IMG/VR virus record: IMGVR_UViG_3300048927_000355
Span: 1-41,089 of that record
Strand: one strand, 5' to 3'
DNA: 41,089 bases
Source of the DNA: a virus
Shown here: positions 1 to 41,089 of the stretch, piece by piece
Position numbering within the stretch: the stretch's first letter is position 1
How the letters are laid out: each line of letters starts with the position of its first letter
The notes under the pieces: generated by a model
Seen by the model: only the letters and a program-made list of their open reading frames with translations
The model's database searches: none
Told to the model about the DNA's origin: nothing
Translations under genes and position numbers: made by a program

Positions 1-252
1 GCGTTGATCCGGGCGCTGGCCGACGCGGAAGGCTTTCCCGTCCCCACGGCCGAGGAGTTCGCCGAACGCATCGAGCGGTCCCTGGACCGGCACGGGTTCG
101 AGGTCCGGACCAAGCATTCCCAGCCCACCGATCGCGATCGGCTGGAGGCCGACATGGTCGGGTTCTTGACCGTCTGCTGGGGTTGCTTCCTCGGACGGCA
201 CGAGCGCAACGTTCAGAACTGCCCGTGCTGCCGGTCGGGTCACACCGGTTGA
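1..252 (+). CDS. Hypothetical protein with C-terminal zinc-ribbon-like cysteines, 5' end outside window
   Basis: The reading frame is open from the first base, so the true start probably lies upstream; a TTG at position 4 is the first possible start seen. The visible part is an acidic, probably helical stretch followed by two cysteine pairs (CWGC and CPCC, about 16 residues apart) near the C terminus, which looks like a small zinc-binding knuckle. I do not recognise a family. The stop codon lies inside an 18-bp operator-like inverted repeat and is followed by a terminator, so this is the last gene of a rightward operon. Confidence 0.55.
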   Translation, partial: ALIRALADAEGFPVPTAEEFAERIERSLDRHGFEVRTKHSQPTDRDRLEADMVGFLTVCWGCFLGRHERNVQNCPCCRSGHTG

Positions 253-266
253 CACTTCACAGTCAA
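249..266. promoter_or_regulatory. Operator-like inverted repeat, perfect copy
   Basis: TTGAC-N8-GTCAA with spacer ACTTCACA. It overlaps the stop codon of the preceding gene and lies just before a terminator. No -10 box follows at a usable distance, so this copy is not part of a promoter. Confidence 0.7.
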
Positions 267-277
267 GAATCAGGGGA

Positions 278-306
278 AGCCCCAGCCGATCCGGCTGGGG
301 CTTTTT
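278..306 (+). terminator. Rho-independent terminator
   Basis: A ten-base stem AGCCCCAGCC / GGCTGGGGCT with a five-base loop is followed by TTTTT. It closes the operon that ends at 252. Confidence 0.85.
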
Positions 307-350
307 CGTGCCCGCTGCCGGGTACACCATGGGACCAGGAGGTGGTTCTC

Positions 351-542
351 GTGGTGAGCTCGGCCGGAGGACGCAAGGGATACGTGGTCCGCTCGCGGCA
401 CAACGTGTATCGGGCCTTGCGCCGCAAGGGGAAGAGTAAGAGCAGCGCGGCCCGGATCGCGAACGCGGGCCGGACGCACGCGGCCCGATCTCGCATGAGC
501 CGTCGCGCCGCTCGTACTAGACGCGAGCGGCACGGCGGTTAG
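351..542 (+). CDS. Small very basic protein with SKSSAARIAN motif
   Basis: The product has 63 residues and starts at GTG 351, chosen because AGGAGGT lies 7-8 bases upstream; in-frame starts further upstream run through the terminator. It is rich in Arg and Lys and carries the motif YRALRRKGKSKSSAARIANA, which resembles short actinophage and actinobacterial proteins of the DUF7218 type (known from memory, not searched). The charge suggests nucleic-acid binding, but this is inference. Its last 26 bases overlap the 3' end of a possible reverse-strand gene. Confidence 0.7.
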   Translation: MVSSAGGRKGYVVRSRHNVYRALRRKGKSKSSAARIANAGRTHAARSRMSRRAARTRRERHGG

Positions 543-702
543 CGTCGCACCGGCGACGGGCTGCGGTCCGGCACTCCCGGCAGTCTCGGTTGTTCGGCCG
601 GTCCTTGCGCCGGTAGGTGTTTGCCTCGGTGAACTCATGGCCGGAGTCGCAATGGGTCTTGGTAGCTGTTACTGTGAAGTTGACAGAAGGGAGGCCGGAC
701 AC
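517..702 (-). CDS. Putative zinc-knuckle protein (HNH-endonuclease-tail type)
   Basis: This is a reverse-strand frame of 61 residues from GTG 702. It contains C-x3-H (CDSGH), a FTEANTY segment, then CREC followed by an Arg-rich tail. The same spacing, C-x3-H then C-x2-C with basic residues, occurs at the C terminus of the HNH protein at 1581-2027 (CKYQH ... CRAC), so this may be a free-standing copy of that DNA-binding knuckle or a remnant of an endonuclease. No convincing ribosome binding site is visible and the start abuts the endolysin start on the other strand. It could be a pseudogene. Confidence 0.4.
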   Translation of the reverse strand: MSGLPSVNFTVTATKTHCDSGHEFTEANTYRRKDRPNNRDCRECRTAARRRCDANRRAARV

Positions 703-1584
703 ATGGGATGGATCTTGGTCCCCAGTCTCGTGTCTTTGCGCAACGAGCTGAACCAGCTCTCGCCGAGCCGGGACAAGGCCACGGATGGATCGATCGGTGA
801 CGCGGCACACGCCGCTGAGCCGAGTGACCACAACCCCGACGAGACCGGCACGCCGGAGCGCTACGACTCGGACGGGATCAACGAGGTTCACGCGATCGAC
901 GTGGACAAGGACTTGCGTAAGAGCGGGTGGAACATGACCCGGGTGGTCCGGACCATCGCGGACCGGCACCGGCGCGGGCTGGACAACCGGCTGGAGTACA
1001 TCATCTGGGACCGGCAGATCGCCAGCCGGGGCAGCGGGTGGGCCTGGGTCGGGTACGACGGCTCCAACCCGCACACCGACCACGCGCACTTCAGCGCCCG
1101 CTATGGCAGCGGGAGCGGCACGGGCAACCCGGAGAACATCACGGCCCCCTGGGGGCTGCTGGACGAGGAGGACGACGATTTTATGGGCTTGTTCAAGGAT
1201 CTTGACGAGTACAAGGCGTACCAGGTCAGCCTGATCCAGAACCAGGTGCCGGACGCGATGAAGAAGGCGCTGGCCGACGACGGCGTGGTCCGGCCCAACA
1301 TGCTGGCCGTGGTCGGGGACGGGGTGCGCGAGGAGAAGTGGGACGCGATCCACGCGATCCGGCGCGACGCGGTCTACCAGGCCGCCTCCCCGCAGCGGCA
1401 GGGCGAGATGCGCAACGCCATGGACCTCAGCAAGATCGTGCTCCGTGAGGCCCTGGTGCGCATCCTGAACGCCAAGGAAGGCGACGTGGACGCGGCCAAC
1501 GATCTGCTGGCCCAGACCGCGCTCAAGGAGATGGTCAAGGAGGCGGTCCAGGAGCTGACCGCAGAGGGGAAGCTGAAGGCATGA
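703..1584 (+). CDS. Endolysin, M15-type peptidase
   Basis: A 293-residue lysin. The N-terminal half has the zinc ligands of the D,D-/L,D-peptidase M15 fold as used in phage lysins: His in SDHNPD (about residue 43), Asp in HAIDVD (about 66) and the NPHTDHAHFS motif (about 122-131). The C-terminal 130 residues are helical and charged and may bind the wall or form oligomers. ATG 703 is preceded by AGGGAGG. A second ATG near 1184 (residue 161), at the domain boundary and after GAGGAGG, could give a separately translated C-terminal fragment, as known for some lysins; here that is inference. The stop overlaps the next gene by ATGA, and a holin candidate follows the HNH gene. Confidence 0.85.
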   Translation: MGWILVPSLVSLRNELNQLSPSRDKATDGSIGDAAHAAEPSDHNPDETGTPERYDSDGINEVHAIDVDKDLRKSGWNMTRVVRTIADRHRRGLDNRLEYIIWDRQIASRGSGWAWVGYDGSNPHTDHAHFSARYGSGSGTGNPENITAPWGLLDEEDDDFMGLFKDLDEYKAYQVSLIQNQVPDAMKKALADDGVVRPNMLAVVGDGVREEKWDAIHAIRRDAVYQAASPQRQGEMRNAMDLSKIVLREALVRILNAKEGDVDAANDLLAQTALKEMVKEAVQELTAEGKLKA

Positions 1585-2027
1585 CCACAGCCCAGCCGAT
1601 GGCCGAACGGTTCTGGCCCAAGGTCGCGGTCTGGGACTGCTGGGAGTGGCTGGCTAGTCGGAACGCGTTCGGGTACGGCCAGTTTTACGACGGCCGGACC
1701 ATGCGGCTGGCACACGTGATCGCGTATGAGTTGCTGGTTGGCCCTGTCCCCGAGGGCTTGGATCTCGATCACGTGTGCCGGAACCGGTCATGCGTCAATC
1801 CGGATCACCTGGAGCCGGTCACGCGTCGCGAGAACATCGCTCGGGGTTCGTCACACGTGGCCCGTCAGATCGCCCAAGATGAGTGCAAGTACCAGCACCC
1901 GTTGGACGGGGTCAACTCCTATGTCGATAGCCGGGGACGGCGAATCTGCCGGGCCTGTGTGCGTCGTCGGGTGAGCGACCAGCGGGCCAAGGGTGTCCGC
2001 TACGACCGAAAGAAGGTCTCAACGTGA
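1581..2027 (+). CDS. HNH endonuclease
   Basis: A 148-residue protein with the HNH motif LDLDHVCRNRSCVNPDHLEP (about residues 60-79), the catalytic His at 64 and the usual Asn/His at 73/76. A C-terminal zinc knuckle, C102-x3-H ... C123-x2-C126, is followed by a basic tail. It overlaps the endolysin stop by ATGA and its own stop overlaps the next GTG. A free-standing HNH gene wedged between lysin and holin is typical of selfish homing endonucleases in phages; a packaging role is less likely at this place. Confidence 0.85.
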   Translation: MTTAQPMAERFWPKVAVWDCWEWLASRNAFGYGQFYDGRTMRLAHVIAYELLVGPVPEGLDLDHVCRNRSCVNPDHLEPVTRRENIARGSSHVARQIAQDECKYQHPLDGVNSYVDSRGRRICRACVRRRVSDQRAKGVRYDRKKVST

Positions 2028-2386
2028 CAAATGTTCGTATATTCGGGCGCGAGCCCGCGCTGATCATCTCGTGGCTGGCCGCGCTCGGCATGCTCGCCGG
2101 GGGCCTGAACATCTCGTGGCTCAATGCCGGGCAGACCACGGTAATCGTGGCCGCGATCGCCGCGTTGCTGCTGGCGCTCACCACCCGGCCGGTCGGGCCG
2201 GGCCTGTTCGTCACGGCGTCGGCGGCGCTGTTCGCGGTGTTCGCCGAGTACGGCATGACGGTCAGCGAGGCCACCGTCAGCGCGGTTGGTGGCGTCATCA
2301 TGGCCAGCTTCGCGCTGTTCGGTGTGCGGCCTCAGGTGACCCCGGCTGCCGACCCCCGGCCGATCGAGGGCCGCCAAGTAGTCTGA
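2024..2386 (+). CDS. Holin candidate, membrane protein
   Basis: A 120-residue protein with three to four hydrophobic segments (about 11-31, 38-54, 58-76 and 84-100) and a short polar tail. The start is GTG 2024, which overlaps the HNH stop (GTGA). Size, topology and position two genes after the endolysin in one operon support a holin that releases the lysin; no family signature was recognised. It ends the operon, with a strong hairpin at 2404-2431. Confidence 0.7.
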   Translation: MTNVRIFGREPALIISWLAALGMLAGGLNISWLNAGQTTVIVAAIAALLLALTTRPVGPGLFVTASAALFAVFAEYGMTVSEATVSAVGGVIMASFALFGVRPQVTPAADPRPIEGRQVV

Positions 2387-2403
2387 GCACGCGATGAAGC
2401 AGG

Positions 2404-2431
2404 AAGGCCCGGACCATCAGGTCCGGGCCTT
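2404..2431. terminator. Bidirectional terminator between convergent genes
   Basis: A perfect twelve-base stem AAGGCCCGGACC / GGTCCGGGCCTT with loop ATCA. It lies between the holin gene (+) and the reverse gene ending at 2447 and is followed at once by an operator-like repeat. Confidence 0.8.
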
Positions 2432-2432
2432 C

Positions 2433-2450
2433 TTGACGTTGCACCGTCAG
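2433..2450. promoter_or_regulatory. Operator-like inverted repeat, one mismatch
   Basis: TTGAC GTTGCACC GTCAG. It abuts the terminator hairpin and contains the stop codon of the reverse-strand gene 2447-2623. Confidence 0.6.
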
Positions 2451-2623
2451 AACGGGTGTGGCCCATCGTCGGTCCGGTGCGTGTCATCGATCTTGTCCGG
2501 GTCGAGCTCGCCCTTTTGGGTCATCGTAGCCCGGGCCTGCTTGGTGAACCGGGCTTCCATCTTCCGGTCGTACGGGTCATCGATGGAGCCGATATCCATC
2601 TTGTCGTCGTTCTTGCGGGGCAC
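2447..2623 (-). CDS. Hypothetical small charged protein
   Basis: The product has 58 residues, rich in Asp and Lys, starting MPRKNDDKMDIGSIDDPYD and ending DDGPHPF. The start is GTG 2623, two bases after the stop of the upstream reverse gene, so it is probably translated by coupling. No family recognised. It is the last gene of the reverse operon driven from 2812-2840. Confidence 0.55.
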   Translation of the reverse strand: MPRKNDDKMDIGSIDDPYDRKMEARFTKQARATMTQKGELDPDKIDDTHRTDDGPHPF

Positions 2624-2625
2624 GA

Positions 2626-2805
2626 TCAGTCACCCTTCCGGACCTTGCGAAGGAACATCTGATGGGTCTGGGTGAGCAGAACGCTCCCGCGCGACGTGCG
2701 GACGAACAGTTCACCGGGCAACGGCTTGTTGCGGGCCGACTCGGCCGGGTCGTAGTTCTCGCCGGTGAGACCGGTCTTGGGCAGATCCTTCTTGTCGCTG
2801 GCCAT
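2626..2805 (-). CDS. Hypothetical small protein, leaderless
   Basis: The product has 59 residues, starts MASDKKDLPKTGLTGENYD and has a basic C terminus. ATG 2805 lies 6 bases after the -10 box TAAAGT (2812-2817), so transcription should begin at or next to the start codon and no Shine-Dalgarno sequence is needed. First gene of a two-gene reverse operon. Function unknown. Confidence 0.65.
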   Translation of the reverse strand: MASDKKDLPKTGLTGENYDPAESARNKPLPGELFVRTSRGSVLLTQTHQMFLRKVRKGD

Positions 2806-2811
2806 GACTCT

Positions 2812-2840
2812 ACTTTACAGGCATGACAGCTAGGTGTCAA
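2812..2840 (-). promoter_or_regulatory. Sigma70-type promoter with operator over the -35 box
   Basis: On the reverse strand: -35 TTGACA (2835-2840), 17-base spacer, -10 TAAAGT (2812-2817). It drives the genes at 2805-2447. Confidence 0.8.
2823..2840. promoter_or_regulatory. Operator-like inverted repeat, one mismatch
   Basis: ATGAC AGCTAGGT GTCAA. Its right arm is the -35 box of the reverse promoter at 2812-2840, so a bound protein would block RNA polymerase. Confidence 0.65.
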
Positions 2841-2853
2841 ACCGGGGAGCAGG

Positions 2854-3210
2854 TCAGGAGCCGTCGTCCCAGAAGGTCGGCACCGGCTCAGGCACCGTCG
2901 CGACGGCGGCGGGCTGCTCGGCCGGGCCGGTGTTCGCCGCGACCAGGCCATAGCCTGCGCCGCGCAGGTACTCGGCCAGGTAGCCCGCGAGCGGGAGGTG
3001 TTCCGGCCGTTCCTCGCCCATCGAGGAGATCAGCGCGCGCCGGATGACGGCCACCGTCTCCTGGTCGCTCAGCAGGGTGGAGGACACCAGGCTGGACATG
3101 CGGGCCATCTCCTGCTGGATCGAGTTCAGGGCGGGCTGGACGGTCTCCAGCACGGCACCGGCGAGTCCGGAGAGGTCCAGGCTGACCGAGCCGCTGACTT
3201 GGCTTCTCAT
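2854..3210 (-). CDS. Hypothetical protein
   Basis: The product has 118 residues; the middle (about 15-75) is probably helical and amphipathic, and the C terminus is rich in Pro and Ala. ATG 3210 is preceded by GGAGGCAGGAAGG. The promoter is the reverse half of the overlapping divergent pair at 3250-3278. The gene ends 14 bases before the -35 box of the next reverse promoter. Family not recognised. Confidence 0.65.
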   Translation of the reverse strand: MRSQVSGSVSLDLSGLAGAVLETVQPALNSIQQEMARMSSLVSSTLLSDQETVAVIRRALISSMGEERPEHLPLAGYLAEYLRGAGYGLVAANTGPAEQPAAVATVPEPVPTFWDDGS

Positions 3211-3244
3211 TCTTGCCTTCCTGCCTCCCCGTCCGGGTTGGCGC

Positions 3245-3274
3245 TTGCAACCTTACCGTCATGACTGGTACGTT
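3245..3274 (+). promoter_or_regulatory. Forward half of a face-to-face promoter pair
   Basis: -35 TTGCAA (3245-3250), 18-base spacer, -10 TACGTT (3269-3274). It drives the gene at 3302. Because TTGCAA is its own reverse complement, both -35 boxes read the same, and this promoter overlaps the reverse one almost fully. Confidence 0.6.
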
Positions 3275-3278
3275 GCAA
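3250..3278 (-). promoter_or_regulatory. Reverse half of a face-to-face promoter pair
   Basis: On the reverse strand: -35 TTGCAA (3273-3278), 17-base spacer, -10 TAAGGT (3250-3255). It drives the gene 2854-3210. Only one of the two overlapping promoters can hold a polymerase at a time. Confidence 0.65.
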
Positions 3279-3301
3279 CCCAGCGACGAGGGGAGCAGGT
3301 C

Positions 3302-3535
3302 ATGGCAAAGCTGGTGGTTCAGCACGACGAGGACCCGGCGATCGCGATCGTGCTGGAGACGGTGCCCGAGGGCACGCCAGGCCGGGCGCACGGCACGTAC
3401 GGCACGTGCACGCAATGCGGCTGGCCGATGCACCGATGGAGCGAGGAGCACGCAGTGCTGGCCGCTGAGCGGCACGTGGACTCGCACGAGGCGCTGGTCA
3501 GCGGGATCGATCCGTCCAGCGTCGTACGGGGGTGA
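3302..3535 (+). CDS. Small C2H2-like zinc protein
   Basis: The product has 77 residues. ATG 3302 follows GGGGAGCAGG. A CTQCGW pair (C-x2-C) is followed about 16-20 residues later by two histidines (RHVDSH), a classical C2H2 spacing that may form a single zinc finger. It is the first gene after the divergent promoter at 3245-3274 and ends at a hairpin. Its target is unknown. Confidence 0.65.
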   Translation: MAKLVVQHDEDPAIAIVLETVPEGTPGRAHGTYGTCTQCGWPMHRWSEEHAVLAAERHVDSHEALVSGIDPSSVVRG

Positions 3536-3564
3536 AAGAGGCTACCCCCAGGGATGCCTCTTTC
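3534..3564 (+). terminator. Possible terminator hairpin
   Basis: GAAAGAGGC / GCCTCTTTC, a nine-base stem with a 13-base loop that includes the stop codon of the preceding gene; only a short T run. A GGGACC / GGTCCC hairpin (3567-3586) and a TCCCGCTC / GAGCGGGA hairpin (3611-3631) follow. Confidence 0.5.
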
Positions 3565-3655
3565 GGGGGACCACATCAGAGGTCCCTCCACCTGCGGAAA
3601 CATCATAAGGTCCCGCTCATGGGGAGCGGGAGAACTCATAGGACAGGGGTAGGCA

Positions 3656-4066
3656 ATGAGCCAGCACAGCGAGCGTACGCAGAACGGGCCATCACGGGTC
3701 AGCATCGTGGCCGGGTTCGGACTGCTGACGACGGTCATGACGGTGACCGCCTGGATCGGGATCGGGGCTGAGAACTGGCGTGAGGTAGCCGGGCTGGTTC
3801 TGGGCGTGTTCGCCTCAGTCCTGGTGCTCGCCCAGGTCACGGCCAGGGTGGTGGAGCGGATGGAGGTCCAGGAGCGCAAGCGGCGCAAGGCCTCGGAAGG
3901 GCTCTGGAACCGGTTGCGGGAGCCGGTCGGCCTGCCACAGATGGGGGACGAGGACGACCTGACGACCCGGCTCGACCCGGGACCGCTGCGGGCCGCGCCG
4001 GTGTTCAGGAGCGAGCGGGAGCGCGCGGCCTGGCTCGATGCGGAGACCGAGGTCATCCGGCACTGA
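3656..4066 (+). CDS. Two-span membrane protein
   Basis: The product has 136 residues with two hydrophobic segments (about 15-37 and 43-62), then a basic, probably coiled-coil helix (ERMEVQERKRRK) and a charged cytoplasmic-type tail. ATG 3656 has AGGGGT upstream. Being close to the lysis cassette it could be a second holin or spanin-like membrane protein, but no family was recognised. A strong hairpin follows at 4101-4131. Confidence 0.6.
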   Translation: MSQHSERTQNGPSRVSIVAGFGLLTTVMTVTAWIGIGAENWREVAGLVLGVFASVLVLAQVTARVVERMEVQERKRRKASEGLWNRLREPVGLPQMGDEDDLTTRLDPGPLRAAPVFRSERERAAWLDAETEVIRH

Positions 4067-4100
4067 GCCGTGTAAGTAGTCGGGTTAGGCGTTGATCCTT

Positions 4101-4131
4101 ACGGGGGGACTTCCACAGGAGGTCCCCCCGT
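4101..4131 (+). terminator. Terminator-like hairpin, GGGGGACC family
   Basis: Stem ACGGGGGGAC / GTCCCCCCGT with outer and inner extensions, followed by TTGTGTGTTT. A second GGTCCCCCC copy lies at 4167-4175 without a partner. Confidence 0.6.
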
Positions 4132-4186
4132 TGTGTGTTTGCCCAGGTGAGGGGACGTGCGAGGAGGTCCCCCCGCAGATCAGGAC

Positions 4187-4214
4187 TTGACTTCGCAGCC
4201 ATGCCTGGTAAGCT
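4187..4214 (+). promoter_or_regulatory. Promoter for a leaderless gene
   Basis: TTGACT (4187-4192), 16-base spacer, TAAGCT (4209-4214) with TG-type extension (TGGTAAGCT). The ATG at 4221 lies 6 bases after the -10 box. Confidence 0.65.
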
Positions 4215-4220
4215 GTGGGC

Positions 4221-4445
4221 ATGGCAACCAACGAGACGACCAGACGGATCGCCAAGGTCCAGGCATTCGAGCTCACCGACTACGACCGACTCGTTGACGA
4301 GCACGGGGAATGGATCGGAACGATTATGGGAGCACCTGACGTTGCACCGTCAAAAGTGACGTTTTCCCTGATCATTGGGGGTGGGCAATCCATCGTCCGG
4401 ACGGTCCGGCCGTCGTCCTGGGTGCGGATCGAGATCGCGCGATGA
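4221..4445 (+). CDS. Hypothetical protein, leaderless
   Basis: The product has 74 residues, predicted mostly beta from residue 30 on; no family recognised. ATG 4221 is preferred because it is at the expected transcription start of the promoter at 4187-4214; no Shine-Dalgarno is present. It contains an operator-like repeat at 4336-4353 and overlaps the next gene by ATGA. Confidence 0.6.
   Translation: MATNETTRRIAKVQAFELTDYDRLVDEHGEWIGTIMGAPDVAPSKVTFSLIIGGGQSIVRTVRPSSWVRIEIAR
4336..4353. promoter_or_regulatory. Operator-like inverted repeat inside a gene, one mismatch
   Basis: CTGAC GTTGCACC GTCAA; the spacer is identical to that of the copy at 2433-2450. Confidence 0.55.
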
Positions 4446-4672
4446 GTGCCGGATACATGCGCCGGTGCTCCGGCAAGAAGCGGCAGAGCGAGGCCGAGGC
4501 CAAGCAGCATCGTAAAAAGCTGGCGGCCAAGCTGATGAAGCCGATCAGCGCGTTCAGCGTCTATCCCTGTGACCAGTGCCTGGGGCACCACGTGGGCGGC
4601 GCGGCCAACGCGTTCATCACCCGAACACGGCGCAGCGGAAAACGGCCGAACAAGAGAATGCGCGGACGCTGA
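4442..4672 (+). CDS. Small basic protein with Cys/His cluster
   Basis: The product has 76 residues, strongly basic throughout, with CDQC and HH close together (about residues 43-50), possibly zinc binding. The start overlaps the previous stop (ATGA). Probable nucleic-acid binder by charge; no family recognised. It ends shortly before a terminator. Confidence 0.6.
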   Translation: MSAGYMRRCSGKKRQSEAEAKQHRKKLAAKLMKPISAFSVYPCDQCLGHHVGGAANAFITRTRRSGKRPNKRMRGR

Positions 4673-4688
4673 GCAATCATCCTAGGAC

Positions 4689-4721
4689 GGCCCCCATCGT
4701 TGCTGGTGGGGGCCGCTTTTT
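4689..4721 (+). terminator. Rho-independent terminator
   Basis: Stem GGCCCCCATC / GGTGGGGGCC (one G-T pair) with loop GTTGCT, then GCTTTTT. Confidence 0.8.
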
Positions 4722-5101
4722 CGGTTGTGGAGACAACTTCACCGGCACGACTTTTCAGACATTGAAGGTCTGCCTGGGCGTGTCGCCGCTGGGAAACCTA
4801 ACGGTGCTAGATATTGGCCAGACGACTTCACACGGGCCCCACAACCCCGGGTTGACTGACGATGTACCAGTTTGCCCGATAATCCCTCTGGTGCGTCCTG
4901 AGTGCCCCAGTTTGCCCATGGGGGACCTAGCTGAGCTTCTCAATACCCCAATTTTTCAGGGAACACCTTTTGTCTACGTATCCGCGCACACACGTAGACA
5001 CGCGCGAGGCCCTGGAAAAAATCGGGGCCTGGAATCAGTCCCCCGGTCCCCCGGTCCCCTAGCGGATCTGCCGATTCTGTATCGCGTGTTAGGATGCGTA
5101 G
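4722..5101. other. Non-coding stretch upstream of the head-gene operon
   Basis: No convincing gene is seen. It holds a direct repeat CCAGTTTGCCC (4867-4877 and 4907-4917), the 133-bp element at 4920-5052, a second GGTCCCC copy, and the -10 box TAGGAT (5090-5095) of the leaderless gene at 5102. A long forward frame running through it from 4576 has no coding character before 5392. Confidence 0.6.
4920..5052. promoter_or_regulatory. Upstream element, copy A (nested inverted repeats)
   Basis: Outer arms GGGGGACC (4920-4927) and GGTCCCCC (5045-5052). Conserved block AGCTTCTCAATACCCCA (4934-4950). Internal perfect stem TGTCTACGT / ACGTAGACA (4971-4979 / 4992-5000). A partner copy at 37470-37603 has the same outer arms, the same block at the same offset and an internal stem with changed but still paired bases. 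The end of the element lies 50 bp before the start codon of the first gene of the operon that includes the portal. I infer a binding platform for a regulator or a structured RNA. Confidence 0.65.
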
Positions 5102-5395
5102 ATGACGAGATTCGAGGGCTTGCGGACACTGCGCATCGCGCCGCTGACGGGGGCCAATCTCCGGCTGGTCCTGGAGGACATGCAGAAGGGTCCAGGCTGG
5201 ATCCCCTCAGCCGACCTTTACCGGCACTACGTGTGGATGTGCGAGGAGGACAACCTGGACCCGATGAACCAGAACTCGTTCGGCCGGGAGCTGACCAAGA
5301 TGGGCTACCGCCAGGAGGTCAAGCGCATCGATGGCAAGCTGGTGCGCGGCCGGTTCATCAGCAACAAGGCGTTCCGGGCCGAGGTGGACGAATGA
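5102..5395 (+). CDS. Winged-helix-like protein resembling primase C-terminal domains
   Basis: The product has 97 residues. The segment PSADLYRHYVWMCEEDNL ... NSFGRELTKMGY followed by a basic strand pair resembles the winged-helix domain found at the C terminus of phage/plasmid primase-helicases. The start is leaderless: TAGGAT at 5090-5095, ATG 5102. It is the first gene after upstream element copy A and overlaps the next gene by ATGA. It could be a regulator or a DNA-packaging accessory; the large terminase is not in the window. Confidence 0.65.
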   Translation: MTRFEGLRTLRIAPLTGANLRLVLEDMQKGPGWIPSADLYRHYVWMCEEDNLDPMNQNSFGRELTKMGYRQEVKRIDGKLVRGRFISNKAFRAEVDE

Positions 5396-5733
5396 CCGAG
5401 ATCTTCAAGTCGATCGTCCTGGCAGATGTGGCGCTCACTTTGCGCGACCTGGAGCCAGGTCCGCACCTGGCCCGGGATCTCTACTGGAAGTACATCGAGA
5501 CGGTGCGGGCTCAGGGCCGGGCGGGCGGATACGCCAGTCCCTTTGGCAAGGCGATGGCGCACCTCGGTTGCGTCCGGAAGTACTCCCCGGAGCACGGCAC
5601 CAAGGCATGGTTCATCGACCCAGCCGGGATGGCCGAACGCTGGCCCTCGCTCCCCTGGTCCAAGGTGACAGTGAAGTGTCAAGTGGACGCTGAGGCCCAG
5701 ATGTCCGCCGAGACCGTAGGATGGGACGCGTGA
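5392..5733 (+). CDS. Second winged-helix-like protein
   Basis: The product has 113 residues. ATG 5392 overlaps the previous stop (ATGA). ARDLYWKYIETVRAQ ... SPFGKAMAHLG repeats the DLY-x2-Y ... FG-x3-x2-G pattern of the preceding gene, so the two are probably diverged paralogues that might form a heterodimer. An operator-like repeat lies at 5665-5682 near the 3' end. The last bases overlap the next gene's start. Confidence 0.6.
   Translation: MTEIFKSIVLADVALTLRDLEPGPHLARDLYWKYIETVRAQGRAGGYASPFGKAMAHLGCVRKYSPEHGTKAWFIDPAGMAERWPSLPWSKVTVKCQVDAEAQMSAETVGWDA
5665..5682. promoter_or_regulatory. Operator-like inverted repeat inside a gene, one mismatch
   Basis: GTGAC AGTGAAGT GTCAA. It lies 35 bp before the TAGGAT box at 5717. 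Confidence 0.55.
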
Positions 5734-6041
5734 ACATCCCGGTCTGGCTGGCCCTGCTGATCTACGCGCTCGCCGTGGCGCGCCTGACCGGGCTCGTGGT
5801 GGCCGACGCGATCACCGAGCCGGTCCGGGACCGGCTCGTGGGGTGGCTGGACGACAGCCCCGGCTCCAGCGGCGAGTGGTTCGCCACCCTGATCCAGTGT
5901 CCCTGGTGCGCCGGGATGTGGATCTCGCTGGCCGCCGCCCCCCTGATCTGGTTCTGGTGGGACTCGCCCGTCATGCTGATACCGGCCATCGCTCTGGCCT
6001 TCTCCCAGGTCGCTGGGTCCATCTCCAACCTCGGGAGGTAA
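5730..6041 (+). CDS. DUF1360-type membrane protein
   Basis: The product has 103 residues. A first hydrophobic helix (about 4-25), a linker, the signature CPWCAGMWIS (about 57-66), which is typical of DUF1360 proteins, and two more hydrophobic helices. GTG 5730 is chosen because TAGGAT (5717-5722) places the transcript start there; ATG 5721 overlaps that box. DUF1360 genes are common next to portal genes in actinophages; function unknown. Seven bases before the portal stop/start junction sits GGGAGG. Confidence 0.8.
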   Translation: MNIPVWLALLIYALAVARLTGLVVADAITEPVRDRLVGWLDDSPGSSGEWFATLIQCPWCAGMWISLAAAPLIWFWWDSPVMLIPAIALAFSQVAGSISNLGR

Positions 6042-6043
6042 CC

Positions 6044-7987
6044 GTGGCTCTCCGCCGTCCACGAGCCCCACAGCCGTCCCAGACGCTCGCTCCCCCATTG
6101 GCGCGCTACCCGGCCGCCCTCAGCGCCGCTACGGCGATCGTGGAGCTCTCCGGCAACTCCTCCTGGAAGACCTGGAAGTTCGGCAACCGCGACTGGCAGA
6201 CCGAAGCCTGGCGGCTTTACGACATCATCGGGGAGCTGCACAAGCTGTCCGGCCGGGTCGGCGACAGCCTCTCCCAGGCGCGCCTCTACGTCACCGAGGT
6301 CAGCGAGACCGGCGAGGAGACCGGCGAGATCGAGGACGAGCGGATCCGGCAACTGGCCGCCGTGCCGCTCGGCACCGGCTCCCAGCGCGACGACAACCTC
6401 CGATTGGCGGGCATCGACCTGGCCGTGGGCGGCGAGTGCTGGATCGTCGGTGAGGGCGCAGCGCGCAACCCCGAGCAGGCCAAGGGCTCGTGGTTCGTGG
6501 TCACCGGCTCGGCCTTCAAGCGCGAGGGCGACGACGTGAAGGTCCGCCGTCCCCAGCAGCGCGGCGGGCAGTACCTCACCCTGGCCGATGGCGTGGACAT
6601 CCTGATCCGCTGCTGGCGGCCACACCCCAACGACACCGACCAGGCCGACAGCTTCACCCGCTCGGCCATCGTGCCGCTGCGGGAGATCGAACTCCTGACC
6701 AAGCGCGAGTTCGCCGAGCTGGACTCCCGGCTCACCGGCGCGGGCATCATGTTCCTGCCCGAAGGTGTCGACTTCCCCCGGGGACCGGACGACCCGGACG
6801 GCATGGCCGGGTTCATGGCCTACATCCAGCGGGCCGCCGCCGCGAGCATGGCCGACCAGAGCCGGGCCAGTGCGATGGTGCCGATCATGGCCACCGTGCC
6901 GGACGAGATGATCCAGTACCTGGACCAGCTCAAGCCGATCAACTTCTGGTCCGAGCTGTCGGCCGAGATCACGCCGATGAAGGACAAGGCGATCGAGCGC
7001 CTGGCGTCCATGGCCGAGATCCCGGCCGAGGTGCTGACCGGCATCGGGGACGCGAACCACTGGACGGCCTGGCTGATCTCCGACGAGGGGATCCGCTGGA
7101 TCCGGGGTTACCTGGGCCTGGTCGCGGACGCACTCACCCGGGGCTTCCTGCGGCGCGCCCTGGAGTCGATGGGTGTCACCGACCCCGAGCGGTACGCGTT
7201 CGCGTTCGACACCTCGGCGCTGGCCAGCAAGCCCAACCGGCTGGACGAGGCCGAGCGGCTGCACGACCGGGGCCTGATCTCCGACGAGGAGCTGGTGAAG
7301 GCCGCCGCCTTCTCGATCGACCAGATGCCGGATCCGGGCCAGCGCGCCGAGCAGATCATCTATCGCCTGGTGATGGCCCAGCCGGATCTCGCCCTGGACC
7401 CTGAGGTCCAGCGGGTGCTCGGCCTGCCCAAGATCCAGAGCGTCGGCCTGCCCCCGACCGCCGATCAGAACACCGATGGCGAGGACGGGGGGACCTCTGG
7501 AGACGGTCCCCCCAACGATGGCGAGGACCCGGACCCACCGGCCGACGACGGTCAGGCGCGTGCGATCACCGCTGCCCTGGACGATCGGATCCGCTCGATT
7601 CAGGCGACGCGCAGCACGGCCCCGGTCTCGCCGCAGGCCGTGTTCAACGCGTCGGCCAAGCTGATGGTGTACCGGGCGCTGGAGCTGGCCGGTGGGCGGC
7701 TGACCACGCCGCAGGAGCGCCGGGGCCGCTGGGCTCAGGTGCCACGTCACGAGCTCCATCACCACGTCGGGCCGATCACGCCGGAGAAGGCGCTGAAGGT
7801 GATCGAGGGGGCCTGGACTCACCTCCCCTTGGCGGCGGCTGATCTCAATGTTGATGCCGAGGCTCTGCACTATGTGCTGGAGTCTTACGTGACTGAGTTG
7901 CTGACCCGTGGGCTCCGGCATCACGACGACATGCTCTATGCCACGCTCGCCATGCCGAACCGGGGAGCCGGTCTGGTCCCGGCATGA
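6044..7987 (+). CDS. Portal protein
   Basis: The product has 647 residues. GTG 6044 follows GGGAGGTAACC. The N-terminal LSGNSSWKTWKFGNRDW region, the alternating strand/helix body and the long helical stem region (about 220-460) match actinophage portal proteins, and it is followed in order by MuF, protease and capsid genes. The dodecameric portal sits at one vertex of the head and is the channel for DNA packaging and ejection. The C-terminal part after residue 480 has an acidic, Gly/Pro-rich linker and then a helical domain; the linker's DNA forms a GGGGGGACC / GGTCCCCCC hairpin (7487-7513). Confidence 0.9.
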   Translation: MALRRPRAPQPSQTLAPPLARYPAALSAATAIVELSGNSSWKTWKFGNRDWQTEAWRLYDIIGELHKLSGRVGDSLSQARLYVTEVSETGEETGEIEDERIRQLAAVPLGTGSQRDDNLRLAGIDLAVGGECWIVGEGAARNPEQAKGSWFVVTGSAFKREGDDVKVRRPQQRGGQYLTLADGVDILIRCWRPHPNDTDQADSFTRSAIVPLREIELLTKREFAELDSRLTGAGIMFLPEGVDFPRGPDDPDGMAGFMAYIQRAAAASMADQSRASAMVPIMATVPDEMIQYLDQLKPINFWSELSAEITPMKDKAIERLASMAEIPAEVLTGIGDANHWTAWLISDEGIRWIRGYLGLVADALTRGFLRRALESMGVTDPERYAFAFDTSALASKPNRLDEAERLHDRGLISDEELVKAAAFSIDQMPDPGQRAEQIIYRLVMAQPDLALDPEVQRVLGLPKIQSVGLPPTADQNTDGEDGGTSGDGPPNDGEDPDPPADDGQARAITAALDDRIRSIQATRSTAPVSPQAVFNASAKLMVYRALELAGGRLTTPQERRGRWAQVPRHELHHHVGPITPEKALKVIEGAWTHLPLAAADLNVDAEALHYVLESYVTELLTRGLRHHDDMLYATLAMPNRGAGLVPA

Positions 7988-7992
7988 TCGGG

Positions 7993-8022
7993 TTGGACAC
8001 CTGGAAGCCGTGACGGTAAAGT
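7993..8022 (+). promoter_or_regulatory. Promoter for the zinc-domain gene array
   Basis: TTGGAC (7993-7998), 18-base spacer, TAAAGT (8017-8022); ATG 8029 is 6 bases further on. The spacer includes TGACGGTAAAGTTGAC, related to but not matching the 18-bp operator. Confidence 0.65.
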
Positions 8023-8028
8023 TGACCC

Positions 8029-8181
8029 ATGCTGTGTGAGAGATGTCAGGGAGCTGGCCGGGACCTCGTTCCCTGCTCGAATTGCAAGGGCCACCGCAAC
8101 GGTTGCCGTCACTGCGTGCGTGGCCAGCAGGAGATTGCGTGCCCGCGCTGTAGCGGCACGGGCAACCGGAGGAAGTCCTGA
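8029..8181 (+). CDS. Zinc-domain array gene 1 (DnaJ-type CxxC repeats)
   Basis: The product has 50 residues with four cysteine pairs: CERCQGAG, CSNCKG, CRHC and CPRCSGTG. This is the complete set of a DnaJ cysteine-rich domain (two zinc sites) without the J domain or peptide-binding domains. Leaderless ATG after TAAAGT. It is the first of nine consecutive paralogues between portal and MuF; its stop overlaps the next start (TGATG). Confidence 0.8.
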   Translation: MLCERCQGAGRDLVPCSNCKGHRNGCRHCVRGQQEIACPRCSGTGNRRKS

Positions 8182-8330
8182 TGGCTACATGCCGTAGCTG
8201 CGGAGGCAGTGGACGACAGTCGATCCAGTGCGAGCGACGGCACTCCTCGGACCGGGTCTGTCCCAAGTGCGGGAACACGGGCCGGATCTCCTATCCGTGC
8301 GTCGAGTGCTCAGGCTCGGGGCACTCCTGA
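8181..8330 (+). CDS. Zinc-domain array gene 2
   Basis: The product has 49 residues: CRSCGGSG, CERRH (a C/H pair in place of a Cys pair), CPKCGNTG and CVECSGSG. The second site is the degenerate one. Start and stop are both one-base overlaps (TGATG), so translation should be coupled along the array. Confidence 0.75.
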   Translation: MATCRSCGGSGRQSIQCERRHSSDRVCPKCGNTGRISYPCVECSGSGHS

Positions 8331-8479
8331 TGGCGGCCACGTGCGGCCGGTGTCTGGGTACCGGCAAAGAGATGGTGGTCTGTTACAAGTGCAACGGCTC
8401 CGGCAAGAACTGCGGAGCCTGTGAGCACGGGTTCCGGGTCCGGATCTGCGATCGGTGCGGCGGGACGGGGCAGCGATGA
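8330..8479 (+). CDS. Zinc-domain array gene 3
   Basis: The product has 49 residues: CGRCLGTG, CYKCNGSG, CGAC and CDRCGGTG, with all four pairs intact. The third pair lacks the GxG, as in genes 1 and 4. It overlaps the next gene by ATGA. Confidence 0.75.
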   Translation: MAATCGRCLGTGKEMVVCYKCNGSGKNCGACEHGFRVRICDRCGGTGQR

Positions 8480-8622
8480 AGGACAACCCGTGCGGCCGGT
8501 GCTCCGGCGTCGGCAAAGAGTGGATCCGGTGCGGTGACTGTGACGGCAAGGGGTGTCAGCACTGTGTCCTGGGTTACAGGACGATGATTTGCTCGCTGTG
8601 CACCGGGACCGGGAGGCACTGA
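8476..8622 (+). CDS. Zinc-domain array gene 4
   Basis: The product has 48 residues: CGRCSGVG, CGDCDGKG, CQHC and CSLCTGTG. It is closest in layout to gene 3 (same KE-W/M spacing between pairs 1 and 2), so these two probably share a recent ancestor. One-base overlap with the next start. Confidence 0.75.
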   Translation: MKDNPCGRCSGVGKEWIRCGDCDGKGCQHCVLGYRTMICSLCTGTGRH

Positions 8623-8819
8623 TGACGGGCCGGAGAAGACCACGGCCGAGCGGGCCGCGCGGAACGTGCCGGGGCTGTGGTGGCGATGGGTTCCGTGCAC
8701 TGACTTGCCAGCTCTGCCACGGCAAGGGGTGCAAATCGGGCAACGAGTGCCGGGCGGGCCGGGTCAACGTGGCCTGCAACGTGTGCCTGGGAACCGGCCG
8801 GGACGGAGAGGACCGGTGA
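8622..8819 (+). CDS. Zinc-domain array gene 5, with basic N-terminal extension
   Basis: The product has 65 residues. A basic leader (MTGRRRPRPSGPRG) precedes CRGCGGDG, CQLCHGKG, a C-x5-C pair (CKSGNEC) and CNVCLGTG. The leader could bind nucleic acid. It overlaps the next gene by GTGA. Confidence 0.75.
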   Translation: MTGRRRPRPSGPRGTCRGCGGDGFRALTCQLCHGKGCKSGNECRAGRVNVACNVCLGTGRDGEDR

Positions 8820-9001
8820 GCCCGGACGCGCGGACCAAGCCGTGCCGGACCTGCGGAGCCAGCGGTTATATCTGGTACACCTGCTCGACCTGTACCGGCA
8901 CGGGGCTGGTCAGCGGGAGAAACTGCAAAGTCTGTTTCGGCAACGGTGGGCGTAACGGCAATTGCTTCACCTGCGGTGGACGGGGAGAGGTTGAACGATG
9001 A
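8816..9001 (+). CDS. Zinc-domain array gene 6
   Basis: The product has 61 residues: CRTCGASG, CSTCTGTG, CKVCFGNG and CFTCGGRG, all four with the full CxxCxGxG or near it. Start GTG 8816; ATGA overlap with the next gene. Confidence 0.75.
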   Translation: MSPDARTKPCRTCGASGYIWYTCSTCTGTGLVSGRNCKVCFGNGGRNGNCFTCGGRGEVER

Positions 9002-9156
9002 AGACCAAGAACGTGTGTCAGGTCTGCGGTGGTCAGGGCCGGATCTGGCTCAACTGCCAGATGCGCTGTGGCGGCAAGAGGGATTGCATCGTCTGCTCCG
9101 GGATGGGCAAGGTCTACACGACGTGTACCAAGTGCAAGGGGTCGGGCTACTCATGA
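8998..9156 (+). CDS. Zinc-domain array gene 7
   Basis: The product has 52 residues: CQVCGGQG, a C-x3-C pair (CQMRC), CIVCSGMG and CTKCKGSG. From here on the second pair has three residues between the cysteines, a change shared with genes 8 and 9, so 7-9 form a subgroup. Confidence 0.75.
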   Translation: MKTKNVCQVCGGQGRIWLNCQMRCGGKRDCIVCSGMGKVYTTCTKCKGSGYS

Positions 9157-9320
9157 GCGGCAATCGCAAACCGGATCCGTGCCGCAGGTGCCAGGGCCGG
9201 GGAACCGTCGATGCCCGGTGCACCCAGAACTGCGGGCGCGATCGCAAGTGCCCGGTATGTCGGGGCAGCGGGCACACCTTGGTCACATGCACGTCGTGCT
9301 GGGGAAGGGGGAATCTGTGA
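9153..9320 (+). CDS. Zinc-domain array gene 8
   Basis: The product has 55 residues: CRRCQGRG, CTQNC, CPVCRGSG and CTSCWGRG. It shares a 45-bp identical segment (9195-9239) with gene 9 (9362-9406) and most of the rest, pointing to a recent tandem duplication. ATGA start, GTGA end overlap. Confidence 0.75.
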   Translation: MSGNRKPDPCRRCQGRGTVDARCTQNCGRDRKCPVCRGSGHTLVTCTSCWGRGNL

Positions 9321-9406
9321 GCAGGCCGAAGGACGTTCCCGCGCAGTGCCCGATGTGCCACGGCCGGGGAACCGTCGATGCCCGGTGCACCCAGAACTGC
9401 GGGCGC
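9195..9406 (+). repeat. Tandem duplication within the zinc-domain array
   Basis: Two 45-bp identical segments, 9195-9239 and 9362-9406, 167 bp apart, each encoding RGTVDARCTQNCGR. The flanks are similar but diverged. Confidence 0.8.
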
Positions 9407-9487
9407 AACCGTAAGTGCGGCCAGTGCGGTGGCAGCGGGCACACCCTGGTCACGTGCACCCGGTGCTGGGGGAGTGGGGTCAAATGA
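9317..9487 (+). CDS. Zinc-domain array gene 9
   Basis: The product has 56 residues: CPMCHGRG, CTQNC, CGQCGGSG and CTRCWGSG. Start GTG 9317; the stop overlaps the MuF start by ATGA, tying the array to head-protein translation. Confidence 0.75.
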   Translation: MSRPKDVPAQCPMCHGRGTVDARCTQNCGRNRKCGQCGGSGHTLVTCTRCWGSGVK

Positions 9488-11121
9488 CCGAGCCGGTCTG
9501 GAACGGCCGGGGCCGCGATCCGTGGCTCCCCCAGCGCCTGGAGGCACGGCTGGAGATCGCGACGATAGAGCGGCAGGTCCGTGCCGCTGTCTGGGCCGCG
9601 CTCTCCGATTGGCTGGTCCAGACCGCCCGGCGCGTCCTGAGAGGGACGACCGAGGTCCCGGCCCCGGATGCGATCTGGGCGCGCGTGCCCGCCTGGCGCG
9701 AGGCCGTGGAGCTCATTCTGAACGGCGAGATCCTGAAGGCGCTCGGTGTGGCGTTCGAGCGGATCCTGGGGCCGGGCTCCGGCTGGGAAGGCCGGGAGTT
9801 CACCACGAACTACCTGGCCGAGGTGCGCAACCGGATGGTCCGGATCCCGGACGAGGTGTTCGACCTGGTGGCCGGGCAGATCTCTCAGGGGGTCAACCTG
9901 GGTGACTCGATCCCTGAGCTGGCCATGCGAGTTGACAATGTCCTGTCAACGACCAAGTCGGAGCGCTGGCGCAACCGGGCTGTGGTCGTGGCCCGGACCG
10001 AGGCTATCGGTGCGATGAACGCCGGTCGGCTGGAAGCGTTCAAGATCGTGGCCGAGGACGAGGACGGCCCGATGGAGAAGCTGTGGCTGGCCACCGAGGA
10101 CAGCCGGACCCGGGAGACACATCAGGAGGCTGACGGGCAACGGGTCGCTCTCGCTTCCCCGTTCTCGGTCGGCCTGGCCCAGCTCCAGTTTCCGGGCGAC
10201 CCGAGTGGTCCTCCCCAGGAAGTGATCCAGTGCGTGATCGAGTCAACGAAGGTCGCGTGGCCTAGGCAAGCGTTGTACGGGTCTACCCGCCGACGCCATT
10301 ACGGCCCGCTGGTCCAGCTCATCACGGCTGAAGGGCACGACCTCACCGTCACCCCGAATCACCCGGTACTCACCCCCACCGGGTATATCCCGGCTGGTTT
10401 GCTGAGCAAAGGTCAGGACGTCCTGGCCACCCCGGAGCCCCCATCCCCAGAGGTACACAACGCTCCATTCTGCGTCGAGGAGATTCACAGTGCGCTGAGC
10501 CAAGCGGGGGAGTCTGAGCGGGTGATGGGCAGCCGAATGGATTTCCACGGCGACGGTTCCCCCGATGACGAAGTCGAGATTGTAAGCGCCAACGGCGACC
10601 TGACTCGATACGTCAACCCCCGTGGATTCAGCGAGCGCTTGAAAACGGGCTTCGTCCGGCTGGAGGACCGAACGCGTCCTCTGTCTGGTTTGAGCAATTC
10701 CGTGGTTACGCTGACTCCAGTCCCCGGTGGGCCGGACGACATGTTTACGGGCCGCCTCGTTGGCCTGAGCGGTGAGGGCGCGCCGGTCGGCGGGGGAGAG
10801 ACGGGCGAGGCGCAAGCGGTTCGCTTCGCTTCCGCTCCGGACCTCCAGGTTGAGGGCGATCAAGTGCCGGACGATGGTCGGACGGCTGAGTCCGATTTCC
10901 CGGCTCATCTTCAGTACGCTCTGGCCAGCGGCATGGCGGTAACGAAGATCGTCGATGTCAATAGGCTTTCGGGCAACCACTGGGTATACAACCTTTCCAC
11001 CTCAGACCATTGGTTCACCGGCAATGGTATCGCATTGCACAACTGTCGGTGCACGATGCTCCTCGTGGAACCCGGAGAAGACGTGGACCTGAGCAACCGC
11101 CAGATGCGCCGCAACCGGTAG
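9484..11121 (+). CDS. MuF-like minor head protein containing an intein
   Basis: The full product has 545 residues; ATG 9484 overlaps the previous stop (ATGA). The host (extein) part is about 274 residues and ends in the conserved MuF motif: TEDSRTRETHQEADGQ, then PGDPSGPP, then CRCTMLL. MuF proteins are a few copies per head, next to the portal, and act in head morphogenesis or ejection. The intein, residues 250-520, splits the motif right before CRC, so splicing is needed to restore it. An operator-like repeat lies at 9932-9949. The next gene is the capsid protease. Confidence 0.9.
   Translation: MTEPVWNGRGRDPWLPQRLEARLEIATIERQVRAAVWAALSDWLVQTARRVLRGTTEVPAPDAIWARVPAWREAVELILNGEILKALGVAFERILGPGSGWEGREFTTNYLAEVRNRMVRIPDEVFDLVAGQISQGVNLGDSIPELAMRVDNVLSTTKSERWRNRAVVVARTEAIGAMNAGRLEAFKIVAEDEDGPMEKLWLATEDSRTRETHQEADGQRVALASPFSVGLAQLQFPGDPSGPPQEVIQCVIESTKVAWPRQALYGSTRRRHYGPLVQLITAEGHDLTVTPNHPVLTPTGYIPAGLLSKGQDVLATPEPPSPEVHNAPFCVEEIHSALSQAGESERVMGSRMDFHGDGSPDDEVEIVSANGDLTRYVNPRGFSERLKTGFVRLEDRTRPLSGLSNSVVTLTPVPGGPDDMFTGRLVGLSGEGAPVGGGETGEAQAVRFASAPDLQVEGDQVPDDGRTAESDFPAHLQYALASGMAVTKIVDVNRLSGNHWVYNLSTSDHWFTGNGIALHNCRCTMLLVEPGEDVDLSNRQMRRNR
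9932..9949. promoter_or_regulatory. Operator-like inverted repeat inside the MuF gene, perfect copy
   Basis: TTGAC AATGTCCT GTCAA, in the N-terminal extein coding region. Confidence 0.65.
10231..11043 (+). mobile_element. Intein coding region (271 residues) in the MuF gene
   Basis: It starts at Cys (TGC 10231) and ends at His-Asn (AAC 11043), followed by Cys +1 (TGT 11044). Block A CVIESTKVAWPRQALYG, block B LTVTPNHPVLT with Thr and His three apart, and C-terminal blocks VYNLSTSDHWF and GIALHN are all present, so the splicing (Hint) domain should be active. Between them about 160 residues contain RMDFHGDG, a motif I associate with phage Hint proteins. No LAGLIDADG or HNH endonuclease is read in this sense; instead the opposite strand carries one. 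GC at third positions falls here compared with the neighbours, which fits transfer or double coding. Confidence 0.9.
10243..10980 (-). CDS. Putative homing endonuclease encoded antisense within the intein
   Basis: The product has 245 residues. GTG 10980 is preceded on the reverse strand by GAGGTGGAAAGG, about 11 bases away. A helix-turn-helix (about residues 8-45, KMSREIGLSRPTIVRHL) and a basic linker precede a nuclease-like segment (about 110-180): AYNLDFVIGGTVAVEIHSAAHH and then SVVYLWGWG. The Asp136 ... Glu146-x-His148 arrangement with flanking hydrophobic strands resembles the Vsr/DUF559-like PD-(D/E)xK fold, also used by the EDxHD homing endonucleases. The whole gene lies inside the intein, start in block F/G and stop in block A. 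That position implies it spreads the intein. Confidence 0.75.
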   Translation of the reverse strand: MVARKPIDIDDLRYRHAAGQSVLKMSREIGLSRPTIVRHLIALNLEVRSGSEANRLRLARLSPADRRALTAQANEAARKHVVRPTGDWSQRNHGIAQTRQRTRSVLQPDEARFQALAESTGVDVSSQVAVGAYNLDFVIGGTVAVEIHSAAHHPLRLPRLAQRTVNLLDAEWSVVYLWGWGLRGGQDVLTFAQQTSRDIPGGGEYRVIRGDGEVVPFSRDELDQRAVMASAGRPVQRLPRPRDLR

Positions 11122-11143
11122 CCTGGTCAACGAGGAGGCAGTC

Positions 11144-12538
11144 ATGGGTACGAAGTTCCGCACACTGCTTGCGCCGATCGGCGTGAGCACCGGGGACGGC
11201 CGGAGATTCGCCGATGGTGCGATCACCGTGGCCGACCTCCCCATTGGGTTCAACTGGGTCCGCGAGGCCGAGGGCGGCCACAACGGCTCGATCGTCGTCG
11301 GCGCGGTCCAGGAGGCGACCATCGCCACCGTGGCTGAGGCCATCAAGAACGAGTGGATCTCGGCCGACGCGGCCAAGGGCATGGACGCCAAGATGTCCGC
11401 CGTCTGGGGCAAGGGCGAACTGTTCGACGACGTGAGCCGCGAGGACATGCCGCGCCTGGCCGAGGACGTGGCCGAGGCCATGCACCTGATCGGCGCGGGC
11501 ACGCTCGGTCCCTCGGTGGACCTGGACTCGTTCGAGGGCCAGCCGGTTTTCGAGGGCACCGACGACCCGGTCACCTGGGAGCAGATCGAGGCCTATTACG
11601 AAGAGCACGGCGAGGAGCCCAAGCTGGAGCTCCTGATCACCGCTGGCCGGGTGCGTGCCGCGACCCTGGTCGGTATCCCGGCCTTCTCCGAGACCTCCCG
11701 GCCGCTGGAGCTGATCCTGGCCGAGACGACCGACGACGGGGAGGCGGCGGCTGACACGCTCGCCCTGGTCGCGTCGGTCAGCGCGCCGGTGCGCGCCGAC
11801 ATCGCGGCTTTCACCCGGCCCGCGCTGGACGGCCCGACCCCGATCACCTGGGACTTCCAGACCGGCCGGGTGTTCGGCCACATCGCGACCTGGCAGACCT
11901 GTCACGTGGGGTACGCCGACGTGTGCGTGACCGCTCCCCGTGACGATGAAGCCACCGAGTACGCCTGGTTCAACCGGCACCCGGTGGACACCGAGGACGG
12001 CACCGTGTGGGCGGGCCGGATCACTGTGGGAGGTCGGCATGCGTCCTTGTCGCTGAACGCCAGCGCGACCATGGCCCAGTACGACGACAAGACCGTGGCC
12101 GCGCACGTCCGGGCCTACTCCGACGAGCACGGCATTGTCGTGGCCGGGGTGATCGAACGAGACCTGACTGCGACCGAGGTCCAGACGCTGAAGCGCCGGA
12201 AGGTCTCCGGTGATTGGCGCGAGACCCCGGGTGGGCTGTCCCTGGTCGAGGTGCTGGCGCTGTCTCCCGGCCCGCGTGCGCACTCTGAGCCCGGTTTCCC
12301 GGTGCCCGCCACCTTCTCGGTGAACGGACGGCAGACGGCGCTCACGGCCTCGCTGGGGCCGGTCGCTGGCACCACGGCGCTGGCGGCCGGGACAATCGAC
12401 ATCCAGGCGGCTGTCCGGGCCGCGCTGATCGAGGACCGCGCGGCCACCCGGGCGCGCGAGGCACTGGCCACCGAGTTGGCCGCCACGATCGTGGCGGCTC
12501 GGGCCGAACTGGCCGCCGTTCTGGAAGGGGAGGACTGA
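11144..12538 (+). CDS. Capsid maturation protease
   Basis: The product has 464 residues; ATG 11144 follows GAGGAGG. The N-terminal LPIGFNWVREAEGGHNGSIVVG and the later GPSVDLDS segments are like actinophage capsid proteases, where a Ser in G-x-SVDL and the His of GGH are the likely catalytic residues. It processes the scaffold part of the capsid protein during head maturation. The C-terminal third (after about 400) is an Ala/Glu/Arg-rich helix that may act in scaffolding. It is separated from the capsid gene by the reverse-strand block, which is unusual. Confidence 0.8.
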   Translation: MGTKFRTLLAPIGVSTGDGRRFADGAITVADLPIGFNWVREAEGGHNGSIVVGAVQEATIATVAEAIKNEWISADAAKGMDAKMSAVWGKGELFDDVSREDMPRLAEDVAEAMHLIGAGTLGPSVDLDSFEGQPVFEGTDDPVTWEQIEAYYEEHGEEPKLELLITAGRVRAATLVGIPAFSETSRPLELILAETTDDGEAAADTLALVASVSAPVRADIAAFTRPALDGPTPITWDFQTGRVFGHIATWQTCHVGYADVCVTAPRDDEATEYAWFNRHPVDTEDGTVWAGRITVGGRHASLSLNASATMAQYDDKTVAAHVRAYSDEHGIVVAGVIERDLTATEVQTLKRRKVSGDWRETPGGLSLVEVLALSPGPRAHSEPGFPVPATFSVNGRQTALTASLGPVAGTTALAAGTIDIQAAVRAALIEDRAATRAREALATELAATIVAARAELAAVLEGED

Positions 12539-12541
12539 GAC

Positions 12542-12697
12542 ATGGCGTGTGCATGTGGCAAGAACAAGGCCGGGGCCAAGCGGGAGACCTACACGGTCAC
12601 GCTCCCCGGGGGTCTGAAGGTGACCAAGACCAGCGAGGCGGCGGCGGTCGCGTTCGCGGCCAAGCACCCGGGCGCGACCTACAAGAAGGCTGCCTAA
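12542..12697 (+). CDS. Small protein with CACGKNK N terminus
   Basis: The product has 51 residues: MACACGKNKAGAKRETYTV and an Ala-rich helix with GATYKKAA at the end. Short proteins with an N-terminal CxCGKNK (DUF7196-like, from memory) are common next to capsid genes in actinophages; function unknown. GGGGAGG precedes ATG 12542; four bases from the protease stop. Confidence 0.75.
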   Translation: MACACGKNKAGAKRETYTVTLPGGLKVTKTSEAAAVAFAAKHPGATYKKAA

Positions 12698-12737
12698 CAC
12701 CGTTAGGTAAGAGCCGGGCCACGAACCGGCACGCGGA

Positions 12738-12766
12738 GAAGGCCCCCACCGATGGTGGGGGCCTTC
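12738..12766. terminator. Bidirectional terminator
   Basis: A perfect 13-base stem GAAGGCCCCCACC / GGTGGGGGCCTTC with a three-base loop, between convergent genes ending at 12697 (+) and 12777 (-). Confidence 0.8.
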
Positions 12767-12776
12767 CGTGTCTCGA

Positions 12777-12986
12777 TCAGGCCGGGAATGCGATGGCGTG
12801 GGCCTGATCGATCAGGGTCCGGGCCAGGTCGTACTCCCCGTTGTTGTGGGCGACATCAGCCTCGGCGATCTTGATCTGGGCCGCGATCCATCCTTCATCG
12901 CTGGCGTGGTCCTGGATCGAGAAAGACACGCTGTTCAGGTACTTGGCGCTGGCTCGGCGGGCGAGAAGTTCCTTGTTTGTCATCAT
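12777..12986 (-). CDS. Hypothetical protein, leaderless, reverse strand
   Basis: The product has 69 residues, starting MMTNKELLARRASAKYLNS, all helical in appearance (EADVAHNNGEYDLARTLIDQAHAIA). ATG 12986 is 7 bases after the -10 box TATCGT of its promoter; no Shine-Dalgarno. Family not recognised. Confidence 0.65.
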   Translation of the reverse strand: MMTNKELLARRASAKYLNSVSFSIQDHASDEGWIAAQIKIAEADVAHNNGEYDLARTLIDQAHAIAFPA

Positions 12987-12993
12987 GCTCAGA

Positions 12994-13022
12994 ACGATAC
13001 AGGCGTGACTGTGAAGTGTCAA
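12994..13022 (-). promoter_or_regulatory. Sigma70-type promoter with operator over the -35 box
   Basis: On the reverse strand: TTGACA (13017-13022), 17-base spacer, TATCGT (12994-12999). Drives 12777-12986. Confidence 0.8.
13005..13022. promoter_or_regulatory. Operator-like inverted repeat, one mismatch
   Basis: GTGAC TGTGAAGT GTCAA, overlapping the -35 box of the reverse promoter and 45 bp from the divergent forward gene at 13067. Confidence 0.65.
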
Positions 13023-13066
13023 CCTCGCAGTTTCCCGGGGAGCGTCATTCGAGTAACCTGACAGCC

Positions 13067-14149
13067 ATGACTATTTCCCGCAAGATCGTGGCGTCTCTCG
13101 CCGCGTTCGCGCTGGCCGGTGCCGTGCTGTCGGCCCCCGCTAGCGCTGCTGTCCCGGCCGTGAAGGACCCGGCCATCCTGGCGGGCAAGAACGCCGACCC
13201 GTACAAGGGCTCGCCCGTCATCAGCAAGAGCACCGGCAAGATGACCGCCGATCTCGGCTCCAAGATCACGGCCAAGTCGGCTTGTGGCGTCTGTCGTCAG
13301 TACGGTGGGGCCTACCAGTTCGTTGGCACCGGCACGGCGGGCACCGGCGCGACCTCGGCCAAGGTCTCGACCAGCCAGCACAATCCGTACCTGAACGCGG
13401 CTAACGGCCACAGCCTCTCGGAGATCTCGGCCCAGGGCTTCTCGACCAGCGGCGCGGATGACAACATCGTGGAGATCGGCTGGCGCAACCCGTCGGCCAC
13501 TACCGGCAACGCCGGTTGCTCCAGCTCGACCAACCCGTGCCTGTTCCTCTACGCCTGGGTCAAGGGTATCGGCCAGGGCTACGGCCCGACCTCCCCGTAC
13601 TACGTCGACAACCCGGGCGAGTCGGTCAACAACGGCACGCCGCTGGCCATCACGGCCGGTGGGGCCAGCCCGACCGTGTTCTATGACTACGGCGCGCGGT
13701 ACATGGCCACCCCGCCGAGCTGGTGCACGACGACGCCGGGCATCGGCGCGTGGGTCATGAGCCAGGCCAACGCCGGTGTCTCGCGGGACATCGCCTGCTA
13801 CCTGAGCACGCTGTGGACCAACGCCGGGGAGTCGTTCACCGACATCCACCTGTTCCAGTCGTTCGACGAGATCGCGGACTCCGACACCAACCCGTGCACC
13901 GACATGGGCTCCGGCATCTTCGGCGTGGCCACCACGCCGAGCGCGGCCCAGTGGGTCAAGGGCTACACCCTGACCGGCCCGACCTCTCCGGTCGCGGACT
14001 GGACCACCAGCCATGTCTCGGTGACCCCGGCCGCTGTCACCCCCACGGCGTACCGGATCAACCGCAACTCGCAGACGGAGTACCGGGTCGGCGGCCCGGG
14101 CTTCGACGTGGTCGGCGGCACGGCGACCGGCACGGCGGGCAACTGCTAG
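13067..14149 (+). CDS. Secreted neprosin-like protein
   Basis: The product has 360 residues. A clear signal peptide (ISRKIVASLAAFALAGAVLSAPASA) precedes a domain with GHSLSEI, NIVEIGW, CLFLYAWVKG, a paired-Cys pattern, IACYLSTLW, HLFQSF and CTDMGSGIFG. This order resembles the neprosin (DUF239) domain of actinobacterial secreted proteins, a glutamate-type peptidase family in plants. Leaderless start: TAACCT (13054-13059), ATG 13067. A monocistronic gene with its own promoter and terminator inside the head genes is consistent with acquired cargo. The family assignment is by pattern memory only. Confidence 0.6.
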   Translation: MTISRKIVASLAAFALAGAVLSAPASAAVPAVKDPAILAGKNADPYKGSPVISKSTGKMTADLGSKITAKSACGVCRQYGGAYQFVGTGTAGTGATSAKVSTSQHNPYLNAANGHSLSEISAQGFSTSGADDNIVEIGWRNPSATTGNAGCSSSTNPCLFLYAWVKGIGQGYGPTSPYYVDNPGESVNNGTPLAITAGGASPTVFYDYGARYMATPPSWCTTTPGIGAWVMSQANAGVSRDIACYLSTLWTNAGESFTDIHLFQSFDEIADSDTNPCTDMGSGIFGVATTPSAAQWVKGYTLTGPTSPVADWTTSHVSVTPAAVTPTAYRINRNSQTEYRVGGPGFDVVGGTATGTAGNC

Positions 14150-14177
14150 CCTGATCACACTTGCCTGCCGGAGCCAG

Positions 14178-14213
14178 CAACGAGGCCCAGACCTGATGGT
14201 CTGGGCCTCGTTG
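14178..14213. terminator. Strong bidirectional terminator
   Basis: A perfect 16-base stem CAACGAGGCCCAGACC / GGTCTGGGCCTCGTTG, loop TGAT, between convergent genes. Confidence 0.85.
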
Positions 14214-14231
14214 TTGACGGTGCATTGTCAC
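14214..14231. promoter_or_regulatory. Operator-like inverted repeat, one mismatch
   Basis: TTGAC GGTGCATT GTCAC. It starts at the base after the terminator stem and contains the stop codon of the reverse gene 14228-14593. Confidence 0.6.
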
Positions 14232-14593
14232 TGCCACTTGACCCGGATGTCCGGCACGTACCCGATCCAGCAGTCCCGGCCGCGCCGGGTCAGGAACACC
14301 ACGTACAGCCAGCCGACCATGGTCCCGCCGTAGATCCGGAGCTGGATCAGGCCCCGCTGCTGAAGCCGTTCGGCGGCCCGGAGTTCCAGGAGCCGCATCC
14401 CGTGGCTGTCCTGCTTGATCAGCGTCCCCCAGGACGGAGAACGGCGGCATCTCATCAGCAGGTCCCACTGGTGCCCGCCCACCCGTTCGAACGGGACACC
14501 CCGGCCCGGCGTCTGACCCTGGGGGAGCGCGAGATACGCACCCGGTGGGTAGTACCGGGTGCGCGCCATCTCGTGCCGGTGGCGGCGGGTCAT
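14228..14593 (-). CDS. Hypothetical basic protein
   Basis: The product has 121 residues. ATG 14593 overlaps the upstream reverse gene's stop (ATGA). Basic N terminus, a RAAERLQQRGLIQLRIYGG segment that could be a winged-helix, and a C-terminal WIGYVPDIRVKWQ strand. Not recognised. Last gene of a three-gene coupled reverse operon. Confidence 0.6.
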   Translation of the reverse strand: MTRRHRHEMARTRYYPPGAYLALPQGQTPGRGVPFERVGGHQWDLLMRCRRSPSWGTLIKQDSHGMRLLELRAAERLQQRGLIQLRIYGGTMVGWLYVVFLTRRGRDCWIGYVPDIRVKWQ

Positions 14594-14871
14594 CGTGTCG
14601 CCCGGGTTTCGTGTCGGAGCGCCCGGCAGTCCGGTGTCCAGACGTACCGGTGCTCCAGCAGCACCTCGGGCAGCGTGGCCCACTCGAACGGGACGTGATC
14701 CCAGGTGCTCATGTCCTTGTCGGCCAGGAACACCGGTGCTCCGGTCAGGGTTCCGTTCCCGAGGGAGATGAACAGGCCGAGCCATCCGGGGAACTCGCCG
14801 GTACCGCGCTCGATCACCCGGATGGCCGAATTGCCGTTGGTCAGCGTGGAGCCGACCTGGATCTGATTCAT
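14590..14871 (-). CDS. Hypothetical protein
   Basis: The product has 93 residues, starting MNQIQVGSTLTNGNSAIRV, beta-rich with a hydrophobic middle (FPGWLGLFISL) and an Arg-rich end. ATG 14871 overlaps the previous stop (ATGA) and follows GGGAGGACAGG. Not recognised. Confidence 0.6.
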   Translation of the reverse strand: MNQIQVGSTLTNGNSAIRVIERGTGEFPGWLGLFISLGNGTLTGAPVFLADKDMSTWDHVPFEWATLPEVLLEHRYVWTPDCRALRHETRATR

Positions 14872-15038
14872 CGCCTGTCCTCCCGGGCCGACCAGACGGT
14901 CTGGCACTTCACGACTTCGGTGTCCTTGTCGGCGTTTTTCTGCGCCCACTCCATCGCGGCTCGGTGGTCCCGGCCGAAATGCTTGCGTGGCCGGTTGTTG
15001 GCCGTCGTGTAGTAGACGAAGTATTCCGGGTCTTCCAT
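14868..15038 (-). CDS. Hypothetical small protein
   Basis: The product has 56 residues: MEDPEYFVYYTTANNRPRK, then a helical DHRAAMEWAQKNADKD. ATG 15038 follows GGAAGGGGAGG. First of three coupled reverse genes; it may be transcribed through the hairpin at 15056-15081 from the promoter at 15832-15860. Confidence 0.6.
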   Translation of the reverse strand: MEDPEYFVYYTTANNRPRKHFGRDHRAAMEWAQKNADKDTEVVKCQTVWSAREDRR

Positions 15039-15055
15039 CGTCCTCCCCTTCCGTG

Positions 15056-15081
15056 CGGGGGACCTCCGCAGAGGTCCCCCG
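15056..15081. terminator. Hairpin between reverse genes, GGGGGACC family
   Basis: A perfect eleven-base stem CGGGGGACCTC / GAGGTCCCCCG with loop CGCA, without a T run in the direction of the flanking genes. It may attenuate or process the reverse transcript. Confidence 0.55.
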
Positions 15082-15095
15082 ACCTGGTGTTTTCT

Positions 15096-15794
15096 TTACT
15101 TCGACCCACAATCGGGTCCCAATCCCTGTGCGAAGTACGGGTTCTTGGTGTCGCTGAGCTGGCGGTGGCAGCGCGAGCACCGGCGCAGCGTGTGAGCGGC
15201 CAGCACGCGGGCTCCATCCACGTCAGCGCGGATCGCGTCCAGGATCCGGGCCTTCTCCGCTGCGTTGCGGATGGGGAACTCCTCATCCGAGGAGATCCGG
15301 GCCAGGAAGGTGAAACCCGCCCACCGGCCGTGCTCGCCGCCGTAGTTGATCGAGTAGCACTTGACTTCGTCGTCGGTGATCGCGTACCGGCCAGCCGGGA
15401 TCGTGACCGCCGTGCCGCTGGTCGGCCGGGGAGCGGGAACCTGAGCGGCCTCCAGCTCCTTGACCTTGGCGATCATCTTGGAAATCCAGGCGCTCACGTC
15501 ACCACCCCGGGCCGGGCTCTCCCAGGCCCCGGCCTCGCTCTTGCGGGCGATGTAGGCGTCGGTCTTGGCCCCCAGCTCGGGATCCAGGTCCATGATCTGC
15601 TTGGTCAGCTTCAGCATGAGATCGCGCTGGGCCGGGGTGCGGACATCCACGGTCTCGGTGACCAGGTCCAGCAGGTCGTCGGCCTCGGCAATCGCGCCGC
15701 CACCAGTGTTGTTGGCACCGTGTGCGTCGTGGAAAGCCATCAGCCAGCGCGCCGTGTGCGGGTTGTTCCGGTAGTTCCGCTCGATGGTCCGCAT
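15096..15794 (-). CDS. DUF6011-type zinc protein
   Basis: The product has 232 residues; ATG 15794 follows AGGGGAGCAGG. N-terminal helical part (RNYRNNPHTARWLMAFHDAH) and a C-terminal CSRCHRQLSD ... GLGPDCGS motif, the C-x2-C ... GxGP-x-C pattern of DUF6011, seen in many actinobacterial and phage proteins with other DNA-related domains. The middle has a KMIAKVKELEA helix and a beta segment. Substrate unknown. Transcribed from the promoter at 15832-15860. Confidence 0.7.
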   Translation of the reverse strand: MRTIERNYRNNPHTARWLMAFHDAHGANNTGGGAIAEADDLLDLVTETVDVRTPAQRDLMLKLTKQIMDLDPELGAKTDAYIARKSEAGAWESPARGGDVSAWISKMIAKVKELEAAQVPAPRPTSGTAVTIPAGRYAITDDEVKCYSINYGGEHGRWAGFTFLARISSDEEFPIRNAAEKARILDAIRADVDGARVLAAHTLRRCSRCHRQLSDTKNPYFAQGLGPDCGSK

Positions 15795-15831
15795 GTCCTG
15801 CTCCCCTGCTCGTTCCTCGCTGACAGGACAA

Positions 15832-15860
15832 ACATTACAGGCTTGACTGTGAGGTGTCAA
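15832..15860 (-). promoter_or_regulatory. Sigma70-type promoter with operator over the -35 box
   Basis: On the reverse strand: TTGACA (15855-15860), 17-base spacer, TAATGT (15832-15837). Drives 15794-14228. Confidence 0.8.
15843..15860. promoter_or_regulatory. Operator-like inverted repeat, perfect copy
   Basis: TTGAC TGTGAGGT GTCAA. It covers the -35 box and also the stop codon of the gene 15857-16015. Confidence 0.75.
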
Positions 15861-16015
15861 GAGCGAGGAGCCGGTGCTTTCGGCCGGTGCTCGACATCGC
15901 CGTAGTGGCACCAGGGCTCCGTCTCGCGGAATCGGAAGATCTTGGAGTCGCACCAGCAAATGGCTTCCATCGGCTTGCCGGTGCTGGACTGGATGGCTTT
16001 CGTCAGAGACTTCAT
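15857..16015 (-). CDS. Hypothetical small Cys-containing protein, leaderless
   Basis: The product has 52 residues: MKSLTKAIQSSTGKPMEAI, then CWCDSKIFRFRE ... WCHYGD, perhaps a small metal-binding fold. ATG 16015 lies 7 bases after TATAGT, so the transcript should be leaderless. The stop lies within the next promoter. Confidence 0.6.
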   Translation of the reverse strand: MKSLTKAIQSSTGKPMEAICWCDSKIFRFRETEPWCHYGDVEHRPKAPAPRS

Positions 16016-16022
16016 GGAACCT

Positions 16023-16051
16023 ACTATACAGTAACGACTGCAAAGTGTCAA
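16023..16051 (-). promoter_or_regulatory. Near-consensus sigma70-type promoter
   Basis: On the reverse strand: TTGACA (16046-16051), 17-base spacer, TATAGT (16023-16028), the best promoter match in the window. Confidence 0.85.
16034..16051. promoter_or_regulatory. Operator-like inverted repeat, two mismatches
   Basis: ACGAC TGCAAAGT GTCAA over the -35 box of the promoter at 16023-16051. Confidence 0.5.
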
Positions 16052-16119
16052 CCGGGGAGTCGGGAGATTTCTCAGTCGCGCCGGATGGACATCTGACGTG
16101 AGCTGGCCATGCCCGGTGC

Positions 16120-16148
16120 TAGGATCGCGATTGACATGCTGGTGTCAG
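16120..16148 (+). promoter_or_regulatory. Capsid operon promoter region with operator at the transcript start
   Basis: -10-like TAGGAT (16120-16125) with no clear -35. The operator-like repeat TTGAC ATGCTGGT GTCAG (16131-16148, one mismatch) begins where transcription should start, 52 bp before the capsid start codon. Confidence 0.5.
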
Positions 16149-16199
16149 GATTCGGTCCGGCCGGGAGTCGCACACAAGATCGACCGTAAAGGTGGACCC

Positions 16200-17927
16200 A
16201 TGTACACGTTCCCGTTCGAGGTCCCGGCCGACCTCAGCGCGCTCTCGGCTGAAGAGTTCGCCACGTTCCAGGCCCAGGTGCGCGAGCACGCTGGCACGGT
16301 CCTGGCGGACGACAACGCTCCGGCCAACGCTCTTCTGGCCACCCGCGACCTTCACGCCCAGGTCACGGCTGAGGACGAGCGCCGGACGACCCAGGCCAAC
16401 GAGGCCGCCGCCGCGCGCGCCGAGCTGGCCGCCGCGACCGCCCCCGCGCCGGTCGCCACCGAGCCGGTTCCGGCCCCCGAGCCCACTCCGGCTCCCGAGC
16501 CGACCCCGGCCCCGCAGGTCCCGGCCCCGGGCGGCAGCGAGCCGATCCCGGCCGTGACCGCCAGCACCCTGGACCCGACCCCGGAGACTCCTCGCGAGGT
16601 CTACGCCGTTCTCACCGCGAGCGCGGACGCGCCGAACGTCGGCTCCGAACTCACGTTCGCCAGCGTCGGGGAGCTGCTGGAGCGCCGTCTCTCGTCCTAC
16701 CCCCAGGGCGGCAAGAGCGCGGCCCTGTCCGGCCAGGTCGAGACCCGCAAGCTGAACGCCAACGGCACGCACTTCGCGATGGGTGGCCGGTCGCTGACCC
16801 GGCACAACAACGTCGCGATCCAGCGCCGGTTCCCCGAGGACCTGCGCATCACCGACGCCAACAAGGCGATGGGCGTCCTGGAGCACGCGGGCCGTCAGTC
16901 CCGTCTCCCGGGTGGCTCGCTGGTCGCCAGCATCTCGGACCAGGTCGGCCGGGGTGGCCGGTCGCTGACCGCCGCCGCTGGCTGGTGCGCGCCGTCCGAG
17001 ACCATCTACGACCTGTGCATGCTGGAGACCCGTGACGGCATGCTCGACCTCCCCGAGGTCGAGGCCGTGCGCGGCGGTTTCAACATCCCCTCGGACGGCG
17101 GCCCGAACTTCGCGTCGATTTACGACTCGATCGGGGACGACGGCGATGTCATCCTGACCGAGTACGACGTGATCAACGGGACCGACAAGGTCTGTATCGA
17201 GATCCCGTGCCCGGACTTCGAGGAGGTCCGGCTGGACGTGGCCTACCTCTGCCTCACCGGCGCGCTGCTCCAGCGCCGGGGTTACCCGGAGATCGTCAAC
17301 CGCTTCTCCCAGGGCGCGCTGATCGGCCTGGACCACAAGGTCAACGAGTCGGTCATTGCCCGTATGGTCGCGGGCTCGGGCGCGGCGCGCACGATCCCGG
17401 ACAACGTCGGCGGCGACGACGCGGTCTCCCAGCTCCTCTCGGCTGTCGAGGTGGCCGCCGAAGATATCAAGTACCGCAACCGCATGGGTCGCGGCGCGAC
17501 GATCGAGGTCGTGCTTCCCGCCTGGGCGATCGCGCCGATGCGGGCCGCGCTCGCGCGTCGCCGGGGTGTCTCCGAGTGGGACGTGTCGGACGGCGAGATC
17601 CTGGCCGCCTTCACCACCCGCCACGTCGTGCCGCACTTCGTCTACGACTGGCAGGACGCGTTCAGCGGCCTCTCGACCGGCCCCGGCCGGGCGGCGGGCA
17701 TCACCGCGTTCCCGACCGACATCTCGTTCTTGGCCTACCCGGCCGGGACCTGGGTCAAGGCGGTCCGCTCGGTGGTCAACCTGGACACCGTGTACGACAA
17801 CGCGATGCTGACCCAGAACCAGTTCACCGCGCTGTTCGTGGAGGACGGGTTCGCCGTGATGCAGATGTGCACCGACTCGCGCCTCTACACAGTCGGGTTC
17901 GACCCCAACGGTCTGTGCTGCGCCTGA
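16200..17927 (+). CDS. Major capsid protein with fused N-terminal scaffold-like region
   Basis: The product has 575 residues; ATG 16200 follows AAAGGTGG. Residues 1-80 are a charged helix like a delta/scaffold region, 81-117 a Pro/Ala/Glu linker (PAPEPTPAPEPTPAP), and the rest has the alternating pattern of HK97-fold capsid proteins, including a long spine-like helix (about 380-430). The upstream protease presumably removes the first domains. Position before the virion and tail-tube genes supports the call. It has paired Cys residues (GWCAPS, DLCML, LCLTG, LCC) which might cross-link subunits. Confidence 0.85.
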   Translation: MYTFPFEVPADLSALSAEEFATFQAQVREHAGTVLADDNAPANALLATRDLHAQVTAEDERRTTQANEAAAARAELAAATAPAPVATEPVPAPEPTPAPEPTPAPQVPAPGGSEPIPAVTASTLDPTPETPREVYAVLTASADAPNVGSELTFASVGELLERRLSSYPQGGKSAALSGQVETRKLNANGTHFAMGGRSLTRHNNVAIQRRFPEDLRITDANKAMGVLEHAGRQSRLPGGSLVASISDQVGRGGRSLTAAAGWCAPSETIYDLCMLETRDGMLDLPEVEAVRGGFNIPSDGGPNFASIYDSIGDDGDVILTEYDVINGTDKVCIEIPCPDFEEVRLDVAYLCLTGALLQRRGYPEIVNRFSQGALIGLDHKVNESVIARMVAGSGAARTIPDNVGGDDAVSQLLSAVEVAAEDIKYRNRMGRGATIEVVLPAWAIAPMRAALARRRGVSEWDVSDGEILAAFTTRHVVPHFVYDWQDAFSGLSTGPGRAAGITAFPTDISFLAYPAGTWVKAVRSVVNLDTVYDNAMLTQNQFTALFVEDGFAVMQMCTDSRLYTVGFDPNGLCCA

Positions 17928-17937
17928 TCACCTCCCA

Positions 17938-17973
17938 GGTTGCTCCCAGAACATCCTAGTTCTGGGAGCAACC
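17938..17973 (+). terminator. Strong hairpin directly after the capsid gene
   Basis: A perfect 15-base stem GGTTGCTCCCAGAAC / GTTCTGGGAGCAACC, loop ATCCTA, no T run; the next gene has its own AAGGAGGTG. It probably acts as a partial terminator or a 3' stabiliser that keeps capsid mRNA in excess. Confidence 0.6.
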
Positions 17974-17998
17974 GACCACCTGAAGGAGGTGAGCAAAC

Positions 17999-18826
17999 AT
18001 GGCACTGATTCCCGCACCGCTGGTCGCCGCGCCGGGACCGTTGCGCCGCCGCTACGGCCTGTTCGACGCGGCCAGCGGACCGCTTGACCTTCCCCCGCAT
18101 GGGGAGGGCGGTGGCATCCGGTTCGTCCAGGAGAATTGCGGCAAGTCGTACGCCTACGGCGTGACCTGCTACGAGCCCGGCGACGCTCCGGCCAAGCCGC
18201 TGGACGCTGACAACGAAGAGGTCGAGACCGGCGTTTTCGCCGTGCTCTCGACGCTCAACTGCTCAGCGGTCGGTTACACGCTGGACGAGTACCGGGCCAA
18301 GATCCGGCGTCGCCAGGAGGCCAACGAGATGCCCGCTGTCGAGGCCGCTCTCTGGACCGGTCTGGACTTCGAGGGCAACGACCTCGAGATCCGGAGCCTG
18401 GACGGGCAGGCCGAGAACATCGGCGGGTCGTACAACCCCGACCTGATCACCGATGTGGTCGGTGCACTTGAGCGGTACGCCTACACGACCCAGGGGTACG
18501 GCAGCGTGGCCTACATCCACGCACCTATCGAGGTCGCGGCTTTCGCGGCTGAAGCGGGCATGGCCGTCCCCGAGAGCCCGGGCAACCCGAACTCGCGCAA
18601 GCTGACCCCGGCCGGTTCGGTCTGGTCGTTCGGCGCGTACCCGGCAGGCTCGATCATCATCACCGGTCAGACCACGGTCTGGCGCGCGCCGGAGATCCAG
18701 ATCTACGACGCGTTCGACACGGCCACCAACGAGCGCCTGCTGGTGGCCGAACGGGCATATGCCGTTGCGTTTGAGTGCTTCGCGGGCCGCGCGGAGTTCG
18801 ATCCCTTGGAGGTCACGTCGCCATGA
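17999..18826 (+). CDS. Virion structural protein, function unassigned
   Basis: The product has 275 residues; ATG 17999 is 8 bases after AAGGAGGTG. A mixed strand/helix protein with ENCGKSYAYGVTCYEPG near the N terminus and a GSVAYIHAPIEVAAFAAEAG helix. It lies between capsid and tail tube, where actinophages often encode a second capsid-like, decoration or connector protein; I cannot decide between these. It overlaps the next gene by ATGA. Confidence 0.65.
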   Translation: MALIPAPLVAAPGPLRRRYGLFDAASGPLDLPPHGEGGGIRFVQENCGKSYAYGVTCYEPGDAPAKPLDADNEEVETGVFAVLSTLNCSAVGYTLDEYRAKIRRRQEANEMPAVEAALWTGLDFEGNDLEIRSLDGQAENIGGSYNPDLITDVVGALERYAYTTQGYGSVAYIHAPIEVAAFAAEAGMAVPESPGNPNSRKLTPAGSVWSFGAYPAGSIIITGQTTVWRAPEIQIYDAFDTATNERLLVAERAYAVAFECFAGRAEFDPLEVTSP

Positions 18827-19515
18827 CGAACCTGCTGTGCGCCAAACCCCTCCAGGGGGAGACCATCCGGGTCACCCGTCTGGACGAGTGCGGTAACCCC
18901 GAGTTCGGCGACTGCGCGTACGCGGTCTCGGACGGTTTCGTCCAGGTCGTGCTCACCCCGAACTCGGAAGAGGGCGAGCGCTTTCTCCAGCGCAATGCTC
19001 GGGGCCGGGCGATCGTGAACCAGCGGAGCGCGCCGTCGCTCAACTGGTACGACGTGTCGATCCAGTTCCAGGAGGTGGACCCGGAGCTGTTCACCATCGT
19101 TACCGGCCTCCAGCCGTACGAGGACGACCAGGGCAACGTAATCGGCTTCCCGGTCACGGAGTCCGATTTCGCGACGGCCAACTTTGCGCTGGAAGCGTGG
19201 ATGGGCAACGCCGAGGAGCAGTGCCTGCCGGGTGACACGTTCCCGTTCTTCGGTTACAACCTGCTCCCCTGGGTGGTCGAGGGCGCGCTGTCCGAGGACA
19301 TCACCATCACCAACGACCTGATCACCTTCACGGTGGTCGGCCGGACCCGCAAGGGCACGCCGTGGGGCACCGGCCCGTACGACGTGGTCCGGGACTCCGA
19401 TGGTGACCCGGCCCCGCTGTTCACCGCAATTCCGACCGACACGCACCACTTGCCGATCTGGACCCAGCTCGCTCCCCCGGTTGCCGAGTGTGGCTGCCAG
19501 TCGCTGTCGAGCTGA
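18823..19515 (+). CDS. Major tail protein (tail tube)
   Basis: The product has 230 residues. The APSLNWYDVSIQFQEVDPEL and TGLQPYEDDQGNVIGFP segments and the all-beta pattern fit actinophage major tail proteins, which polymerise into the tail tube. ATG 18823 overlaps the previous stop. The C terminus (ECGCQSLSS) ends just before a terminator, matching the need for high, separate expression. Confidence 0.7.
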   Translation: MTNLLCAKPLQGETIRVTRLDECGNPEFGDCAYAVSDGFVQVVLTPNSEEGERFLQRNARGRAIVNQRSAPSLNWYDVSIQFQEVDPELFTIVTGLQPYEDDQGNVIGFPVTESDFATANFALEAWMGNAEEQCLPGDTFPFFGYNLLPWVVEGALSEDITITNDLITFTVVGRTRKGTPWGTGPYDVVRDSDGDPAPLFTAIPTDTHHLPIWTQLAPPVAECGCQSLSS

Positions 19516-19523
19516 CGACACAG

Positions 19524-19552
19524 GAAAGCCCCGGCCACCGGCCGGGGCTTTC
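19524..19552 (+). terminator. Rho-independent terminator
   Basis: A 13-base stem GAAAGCCCCGGCC / GGCCGGGGCTTTC, loop ACC, then TTCCT. Closes the capsid/tail-tube operon. Confidence 0.8.
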
Positions 19553-19606
19553 TTCCTGGTAGACTTTACAGTGACGGCGGGGAGGTCCCGTCAGGGAAAG
19601 GGCACG

Positions 19607-19789
19607 TTGAAAAAGAGCGAGAAGCAGGCCAAGGAACGTCTCCGGAACCACCCGGCCATCGCGGACATTGATCACGTCGCTGTGGTGACCAAAAAGGGCG
19701 CGCGGCTGGAGTACAACCAGGGCCAGGCCGTCAAGCAGGGATTCGGCTCCGGGCTCCGCGACATCCTGGGGTCTCGCAAGAAGAAGTGA
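19607..19789 (+). CDS. Small basic hypothetical protein
   Basis: The product has 60 residues: MKKSEKQAKERLRNHPAIAD and a Lys-rich end (SRKKK). TTG 19607 follows GGGAAAGGG; an alternative is a GTG at 19571, 5 bases after TAGACT, which would add 12 residues. Probable nucleic-acid binder by charge. Its stop lies in an operator-like repeat. Confidence 0.6.
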   Translation: MKKSEKQAKERLRNHPAIADIDHVAVVTKKGARLEYNQGQAVKQGFGSGLRDILGSRKKK

Positions 19790-19803
19790 CAGTGCACCGT
19801 CAA
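19786..19803. promoter_or_regulatory. Operator-like inverted repeat, one mismatch
   Basis: GTGAC AGTGCACC GTCAA. It contains the preceding stop codon and overlaps the first two bases of the next terminator stem. Confidence 0.6.
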
Positions 19804-19833
19804 GGCCCGGGTCTTCATCGGACCCGGGCCTTT
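19802..19833 (+). terminator. Rho-independent terminator
   Basis: A twelve-base stem AAGGCCCGGGTC / GACCCGGGCCTT with a seven-base loop and a short T run. Confidence 0.75.
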
Positions 19834-19867
19834 CGCGTACGCTGAGCTGGACGAATGGAGACCGGAC

Positions 19868-20203
19868 ATGCCACTCAACACGGCGGGCATTAACGCGTTC
19901 CTGGAGGACGGCAACGAGGCCGTTGTCTGGGTCGCGATCGGCAGCGGCCCCACTGCCGGGGACCAGACCTCGGCCCAGCGCCGTCAGATGGCCAGTTCGG
20001 TGGCCGGTGGCGTGATCACCGCGACCGGCGTGCCCTACTCGTTCACCGGCACCCCGGCCGCTGGCGCGACGCACGCTCTCTTCTTCAGCGCGAGCACGGG
20101 CGGCACGTTCTACGGGTACGACGCGATGACCGGTGATCAGGCATTCAACGCGTCCGGCGCGTACGACATCACCGCGCTGACCATCACCGGCTCCAGCACC
20201 TGA
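19868..20203 (+). CDS. Virion-associated beta protein
   Basis: The product has 111 residues; ATG 19868 follows GGAGACC. Alternating hydrophobic pattern with many Gly, Ser and Thr (VVWVAIGSG, TFYGYDA, DITALTITG), typical of head or tail decoration proteins. A possible -10 box TACGCT lies at 19838-19843. No family recognised. Confidence 0.6.
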   Translation: MPLNTAGINAFLEDGNEAVVWVAIGSGPTAGDQTSAQRRQMASSVAGGVITATGVPYSFTGTPAAGATHALFFSASTGGTFYGYDAMTGDQAFNASGAYDITALTITGSST

Positions 20204-20216
20204 GCGGCGGCCACTC

Positions 20217-21113
20217 ATGGCCTCCATCTTCACCAGCCAGACACCAGTCGTCGGGGACGCGAACGACAGCACGGCCTATACGATGGGCACGCGTTTCACC
20301 CCGGCCGTGGACGGTCAGATCACGCACATCCGCTGGTTCTATCCGACAGGCGCACAGCCTGGTGGTGCGCCGGTCAAGGCGACTCTGTTCCGCAACCTGG
20401 ACTCGGCCCAGCTCGCTACGGCTGTCGACATGCCGAACCCGGGCGTGCCGGGCGCGTGGAATCAGGTGGCCCTCGGCTCCCCGGTGAACGTGGCGTCCGG
20501 CGTGGAGTACACCGCTGCGATCCTGACTCCGGGGCACTACGTCGCGACCAATAGCTACCCGTGGCCGGTCGTCAATGGGGATCTGAGCACGCCATCGGTT
20601 GGCGCGGGCCGGTTCGAGGCTGGTTCAAGCTTCACCTTCCCGACGAACAACGCGAACGGTAACTACTTCGTTGACGTGGTGTTCACCACGGGCAGTGCGG
20701 AAGCTGAGGGTTCGGTCTCGGCTGATCTCGCGCTGGCACTGGCGGTCACCGGCCGGGCGAACCACAGTGCGGTGGCAGATCCCGGACTCGGTCTCGCGGT
20801 GGCCGCCAGTGGCACCACACCGGCTCAGGGAGTCGTCGCCCTGGGCCTGGGGCTCGCTCCCGTTGCAGGGGGACAGCGAGCCTCTGAGGGGACCGTTGAC
20901 GCCGGGCTCGGACTTGCCGTGGCCGGGTCCGGCGTCAGCGGGGCACACCAGGGCCAGGTGGCGGTAACGCTCGGGCTGGCCGTCTCGGCGCGCGGTTCCA
21001 ACGGCGACTCGGGCCGACCGGTCCGGACCTGGCCGTTCTCACAGGACGACCTGGAGTCGCCACCCTGGACACCCCGGCCTGTAAAGTCATTCCAGGAGGT
21101 GAACACGCCATGA
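20217..21113 (+). CDS. DUF4082 protein with GLGLAV repeats (head-fibre candidate)
   Basis: The product has 298 residues. Residues 1-157 match the DUF4082 pattern (SIFTSQTPVV, TMGTRFTPAVDGQITHIRWF, a carbohydrate-binding-like beta sandwich). Residues 160-265 hold four units of about 25-28 residues, each built around LGLAVA/LGLGLAPVA, like a beta-roll or stalk. It may be a decoration or fibre that binds host sugars; this is inference. The C terminus runs on to the next start (ATGA). Confidence 0.65.
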   Translation: MASIFTSQTPVVGDANDSTAYTMGTRFTPAVDGQITHIRWFYPTGAQPGGAPVKATLFRNLDSAQLATAVDMPNPGVPGAWNQVALGSPVNVASGVEYTAAILTPGHYVATNSYPWPVVNGDLSTPSVGAGRFEAGSSFTFPTNNANGNYFVDVVFTTGSAEAEGSVSADLALALAVTGRANHSAVADPGLGLAVAASGTTPAQGVVALGLGLAPVAGGQRASEGTVDAGLGLAVAGSGVSGAHQGQVAVTLGLAVSARGSNGDSGRPVRTWPFSQDDLESPPWTPRPVKSFQEVNTP

Positions 21114-21925
21114 CGCTCCCCTGTGCCTGGGACGTGATCGTCCCGTCCGAACTCTGCTCCGACTGGGCCACCCGGCCCCAGGCGATCCGAGACACTGCGC
21201 TCTGGCTCGCCTCCACGTATCTGTGGGCCGCGACCGGCCGTCAGTACGGGCCGTGCCCGGTCACCGTCCGGCCGCTCCAGTCCCAGCGGGCTGAGCTGGC
21301 CTACCGTTCGTTCGAGGTGATTCCGACCTCGGAGAGCGGCCTGGGACTGGCCGGTGGCCCGTTCCTGTTCGGTGGCCAGTGGTTCAACGCCGGATGCGCC
21401 ACGGCGTGCTGCGGCGCGAACTCGTGCGCCGTGGTGCTGCGCGGCCCGGTCGCCTCGGTAGACGAAGTGATCGTGGGCGAGGAGATCGTGCCCTCAAGCG
21501 CTTACCGGGTGGACGTAACGCGCGGCACGTATCTGCTGGTCCGGCTGGACGGCGAGTGCTGGCCAGTCTGCCAGAACGTCACGGCCGAGCCGGGGGAGCC
21601 GGGAAGCTTCGAGGTCACGTACTACCAGGGCCGGGCCGTGCCCGAGGCGTTGGCGATCGCGACCGCTCTGCTGGCCTGTGAGTACGGCAAGCACCTCAGC
21701 GGCGGTTCGTGCGCCCTGCCGAAGCAGATGACCCGGCTGTCCCGCCAGGGGGTGGAGGTCGAGATCGCGCCACCCGAGCCGGACGGCACGCTGACCGGGA
21801 TTCCGATGGTGGACATGGTGGTCTCGTCGCTCAACCCGAGCAAACGCAAGAGCCCGCCGATGGTGCTGTCTCCCGACCTCCCCGAGAGCTGTGACCGGCA
21901 GACCGTCTGGATCGGTGGCTCCTGA
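21110..21925 (+). CDS. Head-tail connector (adaptor) candidate
   Basis: The product has 271 residues; ATG 21110 follows CAGGAGGTG. The helical N terminus (RPQAIRDTALWLASTYLWAATG), a beta domain with several Cys (GCATACCGANSC), VTYYQGRAVPEALAIATALLACEYGKH and a C-terminal VDMVVSSLNP helix fit actinophage head-to-tail adaptors. A -10-like TAAAGT lies at 21082-21087. One-base overlap with the next gene. Confidence 0.65.
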   Translation: MTLPCAWDVIVPSELCSDWATRPQAIRDTALWLASTYLWAATGRQYGPCPVTVRPLQSQRAELAYRSFEVIPTSESGLGLAGGPFLFGGQWFNAGCATACCGANSCAVVLRGPVASVDEVIVGEEIVPSSAYRVDVTRGTYLLVRLDGECWPVCQNVTAEPGEPGSFEVTYYQGRAVPEALAIATALLACEYGKHLSGGSCALPKQMTRLSRQGVEVEIAPPEPDGTLTGIPMVDMVVSSLNPSKRKSPPMVLSPDLPESCDRQTVWIGGS

Positions 21926-22479
21926 TGGCCGTCGCTGATCCGCTGGTGATGCCGCTGGCGCTGGAGCTGCTGGACTGCCTGGAGCAGGAGATTGCCAAGG
22001 TCGAGGACCCGCCGTTGTACGTCGGGCTCCGGCCGGGGAACGTGGTTGACCATCTTCTGTCAACTTCCGAGGACGAGTGCTGTTCGGGCCTGGCCTGGGT
22101 CCGGCCGTCTGGGTTCTGGCCGAGCTCGTCCACCTTTCCGACCCAGGACACCGTCCCGCTGAAGGGCTCGGCTGGGCCACGCGCCTGGGCCGTGGTGCTG
22201 GAGCTCGGCTCGGTCCGCTGCTCCCCCACGCCGGACGCGAACAGCATTCCGTCGAACGAGGAGTGGCTGGCCGTCACTCAGGCCGTGATGGATGATGCGG
22301 CGGCGCTCCGGCGCGCCATCTGCTGTTTCACCGACTCCGAGCCGACGCGCAAGGGGAGAGTGATCACTGGGCAGTGGCAACCGCTGTCGGTCCAGGGCGG
22401 ATGCGTCGGTGGAATCATCCCGGTGACAATCCAGGGTCCCGCATGCGATTGCGCCGAGGCTGGCCCGGTCTCATCCTGA
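21925..22479 (+). CDS. Head-tail connector / tail completion candidate
   Basis: The product has 184 residues with a helical start (PLALELLDCLEQEIAKVED), a beta body and CACDC-like Cys near the end. Position after the adaptor suggests a stopper or tail-terminator protein. Contains an operator-like repeat at 22046-22063. It is the last gene before the tRNA island. Confidence 0.6.
   Translation: MAVADPLVMPLALELLDCLEQEIAKVEDPPLYVGLRPGNVVDHLLSTSEDECCSGLAWVRPSGFWPSSSTFPTQDTVPLKGSAGPRAWAVVLELGSVRCSPTPDANSIPSNEEWLAVTQAVMDDAAALRRAICCFTDSEPTRKGRVITGQWQPLSVQGGCVGGIIPVTIQGPACDCAEAGPVSS
22046..22063. promoter_or_regulatory. Operator-like inverted repeat inside a gene, perfect copy
   Basis: TTGAC CATCTTCT GTCAA. 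Confidence 0.65.
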
Positions 22480-22488
22480 CGGCAGCGA

Positions 22489-22518
22489 GCCGGGGTGAGA
22501 TCGCCCCTCTACCCCGGC
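22489..22518. terminator. Possible bidirectional terminator
   Basis: An eight-base stem GCCGGGGT / ACCCCGGC with a 14-base loop that can pair further (GAGA / TCT), between the connector gene (+) and the reverse tRNA island. No T run. Confidence 0.5.
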
Positions 22519-22594
22519 CCGCGCCCGATCGGTTCAACTTAGTCGTCTGCCCCGAGCGTTGTCACGGGAAGCCGAGGCCACCAACCCGTCCTGC

Positions 22595-22704
22595 GTGCGC
22601 GACCGGGATTCGAACCCGGGACCTTATCCGTTCGGCCGTTACCCCACCTTTTACGGAGGGTCAGACGCCAGCCCTTCACTGCTCTGCCACTGAGCTATCG
22701 CGCC
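22595..22704 (-). tRNA. tRNA-like gene, oversized, anticodon unclear
   Basis: On the reverse strand: acceptor GGCGCGA paired with TCGCGC(A), TA at positions 8-9, D arm GCTC ... GAGC, variable-like AGGTC and a perfect T arm CCGGG-TTCGAAT-CCCGG. Between D and T arms there are about 58 bases instead of about 23, and no normal five-pair anticodon stem with T33 is found. Pair 1-72 would be G-A, and no CCA is encoded. It is either a tRNA with an insertion or intron, or a decayed one. Confidence 0.45.
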
Positions 22705-22736
22705 ATCCGGTTACCAGCCGGATCTGGCCTCAGGCG

Positions 22737-22922
22737 TCAGCCGCGCCGGGGTTGGTGGCCCCTCGCCTTGCCTATTACATCCTTTGGCCAACCGTGCACG
22801 ACCAGGATTTGACACCTGGATTGCCAGCCCCTTCCCGTAACAGGGACCAGGGCCAGAGTCTTCTTTAGACCACCGCGCCACTCGGCTTCCAGACCGAGCT
22901 TCACCAGATTCGCTGCTGACAT
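22737..22922 (-). CDS. Possible small basic protein between the tRNAs
   Basis: The product has 61 residues from ATG 22922 (a GTG at 22931 is also possible): MSAANLVKLGLEAEWRGGLK, then VPVTGRGWQ, then a basic tail. Codon use is compatible with coding, but the ribosome binding site is weak and the frame stays open without a start codon upstream through the neighbouring tRNA, so it may be spurious. Confidence 0.35.
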   Translation of the reverse strand: MSAANLVKLGLEAEWRGGLKKTLALVPVTGRGWQSRCQILVVHGWPKDVIGKARGHQPRRG

Positions 22923-22974
22923 ACCGATCACCCGCTGGAACGGGGACCCTCGACCGCAGATCTTCTGGTTAACC

Positions 22975-23047
22975 GTGACGTGACGGGGCTCGAACCCGTG
23001 GCCTCCCCCGGTGTCCGGGGTCGCTCTGCCTGCTGAGCTACACGTCG
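22975..23047 (-). tRNA. tRNA-like gene, possible Val-GAC
   Basis: On the reverse strand, 73 bases: acceptor CGACGTG / CACGTCA with a C-A mismatch at 1-72, TA at 8-9, D arm GCTC ... GAGC, anticodon arm ACCCC-GGACACC-GGGGG, and a perfect T arm ACGGG-TTCGAGC-CCCGT. GAC (Val) is in the loop but T33 is replaced by G, and strict counting would give ACA. No CCA encoded. Transcribed from 23154-23182. Confidence 0.6.
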
Positions 23048-23153
23048 GTACTAGGTCGTTCCATCCTCCGGGTACGCGTTCCCTCGGGAATTCCTGGCCG
23101 TTCCTTTTACCAGTCCAAGACTTCGGGTTGCCCTCGCCGCTCGAACAAGGAGA
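23048..23153 (-). other. Leader of the tRNA transcript
   Basis: About 100 bases between the promoter's start site and the first tRNA. I see no further tRNA and no convincing gene. Confidence 0.5.
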
Positions 23154-23182
23154 ACGTTACAGGCGGGCCGGGGAGGTGTCAA
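23154..23182 (-). promoter_or_regulatory. Promoter of the tRNA island
   Basis: On the reverse strand: TTGACA (23177-23182), 17-base spacer, TAACGT (23154-23159). The left operator arm is missing here, so unlike the other reverse promoters it should escape the putative repressor. Confidence 0.75.
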
Positions 23183-23209
23183 CACCTTTCTCGGAGTAAC
23201 TTTGTCGGC

Positions 23210-23623
23210 ATGGTTGCGCACACGCTCCGGCTGAACAAGCCAGCCCTGAACGCCGAGGGCATGGACACGGCCCGTAAGGCGGTCAATCGCGTCGTGCGCC
23301 GGACCTTCACCCGGTCCCAGGTGCTCGTGCCGGTGGACACCGGCAATCTCCGGGCCTCGGGAAAGCTGGATCTGGCCAGTGACCGGGGCCTGCTGGTCAT
23401 CGGCTCGGTGACCTATACGGCGCGGTATGCCGCCGCTGTGCACGAGGGCCGCCGCGCGCTGACCATCCGGGCCAAGGGCAACGGGCGGCTGAAGTTCACG
23501 GTGGACGGCCGGACCGTCTACGCGCGCCAGGTGCGCCAGCCCGCGCGCGCGGGCCGCCCGTACCTGTCCACGGCGCTGCGCGAGGTGGCCGCTCAGGAAG
23601 GGTTCTCGGTCACGATCGGCTGA
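23210..23623 (+). CDS. HK97 gp10-like neck / tail completion protein
   Basis: The product has 137 residues. PVDTGNLRASGKL, VTYTARYAAAVHEGRR and GRPYLSTALREV form the standard gp10-like pattern (VDTG-x-L; YA-x-VHEG; RP-L). The protein joins head and tail. Leaderless start: TAACTT (23197-23202), ATG 23210. It resumes the rightward virion genes after the tRNA island. Confidence 0.8.
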   Translation: MVAHTLRLNKPALNAEGMDTARKAVNRVVRRTFTRSQVLVPVDTGNLRASGKLDLASDRGLLVIGSVTYTARYAAAVHEGRRALTIRAKGNGRLKFTVDGRTVYARQVRQPARAGRPYLSTALREVAAQEGFSVTIG

Positions 23624-23652
23624 GATGCCCCCTCACCTGTAAGGTGTAGGGC

Positions 23653-24063
23653 ATGACCGAACCGAACACCGAGGACCCTCGGGTCCCGGAGCTCCCGGTG
23701 CAGTTCGCTGGCCGGGAGATCTATGTCAAGCTGCCCAGCCCGGAACAACTCCTGGTCTGGCAGCGTACGGTGAAGCAGCTCCAGGGCGCTGACGTGGGCA
23801 GCTTCACCGGTGCCCAGGCGCTGAAGGCGCTGGACCGCGCGCGCCGGATCATCGACACCGTGCTGGCCAACGACTCCGACAAGGAGTGGCTGGATGACGA
23901 GTTCCTGGACGGGAGCCTGGGTCTGCGTGACGCGGGCGCGCTGATCACGCTGACCGTCGAGGCGTACGCCGACGCGGCTGAGGCTGAGGGCAACCGCGAG
24001 ACCAGACGGGCCGCCAAGAAGGTGGCTCCCAAGAAGGCAGTCCGGAAGAAGGCGACGCGATGA
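23653..24063 (+). CDS. Tail assembly chaperone-type protein
   Basis: The product has 136 residues; a helical body (IIDTVLANDSDKEWLDDEFLDG) and an Ala/Lys tail (KKVAPKKAVRKKATR) resemble actinophage tail assembly chaperones. Leaderless start: TAAGGT (23640-23645), ATG 23653. It overlaps the next gene by ATGA; I did not find an obvious slippery heptamer joining it to a downstream frame. Confidence 0.65.
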   Translation: MTEPNTEDPRVPELPVQFAGREIYVKLPSPEQLLVWQRTVKQLQGADVGSFTGAQALKALDRARRIIDTVLANDSDKEWLDDEFLDGSLGLRDAGALITLTVEAYADAAEAEGNRETRRAAKKVAPKKAVRKKATR

Positions 24064-24500
24064 TGCCGATGGGACGGGACGTGAACCCGGCTCTGATCGA
24101 GGGGACCAGAGAGCACGCGGAGGAGGTGACCCGCAACCGCGTCCGGCCGGTGCGCGATGCCCTCCAGTGGCTGACCTTCTCGCACCTCCCCGAGAAGCTT
24201 CAGAACTACTCCCGGCCGTTCTACCGGACGGCGGTGGAGATGATCCAGATCGTCAGCGATGTGGCCGAGCTGACCCACACGCTGAACGCGCTGATCCAGG
24301 CCAAGGACTGGGCGGTCCGGGCGGGTATTCACAGCGACACCGGCCGGGCCGGTTCCGTGCCCCGGCCTCAGACCGTGGTCAATCCTCCGGTGTTCGGCCA
24401 CGCTCAGGTCCCGGCTCGGCCGGACCAGCAGTTGCCCGAGGGCAACTACGGTGCGGGCCAGCCGATGCCGCGCCCGATCAGGGACGAGCCCCAGGCATGA
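24060..24500 (+). CDS. Helical-hairpin protein, possibly Acb2-like
   Basis: The product has 146 residues. LPEKLQNYSRPFYRTAVEMI and AELTHTLNALIQAKDWAVRA form two long helices with the S-x2-F-x2-A ... EL-x2-L-x2-L-x2-AKD-x2-VRA pattern that reminds me of the Acb2/Tad1-type hairpin domain, which sequesters cyclic nucleotides of CBASS defence. The C-terminal third is Pro-rich and probably disordered. The match is from memory and weak; it may simply be a tail-assembly accessory, given that it lies between chaperone-type genes. Confidence 0.5.
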   Translation: MMPMGRDVNPALIEGTREHAEEVTRNRVRPVRDALQWLTFSHLPEKLQNYSRPFYRTAVEMIQIVSDVAELTHTLNALIQAKDWAVRAGIHSDTGRAGSVPRPQTVVNPPVFGHAQVPARPDQQLPEGNYGAGQPMPRPIRDEPQA

Positions 24501-24937
24501 GCGATCGGGAGCTGGTCATCTGTGACGAGGCCGGAGAGAACGGCTGCATTCAGCACGGCACGCATTTCGGGGTGCGAGAGATCGCGGTCCGGGAGAAGGA
24601 AGTCACGGACGGGTACCACTCGTTCGAGGAACTGTACGACCACCGGCGCGCGCTGACCGCCGTGCTCGCCGCGCTGGCCGCCAGTGGTTCGGACTCGGCT
24701 TCCTGGAAGTCCAAGCGGCACCACCCCGAGGACGATCCGATGTTCGAGGGCGGGTACTTCATCGTCGGGATCCACATCCCGAACCAGGGGCCGATCACAT
24801 ACCACTACAAGCTGACGCACTGGGACGACTTCGCGGCTGTGCCCGAGCTGGAGCACGCTCCCCGCTGGGACGGCGCGACCCCGGCCGACACGGTGACTCG
24901 CCTGCTGGCGGGGGCTCAGGATCTGGCAAACGGCTGA
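24497..24937 (+). CDS. WDGH-type domain protein
   Basis: The product has 146 residues. YHSFEELYDHRRALTAVLAA, SWKSKRHHPEDDPMFEGGYF, IVGIHIP-x5-ITYHYKL-x3-W, and APRWDGATPADTVTRL follow the order of the widespread phage 'WDGH domain' family of unknown function, with WDGA instead of WDGH. ATG 24497 overlaps the previous stop (ATGA); one-base overlap with the next start. Confidence 0.7.
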   Translation: MSDRELVICDEAGENGCIQHGTHFGVREIAVREKEVTDGYHSFEELYDHRRALTAVLAALAASGSDSASWKSKRHHPEDDPMFEGGYFIVGIHIPNQGPITYHYKLTHWDDFAAVPELEHAPRWDGATPADTVTRLLAGAQDLANG

Positions 24938-25623
24938 TGGACGTGGACCCGGCAGCGTCGATGCGGTGCTGGGCCATCGAGCTGGATCTGGGGGGCCGGG
25001 TGTTCGATATCCCGGCCCTCCCGGCAGCGGACTGGTGGCCGGTGTTCGCGTCGGCCGATTTGACCAAGATTCTTGACATGATCGAGTCAACTCCCGGGGC
25101 CGACCTGGACGAGTTCCTGATGGACAACATCCTGGACTCCGACGAGATGCGACAGTCTCTGACCGACGCGGCTGAGCAGGTCTCGGGCCGGTCACTGCAC
25201 GTGACCCTGATCCTGGTCCAGGTGGCCGCGATGCACTGGGCCGCCATCAACGGTGACCTGGCCCGGCACGGCTTCCGCTGGGACGAACAGCCGTTCGGCG
25301 CGGCCCTGGACGCGATCTATCTGCGGATCATGAACTCGTTCTCCGACCAGAAGGCGCAGGACAAGTTCACCGCGCTGCTGGAGAACGAGGCGCTGACCGG
25401 GGGTGGCCGCAACGAGCAGGCCCGAGAGAAGGCACTGGACGACTTCGCGGCAATGGCCGGGCCGAAGCCTACGGCCGGTGTGAAGTCCACCGGCGCGCCG
25501 TCCGAGGGTGCACGCCCCAAAACTCAGCCACGGCCCCGGCAGCTCCCCCCGGCCGTCCAGTCGCGCGTGCCCAGGCGGCCACGCGGGCGACGCGCTGAAA
25601 GTGATCCTCCGGCCAGCTCCTAG
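24937..25623 (+). CDS. Second tail assembly chaperone-type protein
   Basis: The product has 228 residues. The helical, acidic core (about 20-175), ending in KFTALLENEALTGGGR, is typical of the larger protein just before the tape measure in actinophages. The last 45 residues are Pro/Arg-rich and overlap, antisense, the end of the reverse gene 25469-25903, so they may be low-constraint sequence. Contains a perfect operator-like repeat at 25073-25090. Confidence 0.65.
   Translation: MDVDPAASMRCWAIELDLGGRVFDIPALPAADWWPVFASADLTKILDMIESTPGADLDEFLMDNILDSDEMRQSLTDAAEQVSGRSLHVTLILVQVAAMHWAAINGDLARHGFRWDEQPFGAALDAIYLRIMNSFSDQKAQDKFTALLENEALTGGGRNEQAREKALDDFAAMAGPKPTAGVKSTGAPSEGARPKTQPRPRQLPPAVQSRVPRRPRGRRAESDPPASS
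25073..25090. promoter_or_regulatory. Operator-like inverted repeat inside a gene, perfect copy
   Basis: TTGAC ATGATCGA GTCAA. Another TTGAC lies 13 bp upstream (25060). Confidence 0.65.
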
Positions 25624-25903
25624 AGCCGGGAGGACGCGGCGCGGCCAGCATCCGGTACTGGGCCTCGCCCTCCCCTCGCAGCGCGCTGGCGGCGACGCTG
25701 GCAATCTGCCGGACCGGGATCTGGGCGAGCACGCTGGACGTGATGGGGTCGAGGGTTTCCGGATCGGAAACGATCGACATCTCCACAACCTCGGGCCGAG
25801 TTGCATCTTCGGACAGCCGAACGATCACCTCCCAGCCGAACTCTGGGTCGACCAGAGACACGGCGTTGCCGAGGTTGGAGAGCTGAGCCCGGGAAACGTC
25901 CAC
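25469..25903 (-). CDS. Reverse-strand protein with C-terminal helix-turn-helix
   Basis: The product has 144 residues. The C terminus (RVARVAAWARATGRP, then VAEFWGVHPRTARRW) is a helix-turn-helix of the type in actinobacterial proteins that choose arrayed-in targets; the N-terminal 90 residues are beta-rich. GTG 25903 is chosen because TAGGAT (25911-25916) lies 7 bases before it; an ATG at 25912 would sit within that box. Its 3' end overlaps the chaperone gene antisense by 155 bp. A regulator role is inference. Confidence 0.65.
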   Translation of the reverse strand: MDVSRAQLSNLGNAVSLVDPEFGWEVIVRLSEDATRPEVVEMSIVSDPETLDPITSSVLAQIPVRQIASVAASALRGEGEAQYRMLAAPRPPGSRSWPEDHFQRVARVAAWARATGRPGGAAGAVAEFWGVHPRTARRWTSHRP

Positions 25904-25975
25904 GACGGCCATCCTACGCCAGATGCCCTATGATGCCGGATTACCGTGGCGCTGATGGACATCTAGGCTGGCAGG

Positions 25976-28828
25976 GTGGCAGATGTCGGGAACGCCAGGG
26001 TAGAGGTCGAGGGCGACGTACGCCATTTCGCCCGGCAGACCGAACGCGACCTTGACCGAGCGTTGTCAAGAATGCACCTGGACCCGGTCGAGGTCGAGGT
26101 TGATCACGACAAGATCAAGCGTGAGGGCGAGAAGGCCGGGGAGGGCCTGGGCGATGGGATCGGCCGGGAAGCGGGCAAGACCCTGGGCAAGTCCCTTTCT
26201 AAGTCCACCCGGGACAACACCGACGGCAACAGCATCCGGCGCTTCATCGCGGGCATCTTCGGCCGGACCGGCACCGACTCGGCCACCCTGTTTGCCAACG
26301 CGCTTAGCGGCGGCCTCAAGGTTCTCCCCAAGCTGATCGGTCCGGCGCTGATCACGGCCGGGCTGGGAATCGCGGCCGGGCTGGCCGCCGTGGCCGGACC
26401 GGCGCTGGGCGCGCTGATCGGGTCGTCCATCGCAGCGGCAGGCGGGCTCGGCCTGATCGGGCTCGGCACGCTCCTGCTGAAGGAGGAGCCCGCGCTGGTC
26501 GATGCGGCCAAGTCGCTCATGGATTCGGTCAAGACCGAGTTCCGGGCGGCGGCTCAGCCGCTGCTGGCTCCCCTGGTGGAGTCGCTGGCTGTCTTCCAGA
26601 AGCTGGTCGGCAGCATCGCTCCCCAGCTCAAGGAGATGTTCGCGACGGTGGCCCCGGCCATCGTGCCGTTCGCCCGGGGCCTGGCCGCTCTGGTCCAGAA
26701 CTCGCTCCCTGGCTTCCAGAAATTGATTGCCGCGTCGGTCCCGGTGCTGAGCGCCATGAGCTTCGCGTTCGCCGGTCTGGGGACCAGCTTCTCCACGTTC
26801 TTTGCGTCGATCGCGGATGCCGGTCCTGAGCTGGCCATTTTTATGCAGGACTTCATCAATGGCATCGGCCGGTTGATCGTCGGCCTGGGGAACCTGATCC
26901 AGTGGCTCTCCAAGACGTATGTTCAGGTGAAGAACTTCATCAGTTCGTTCGACAGTTTCGGGGAGTTCGCCCAATTCGCGATTGACGGATTGCAGTCCCT
27001 GGTTATCCAGGGCATTCAATTTCTGATCGCTAATCTTCCGGCTGCCATCGACAAGTTCCTGGCATTCAAGACATCCGTTGTCAATGCGATCGTCGAGCTG
27101 GTTCAAAAAGTTGCCGAGCAGTTGCCGACCATCATTCCCAAGCTGGTTGCGTTCGCTATCCAGGTAGCCACCACCCTGGTCAACGGCCTGGTGCAGACCA
27201 TCCCCAAGGTGGTCCAAGCAGCCGGGGAGCTGATCAACGGACTGGCAGACGGCCTGATCAACGCACTGCCCACGCTGATCCCGGCCGTGGTGCAACTGGT
27301 TACCACCCTGGTTACGAGCCTGATCGGCTTGCTCCCCACGATCATTTCTGCCGGGCTCCGCCTGATCCAGGGCCTGGTGACCGGGATCCTGACTGCTCTG
27401 CCGACCGTGGCCGCCGCTATCACTCAGGCGATTCCCCAGATCCTGAGCGCACTCGTTGCGGCCGGGCCGCAGTTGCTGCTGCTCGGGATCAACATCATCA
27501 CCGCGCTGATCCAGGGCATCGGCCAGGCCATTCCCCAGATGGTCGCGACGATCCAGGGTGAGGTCATCCCGGCGCTCATCAACACGCTGGTCACCCAGGG
27601 ACCGGCGCTGCTGGCCCAGGGTGTCCAGATGCTCCAGCAGGTGATGCAAGGGTTCGTCAACAACATCGGGATCATCAGCTCGGTGATCACCGGTCAGATC
27701 ATCCCGGCCATCACCAGCCTGTTTCAGAACAGCCCCGAATTGATTCAGGCCGGAATCGCCGTGCTGACTACCCTGCTCAATGCCTGGGTCAGTAACCTCG
27801 GCATTTTGACCGGTTTTATCAGCAACGTTTTCATCCCCCAGATTACGGCGCTGCTGGCGAACAACCCGGCATTGTTCGAGGCCGGTGTTCAGGTTATCGT
27901 GACGATCATCAACGCATTCGCTCAGAACATGCCGCTGATTATCCAGTTCATCACCGGGACGCTGATCCCGGTGATGGTCCAGGCATTCATCGACAATGCT
28001 CCGGCGCTCACCTCCGCTTCGATCACCCTGATCGTTGCGCTGATCGGTGGGTTTCTGAAGGCCACTCCGCTGGTCACGGCAGCGGTTCTCCAGATCACGG
28101 CGGCGATCCTGACCACCGTCGTGTCGATCGCGGGCGCGCTGATCTCGGCCGGGATCCGGCTGATCACCGGGTTCGTGAACGCGATGATCTCATCCGGGGT
28201 GAGTGGAGCCCGGGGAGCGATCAACACGATCCGGGCCACCATCATTTCGGCGGCGGCCAGCGCGGCCTCGTGGCTGGTCCAGGCCGGACGCTCGGTGATC
28301 AACGGCCTGGTGTCCGGGATCCGGGGTGCCATCGGCCTGGCTGCCTCGGCCGTTTCGTCGGTCCGGGGCATCGTCCAGGGCGCGCTGGCCGGGGCCGGGT
28401 CATTCCTGGTCGGCGCGGGCCAGCAGATCATCGACGGTCTGATCAGCGGGATCCAGGCCGGGTTCGGCCGGGTCCAGGGCCTGCTCTCCTCGCTGACCGC
28501 CCTGCTCCCCGACTGGAAGGGTCCGGCCGAGGTGGACCGGAAGATCCTGGAAGATTCCGGACGGCTGGTGATGGCAGGCTTCACCACGGGCCTCAAGGGC
28601 GAGTTCACCAACGTCAAGAAGACGCTGGGCGAACTGACCGGCGATCTCCCGGCGTTCACGGCCCCGGCCGGAGCCCGGCGCGGTGGCGACGGTGCGGCCC
28701 TGGGAGCCAGCGTCCAGGTGACGATCGAGGCCGGGGCCATTGTGGTTCAGGGCCAGGGCAAGGAGGCCGGAGAGCAGGCCGCCGAGGCTCTGCTGGAACG
28801 GCTCGGCCAAGCTACATTGTCGCGATGA
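25976..28828 (+). CDS. Tape measure protein
   Basis: The product has 950 residues, the usual type for tail length control and DNA ejection. N-terminal charged part (RVEVEGDVRHFARQTERDLDRAL), then many hydrophobic, Gly/Ala/Ile/Leu-rich segments (about 115-165 and 330-760), then helical repeats near the end. Start GTG 25976 is leaderless after TAGGCT (25964-25969). Segments such as LINGLVDGLINALPTLIPAV-type 30-40-residue repeats recur between 375 and 560. Operator-like repeat at 26052-26069. No lysin-type peptidase domain was seen. Confidence 0.9.
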   Translation: MADVGNARVEVEGDVRHFARQTERDLDRALSRMHLDPVEVEVDHDKIKREGEKAGEGLGDGIGREAGKTLGKSLSKSTRDNTDGNSIRRFIAGIFGRTGTDSATLFANALSGGLKVLPKLIGPALITAGLGIAAGLAAVAGPALGALIGSSIAAAGGLGLIGLGTLLLKEEPALVDAAKSLMDSVKTEFRAAAQPLLAPLVESLAVFQKLVGSIAPQLKEMFATVAPAIVPFARGLAALVQNSLPGFQKLIAASVPVLSAMSFAFAGLGTSFSTFFASIADAGPELAIFMQDFINGIGRLIVGLGNLIQWLSKTYVQVKNFISSFDSFGEFAQFAIDGLQSLVIQGIQFLIANLPAAIDKFLAFKTSVVNAIVELVQKVAEQLPTIIPKLVAFAIQVATTLVNGLVQTIPKVVQAAGELINGLADGLINALPTLIPAVVQLVTTLVTSLIGLLPTIISAGLRLIQGLVTGILTALPTVAAAITQAIPQILSALVAAGPQLLLLGINIITALIQGIGQAIPQMVATIQGEVIPALINTLVTQGPALLAQGVQMLQQVMQGFVNNIGIISSVITGQIIPAITSLFQNSPELIQAGIAVLTTLLNAWVSNLGILTGFISNVFIPQITALLANNPALFEAGVQVIVTIINAFAQNMPLIIQFITGTLIPVMVQAFIDNAPALTSASITLIVALIGGFLKATPLVTAAVLQITAAILTTVVSIAGALISAGIRLITGFVNAMISSGVSGARGAINTIRATIISAAASAASWLVQAGRSVINGLVSGIRGAIGLAASAVSSVRGIVQGALAGAGSFLVGAGQQIIDGLISGIQAGFGRVQGLLSSLTALLPDWKGPAEVDRKILEDSGRLVMAGFTTGLKGEFTNVKKTLGELTGDLPAFTAPAGARRGGDGAALGASVQVTIEAGAIVVQGQGKEAGEQAAEALLERLGQATLSR
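26052..26069. promoter_or_regulatory. Operator-like inverted repeat inside the tape-measure gene, perfect copy
   Basis: TTGAC CGAGCGTT GTCAA, flanked by C and G so that the palindrome extends to 20 bp; 76 bp after the gene start. Confidence 0.65.
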
Positions 28829-28842
28829 CGGGGAGGTAAGAG

Positions 28843-31800
28843 ATGGCCACCATCACCACGCTCCGGCCGTCCGGCACCTCCTCGGGTGTCGGCTGGTCGG
28901 CCGTGCCGAGCGGCACGTTGCACGGCGTCACTTCGGATGACAACGACACGACGTACGCACTCTGGGCGGGCTCCGGCTCACCTCTGATCCTGACCACGCC
29001 GGTTGATGCACCGCCCATTGGTGAGCGCCGTCACCAGGTCCGGCTCCGCGCGCGCGGGGAGGACGGCGATGCTTGGTGGGCGGTGCGACTGGCCAGCGGC
29101 GGTCTCGTTGCCGGGGCCGCCGCGCAGTTCACCACCTCCCCTTCCACGGTCACCGGTTCCTGGGGATTCGGCGCTCCGGCCGATGGATCGTCCGTGCTCT
29201 CGACGTACGTCACCGGCCAGTCCACCGGGGTCAAGATCCAGGAGCTGTACCTGGACGTGGACAGTCGCGAAGCCCCTGCTTTCAGTCCGGACATTCTTGA
29301 CGGTTCAGGGTCAAGCACCACGACGATCAGCGACACGGCCCAGCCGATCATCCGGGCCGACTCGGTCGATCTGGACGGCCTGGCCGCCCGGCAGTACCGG
29401 TACTGGGTGACGCTGAACGGCGCGATCGTCTGGGACACCGGCATCGTTTCCGGCGTCTCGGTCAACCGGCAGACCACGGCCTTGGACAACGGTTCCTACG
29501 TCGCCCATCTCCAGATCTGGAGCACGCTGGGCCAGGACACGGCGTACGCCAGCACCGAGCAGACCCTGGCCTTCACCGTCTCGGTCGGCACGATCCCGGC
29601 CCCGGACAACCCCGAAGTGGACGCTGAGGACGGCACGCCGTTCTACCGGATCAACGCGTGCGCGCCGTACATGGGCGCGCTGGACGACGACCAGGGCTAT
29701 ATCGAGATCCAGCGGGTGGACTGCCCGGTGGGCGGATATCTGTCACTCCCCGGCAGCGGCAGTGCGTACGCGAGCACGGTCAACCCCGGTATCGTCCCGA
29801 CCGACCTGGAGATCGTGGTCAAGGCGGGCCGGGACGACGACTGGCGACCGGCCACGGCCGAGACCCTGGCCGCGCACTACGACACCGGTTCGAACCACCG
29901 TTCGTGGCGGCTGACCGTGGACGCGATCGGGGACAACGATCCTGAGCTGGTGGGAAGGCCGCTGCTGGCCTGGAGCCCCGACGGCACCTCGGGGACCGTG
30001 ATCTTCGCGGCGGCTGATACCCGTGCACCGGTGGATCCGTTCGGCATCGTCCGGCTCCGGGTCCGGCTCGACGTGAACAACGGGGCCGGGGGCTGGACGG
30101 TTACGTTCGAGACCCGGCAGACCGATGACGACGACTGGGTGATGCTGGGCAACCCAGTCACCAACTCCGGTGGCGGGACGACCTCGCTCTACAACGCCAG
30201 CACGGTGGCCTACACGGCTGGAGCCTGGTTCGCGGCAGGCCTGGCCAATGAGTTGTTCACCGGCCGGATCTACTCGCTGTCGGTCTCCAACGGCCCGGCT
30301 GGGGCGATGATCGTCGATCCGGATTTCACCAACCACCTGAACGGCACCCGCGAGTTCGAGGACTCGCTGGGTAACGAGTGGTCGGTCAAGAATGCAGCCG
30401 TGCTCTACTCCCCGGAGAGCGCGGTCAGCATCGCGATGCTTGGCCCCCTGGGCACCGGCGAGTGCGCCGAATGGGTGGACTTCTCGCTCCCGCGTACCGG
30501 CGTCGGCCTGACCTGTGACCACAGCCCGGATCCGTGCTGCTCGTACTACCGGGCGCGCACGGTCGGCCGGGTGGACGGCGACTTGCGGATCTCCAACTGG
30601 AGCGACATCTGGGATCCCGCGATCCCGGCCGGGGTCATCACGATGTGGCCGAGCACGGCGGCCAGTATTCCGTCCGGCTGGGACCGGGTGATCGCGCTGG
30701 ACAGCAAATTCCCCAAGGGCATAGCCAGTGCGGTGACCGAGCCGGGAACGATCGGCGGGTCGGCCACGCATACGCACACGGTCGGCGTGCACGGGCATAC
30801 GACGAATCACTCCCACAGCCACTCGACCAACACCGGCGCGGCCACGGGGAGCCAGGTCAGCACGCCAGGAACTGCTGGCACCACGGCGGCCATCACCAGC
30901 CACACGCACACCCGGCCGACCACCGGCACGGCCACTGTCTCCTCGGGCGATGCGACCCCGACGATCGGCGCGCCGAACAACGACCCGGCCAAGCTGGAAG
31001 TGATCTTCGTCGAGTCGGACGGCACTCCCCTGGGCGTGGCCCCGAACGCGCTCGGGCTGATGGGTGACATTGCACCGTCAGGCTGGATCGACTACGCCAA
31101 CGGGGCCAATCGCTTTTTCAAGGGCGCGGCCCCGGCCGGGAACGGTGGGGCGACAGCGGGCAGCGCAATCGCCGCGCACACCCACTCGATCAGCGCGCAC
31201 ACGCACACCGGTACCGCGCACACGCACACCGGTGGCACGACCGGTGCGTTCAGCAGCACGGCCACACTGAACGCCGGGACCAACCCCGCGCTGAACGCGA
31301 CCAGCCACTCTCACCCGATCACGATCAACTCGGCCAGCACAGCGGCTCTCGACTCGGGCGGCTCCGGATCCTCTGACGCCACCTCCCCAGATGACCCGAT
31401 CTATCGCAACCTGCGGGTCAAGCAGAACATCTCGGGCGTGACCAGCCTGCCGGTTGGATTGATCACCCTGTGGCGTGGAGCGCTCGGCGCGATCCCTAAG
31501 TTCTGGAAGCTGTGCGACGGCACCAACGGCACCCCGAGCATGATCGCTCGCTACCCCCGGGGAGCAACGGCCAGCATCGGGGTCACGGGTGGTTCGCTCA
31601 ACACGCACACGCACACCACTCCGACGCACACGCACACCACGACCGGACACGCTCACACGGAAACGATCGGATCGGCAGCGGCCACCAGCTCGAATGTGGC
31701 GACGACCAACACCGTGACGGCGGTCCGGGAGACGCACACGCACTCGGCCAGCGACACGAACAGCTCGACCCCCACGGTCGGCTCGACCTCGGCCGGGACG

Positions 31801-32286
31801 CTGGCGGCCACCGGCACCGAGCCCCCGTACGAAGAGGTGGCCTTCATCCAACTCACCGAGACTCCTGCTCCGGACGACTTGTCCCTGTTCTGCCTGGAGT
31901 GGAACTCCGACGAGCACCTGATCCGCTCCACCGGGCCGGACGGGCCGATCTGGGCTCCGATCCTGGGGAAGTTCGATTGGGCCGTGGACCGGCCGTTCAC
32001 GGCCGCTGTCGGGGTCAACGGCTCCCGGTTCGTGACCAGTGCGAAGCCCGGTGGCCGGAACCTGCGGATGACGGCAGCGGTGGAGAGTGAGGCTGACCTG
32101 GCCACGCTGCGTGCCGTGCTGGCCCGGCCGCTCGTGCTGATCAGCCCGAGCGACGCGGACGAGGTCTGGGCCGCTCCGATTCAGGAGTCTGTCAAGATCA
32201 TCAAGATTGGGCGGATCCGGCAGATCACCGCGTCGTTCATCGGGACAGGGCCACAGCCGCCTCCCCAGCTTGCCGACGTGGAATGA
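28843..32286 (+). CDS. Giant tail fibre / minor tail protein with three collar domains
   Basis: The product has 1147 residues; ATG 28843 follows GGGAGGTAAG. Residues 1-590 are beta-rich (Ig/carbohydrate-binding-like). Then three tail-collar units, starting near 597 (MWPSTAASIPSGW), 735 (LGLMGDIAPSGW) and 872 (ITLWRGALGAIPKFW), each followed by His-rich HTHT strings (for example AHTHSISAHTHTGTAHTHTG), which in T4-like short fibres bind metal along the fibre axis. The C-terminal 150 residues are a separate beta domain. A paralogue follows. Contains operator-like repeats at 29297 and 31064. Probable receptor-binding adhesin. Confidence 0.8.
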   Translation: MATITTLRPSGTSSGVGWSAVPSGTLHGVTSDDNDTTYALWAGSGSPLILTTPVDAPPIGERRHQVRLRARGEDGDAWWAVRLASGGLVAGAAAQFTTSPSTVTGSWGFGAPADGSSVLSTYVTGQSTGVKIQELYLDVDSREAPAFSPDILDGSGSSTTTISDTAQPIIRADSVDLDGLAARQYRYWVTLNGAIVWDTGIVSGVSVNRQTTALDNGSYVAHLQIWSTLGQDTAYASTEQTLAFTVSVGTIPAPDNPEVDAEDGTPFYRINACAPYMGALDDDQGYIEIQRVDCPVGGYLSLPGSGSAYASTVNPGIVPTDLEIVVKAGRDDDWRPATAETLAAHYDTGSNHRSWRLTVDAIGDNDPELVGRPLLAWSPDGTSGTVIFAAADTRAPVDPFGIVRLRVRLDVNNGAGGWTVTFETRQTDDDDWVMLGNPVTNSGGGTTSLYNASTVAYTAGAWFAAGLANELFTGRIYSLSVSNGPAGAMIVDPDFTNHLNGTREFEDSLGNEWSVKNAAVLYSPESAVSIAMLGPLGTGECAEWVDFSLPRTGVGLTCDHSPDPCCSYYRARTVGRVDGDLRISNWSDIWDPAIPAGVITMWPSTAASIPSGWDRVIALDSKFPKGIASAVTEPGTIGGSATHTHTVGVHGHTTNHSHSHSTNTGAATGSQVSTPGTAGTTAAITSHTHTRPTTGTATVSSGDATPTIGAPNNDPAKLEVIFVESDGTPLGVAPNALGLMGDIAPSGWIDYANGANRFFKGAAPAGNGGATAGSAIAAHTHSISAHTHTGTAHTHTGGTTGAFSSTATLNAGTNPALNATSHSHPITINSASTAALDSGGSGSSDATSPDDPIYRNLRVKQNISGVTSLPVGLITLWRGALGAIPKFWKLCDGTNGTPSMIARYPRGATASIGVTGGSLNTHTHTTPTHTHTTTGHAHTETIGSAAATSSNVATTNTVTAVRETHTHSASDTNSSTPTVGSTSAGTLAATGTEPPYEEVAFIQLTETPAPDDLSLFCLEWNSDEHLIRSTGPDGPIWAPILGKFDWAVDRPFTAAVGVNGSRFVTSAKPGGRNLRMTAAVESEADLATLRAVLARPLVLISPSDADEVWAAPIQESVKIIKIGRIRQITASFIGTGPQPPPQLADVE
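29297..29314. promoter_or_regulatory. Operator-like inverted repeat inside a fibre gene, perfect copy
   Basis: TTGAC GGTTCAGG GTCAA, flanked by C and G. Confidence 0.65.
31064..31081. promoter_or_regulatory. Operator-like inverted repeat inside a fibre gene, two mismatches
   Basis: GTGAC ATTGCACC GTCAG; the spacer matches the TGCACC type at 2433, 4336 and 19786. Confidence 0.45.
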
Positions 32287-32321
32287 TGAAGTGTCACGTC
32301 AGCCGGAGATAAGGGGGCATT

Positions 32322-35141
32322 ATGTCGGTGGTTGACACTCTCCGGCCGGTCTCGGTACGCAAGACCGGGGCTGGAGTGGCCGTGCCATCCGGCACGCTGT
32401 CGTCCGTCACCAGCGACAACTCCGATTCGACGTATATCCAGTTCGCGCTCGCTGACTTCGAGGACAACTGGAGCCTGAGAGTCGGCTCGCACACTCCTGC
32501 GGCTGGATACCAGCGGCACCAGGTCCGGGCTCGGGTCCGGATCCGGTCCAACGCGGGCACGATCTCCGAGGACATCGACCTGGGCCGGGGGACCGAAGAC
32601 TACGGGTTCTATGAGACCGTGCCGGTCACCACGACTTTCAGCGACCAGCCGACCTCCTGGATCAGTTTCGACTTCTTCGGGCTGGACACTCCCGGCGCGC
32701 TGACTGATCTCAACATCGGCGGCGGCTATCCGAACGACGCGTCCGGGGGAGCGACCCAGCTCCGTACGTCCGAGTGTTACGTGGACATCGATTGCCGATT
32801 CCACCCGGACTTCTCGCCGCAGATCCAGGACAACGCCGGAGTGGATCAGTCGGGTGGCACGGTCACCGACACCAACCAGCCCGACCTGTATTTCGGCACG
32901 GTGGCTTATGACGGACTCCCGGCGCTGAACTGGGCCGTAGCCGTGAAGCAGGGCGGGACCACGGTCTACTCCCAGTCCGGCACCGGCCAGCCCCCGGCCA
33001 CGGTGCCGACGCTGGGCGGGCTGGCCAATGGCGCGTACACGGCGACGTTCACGGTTCGCTCGACCATCCGGGGGTCCGACCCGTTCGAGTGGTCGATCAG
33101 CAAGAGCTTCAGCATCGACAACAACGTCCCGCCGCCGTCTCCTCCCCTGGTCAGCGTGGACCGTGAGTTCGGCGGATACCGGGTCACCTGGACCAACCCG
33201 AGCGGCCAGGCCTGGGACAACGAGTACGTGGTGGCCGAGGTCTGGCGCGAGGACTGCACGGGCAACCAGCGGATTGCGACGATCCCGGACGGGCTGAACG
33301 GTTCATATCTGGACCTGGCGATCCCTCAGCTCGATCCCCAGCCGGTATCCGGTCCTGACTGTGAACTGTCAAGCGAGCCTTGCGACATCACGTACTCGGT
33401 CCGTTACTGGGGATACGTCTCGACGTACGTCGAGCTCCCGGACACGATCCCGGCTGACATGATCCTGGGCTGGCCGAGCACGGCGGCCAGCATTCCGTCC
33501 GGATGGACCCGCGTCACCGCGCTGGATGGGTATTACCCGCGCGGCTCCAGCGGCACCGGCGTGCCGACCGGGGTCACTGGGGGAGCGGCCAGCCACACCC
33601 ACACGACCGATCAGCACCGGCACACGATCAACGCGCACAGTCATGAGGTCGGCGGCTCGACCAACTCCAGCAACTCCTCGGTCACCTCGGCCCGGTACAA
33701 CGGCGCGGGCCAGAGCCAGGCCGACCAGCCGCACGCCCACGCGCTCCCCCTGAACACAGGCAACCTGGGCGCGGTGAACTCCGGGTATAACAGCCCGTCC
33801 ACCAGTGCGGCCAGCAACACCCCGCCGACACGGGATGTCATCTGGATCAAAAGCGACGGTGCCCAGGCCAACTATCCAGTCGGCGTACTCGGCTGGGCGA
33901 CCGAGGCCGTGTCCGGCTGGGTCACCGACACCACCAGCTCGGGCCGGTACCTGAAGGGCGCGGCAGCGGCCGGGAACGGTGGCGCGAGCTCGGGGAGCTC
34001 GACGCACACGCACACGATCAACGCGCACACGCACACCGGTGTGAGCCACACCCATCCGATTGCCAACACCGGGCTGTCGATTCCGCTGTCCAGTTTGGAG
34101 GCTGGGTACGGCTCGGCCACCCCGCGCTATCTGCCGCGCCACACGCACCCGGTCACGGTCGGAACCACGGCCACCGACCCGCTGTCGTCGGCCAGCGGCG
34201 GAGTGACCGGCTCCGGCACGCTGGAACCACCGCACCGGAGACTGCGTGTGCTGCGCAACACCGGTGGCGGGACCCAGACCCGAATCATCGGCCTCTTCGT
34301 GGGAGCCGTCTCCGCGCTCGATCCGCTGCTGACCCTGTGCAACGGCGGGAACGGCACGCCGGACATGCGCGGCTGGTTCGCCCGGGACGCGGGCTCGGAC
34401 TCGATCAACTCCACCGGTGGATTCGCCACGCACGGGCACAGCACGCCGAACCACAGCCACGCGACCGGCCCGCACAACCACTCGCTGTCCATCGGGGTGT
34501 CCGGCACCGGCTCTTACGAAGCCCCGACGTTCGGCGACCTCGGCTCCTCCCCGAGCACCGGGCACACTCACACCTCGGGCGCGAGCGGCAACACCACACC
34601 GTCTACCGGGGTCAGCACGAGCGGCGGCAACACGTCGATCGAGAGCACGCTCCCGGTATTCAAAGAGGTCCACTTCGTCCGGCTGGACGGCACGATCTCC
34701 GGTGGCCCGCTGCCTGTTCCTGAGCTGAAGGTGACCGAATTCTCCACGGCCACCGTGCCCGCCTTCACCTATGGTGACGACCTGGACCGGCTGGCCACCA
34801 CGACCGAGATCATGGCCGTGACCACCGACCGGTCCCACTCGTACCCCCGGCTGGTGGCGGATTCCACGCCGCTGGAAGGCGGTCTGCATTCGGTGTCCAC
34901 CACGCTGGCCGGGGAGGACATGACCCTGGTCATTGCGGTTGAGGGCCTGCCTGCGATCAACCGGCTGGAGAACCTGCTCCGCTCGGACCGGGTCTACTGG
35001 AGCCCGCTCGGGGGCACGCCCGGGTGGTACGCGCCAGCGGGCTGGACGGTCACCGCGCCGGTGGCCAACGTCAAGGTTCTGACGGTGACCATGTCTCGCT
35101 CCCCCTGGCCGTCCACGCCTGAGCCGGAGGTCTATCTCTGA
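32322..35141 (+). CDS. Second giant tail fibre with three collar domains
   Basis: The product has 939 residues; ATG 32322 follows AAGGGGG. The N terminus (TLRPVSV, AVPSGTLSSVTSDNSDSTY, YQRHQVRARVRIR) matches the same region of the preceding protein, so the two are paralogues. Collar units begin near 380 (WPSTAASIPSGW), 519 and 653, each with HTHT-rich strings. A C-terminal beta domain of about 140 residues follows. The body between is shorter than in the paralogue. Operator-like repeat at 33355. Probable receptor-binding or baseplate-attached fibre. Confidence 0.8.
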   Translation: MSVVDTLRPVSVRKTGAGVAVPSGTLSSVTSDNSDSTYIQFALADFEDNWSLRVGSHTPAAGYQRHQVRARVRIRSNAGTISEDIDLGRGTEDYGFYETVPVTTTFSDQPTSWISFDFFGLDTPGALTDLNIGGGYPNDASGGATQLRTSECYVDIDCRFHPDFSPQIQDNAGVDQSGGTVTDTNQPDLYFGTVAYDGLPALNWAVAVKQGGTTVYSQSGTGQPPATVPTLGGLANGAYTATFTVRSTIRGSDPFEWSISKSFSIDNNVPPPSPPLVSVDREFGGYRVTWTNPSGQAWDNEYVVAEVWREDCTGNQRIATIPDGLNGSYLDLAIPQLDPQPVSGPDCELSSEPCDITYSVRYWGYVSTYVELPDTIPADMILGWPSTAASIPSGWTRVTALDGYYPRGSSGTGVPTGVTGGAASHTHTTDQHRHTINAHSHEVGGSTNSSNSSVTSARYNGAGQSQADQPHAHALPLNTGNLGAVNSGYNSPSTSAASNTPPTRDVIWIKSDGAQANYPVGVLGWATEAVSGWVTDTTSSGRYLKGAAAAGNGGASSGSSTHTHTINAHTHTGVSHTHPIANTGLSIPLSSLEAGYGSATPRYLPRHTHPVTVGTTATDPLSSASGGVTGSGTLEPPHRRLRVLRNTGGGTQTRIIGLFVGAVSALDPLLTLCNGGNGTPDMRGWFARDAGSDSINSTGGFATHGHSTPNHSHATGPHNHSLSIGVSGTGSYEAPTFGDLGSSPSTGHTHTSGASGNTTPSTGVSTSGGNTSIESTLPVFKEVHFVRLDGTISGGPLPVPELKVTEFSTATVPAFTYGDDLDRLATTTEIMAVTTDRSHSYPRLVADSTPLEGGLHSVSTTLAGEDMTLVIAVEGLPAINRLENLLRSDRVYWSPLGGTPGWYAPAGWTVTAPVANVKVLTVTMSRSPWPSTPEPEVYL
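33355..33372. promoter_or_regulatory. Operator-like inverted repeat inside a fibre gene, one mismatch
   Basis: CTGAC TGTGAACT GTCAA. Confidence 0.55.
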
Positions 35142-36214
35142 TGGCCACACCCTTTTCGTCGGCGCGCGCTCAGGCCGCCCTCAACACCCCGACCGGATAC
35201 CGACGCTACTCGCGCTTCACCTTCTCCCGGGGAGGGCTCACGGTGGACCTGGAGCCGGTTTCCGGCTCGCTCACCCAAGACGCACGGCGTAAGGCGCGCT
35301 GGGACGGCCGTCTCTCGTTCGTCGGTGACGACCTGCTCCCCACGAGGCCGGGCGATCTGCTGACCCCGTTTGGCACCCGGCTGGAGGTGGAGCTGGGCAT
35401 CGAGCTGCTTGACGGTTCACTGTCAACAGTGCCGTACGGCACGTACGAGATCGCCTCCAGCTCGACCCGGGTCGAGGCCGACCAGCGGGTGGTCGATGTC
35501 TCGCTGATCGACATCTCTGACCGGATCGAGCGCTATCGGTTCGAGACCGCGCTGAACATCCCGGCCGGGACCGACCTGGGGACCCTGATCAACACCGTGG
35601 TCACCAACCGGACCGGCATCAACCCGGGCGTCGGCGTGATCGGAACATCGATCGCCGTGGCCCGGGTGTTCGGCCTGGACCCGTCCACGGCCCCCTGGTC
35701 GGAGATCCTGGATGTACTCACCGGGTTCAGCCGGACAGCCTGGTTCGATCGGGTCGGCAACCTGCTGGTCGGCTCGGTGACGCCGGATCCGGCCACGGCG
35801 TACGCCCTGGACAATCTGACCTCGCTGTCGGCCGATTACGACACCAGGCCGCCCAACGTCATCGTGGCTCGCGGAGAAGCGCCGGACGGTACCGTGCCGG
35901 TCCAGGCGGTCGCCGTTGACAGTGACCCGTCAAGTCCGACGTACGCCGGGACCGGGCCGGGCACGAGTCCCTACGGCCGGGTGACCCAGTTCTTCAGCTC
36001 CCCGCTGCTGAAGACGCTGAGCCAGGCCCAGAGCGCGGCCAACACGATCTTGAGCCAGAACGTCGGCGCGGGTGCGACATACACCCTGATCCGGCCGTAC
36101 GACCCGACGATCACCGCTGGCGACGTGGTCAGCGTCGGGGGTGCCACGCTGGTGGTCGACGCCGTCACGCTCGATCTGGACGGCGACACCTCGATGCAAG
36201 TCCGGGAGATCTGA
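35141..36214 (+). CDS. Minor tail protein, DUF5047-like
   Basis: The product has 357 residues. The N-terminal segment with DLEPVSGSLTQDARRKARWDG, RPGDLLTPFGTRLEVELGI and a PYGTYEI strand follows the DUF5047 pattern of actinophage minor tail/hub proteins; the second half (INTVVTNRTG ... FSRTAWFDRVGNLLVG) resembles phage hub domains. One-base overlaps at both ends. Contains two perfect operator-like repeats (35409 and 35916). Confidence 0.75.
   Translation: MATPFSSARAQAALNTPTGYRRYSRFTFSRGGLTVDLEPVSGSLTQDARRKARWDGRLSFVGDDLLPTRPGDLLTPFGTRLEVELGIELLDGSLSTVPYGTYEIASSSTRVEADQRVVDVSLIDISDRIERYRFETALNIPAGTDLGTLINTVVTNRTGINPGVGVIGTSIAVARVFGLDPSTAPWSEILDVLTGFSRTAWFDRVGNLLVGSVTPDPATAYALDNLTSLSADYDTRPPNVIVARGEAPDGTVPVQAVAVDSDPSSPTYAGTGPGTSPYGRVTQFFSSPLLKTLSQAQSAANTILSQNVGAGATYTLIRPYDPTITAGDVVSVGGATLVVDAVTLDLDGDTSMQVREI
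35409..35426. promoter_or_regulatory. Operator-like inverted repeat inside a gene, perfect copy
   Basis: TTGAC GGTTCACT GTCAA. Confidence 0.65.
35916..35933. promoter_or_regulatory. Operator-like inverted repeat inside a gene, perfect copy
   Basis: TTGAC AGTGACCC GTCAA, 507 bp from the previous copy in the same gene. Confidence 0.65.
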
Positions 36215-36885
36215 TGCCTATCGACCTGGTCAAGGTGCTCAACAAGATCTCTCCGGTCCCCGATGGGGAGGACGAGGTTAGGTTGCGGACCGGTGTCGTC
36301 AGCGCGGTCAATAGCGGCACGGTGGACCTGACGCTGTCCGGCGCGGTGTTTCCCGGCGTGCCGGTGCTCGATGGGGTCAGCCTGGCCGTGGGCTCGGTGG
36401 TCCAGGTGCTCTCGTCCCGGGGCTACCTGCTGGTCATCGGAGGGACCTCGGCAGGCAACTCGACCAAGGTCGAGAACTACCTGGCGACCAACGTCACCAC
36501 GGCGAGCACGACCTACACACCGTTCACCACGACCAACATCCACGGTGTGGTGTTCGTGGCTCCGGCCAGCGGTGCGGTCAAGATCACCTTGCAGGGTTGG
36601 CTGGGGGTCAGCCACACATCGGTGGCCACCCGGTCCTGGCTGTCCGGCCAGGTCCGGGAGGGCAACGTGGTGAACTCTGGGACGATCGTCAGCGCCGCCG
36701 ACGACGCGCGCGCGGGCATGAGTCAGAACTCCACCACAGCGGCTTTCGACTACAAGTACGTCAATGCCTCTTACGTGGTCAGCGGTCTCACCCCGGGATC
36801 GGCGTACAACGTCACCGGGCACGTCCGGGTGACTGCTGGCACGGTCGGCACTCAGGATCGCCGGATCCTTGTGGAGCCGTGGTGA
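36214..36885 (+). CDS. Minor tail / baseplate protein with OB-like domain
   Basis: The product has 223 residues. Residues 23-78 (TGVVSAVNSGTVDLTLSG ... VGSVVQVLSSRGYLLVIGG) look like the OB fold of baseplate spike/hub proteins; the rest is a Thr/Ser-rich beta domain. The start overlaps the previous stop. No clear family. Confidence 0.65.
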   Translation: MPIDLVKVLNKISPVPDGEDEVRLRTGVVSAVNSGTVDLTLSGAVFPGVPVLDGVSLAVGSVVQVLSSRGYLLVIGGTSAGNSTKVENYLATNVTTASTTYTPFTTTNIHGVVFVAPASGAVKITLQGWLGVSHTSVATRSWLSGQVREGNVVNSGTIVSAADDARAGMSQNSTTAAFDYKYVNASYVVSGLTPGSAYNVTGHVRVTAGTVGTQDRRILVEPW

Positions 36886-36904
36886 CCCCGGGGAAAATCA
36901 CTGG

Positions 36905-37459
36905 GTGACAACGGCCAGTTACATCAGGACGAACACCTTCATCCGATACGACGGGTCCAACGGTGCGGAAATCGCGTCGATCATGGGCCGCACCATCCTG
37001 TCCGACACCGGGACCGTGCTGACGTTCGTACCCTCACCTCCCCTGACGTTCACCGACACCTTCCAGCTCGGAGACGCTTTCAGCCCCAGGGCGGGCTTCT
37101 TCCTGAAGGCTGACTTCGAGGCCCAGTACGTCACGGCGTCCTCGATGACACCTCAGCCGCCCCAGCCGGATCAGGTAGGGACGATGGACGCGGTCTCGGT
37201 GAGCGTGCCCATCCTGCTCCTGGGTGCCTCGGTGGAGCGGACCATCGTCTGGAACCGTGCTTTCCCGGACGCGAACTACGCGCTGACCTATCTGCCAGAC
37301 GCGAACACCATCGGCAAGATCAACGTGGCGGTCAAGGCCGGGACGGTGCCGACCAAAAGCGGCCTGACAATCACGATCTCGGCCGGGCTGGCGCTGACCG
37401 TGGCTGGTGTCCTGCACGTCATGGGGACGACCAAGGCCACCGGCACGGCCAAGTCCTGA
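36905..37459 (+). CDS. Tail-associated beta protein
   Basis: The product has 184 residues; GTG 36905 is preceded by GGGGAAAA. Beta-rich with DGSNGAEIASIMG at the start and alternating hydrophobic residues to the end. Last gene of the tail operon; candidate short fibre or adhesin. No family recognised. Confidence 0.6.
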   Translation: MTTASYIRTNTFIRYDGSNGAEIASIMGRTILSDTGTVLTFVPSPPLTFTDTFQLGDAFSPRAGFFLKADFEAQYVTASSMTPQPPQPDQVGTMDAVSVSVPILLLGASVERTIVWNRAFPDANYALTYLPDANTIGKINVAVKAGTVPTKSGLTITISAGLALTVAGVLHVMGTTKATGTAKS

Positions 37460-37469
37460 TGACCTCTCG

Positions 37470-37603
37470 GGGGGACCTGCTCTAGCTTCTCAATACCCCA
37501 TTCGTTCGGGACAACATGTTTTGTATACGCATTCCCGCGAACACGTATACACACGCACACGCGCGGGAGAAATCGCCGGGCGAAAAGCTACAGCGGGTCC
37601 CCC
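37470..37603. promoter_or_regulatory. Upstream element, copy B (nested inverted repeats)
   Basis: Outer arms GGGGGACC (37470-37477) and GGTCCCCC (37596-37603), here extended to 12 perfect pairs (37466-37477 / 37596-37607). Conserved block AGCTTCTCAATACCCCA at 37484-37500, offset 14 as in copy A. Internal stem TGTATACG / CGTATACA (37522-37529 / 37544-37551), where a C-G pair of copy A is replaced by A-T. Distance from element end to the next ATG is 49 bp (50 in copy A). Confidence 0.65.
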
Positions 37604-37651
37604 CGAGAACGGCGCTCTACGACATGCCCGCCCTTCCTGTAAGGTGAGGGC

Positions 37652-38329
37652 ATGACAGCCGCGCCTTCCTGGACGATCCTCGTCCCGACCCTGGGCGAGC
37701 GCGGCGCGCTCTTCCAGCGGCTGATGGCCGGGCTGCTCCCGCAAGCCGAGCGGCACCCCGGCGTCCAGGTCGTCGGCTGGTGGAACAACGGCTCTCCCTC
37801 GCTCCCCAAGATCCGGCAGACGATGGTTGCGACCGCCACCACCGAGTACGTCTCGTTCGTTGACGACGACGATCTGGTCTCGCCGGACTACGTGGACGAG
37901 ATCGTGGCTGCGATGGCCAGCAGGCCGGACTACGTCGGGTTCACTGTCCAGTGCTACTCGGACGGCTGGCCTACGGCGATGGCGCACCACGCGCTGAAGT
38001 ACGGCCGGTGGGCCAACCTCAAGACGCACTACGAGCGCGACATCTCGCATATCAACCCGATGCGCGCCGCGCTCGCCCGTAAGGCCGACTTCACCCGAGC
38101 CAAGGCGGGCCGGGCCGAGGACCGCATCTGGGTGGACCAGCTCCGGCGCTCCGGCGCGCTGCGGACCGAGGTTGTCATCCCCAAGGTGCTCTATCACTAC
38201 CTGTACTCGACCAACCGGACAGCCGGGTTCGGCTCCCGCTGGGAGCGGCCCAGCTCGATCCGCTCTCACTCCGATCTCGTCCGGCCGGAAATCACCAGCC
38301 CGGCCTTCTCCTGGAGCGCTCATGCCTGA
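37652..38329 (+). CDS. Glycosyltransferase, GT-A type
   Basis: The product has 225 residues. TILVPTLGER starts a Rossmann-like fold and YVSFVDDDDLVSPDY (residues 66-80) holds the Asp-rich, DXD-type metal/nucleotide-sugar site. Leaderless: TAAGGT (37640-37645), ATG 37652, downstream of element copy B. The stop overlaps the next gene by 8 bases. Probably modifies phage proteins (the adjacent fibres or capsid) with sugars; substrate unknown. Confidence 0.75.
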   Translation: MTAAPSWTILVPTLGERGALFQRLMAGLLPQAERHPGVQVVGWWNNGSPSLPKIRQTMVATATTEYVSFVDDDDLVSPDYVDEIVAAMASRPDYVGFTVQCYSDGWPTAMAHHALKYGRWANLKTHYERDISHINPMRAALARKADFTRAKAGRAEDRIWVDQLRRSGALRTEVVIPKVLYHYLYSTNRTAGFGSRWERPSSIRSHSDLVRPEITSPAFSWSAHA

Positions 38330-40064
38330 TCTCGCCGTCCTGATCCCCACGCGGGGCCGCCCGGACAACATCCGCAAGGTCATCGCGGCCTGGGACTTCA
38401 CCAACGCGTGGGACCACGCCGACATGGTGCTGGTCGTGGACGCCGACGATCCAGAGATCAAGGGCTACCGGCAGATCGTCGAGGAGACTGAACACCCGGA
38501 CACCGGGGAGCCGCTGATCAAGCTGATCGAGATGGCCGTCTGGATGCCGATGGTTCACAAGCTGAACTTCGCAGCCAAGGGCCTGGCCGGGAATCCGCAG
38601 TACTTCGCGCTCGGGTTCGCCGGTGACGACCACCGGCCGCAGACGATCAACTGGGCCGCGCGCTACCTGTATGTGCTGCGTGAGCTGGGCTCCGGCATGG
38701 TCTACGGCGACGACGGGTACCAGGGAGCCAACCTCTCCACCGAGTGGGCCGTGACCGCTGACGTGGTCCGGGCCTGGGGCCGGATGATCCCGGCCGGGGT
38801 CGAGCACATGTACTGCGACAACGCGATCCTGGAGGCCTTCACGCTGGCCGGGGCCGTGCGTCATCTCCCCGAGATCCGGATCGAGCACTATCACCCGATC
38901 GTCGGTAAGTCCGAGACCGACGAGCAGTACAAGCGGGTGAACTCCTCCGAGCAGTTCCGCAAGGACCGCGCCGCCTTCCAGGCCTGGCAGTCCCAGCAGC
39001 GCGACACGCACGTGTCCCAGATCAAGCAGCTCCGGGCCGGTCTCCCGATGGTTCGCCAGCCGGGGAAAGCAGCCAAGAGGATCACCAGGAAGGCGGTCAG
39101 CAAGGTGACCAAGGCAGGATTCCCGCGCTGGTTCAAGCGGGTCGTCGGCGCGACGCCGGACGACATCGCTGTGACGCTGGCCGATTACGCGATCCGGGTC
39201 CCGGCCGACCAGGAGATCGTGGAGCTCGGCGTGTTCCACGGCCGGACCGCCATCATCATGGCCTGGGGAGCCCAGCAGGGCCACGGCGCGCACGTGACCG
39301 CGATCGACCCCTGGGAGCTGGACGGCAACGTCTATGACCCGCCGTTCAACACCGACAGCCCCCGGCGCTGGGCGCAGTACCACGTCAAGGGCCTGGGGTA
39401 CGCCAATCACATCTCGCTGATCCAGGCGTTCAGTACCGAGGTTGCGGCCGGGTGGACGGGCAAGCCGATCGGCCTGCTGTTCGTGGATGGCGACCACACC
39501 AAGCAGGGCGCGCGCGACGACATCACCACCTGGGTTCCGCACCTGGCCCCCGGCGCGGTGATCGCGGTGGATGACTACGGGCACCCGGATTGGCCGGGTG
39601 TCGGTGAAGCGGTGGACGAGTTGGTGGCCGAGGGATTCCTGGAGCCGATCCAGCTCTTTCACGATCGGCTGGCAGTGACCCGGCTTGCCACGGCTGGGAA
39701 GGCCGAGGACCAGGACACCTCGGGCCGGGTCACTGCCATCACGTCTGAAGGGGTCTCTCCCTCCCCGTATCCGGCTGTCGGCGGCCAGGTTGCGGATGAG
39801 GTGGACGAACTGTTCGGGGCCGTGGGTCCGGAAACGGTGACCCGGCCCGAGCCGCGCTCGTCGGTTGACATCCACGTGTCAACTTCTCCGATGGGTTCGC
39901 CGGTTCAGCCCGGAGAGCTGGAGGACGTGGCAGCCGGGACCGTTCTGGACAACCTGACCGTGGACCAGATGAAGGTGCTGGCCCGCAAGCGTGGGGTCTC
40001 GCTGGGCCGGGACGGTAAGACGCGGGCGATCGCGCTGGCCAAGCTGAAGGGCGCGCCGCAGTGA
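38322..40064 (+). CDS. Glycosyltransferase-methyltransferase fusion with C-terminal SAP-like motif
   Basis: The product has 580 residues. Residues 1-240: GT-A domain (VLIPTRGRPDNI, VLVVDADDPE). A basic linker (KAAKRITRKAVSKVTKAGF, about 250-275). Residues 295-445: class I methyltransferase of the Methyltransf_24 kind (VELGVFHGRTA motif I, HVTAIDPW, LLFVDGDHTKQGARDDI, VIAVDDYG). A disordered stretch, then LDNLTVDQMKVLARKRGVSL (about 545-578), a SAP/Rho-N-like helix pair. A bifunctional sugar-adding and methylating enzyme is a plausible reading. Contains an operator-like repeat at 39865. Confidence 0.8.
   Translation: MPDLAVLIPTRGRPDNIRKVIAAWDFTNAWDHADMVLVVDADDPEIKGYRQIVEETEHPDTGEPLIKLIEMAVWMPMVHKLNFAAKGLAGNPQYFALGFAGDDHRPQTINWAARYLYVLRELGSGMVYGDDGYQGANLSTEWAVTADVVRAWGRMIPAGVEHMYCDNAILEAFTLAGAVRHLPEIRIEHYHPIVGKSETDEQYKRVNSSEQFRKDRAAFQAWQSQQRDTHVSQIKQLRAGLPMVRQPGKAAKRITRKAVSKVTKAGFPRWFKRVVGATPDDIAVTLADYAIRVPADQEIVELGVFHGRTAIIMAWGAQQGHGAHVTAIDPWELDGNVYDPPFNTDSPRRWAQYHVKGLGYANHISLIQAFSTEVAAGWTGKPIGLLFVDGDHTKQGARDDITTWVPHLAPGAVIAVDDYGHPDWPGVGEAVDELVAEGFLEPIQLFHDRLAVTRLATAGKAEDQDTSGRVTAITSEGVSPSPYPAVGGQVADEVDELFGAVGPETVTRPEPRSSVDIHVSTSPMGSPVQPGELEDVAAGTVLDNLTVDQMKVLARKRGVSLGRDGKTRAIALAKLKGAPQ
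39865..39882. promoter_or_regulatory. Operator-like inverted repeat inside a gene, perfect copy
   Basis: TTGAC ATCCACGT GTCAA, in the linker-coding part before the SAP-like motif. Confidence 0.65.
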
Positions 40065-40165
40065 GACGCGTGCTCGGCGCGATCGGGTTCTATCTGACGG
40101 TGATCCTGCTGATGATCAGCATCATTGCGCTGGTGTTTTTCCTGGTCACCCTGGCCGGTAAGTAA
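40061..40165 (+). CDS. 34-residue single-span membrane protein
   Basis: MRRVLGAIGFYLTVILLMIS and then a run of hydrophobic residues to LAGK: a positively charged start and one membrane helix. GTG 40061 overlaps the previous stop (GTGA) and its stop overlaps the next ATG by one base, so it is translationally embedded in the operon. Function unknown; it may anchor a partner enzyme. Confidence 0.6.
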   Translation: MRRVLGAIGFYLTVILLMISIIALVFFLVTLAGK

Positions 40166-40920
40166 TGAGACTGAGCGCGAGCATCATGGCTCACCCGGAC
40201 CGGGGCCGGGGGGTCACCGAGCTGATGACCCGGCTGGACCGGCCGGTGGCAATTGCTTGGGATGACCAGGGACCGGCGTCTGGAAACGCGGACCGGGTCT
40301 GGCGAACCGCCCGGGCGGGCTGGCTCCTGCACGATCCCGAAGCCGATTGGCACCTCCTGCTCCAGGACGACGCCAGCCCGTCTGACGACCTGCTGGCTGG
40401 GCTGGAGCTGGCGCTGGAGACCGTTCCGCAGGAGGCCGTGGTCTCGCTCTACCTGGGCAACGGTCGGCACGTGCCGAGCCGCTGGGGAGAGTTGGCGCGC
40501 CGGGCAGATGAACGCCACGCCTCGTGGGTAAGAACCCTGAAGCTGATGTGGGGTGTCGGTATCGTGCTCCCGACCGCTGCGATCACATCGATGATCGAGC
40601 ATGCGGATCGGCGTGGAGGGGTGCCAGATGACATGCGGGTTGCAGGCTGGGCCGAGCGGCAAGGCCGCGAGGTCTGGTACACGTGGCCCTCACTGGTGGA
40701 CCACCTCCCCGTGGACAGCTTGACCAAGCATCGGGCGACCGAGCGCCGTGCTCGACGCCATCACATCGGCTCCACCTTGGAGCTCAACTGGAACGGTTCG
40801 GTGGTAACGGATCCGATGCTGGAACGGAGACGGGGGTCGAGATCGGGGCCTTCCCGGTTACGTGCCGTACGCTCGGGTTTCAGCGCTCCCGACACCGGAA
40901 GGGTAGGGAAACGTGCGTGA
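40165..40920 (+). CDS. Glycosyltransferase-like protein
   Basis: The product has 251 residues. SIMAHPDRGRGVTELMTRLD, then WHLLLQDDASPSDDLLAGLE (about 62-81) with a QDD metal/nucleotide-sugar motif, then WGVGIVLPTAAITSMIEHAD and DMRVAGWAERQGREVWYTWP: the layout of small actinophage glycosyltransferases. C-terminal 50 residues are basic and probably disordered. It follows the other two transferase genes in the same operon. Confidence 0.7.
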   Translation: MRLSASIMAHPDRGRGVTELMTRLDRPVAIAWDDQGPASGNADRVWRTARAGWLLHDPEADWHLLLQDDASPSDDLLAGLELALETVPQEAVVSLYLGNGRHVPSRWGELARRADERHASWVRTLKLMWGVGIVLPTAAITSMIEHADRRGGVPDDMRVAGWAERQGREVWYTWPSLVDHLPVDSLTKHRATERRARRHHIGSTLELNWNGSVVTDPMLERRRGSRSGPSRLRAVRSGFSAPDTGRVGKRA

Positions 40921-41089
40921 CCAGGCGAGCACTGCCAGCGCTACAGCGGGACGTGTTGTTCCTCGTTCTCGGCGGGGGGTGGGGTACGTATACGGTGATC
41001 ACGGCTGGACCGTGGCCCCTGATGCTGATCAGCGCGGCAACGATGATGGGTCCCGGCTTTCTCAGGCTCTGGCTCTCCGGGCCAGGTAC
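40917..41089 (+). CDS. Membrane protein, 3' end outside window
   Basis: GTG 40917 overlaps the previous stop (GTGA). The visible 57 residues have a basic start (MTRRALPALQRD) and two hydrophobic segments (VLFLVLGGGWGTYTVITAG and PLMLISAATMMGPGFLRLW). Frame is open at the window edge. Function unknown. Confidence 0.6.
   Translation, partial: MTRRALPALQRDVLFLVLGGGWGTYTVITAGPWPLMLISAATMMGPGFLRLWLSGPG

Follow-up and report, generated by a model that had tools for sequence, protein, structure and literature searches.

A usually two-copy family of palindromic DNA elements upstream of leaderless-type late promoters in relatives of Actinoplanes phage phiAsp2

Repeated or palindromic sequences with a regulatory or replicative role are known from several systems. 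The nutL/nutR sites of phage lambda and the putL/putR sites of HK022 are antitermination sites that act as RNA downstream of a promoter, oriL and oriS of HSV and ori and crr of P4 are palindromic or iteron origins, and MITEs are small elements with TIR-like ends that occasionally occupy new places. In cluster O mycobacteriophages, AT-rich stretches beside repeats have been called plausible origins (PMC4351075). Here we describe a palindromic element in phiAsp2-like phages that, as judged from comparison of their genomes, is a real, conserved and usually two-copy DNA element family, and for which we found no published account in the openly licensed literature searched.

The window, by which we mean the whole 41,089-base virus record analyzed here, is kin to Actinoplanes phage phiAsp2 (AY576796), with structural genes running mostly rightward from 5.1 to 37.5 kb. 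Two of its stretches, copy A and copy B, are homologous palindromic elements that each lie directly 5' of a leaderless-type promoter, and they align at 78% identity across 88 bp, with E 6e-13 in a regional comparison. Downstream of A lies gene 5102, followed by the portal and head genes; downstream of B lies gene 37652, followed by a methyltransferase and a glucosyltransferase gene. The features of the two regions are as follows.

4688-4715, plus strand: terminator-like hairpin with T-rich tail, apart from the element, between the upstream operon and A (consensus match only)
4918-5061, plus strand: element copy A (initially bounded at 4920-5052; nhmmer 4920-5061, E 6.5e-13, the copy itself being part of the profile)
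4920-4927 / 5045-5052, plus strand: outer arms of A, with further GGTCCCC units to 5061
4934-4950, plus strand: 17-base block AGCTTCTCAATACCCCA in A, lineage-specific
4946-4961 / 5010-5027, plus strand: middle stem of A, CCCCAATTTTTCAGGG / CCCTGGAAAAAATCGGGG
from about 4950, plus strand: T-rich patch of A
4971-4979 / 4992-5000, plus strand: inner stem of A, TGTCTACGT / ACGTAGACA
5090-5095, plus strand: -10-like TAGGAT of a leaderless-type promoter, 6 nt before the ATG at 5102
5102-5395, plus strand: first gene after A, encoding a 97-aa RFX/Pox_D5/Orc-like winged helix (Pas1 ortholog, 44%)
5392-5682, plus strand: second small gene after A (Pas2 ortholog), aligned as a diverged winged-helix relative, with no such Pfam match of its own
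37465-37608, plus strand: element copy B (nhmmer 37467-37606, E 5.6e-11, the copy itself being part of the profile)
37465-37491 / 37582-37608, plus strand: outer arms of B, 27 nt, 89% complementary
37484-37500, plus strand: 17-base block AGCTTCTCAATACCCCA in B, at the same offset as in A
37522-37529 / 37544-37551, plus strand: inner stem of B, TGTATACG / CGTATACA
37640-37645, plus strand: -10-like TAAGGT, 6 nt before the ATG at 37652, with GACATGCCCGCC upstream of it, which fits the GAGATGYCC late-promoter class
37652-38329, plus strand: first gene after B, encoding a glycosyltransferase (Pas33 ortholog, 61%)

The initial annotation had proposed two matching copies composed of these parts, and both read as it described. 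The 17-base block does sit at one offset in the two copies, and it is not expected by chance, with a mean of 0.04 matches at 3 mismatches and two matches in 0 of 100 shuffles. The proposed compensatory change in the internal stem also holds, as the paired position differs between the inner stems of A and B while pairing is kept. Its outer arms are present, with bounds that fall short of the 27-nt arms of B and of the tandem right arm of A, and the spacing counted from its own bounds is 37 bp to TAGGAT and 49 bp to the ATG for A, and 36 bp to TAAGGT and 48 bp to the ATG for B; from the extended ends at 5061 and 37608 the distances to the ATG are 40 bp (A) and 43 bp (B). The motif GGGGGACC occurs 12 times on both strands of the window against 5.8 expected, so this arm sequence taken alone is weak evidence. 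Compared with shuffles of the same 144 nt, the fold of copy A is moderately unusual (z-scores of -2.9 as RNA and -2.3 and -3.2 for the two DNA strands) and that of copy B strongly so (-7.4 as RNA, -5.8 and -6.2 as DNA). Just upstream of A, CAGTTTGCCC repeats at 4868-4877 and 4908-4917 resemble the ATATCTGGTTTGCCC-like repeats that flank the elements of G001 and copy 3 of G009, and are possibly another site.

The same architecture recurs at the same two places in relatives. The loci compared were three further glycosyltransferase relatives, then 18 tail-protein and 47 portal loci taken from alignments; dropping L072 and L083, swapping L049 for the joined phiAsp2 end and adding the window gives a portal set of 46. 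With an nhmmer profile built mostly from its own members, the element is found upstream of the portal operon (place A) in 39 of 46 sequences and upstream of the glycosyltransferase (place B) in 13 of 13, counts that include the window, phiAsp2 and near-duplicates (L044/L046, L047/L048 and L055/L074, and L023/L024 at place B). Most of these copies, some of them under another name (L050, L068 and the phiAsp2 and G001 copies), are within the profile and their matches are not independent; copies outside the profile are those of L042, L053, L062, L065 and L076 at place A, those of G023 and G025 at place B, and both copies of G017, G021 and G022. Seven of the 46 portal regions gave no profile match (L044, L046, L070, L079, L075, L078 and L086). 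Only about 1 kb of upstream sequence is present in L044 and L046, the genomes of L075 and L078 (G009 and G017) carry copies elsewhere, and L086 belongs to G012, which has no copy in its whole contig, so that its glycosyltransferase place is empty as well.

Copy number is largely kept as well. Seventeen contigs contain both places (the window, phiAsp2, G001, G002, G004-G012, G017 and G021-G023; the search of G005 and G007 covered 60,000 bases of 60,124 and 60,785), and 15 of them hold exactly two copies, with three in G009 and none in G012; the A copy of G023 was missed by the profile and found by a repeat scan. The phages that share these home places have portal proteins with about 63-78% identity to that of the window. 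G009 has no element at place A: one of its copies is embedded in frame in the pas55 primase-polymerase, in the interdomain linker, and another, very large and nested, lies after the terminase. In G017 one copy lies between pas66 and pas72. PhiAsp2 itself has both copies, one before pas33 and one before pas1, the latter split by the ends of record AY576796, which fall inside the element; perhaps the hairpin broke the assembly or marks a physical end. A cos/pac reading of these ends was set aside, as several relatives have terminal repeats and hence assemble as circles. Beyond this group, neither a portal query nor an arm pattern revealed prophages in the GTDB genomes, and blastn of the L064 element against cultured phages gave only matches near E 0.9.

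These departures from the home places bear on the notion of a mobile or parasitic palindrome, a MITE-like element bounded by GGGGGGA...TCCCCCC ends and able to copy itself inside a genome. Terminal inverted repeats are present, copies are homogenized, and the pas55 linker, the site after the terminase and the new place in G017 all show that copies can change location. We nevertheless consider such an element quite improbable, given that nearly all two-place contigs hold two copies at homes shared across diverged phages and that no target-site duplication or empty site could be established, the pas55 linker of G009 being too variable to align one.

What varies between phages is the sequence itself. 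Elements span about 115-250 bp and typically start with GGGGGGA and end with TCCCCCC, often as tandem GGGGGGACY units, and the arms enclose a CACCTAYRCRYGT-like block, GARAAA, a T-rich patch and a GCGCGCG/ACACGCGTATACAC tract. Outside the G-rich units the arms differ between phages and still pair, perfectly so over 56 bp in L082, 49 in L057, 41 in L067 and 38 in L054; in an alignment of 21 chosen elements of similar length, used as alifold input, two or more Watson-Crick types occur at 15 of 18 consensus arm pairs. The 17-base block was expected by the initial annotation to be a conserved signature, and this found no support, since the equivalent block in most relatives reads CACCTAYRCRYGT or similar. 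The only other exact matches to AGCTTCTCAATACCCCA in IMG/VR are two near-identical stretches on seemingly unrelated contigs, which speaks against the 17-mer as a family marker; a short exact block in one genome can thus be a lineage-specific part of a conserved architecture. The initial annotation had also named free drift of block, arms and spacing in relatives as an outcome that would count against it: the letters of block and arms do drift, whereas architecture, copy number and spacing are largely kept.

Turnover proceeds in step within a phage. An element's own partner is its best blastn match in 9 of 11 genomes and by core similarity takes first rank for 12 of the 16 pairs (permutation p 5e-5, the lowest value attainable), the exceptions being G005, G010, G011 and the 35667 pair; four of the 16 pairs join different contigs of one metagenome that are assumed to be one phage, and one consists of G009's B and linker copies. 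The core lies on the plus strand in 38 of 39 A copies with a match and is flipped relative to its arms in L060/G007 A, and for the copy relocated in G017 the reverse strand gives the higher score (54 vs 43 bits). Template switching between inverted repeats produces both arm homogenization and spacer inversion, as described for short repeats in yeast genes (PMC8604942). Perfect arms and the core flip are probably helped by polymerase template switching between the arms, which may account for them without RNA selection. The family is unusual in that sequence turns over while shape, number and place largely stay, where cis sites usually keep their sequence.

At the home places the element stands at a fixed, short distance from a promoter. 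A TAnnnT-N5-8-RTG arrangement occurs within 110 bp downstream in all 27 A copies tested (those with a clear repeat, the match in L054 being doubtful), compared with 325 among 10,400 random stretches, and transcription could still also enter from further upstream. Further home-place copies have such a leaderless-type promoter in 8 of 9 cases (G009 B, G017 B, G021 B, G022 A and B, G023 A and B, and G025 B), the A copy of G021 having none downstream within 110 bp. At place B, where the promoters of one set were read by eye, 12 of 13 elements end 38-51 bp ahead of the ATG. The proposal of a dedicated two-copy cassette heading two forward late operons is thereby borne out, in that the element is conserved, keeps its pairing and has a fixed place before leaderless-type promoters. 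Position of the kind expected of an operator or activating site is confined to the home places: within 110 bp to the left or right of the three relocated copies, of which two are in G009 and one in G017, there is no leaderless-type promoter. These relocated copies argue against promoter control, as do GAGATGYCC promoters without an element, and promoter adjacency at A and B may reflect shared ancestry of two loci and not many independent cases. A late-activator site, the example given by the initial annotation, would be one form of such control; against it stand the relocated copies and the elements kept in phages where no winged-helix gene was found. Such GAGATGYCC-N7-12-TAnnnT-ATG late promoters lie near pas22 at 23622 in the window, 14085 in phiAsp2, 17928 in G001 and 29649 in G002.

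Whether the pairing is kept in RNA or in DNA can be addressed through wobble pairs: selection for pairing in RNA would be expected to leave more G:U than A:C on the transcribed strand. In 37 elements with 1,265 Watson-Crick pairs we count 41 G:U and 37 A:C (p 0.73), in a test of unproven power whose control on T-tailed hairpins (G:U 12 vs A:C 7, not significant) was too small, and SRP RNA, intended as a positive control, yielded no usable loci. The count keeps 37 of 59 regions, leaving out duplicates, regions whose best repeat is not the element, those with fewer than 18 pairs and those with spans outside 80-270; it includes L070, which probably has no element and adds 1:1. On the 21-element alignment G:U exceeds A:C by 20 to 10, with the structure fitted on that same strand, and the opposite strand folds at least as well (-31.2 vs -24.9).

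A structured RNA made by read-through from upstream, a put- or nut-like antitermination or processing element heading the two operons, had been suggested for the window and would fit, by analogy, the two co-varying, phage-specific hairpins per genome, the stable RNA folds of A and B, the orientation of the core at place A and the 20:10 ratio. On balance we regard it as unlikely, in view of the missing wobble bias with its underpowered control, the equally good reverse fold, the inverted core of L060/G007 A, the reverse-scoring G017 copy and the G009 copy translated in frame inside pas55, together with the terminator-like site upstream of A, predicted leaderless starts downstream of the element and the lack of any Rfam match to it. 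Absent wobble bias, the inverted core, the reverse-scoring G017 copy and template switching as an alternative source of perfect pairing favor a DNA-level element, without certainty.

A position between operons, and a structure kept while arm sequence varies, would also suit a bidirectional terminator or insulator between transcription units for which only hairpin strength matters. The copies speak otherwise: those read have no T-tract after the right arm, the core is conserved and asymmetric, one copy lies inside an ORF, and A has a separate terminator-like site before it. Neither copy of the window has the hairpin and T-tract of an intrinsic terminator (a scan of 1-20000 lists no site at 4918-5061, and B was assessed by reading), and we judge this explanation the least probable of those weighed here.

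The gene directly after A offers a candidate for a protein that reads the element. The product of gene 5102 scores 26.3 bits against RFX_DNA_binding (cut-off 27) and 22.1 against Pox_D5 (cut-off 21.4) in Pfam, and among 26 aligned proteins three match RFX and two Pox_D5 at E 0.01; matches of Pas1 in PHROGs are primases. Its AF2 model (mean pLDDT 81) has a predicted winged-helix fold, for which Foldseek places the RFX-DBD 1dp7 first (E 4.8e-3, with none below 1e-3) and Cdc6/Orc1 second. VIA-align to 1dp7 gives Z 7.0 and rmsd 2.9 over 69 residues, where Z below 8 can mean a mere common arrangement, and Orc/Cdc6 winged helices and the oriT-binding TcpK tie with 1dp7.

A small winged-helix-type protein, in some cases with two domains, directly follows A in 22 of 26 loci read by alignment, the other four (L051, L061, L069 and L073) having a pas3/DUF1360 gene there instead, and a winged-helix match directly follows A in 16 of 26 contigs, G022 and G023 among them. 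No homolog was found in G001, G004, G009, G012, G015, G017, G020, G021 and G025, of which G015 and G025 are without place A; G001, G004, G009 and G017 retain the element. Away from A, the only winged helix is a Pas1-like frame at 13517-13825 of G024 (oriented), overprinted in another frame on the pas55 interdomain linker, which in G009 contains an element. Element and winged helix co-vary weakly (partial Mantel r 0.17, p 0.014, n 22 of 24, with L056 and L085 left out for broken portal translation), which could be plain linkage. From these patterns the winged-helix protein may read the element, and it is hardly the element's only reason.

The same protein features in a second reading, in which A and B would be an origin-like replication or recombination site used by the phage replication module, with promoter adjacency secondary. 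The elements combine repeated boxes, an AT-rich stretch and dyad symmetry as iteron and palindromic origins do: GGGGGGACY arms are iteron-like, inverted repeats surround an AT-rich patch, and the winged-helix gene often alongside is of Orc/RFX/primase type, in keeping with the primase matches of Pas1 and the second rank of Cdc6/Orc1. The most AT-rich 24 bp fall at offset 21-50 in 29 of 32 copies, with a median percentile of 0.965 (above 0.9 in 20 of 32) relative to random 140-bp stretches, a lenient background as these are mostly coding. Genes pas49 (RecE) and pas55 (primase-DNA polymerase) are both present in 13 of 16 two-place contigs with the element and in the fragment G025, whereas the circular 55.1-kb G012 is without the element and without any match to pas49, pas53 or pas55 while keeping portal (74%), terminase (82%), major tail protein (80%) and glycosyltransferase (70%); the mobility of copies in G009 and G017 would also fit. 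This gene-module link depends on a single negative genome. Of the 16 contigs, the remaining three are incomplete; in the part present, neither gene is seen in the window or G017, and G008 shows pas55 only. The 35-kb fragment G024 contains pas49/53/55 along with other structural genes and has no element in the part present. An origin would also leave the tight spacing to promoters unexplained, and we hold this reading possible, if doubtful.

Several further features of the window and its relatives were recorded alongside. Minus-strand sigma70-type promoters of the form TTGACAC-TTCACAGTCA-GCCTGTAnnT lie at 2812-2849, 12994-13031, 15832-15869 and 16023-16060, with weaker ones at 23154 and 33344, and their conserved spacer is probably an operator; in relatives TTGACAC-type promoters form divergent pairs, for example at 33697-33889 in phiAsp2 and 25361-25542 in G022. 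Long inverted repeats of a third class, including that phiAsp2 stretch, proved to be divergent TTGACA...TAATGT early-type promoters and not the element. GC-skew, considered as an origin marker, switches module-wide and not at A. The Mu F-like head gene at 9415-11121 encodes 568 aa against 274 aa in phiAsp2 Pas6 and may contain an intein, matching Pfam Intein_splicing at E 2.5e-4, which falls short of the curated cut-off. A 133-bp direct repeat (9179-9311 / 9346-9478, 83%) overlaps small cysteine-rich, DnaJ-zinc-finger-like ORFs, a tRNA-Cys with anticodon ACA is predicted at 22975-23047 on the minus strand, and 1581-2027 encodes an HNH endonuclease that may be of the homing type (Pfam HNH_3, E 1.3e-15).

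Taken together, the evidence is compatible with both promoter control and origin-like use, each being more plausible than a structured RNA. Our preferred explanation, advanced tentatively and with an origin-like role almost as probable, is that the element is a DNA-level palindromic protein-binding site that sets the activity of two late leaderless promoters through a phage-specific factor. Each phage would have its own version of the sequence, and we propose that A and B are kept alike because the same phage-specific factor must recognize both. We infer that this factor binds the arms and core just upstream of the -35 region and, once bound, would set the activity of promoter A, for the winged-helix and head genes, and of promoter B, for the glycosyl- and methyltransferases; the RFX/Orc-like winged helix would be the most obvious candidate binder and autoregulator. 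It is a more speculative and rather unlikely thought that the pair represents a class of DNA element not described before, a self-homogenizing palindrome pair that is origin and late-promoter switch in one and couples replication or recombination to late transcription start at two sites. Should the pair act as an origin or as a late switch, it would provide a handle on the timing of replication relative to structural genes in phiAsp2 and its kin, and its dozens of natural variants form a set for finding the protein that reads it.

Set against the closest known systems, the element shares features with each. As with nut and put sites, each of two operons in a genome has its own hairpin-bearing copy, and the copies are phage-specific and co-vary; unlike those sites, the element lies upstream of the predicted promoters, shows no clear RNA strand bias and has one inverted core. 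With the HSV and P4 origins it has in common inverted arms of short repeated boxes, an AT-rich patch, more than one copy, a location in promoter regions and, often, a nearby Orc/primase-type winged helix, whereas its arms differ between close phages and its origin role is putative. We know of no sequence shared between the element and HSV oriL/oriS or P4 ori/crr. It resembles MITEs and MPMEs in being small, with TIR-like ends and occasional new places, and differs in that number and homes are mostly fixed, no target duplication was shown and MPMEs carry an ORF (PMC4351075). Its perfect arms and the flipped L060 core recall the arm homogenization and spacer inversion of template-switch repeats, which reflect a mutational process and not a function, described for short repeats in yeast genes (PMC8604942). 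Cluster O phages likewise are GC-rich actinophages in which palindromes lie between genes and AT-rich stretches adjoin sets of repeats; in Corndog a single invariant palindrome of 17 bp is present 34 times (PMC4351075), whereas the phages described here carry two elements of greater length with hypervariable arms.

Follow-up and report, generated by a model that had tools for sequence, protein, structure and literature searches.

Between the portal and MuF genes of this viral record, nine open reading frames in tandem (positions 8029-9487, 48-65 residues each) encode proteins each of which appears, from its ligand pattern, to be a small two-zinc protein of the DnaJ type. The whole 41,089-nucleotide stretch that was analysed is referred to below as the window. 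A sequence-only reading of this DNA had described nine consecutive, tiny, overlapping genes here, and this description holds in both coordinates and junctions. The reading that we favour, and to which we would give an even chance, is that these genes are an accessory set of zinc binding modules that arose by tandem duplication, are translated by coupling and probably act on the host. Free-standing DnaJ-type zinc domains are already known, while no other series of three or more separate compact genes for such domains was met in the searches made here.

Layout, zinc ligands and family of the nine units

The array is flanked on the left by the portal gene, whose counterpart in Actinoplanes phage phiAsp2 (Pas4) is the annotated portal protein in NC_005885, and on the right by the gene of a MuF head protein (Phage_Mu_F E 5.1e-12, above cut-off) that harbors an intein (Intein_splicing E 2.3e-4, below its own cut-off); the phiAsp2 MuF homologue, Pas6, is continuous across the intein site, without an insert (Table 1). 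All nine units are uninterrupted open frames. The eight internal junctions are overlaps of 1 or 4 nt, in the form of TGATG, ATGA or GTGA, and an overlap of 4 nt also joins gene 9 to the start of MuF, i.e., the only step with a gap (41 nt) is that from portal to gene 1. The GC content is 66% in the array vs 67% in the window, and GC3 of the units (0.73-0.86) is mostly lower than that of the portal (0.90) and MuF (0.86) genes, which may hint at another origin.

Table 1. Features of the portal-MuF region and two further reading frames in the window
Feature	Position	Strand	Remark
Portal protein gene (649 aa)	6038..7987	+	left slot border; 76% identity to phiAsp2 Pas4
Zinc unit 1, 50 aa	8029..8181	+	
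Zinc unit 2, 49 aa	8181..8330	+	pair 2 is C-x3-H
Zinc unit 3, 49 aa	8330..8479	+	AlphaFold2 model made
Zinc unit 4, 48 aa	8476..8622	+	
Zinc unit 5, 65 aa	8622..8819	+	basic leader; pair 3 is C-x5-C
Zinc unit 6, 61 aa	8816..9001	+	
Zinc unit 7, 52 aa	8998..9156	+	pair 2 is C-x3-C; AlphaFold2 model made
Zinc unit 8, 55 aa	9153..9320	+	pair 2 is C-x3-C; recent duplicate with unit 9
Zinc unit 9, 56 aa	9317..9487	+	pair 2 is C-x3-C; recent duplicate with unit 8
MuF head protein gene	9484..11121	+	right slot border; contains the intein
MuF intein	about 10231-11046	+	
Antisense ORF, 245 aa	10243-10980	-	within the MuF intein
Secreted-looking protein, 390 aa	12977-14149	+	no Pfam match at E 0.05

The cysteine counts of units 1-9 are 8, 7, 8, 8, 8, 8, 8, 8 and 8, and in unit 2 the eighth ligand place is taken, by inspection, by histidine, i.e., every unit has eight ligands and all 72 positions are filled (71 Cys and 1 His). 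Canonical CxxCxGxG motifs number two in each of units 1 and 2 and three in each of units 3-9, so that the initial description of four cysteine pairs of this type per gene is not borne out: each unit has two or three such motifs and none has four. Two spacers are constant at five residues in 9/9 units (by inspection), namely that from pair 1 to pair 2 and that from the last Gly of pair 3 to pair 4, and the units differ in the part that lies between these spacers. The patterning of the variation that had been noted stands for pair 2 of genes 7-9 (C-x3-C), with corrections at gene 2 (C-x3-H) and at pair 3 of gene 5 (C-x5-C). In all nine units the K+R content exceeds that of D+E.

With a unit-like frame defined as one that has at least three CxxC and at least two CxxCxGxG motifs, the plus strand contains nine in the region and nine in the whole window and the minus strand 0, i.e., no further such frame was found elsewhere in the window on either strand. 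None was seen in 2000 first-order Markov resamples of the region or in 30 of the whole window. A strict pattern with fixed spacings is matched by five of the nine units, vs a mean of 0.00 matches in 100 dinucleotide shuffles of the window.

The Pfam family DnaJ_CXXCXGXG (PF00684) is listed for seven units at E up to 1 (units 4 and 5 are not listed), and its gathering cut-off of 32.7 bits is reached by none, the best score being 23.5 bits (unit 2); DUF5351 is also listed for 7/9 units, none reaching the cut-off. A profile of 14 rows finds solved DnaJ zinc domains first (1exk from E. coli DnaJ, E 3.2e-7; 2ctt, 2.2e-6; 6jzb, 5.4e-6), and in these alignments query pairs 1, 3 and 4 pair best with DnaJ pairs. 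A J-domain with an HPD motif is the criterion for an Hsp40/DnaJ co-chaperone; inspection of the nine translations revealed none, and only short tails are found outside the zinc module. The AlphaFold2 models are fair (unit 3, pLDDT 86 and pTM 0.51; unit 7, pLDDT 84 and pTM 0.54), and the solved structures closest to them, i.e., BSD2, DnaJ zinc domains, the lambda Q zinc module and UvrA zinc modules, all match weakly, with no Foldseek E below 0.001 and no Z of 5 or above. The earlier label of a free-standing DnaJ-type zinc domain is thus backed by the profile and by weak structural matches, but not by any unit at the Pfam cut-off, and the units are fairly described as compact relatives of the DnaJ zinc domain that lack a J-domain.

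Comparison with known systems places the likeness to PF00684 in the Cys pairs with their CxxCxGxG knuckles, whereas the units differ in being free-standing and short and in having only two or three canonical motifs. Their spacers after pair 1 and before pair 4 are five residues long, whereas those of DnaJ are longer. The lambda Q zinc module and anti-TRAP display a similar compact zinc knuckle, but Q is a larger antiterminator, and anti-TRAP has one zinc per 53-aa chain. The BSD2/ZnJ2 proteins of plastids also have a DnaJ-type zinc domain without a J-domain; they are plant or algal proteins with known clients, according to the available text of PMC5818400, and the match of unit 3 to BSD2, its top one in Foldseek (6ekb), is weak (E 0.014, TM 0.53). 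In marine HMO-2011-type phages, two CxxCxGxG motifs, described as a partial DnaJ central domain in the available portions of PMC9038755 and PMC6918029, are located inside one DNA polymerase, whereas the window units are separate genes.

The portal-MuF slot and the spread of the units

The closest annotated phage by DNA, phiAsp2 (protein identity to the window 62% for MuF; for portal, see Table 1), holds between these two genes only pas5, a 28-codon ORF without cysteine. Relatives were gathered as 12 loci by MuF and 66 loci by portal alignment, together with phiAsp2, L020 and the window. After merging of overlapping loci of one contig and of identical gaps, and exclusion of L090, L101 and L102, in which the portal end or MuF is missing, these yield 63 distinct portal-MuF gaps, window included, that range from a slight overlap up to 1500 nt. 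Judged by eye, relatives have a variety of genes there: some encode membrane microproteins, others zinc proteins unlike the units, a secreted-looking protein or members of a recurrent TGRRN...YLQ family. In phiAsp2-like phages, this gap is a variable slot for small accessory genes, which marks it as a collecting place for such genes in this phage group.

Searched in six frames with the unit profile, the 63 gaps yield 13 units, which are located in four of the gaps: nine in the window, two in UViG_3300048902_000256 (L055) and one each in L088 and L104. The next match is at E 0.09, and nothing else scores below. All 13 frames are open and 12 have eight ligand residues; pair 3 of the second L055 unit consists of two adjacent Cys, and the single L104 unit, with seven of eight ligands, may be decaying. 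Broken copies were sought among the nine window units and in the 63 slots, and none was found beyond this seven-ligand unit. The three other carriers have the same compact unit in the same slot, with at most two copies per phage vs nine. Beyond the slot, the complete records of 32 distinct relatives (searched as sets of 13 and 20 with one in common) yielded no compact unit, but three of them do have two-pair zinc genes there. According to the sequence-only reading, an array whose relatives carry a single such gene, with the other copies broken, would be a passive duplication; unit-bearing relatives do carry just one or two, whereas the window copies are unbroken.

On a portal tree of 64 rows (62 distinct after merging of two identical pairs, 61 with an assessable slot; loci with a best portal segment below 400 residues, among them L007, L008, L010, L015 and L116, are excluded), unit presence requires four changes, which is also the minimum forced by the starred branches, and the carriers are no more clustered than shuffled labels (500/500 as low). 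Three of the four carriers group within a single supported set of nine rows; two other members of this set, L060 and L061, have no unit, although their portal differs from that of L104 by only about 0.05 changes per column. By this distribution, the unit family has been gained or lost several times, the tree indicating neither direction. The resulting natural copy series of 0, 1, 2 and 9 lets one ask what these zinc microproteins bind and why there are many.

Within the array, genes 8 and 9 are recent duplicates, with 83% identity over 133 nt, dN of 0.255 and dS of 0.581. Their protein differences are located in the N-terminal tails and the knuckles, changed residues making up 7/13 of knuckle vs 2/23 of linker positions (Fisher p 0.005 for this one pair, post hoc). 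The remaining window pairs are only 27-47% identical, and most copies are therefore old or arrived separately; the codon-position mismatch over all 36 pairs (0.51/0.51/0.60) is so saturated that it gives no useful signal. No branch of the unit tree is starred, and the nine window units form one clade in 0% of 200 bootstrap trees, so that part of the array may stem from acquisition and not from local copying; a single clade is not rejected (AU p 0.22). Duplication and divergence, one of the possibilities raised at the outset, is supported by the copy numbers of 9, 2, 1, 1 or 0 in a variable slot and by the recent 8/9 pair. The endonuclease of the MuF intein is an unlikely driver of this amplification, because none of the nine relatives with a related intein (L077, L103, L009, L086, L083, L008, L116, L061 and L063) carries a unit.

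Searches beyond this slot were made in viral contigs, annotated phages and bacterial genomes. Three strict unit patterns matched 6, 1 and 4 stretches of viral contigs, among them L020, the two-unit relative, and L030 and L032 with one similar unit each; a second CxxCxGxG gene of L030 is about 0.7 kb away, non-adjacent, among genes that look glycosyltransferase-like by eye, and the remaining matches were rejected as motifs inside single, longer or unlike ORFs. A single-protein scan of the viral contigs with unit 8 found a two-pair gene at two loci in unrelated phages, and a sub-alignment scan returned the two-unit relative and two unrelated loci. Units 9 and 3 as queries against the annotated phage collection matched 6 records and 1 record, respectively, at E 0.1 to 0.5. 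No series of three or more separate compact genes was met in the viral contigs as scanned with three strict patterns, one protein and one sub-alignment, where the patterns detect exact spacings only (4/9 window units miss the first one) and arrays with other spacings could escape.

In the genome collection, the strict unit pattern is found in 21 stretches, none of which, scanned over at most 8 kb each, has a run of separate compact genes, which argues against the array as a general feature of bacterial genomes. Among 394 genomes in the class of the Streptomyces locus L047, there were 0 at E 1e-7, a weak negative with 16 candidates scored in each of 20 listed genomes; the model used recovers 9/9 window units and had no bacterial positive control. 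A search of the open-licence literature found no report of a phage DnaJ-type array.

What the zinc units may do

The mechanism that we favour starts from a slot that takes optional small genes and that in this phage is filled by one family only, i.e., the gene of a J-less, DnaJ-type, putative two-zinc microprotein, nine in tandem, much diverged and with at least one recent duplication (8/9). By inspection, the G-rich codons of the last CxxCxGxG motif are found directly upstream of each following start codon. Each unit may be a self-contained cassette, a copied unit bringing its own coupling signal, and every copy would be translatable by coupling from the preceding one. In DnaJ, the zincs are bound by pairs 1+4 and 2+3, and each of the proteins would fold around two zincs in the same manner, forming a small binding module without a J-domain or enzyme activity. 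The partners would be host proteins, bound in host takeover or counter-defence, with the knuckle residues as a changing contact surface, and the units would be made together with the head genes.

The variable slot, the scatter among relatives, the expansion and the change in the knuckles fit accessory binders of something that itself varies, most simply host proteins or defence components. That phages can multiply anti-defence genes is described in the available text of PMC13096335. Retention of the ligands by all nine units argues against idle copies. Head genes are late genes, and a location among them is hard to reconcile with an early counter-defence role, unless the virion carries the proteins along. 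A bolder version, which we offer as speculation and would not expect to hold, is that the slot acts as an accordion of zinc-knuckle binders, in which copying of a self-coupled 150-nt cassette combined with rapid knuckle change would generate an evolvable library of binders of host factors or defence components, possibly delivered by the virion.

The main rival, given the likeness to lambda Q and anti-TRAP, is nucleic-acid binding: the zinc modules would be nucleic-acid or transcription regulators that bind DNA, RNA or a regulatory protein, with a target for each unit. We consider this unlikely, although several observations point toward it. The structures nearest to unit 7 are lambda Q chains (E 0.05-0.4), unit 3 matches lambda Q by VIA-align (Z 4.6) and, weakly, anti-TRAP (3ld0, 1.1 A over 28 residues, Z 2.5), PHROG lists weak matches to Q-like antiterminators (best E 9e-4, unit 7), and all nine units have the basic excess described above. 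On the other hand, the Q zinc module belongs to a larger protein, and matches of the size of a unit reflect a common zinc knuckle.

More doubtful is a passive tandem duplication, in which an optional zinc gene was multiplied by unequal recombination and the copy number is not selected. Such a process would account for a copy number that varies among relatives, for junctions that let a whole unit be copied with its coupling, for the ligand lost in L104 and for the low identity of most window pairs; but long-idle copies are expected to decay, whereas nine units remain open with every ligand position filled despite strong divergence, and for genes 8 and 9 dN is below dS.

Least likely is the chaperone set for head assembly that the sequence-only reading had suggested, in which the units would do for portal, MuF or capsid subunits what BSD2 does for Rubisco, holding them during assembly: the genes do lie between portal and MuF and overlap the latter, BSD2 does top the unit 3 search and J-less zinc chaperones of the DnaJ type do exist (ZnJ2/BSD2; available text of PMC5818400), but 59 of the 63 slots, phiAsp2 with only pas5 included, have homologous portal and MuF genes without any unit, which makes a core role unlikely, and one assembly step needs no nine divergent copies. 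A helper role in head assembly in some hosts may be compatible with these sequences.

Other genes of the slot and an antisense frame in the MuF intein

Several further features were noted in these phages. In the L067 record, two adjacent small two-pair zinc genes are found outside the slot (G016:C1:1231-1469), which gives this phage group a further short tandem of zinc microproteins. The slot of L070 contains, after portal, a 438-aa secreted-looking protein, the likeness of which to the 390-aa protein of the window (Table 1) is by eye only. In L072, the slot (7396-7980, plus strand) encodes a 194-aa fusion of a ribosomal L10 domain (E 1.8e-7) and an L7/L12 C-terminal domain (E 4.9e-25), each of which scores higher than its Pfam cut-off. 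L12 domains are known in phages (PMC6375957), and in the available text of that paper no mention of an L10-L12 fusion was found. The portal match of L008 is interrupted at residue 343 and picks up again about 1 kb further on (about 4036-5018, plus strand), and that of L116 likewise ends at residue 343; the break is possibly an intein or a similar element.

The MuF intein of the window contains a 245-aa antisense ORF that matches REase_MTES_1575 (E 0.0022) and HTH_29 (E 0.018), both below cut-off, and that looks like a real endonuclease-type gene; it merits separate study. A hidden HNH endonuclease has been described in an insertion without splicing domains, where it is out of frame on the same strand (available text of PMC11855218), whereas the window ORF is antisense and within an intein, and no report of an antisense one was found in the literature searched. 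At E 0.01 the ORF is matched by 127 annotated phage records; the annotation of Gordonia phage Sedona lists no antisense gene. All nine inteins examined, that of the window included, have an open antisense frame, and the identity of the antisense protein exceeds that of the sense protein in 9/9 matching relatives (e.g., 74% vs 67% in L077, 69% vs 61% in L103 and 58% vs 54% in L009), as it does in the Gordonia phage matches (about 50% vs 42%). The codon-position signal is mixed in the N- and C-blocks of the intein, while in its middle sense codon position 1 is more variable than position 3 in 8/8 relatives, and the extein displays the reverse, also in 8/8.

Follow-up and report, generated by a model that had tools for sequence, protein, structure and literature searches.

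The window, by which I mean the whole 41,089-nucleotide stretch of viral DNA analysed here (positions 1 to 41,089 of IMG/VR record IMGVR_UViG_3300048927_000355), carries on its plus strand a MuF-like head morphogenesis gene (9484-11121; PF04233, E 5e-12; PHROG 2468, E 5e-43) that is interrupted by an intein. The N-extein (9484-10230, plus) and the C-extein (11044-11121, plus) flank an element of 271 amino acids (10231-11043, plus) that begins with C1, ends in HN and is followed by C+1. The junctions read EVIQ^C...LHN^CRC, and MuF relatives that have no intein (L004-L006) read straight through the same point as EVIQ-CRC or TIN-CRC. The original prediction, made from the letters of the window alone, held that the splicing blocks are complete and that no endonuclease is encoded in the intein's own sense, and both claims stand. 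Block B, GHDLTVTPNHPVL, contains the TxxH motif (10333-10371, plus), whose T41 and H44 are invariant in 59 inteins. Block F has the core HWVYNL (10978-10995, plus), and block G, NGIALHN (11023-11043, plus), supplies the invariant N271. C1, T41xxH44, HN and C+1 are thus all present. Matches to PF14890, TIGR01445 and TIGR01443 fall below their cutoffs, and the KlbA profile matches at E 1e-11. In the structural model the Hint ends are predicted at pLDDT 90-97, and a fold search pairs them with Mtu RecA and other inteins (probability 1.00, E about 1e-3). The middle, residues 123-207 (10597-10851, plus), is predicted to be disordered in the sense frame, with pLDDT below 50 nearly throughout. Judged by motifs and model, the element is an intein with a Hint fold; autocatalytic splicing itself is inferred. 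The MuF-intein frame is uninterrupted, which rules out a split intein or fractured gene. An intron was also considered and rejected, as was an endonuclease in frame with the intein, the nuclease gene being antisense in register 0.

That gene lies wholly within the intein on the minus strand (10243-10980). It encodes 245 amino acids, starts with GTG, stops with TGA and is called a predicted helix-turn-helix plus Vsr-like homing endonuclease on the strength of shared layout, selection and fold. A Shine-Dalgarno-like GAGGTGGAAAGG (10992-11003, minus), a motif found also in relatives, ends 11 nt before the GTG; this spacing is that of the window's subgroup, most relatives having a shorter one. Residues 9-42 form a helix-turn-helix (10855-10956, minus; PF13551, E 0.018; three helices with high pLDDT), and residues 105-180 the nuclease core (10441-10668, minus), recognised by its invariant residues and by profile matches to 3r3p and 3hrl. 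The invariant residues are E110 (10651-10653), Y133, N134, D136 (10573-10575) and E146 (10543-10545), all on the minus strand. The C-terminal tail, residues 198-245 (10246-10389, minus), lies opposite blocks A-B. The gene, its Shine-Dalgarno-like sequence, the helix-turn-helix and the nuclease-like DFVIG...VAVEIHS segment had all been predicted, and all are confirmed. Antisense residue r is opposite intein residue 251-r, so that the gene runs from just past the first residues of the intein to the block F histidine, and both strands are coding over about 90% of the element. The overlap is not with spacer alone: it covers block B and extends into blocks A and F, and the complement of the block F core provides the antisense start codon and the end of the Shine-Dalgarno sequence.

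The window by itself gives little help in deciding whether such a frame is a gene. Its length proves nothing alone, because at 67% GC the window holds 19 minus-strand ORFs of at least 245 amino acids. Position-specific GC in the window singles out neither strand, avoidance of TTA, CTA and TCA at this one locus is not significant (none seen, 2.1 expected), and a promoter scan of the window found no sigma-70-like promoter near the antisense gene. A scan of viral contigs with the single antisense protein gave no match, and phmmer with the same single sequence against PDB gave only chance matches; a profile was needed. Homologues of the protein are found in PHROG 5536 (E 3e-5) and the MTES_1575 nuclease (E 0.002). 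What lifts the frame above chance is this homology together with the comparative tests described below.

Profile searches match the antisense protein to I-Bth0305I (3r3p, E 2.6e-6), to the endonuclease-like protein 3hrl and to the two-HTH protein 2lvs. A Foldseek search of PDB also puts 3r3p first, at a modest E of 0.013 and probability 1.00, and a domain search finds HTH_7 in 17 of 25 relatives. The original prediction would have fallen had profile searches found no resemblance to a nuclease or helix-turn-helix; they found both. The model has a mean pLDDT of 84.5, mostly about 90-98 in the helix-turn-helix and nuclease core, and the five core residues named above are invariant in 64 of 64 antisense proteins. 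By fold and by its acidic core E...D...E, the protein is classed as a PD-(D/E)xK nuclease of the Vsr / I-Bth0305I type, cleavage being inferred. Its agreement with the strict EDxHD signature is less clear, judged without an alignment to the original family: the histidine is not conserved, occupying position 148 in only 14 of the 64. H153, present in 38 of the 64, might replace the EDxHD histidine. According to the two models, the folded parts of the proteins partly alternate along the DNA, because disordered stretches (antisense residues 218-238, which face the block A-B strands, and the intein middle) oppose ordered ones. The nuclease strands are nevertheless opposite an ordered stretch of the intein. 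The intein frame has a conserved DFHGDG that lies opposite VAVE of the antisense protein, and it is best read, by inference, as a shadow of that motif.

How general is the arrangement? With the antisense protein as query, tblastn found matches in 127 phage records and one plasmid record, with Gordonia phages at 50% identity over 98%. When the first 24 loci were read in their annotated context, the match was antisense inside a head gene or another intein-bearing gene in 23, the exception being Acinetobacter phage P1068. No annotation in the records inspected names the antisense product as an endonuclease. Further loci came from subfamily-alignment scans of IMG/VR and five genome assemblies, among them Chloroflexota, Acidimicrobiaceae, Rhizobium and Atlantibacter; an alignment of 25 relatives was too diverse for a scan of the collection. 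Counting the window, a relative lies antisense to a fully open intein frame in 175 of 176 loci, which hold 126 distinct antisense proteins, and the register across open loci is always 0, codon opposite codon. Two of the scans relied on a pattern lying opposite block B, which biases them towards nested copies; tblastn and three other scans, made without such a pattern, agree with them. Inteins of the class keep C1, TxxH, the terminal N and C+1, and come in two lengths, near 270 and near 320 amino acids, the longer fitting an extra N-terminal HTH. Two inteins of about 221-227 amino acids (L050 and L052) begin with Ala instead of Cys and have weaker endonuclease matches; they possibly represent another intein class or decaying copies. 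On these counts the antisense layout is a widespread class and not a peculiarity of the window's intein.

The boundaries of the antisense genes are as regular as their register. A block F resembling H(x)VYNL can be recognised in 106 of the 126 distinct copies, and in these the complement of its His codon is the antisense start, ATG in 92 and GTG in 14. A Shine-Dalgarno-like motif, which is the complement of the Asn/Asp-Leu codons after that histidine, is found no more than 24 nt upstream of the start in 102 of the 106. Among synonymous codons, the intein frame strongly prefers those whose complements are ATG and GAG: from each locus's own codon usage one expects CAT for the block F His 42 times and CTC for the Leu 21 times, and one sees them 90 and 85 times. 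These choices are silent in the intein and therefore point to translation of the antisense gene, whose start codon and Shine-Dalgarno sequence are, by sequence comparison, themselves under selection. At the other end, 118 of 124 copies have the antisense stop within the intein, at a depth of 1-27 codons; the remainder are mostly copies in which the first residue of the intein could not be placed with confidence.

Substitutions tell which frame is being preserved. Single changes were counted in 26 non-overlapping pairs, with the N-extein as control. Changes silent in the antisense frame outnumber those silent in the intein frame by 933 to 449, and in the extein control the numbers are 103 and 720 (Fisher p 1.6e-150; 25 of the 26 pairs point the same way and the other is tied). 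Changes that are antisense-silent but replace an intein residue occur at 2.15 times expectation (0.39 times in the N-extein), and those that are intein-silent but replace an antisense residue at 0.96 times (2.67 times in the N-extein). The dominance of the antisense frame is strongest in the middle and weaker towards blocks A and B. The sense frame is constrained as well. TTA, CTA and TCA, which place stops in the intein frame, are wholly absent from 125 antisense genes, where 589 would be expected, although an open sense frame was a condition of entry, one met by 175 of the 176 loci. Even in AT-rich phages near 40% GC, all of the expected instances are avoided. The original prediction of coding on both strands would have been refuted had stops broken the reverse frame of related inteins at the rate of chance. 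Instead that frame is kept open in homologous inteins, as judged by sequence comparison, under purifying selection.

The view that GC-rich coding DNA has thrown up the reverse ORF by chance, and that it is no gene at all, can appeal to the many equally long ORFs of the window and to its missing positional GC signal. It is too much to expect of chance that it should give a conserved protein family with domain matches, purifying selection in the antisense frame, a selected start codon and Shine-Dalgarno sequence, and relatives in AT-rich phages that avoid the three codons. The comparative tests refute this reading, which retains next to no credence, and the ORF at 10243-10980 is, on comparative grounds, a real gene and not an artefact of GC content. 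The opposite view, that only the antisense gene matters while the sense frame is merely open and splicing has been lost, draws on the predicted disorder of the sense middle and on the faster evolution of the sense frame. It is very improbable given the retention of C1, TxxH, the terminal N and C+1, Hint ends that are well predicted and match solved inteins, and the complete avoidance of stop-making codons; moreover, an interrupted head-assembly gene should need an intact product. Slightly less remote, though still improbable, is that the class is real and the window's copy dead. The window starts its gene with GTG rather than ATG, and no promoter-like site was found, but the catalytic residues, start, Shine-Dalgarno sequence and stop are all intact, and between the window and L003 antisense-silent changes are in excess, 40 to 24, as against 6 to 26 in the extein.

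The gene may also encode a real nuclease whose role is other than homing, such as control of the head operon, or cutting or excluding the DNA of co-infecting phage. In mixed infection a nuclease of the homing type can be advantageous, activity has not been shown, and the HTH alone would also suit a regulator. Of the alternatives this is the one I would dismiss least readily, unlikely as it remains: the gene is confined to the intein in 118 of 124 copies, it has followed the intein to new sites and into further host genes, its closest solved fold is that of a homing endonuclease, and its active-site residues are invariant. Exclusion and homing can, in any case, coexist.

The evidence for movement is as follows. 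Intein-minus alleles at the exact site are found in close relatives: L004-L006 relative to the window and, in Salmonella Jerseyviruses, ER5, whose MuF gene lacks exactly 816 nt that LSPA1 has, the flanks being 87-90% identical. Inteins with an antisense endonuclease occupy several MuF sites (NCRC, RTST^C and WVC^TIDGKTR) and are found also in PF06152 minor capsid proteins. The genes that host three others (L049, L099 and L101) have no Pfam match outside the intein. The nuclease gene is carried within the element, to judge from its stop inside the intein (118 of 124) and its start at block F. In Acinetobacter phages P1068, IME285 and BUCT629 a relative of the endonuclease is instead free-standing and adjoins the head gene; two such copies, beside inteinless MuF genes, are at L024:2833-3723 and L181:455-1345. 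The P1068 copy falls within a clade of nested copies (FastTree local support 0.999), from which the free-standing copies are inferred to derive. In P1068, where MuF is inteinless, the frame opposite the endonuclease gene has 14 stops: the endonuclease frame has been kept and the opposite frame has decayed, as expected if the gene works alone.

I propose that the element is a mobile intein with a homing endonuclease gene wholly antisense within it, a reading to which I assign a probability of roughly 0.85, with cleavage, homing, splicing and antisense transcription all inferred. The gene would be transcribed opposite to the head operon, and translation of the transcript would begin at block F. 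The HTH would bind, and the nuclease would cut, the uninterrupted MuF junction of an intein-minus allele at the intein insertion site. Recombinational repair would then copy the intein, with the gene nested in it, into the cut allele, and splicing of the intein out of MuF at the protein level would render the insertion harmless to the head protein. The protein families involved are the basis for inferring transcription, cutting, repair and splicing.

Canonical homing inteins have a LAGLIDADG or HNH endonuclease domain in frame. The elements described here share with them the Hint splicing domain, an endonuclease inside the element and the existence of intein-plus and intein-minus alleles, but the endonuclease is a separate protein from the antisense strand, and of the Vsr/PD-(D/E)xK type. 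I-Bth0305I, the best PDB match by structure, shares the nuclease fold; it is, however, encoded by an intron and not antisense in an intein, and identity is only about 15-17% over the aligned part. The EDxHD endonucleases of "fractured genes", reportedly described by Dassa and colleagues in 2009 as free-standing genes between the halves of split inteins, are likewise Vsr-like nucleases linked to inteins, but here the intein is unbroken and the strand complementary to it carries the gene. A 2025 preprint by Gosselin, Arsenault and Gogarten is said to concern actinobacteriophage inteins of "non-canonical architecture"; it may cover the Gordonia MuF inteins and have priority for some cases. None of the literature matches examined reports an intein with an antisense endonuclease, the search being incomplete. 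In prokaryotes, long pairs of genes on opposite strands, each with a selected product, are rare and a matter of dispute.

An out-of-frame HNH insertion in the ShiLan phage methylase (Arsenault et al. 2025, PMC11855218) is similar in that the insert, besides being read through in frame with its host gene, conceals a frame for an endonuclease. It is on the same strand and without a splicing domain, and the opposite strand, the Vsr-like nuclease and the Hint blocks rule out a gene of that type here. Group I introns of rDNA carry His-Cys homing endonuclease genes antisense to the host element (PMC9548176), but these introns are spliced as RNA and lie in ribosomal DNA, so that the sense strand there need not code for protein.

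On balance, the elements probably belong to a widespread class of mobile intein that is distinct and has not been described before. In this class, two functional proteins would be encoded on opposite strands over about 90% of the length, block F would serve also as ribosome-binding site and start of the antisense gene, and the unit would pass as a whole from site to site and from one host gene to another. I make this claim with less assurance than that of homing. The layout, which has been overlooked, pairs intein and endonuclease by another route, neither fused nor adjoining. It lets the endonuclease be expressed independently of the head protein, and neither partner is easily lost while the other stays. 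With more than 100 distinct natural examples, the co-evolution of two proteins on one stretch of DNA becomes measurable, and since relatives occur in phages of Salmonella, Gordonia and Pseudomonas that can be grown in culture, homing is open to direct test.

Some minor observations may be added. In Virus Rctr197k an intein with an antisense endonuclease has its insertion point at the PCxxC motif of a dCMP deaminase, a long way from the head genes (L025:619-2025). The "head protein" profile PHROG 15127 evidently contains intein sequence and therefore matches unrelated intein-bearing proteins such as this deaminase. In the structural region of the window, a 390-aa ORF (12977-14149, plus) has no Pfam match and an N-terminus like a signal peptide. 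Between portal and MuF (8228-9487, plus) lie small cysteine-rich ORFs that resemble the CxxCxGxG zinc region of DnaJ, with weak matches to PF00684; the stretches 9180-9320 and 9357-9487 (plus) look like a recent duplication.
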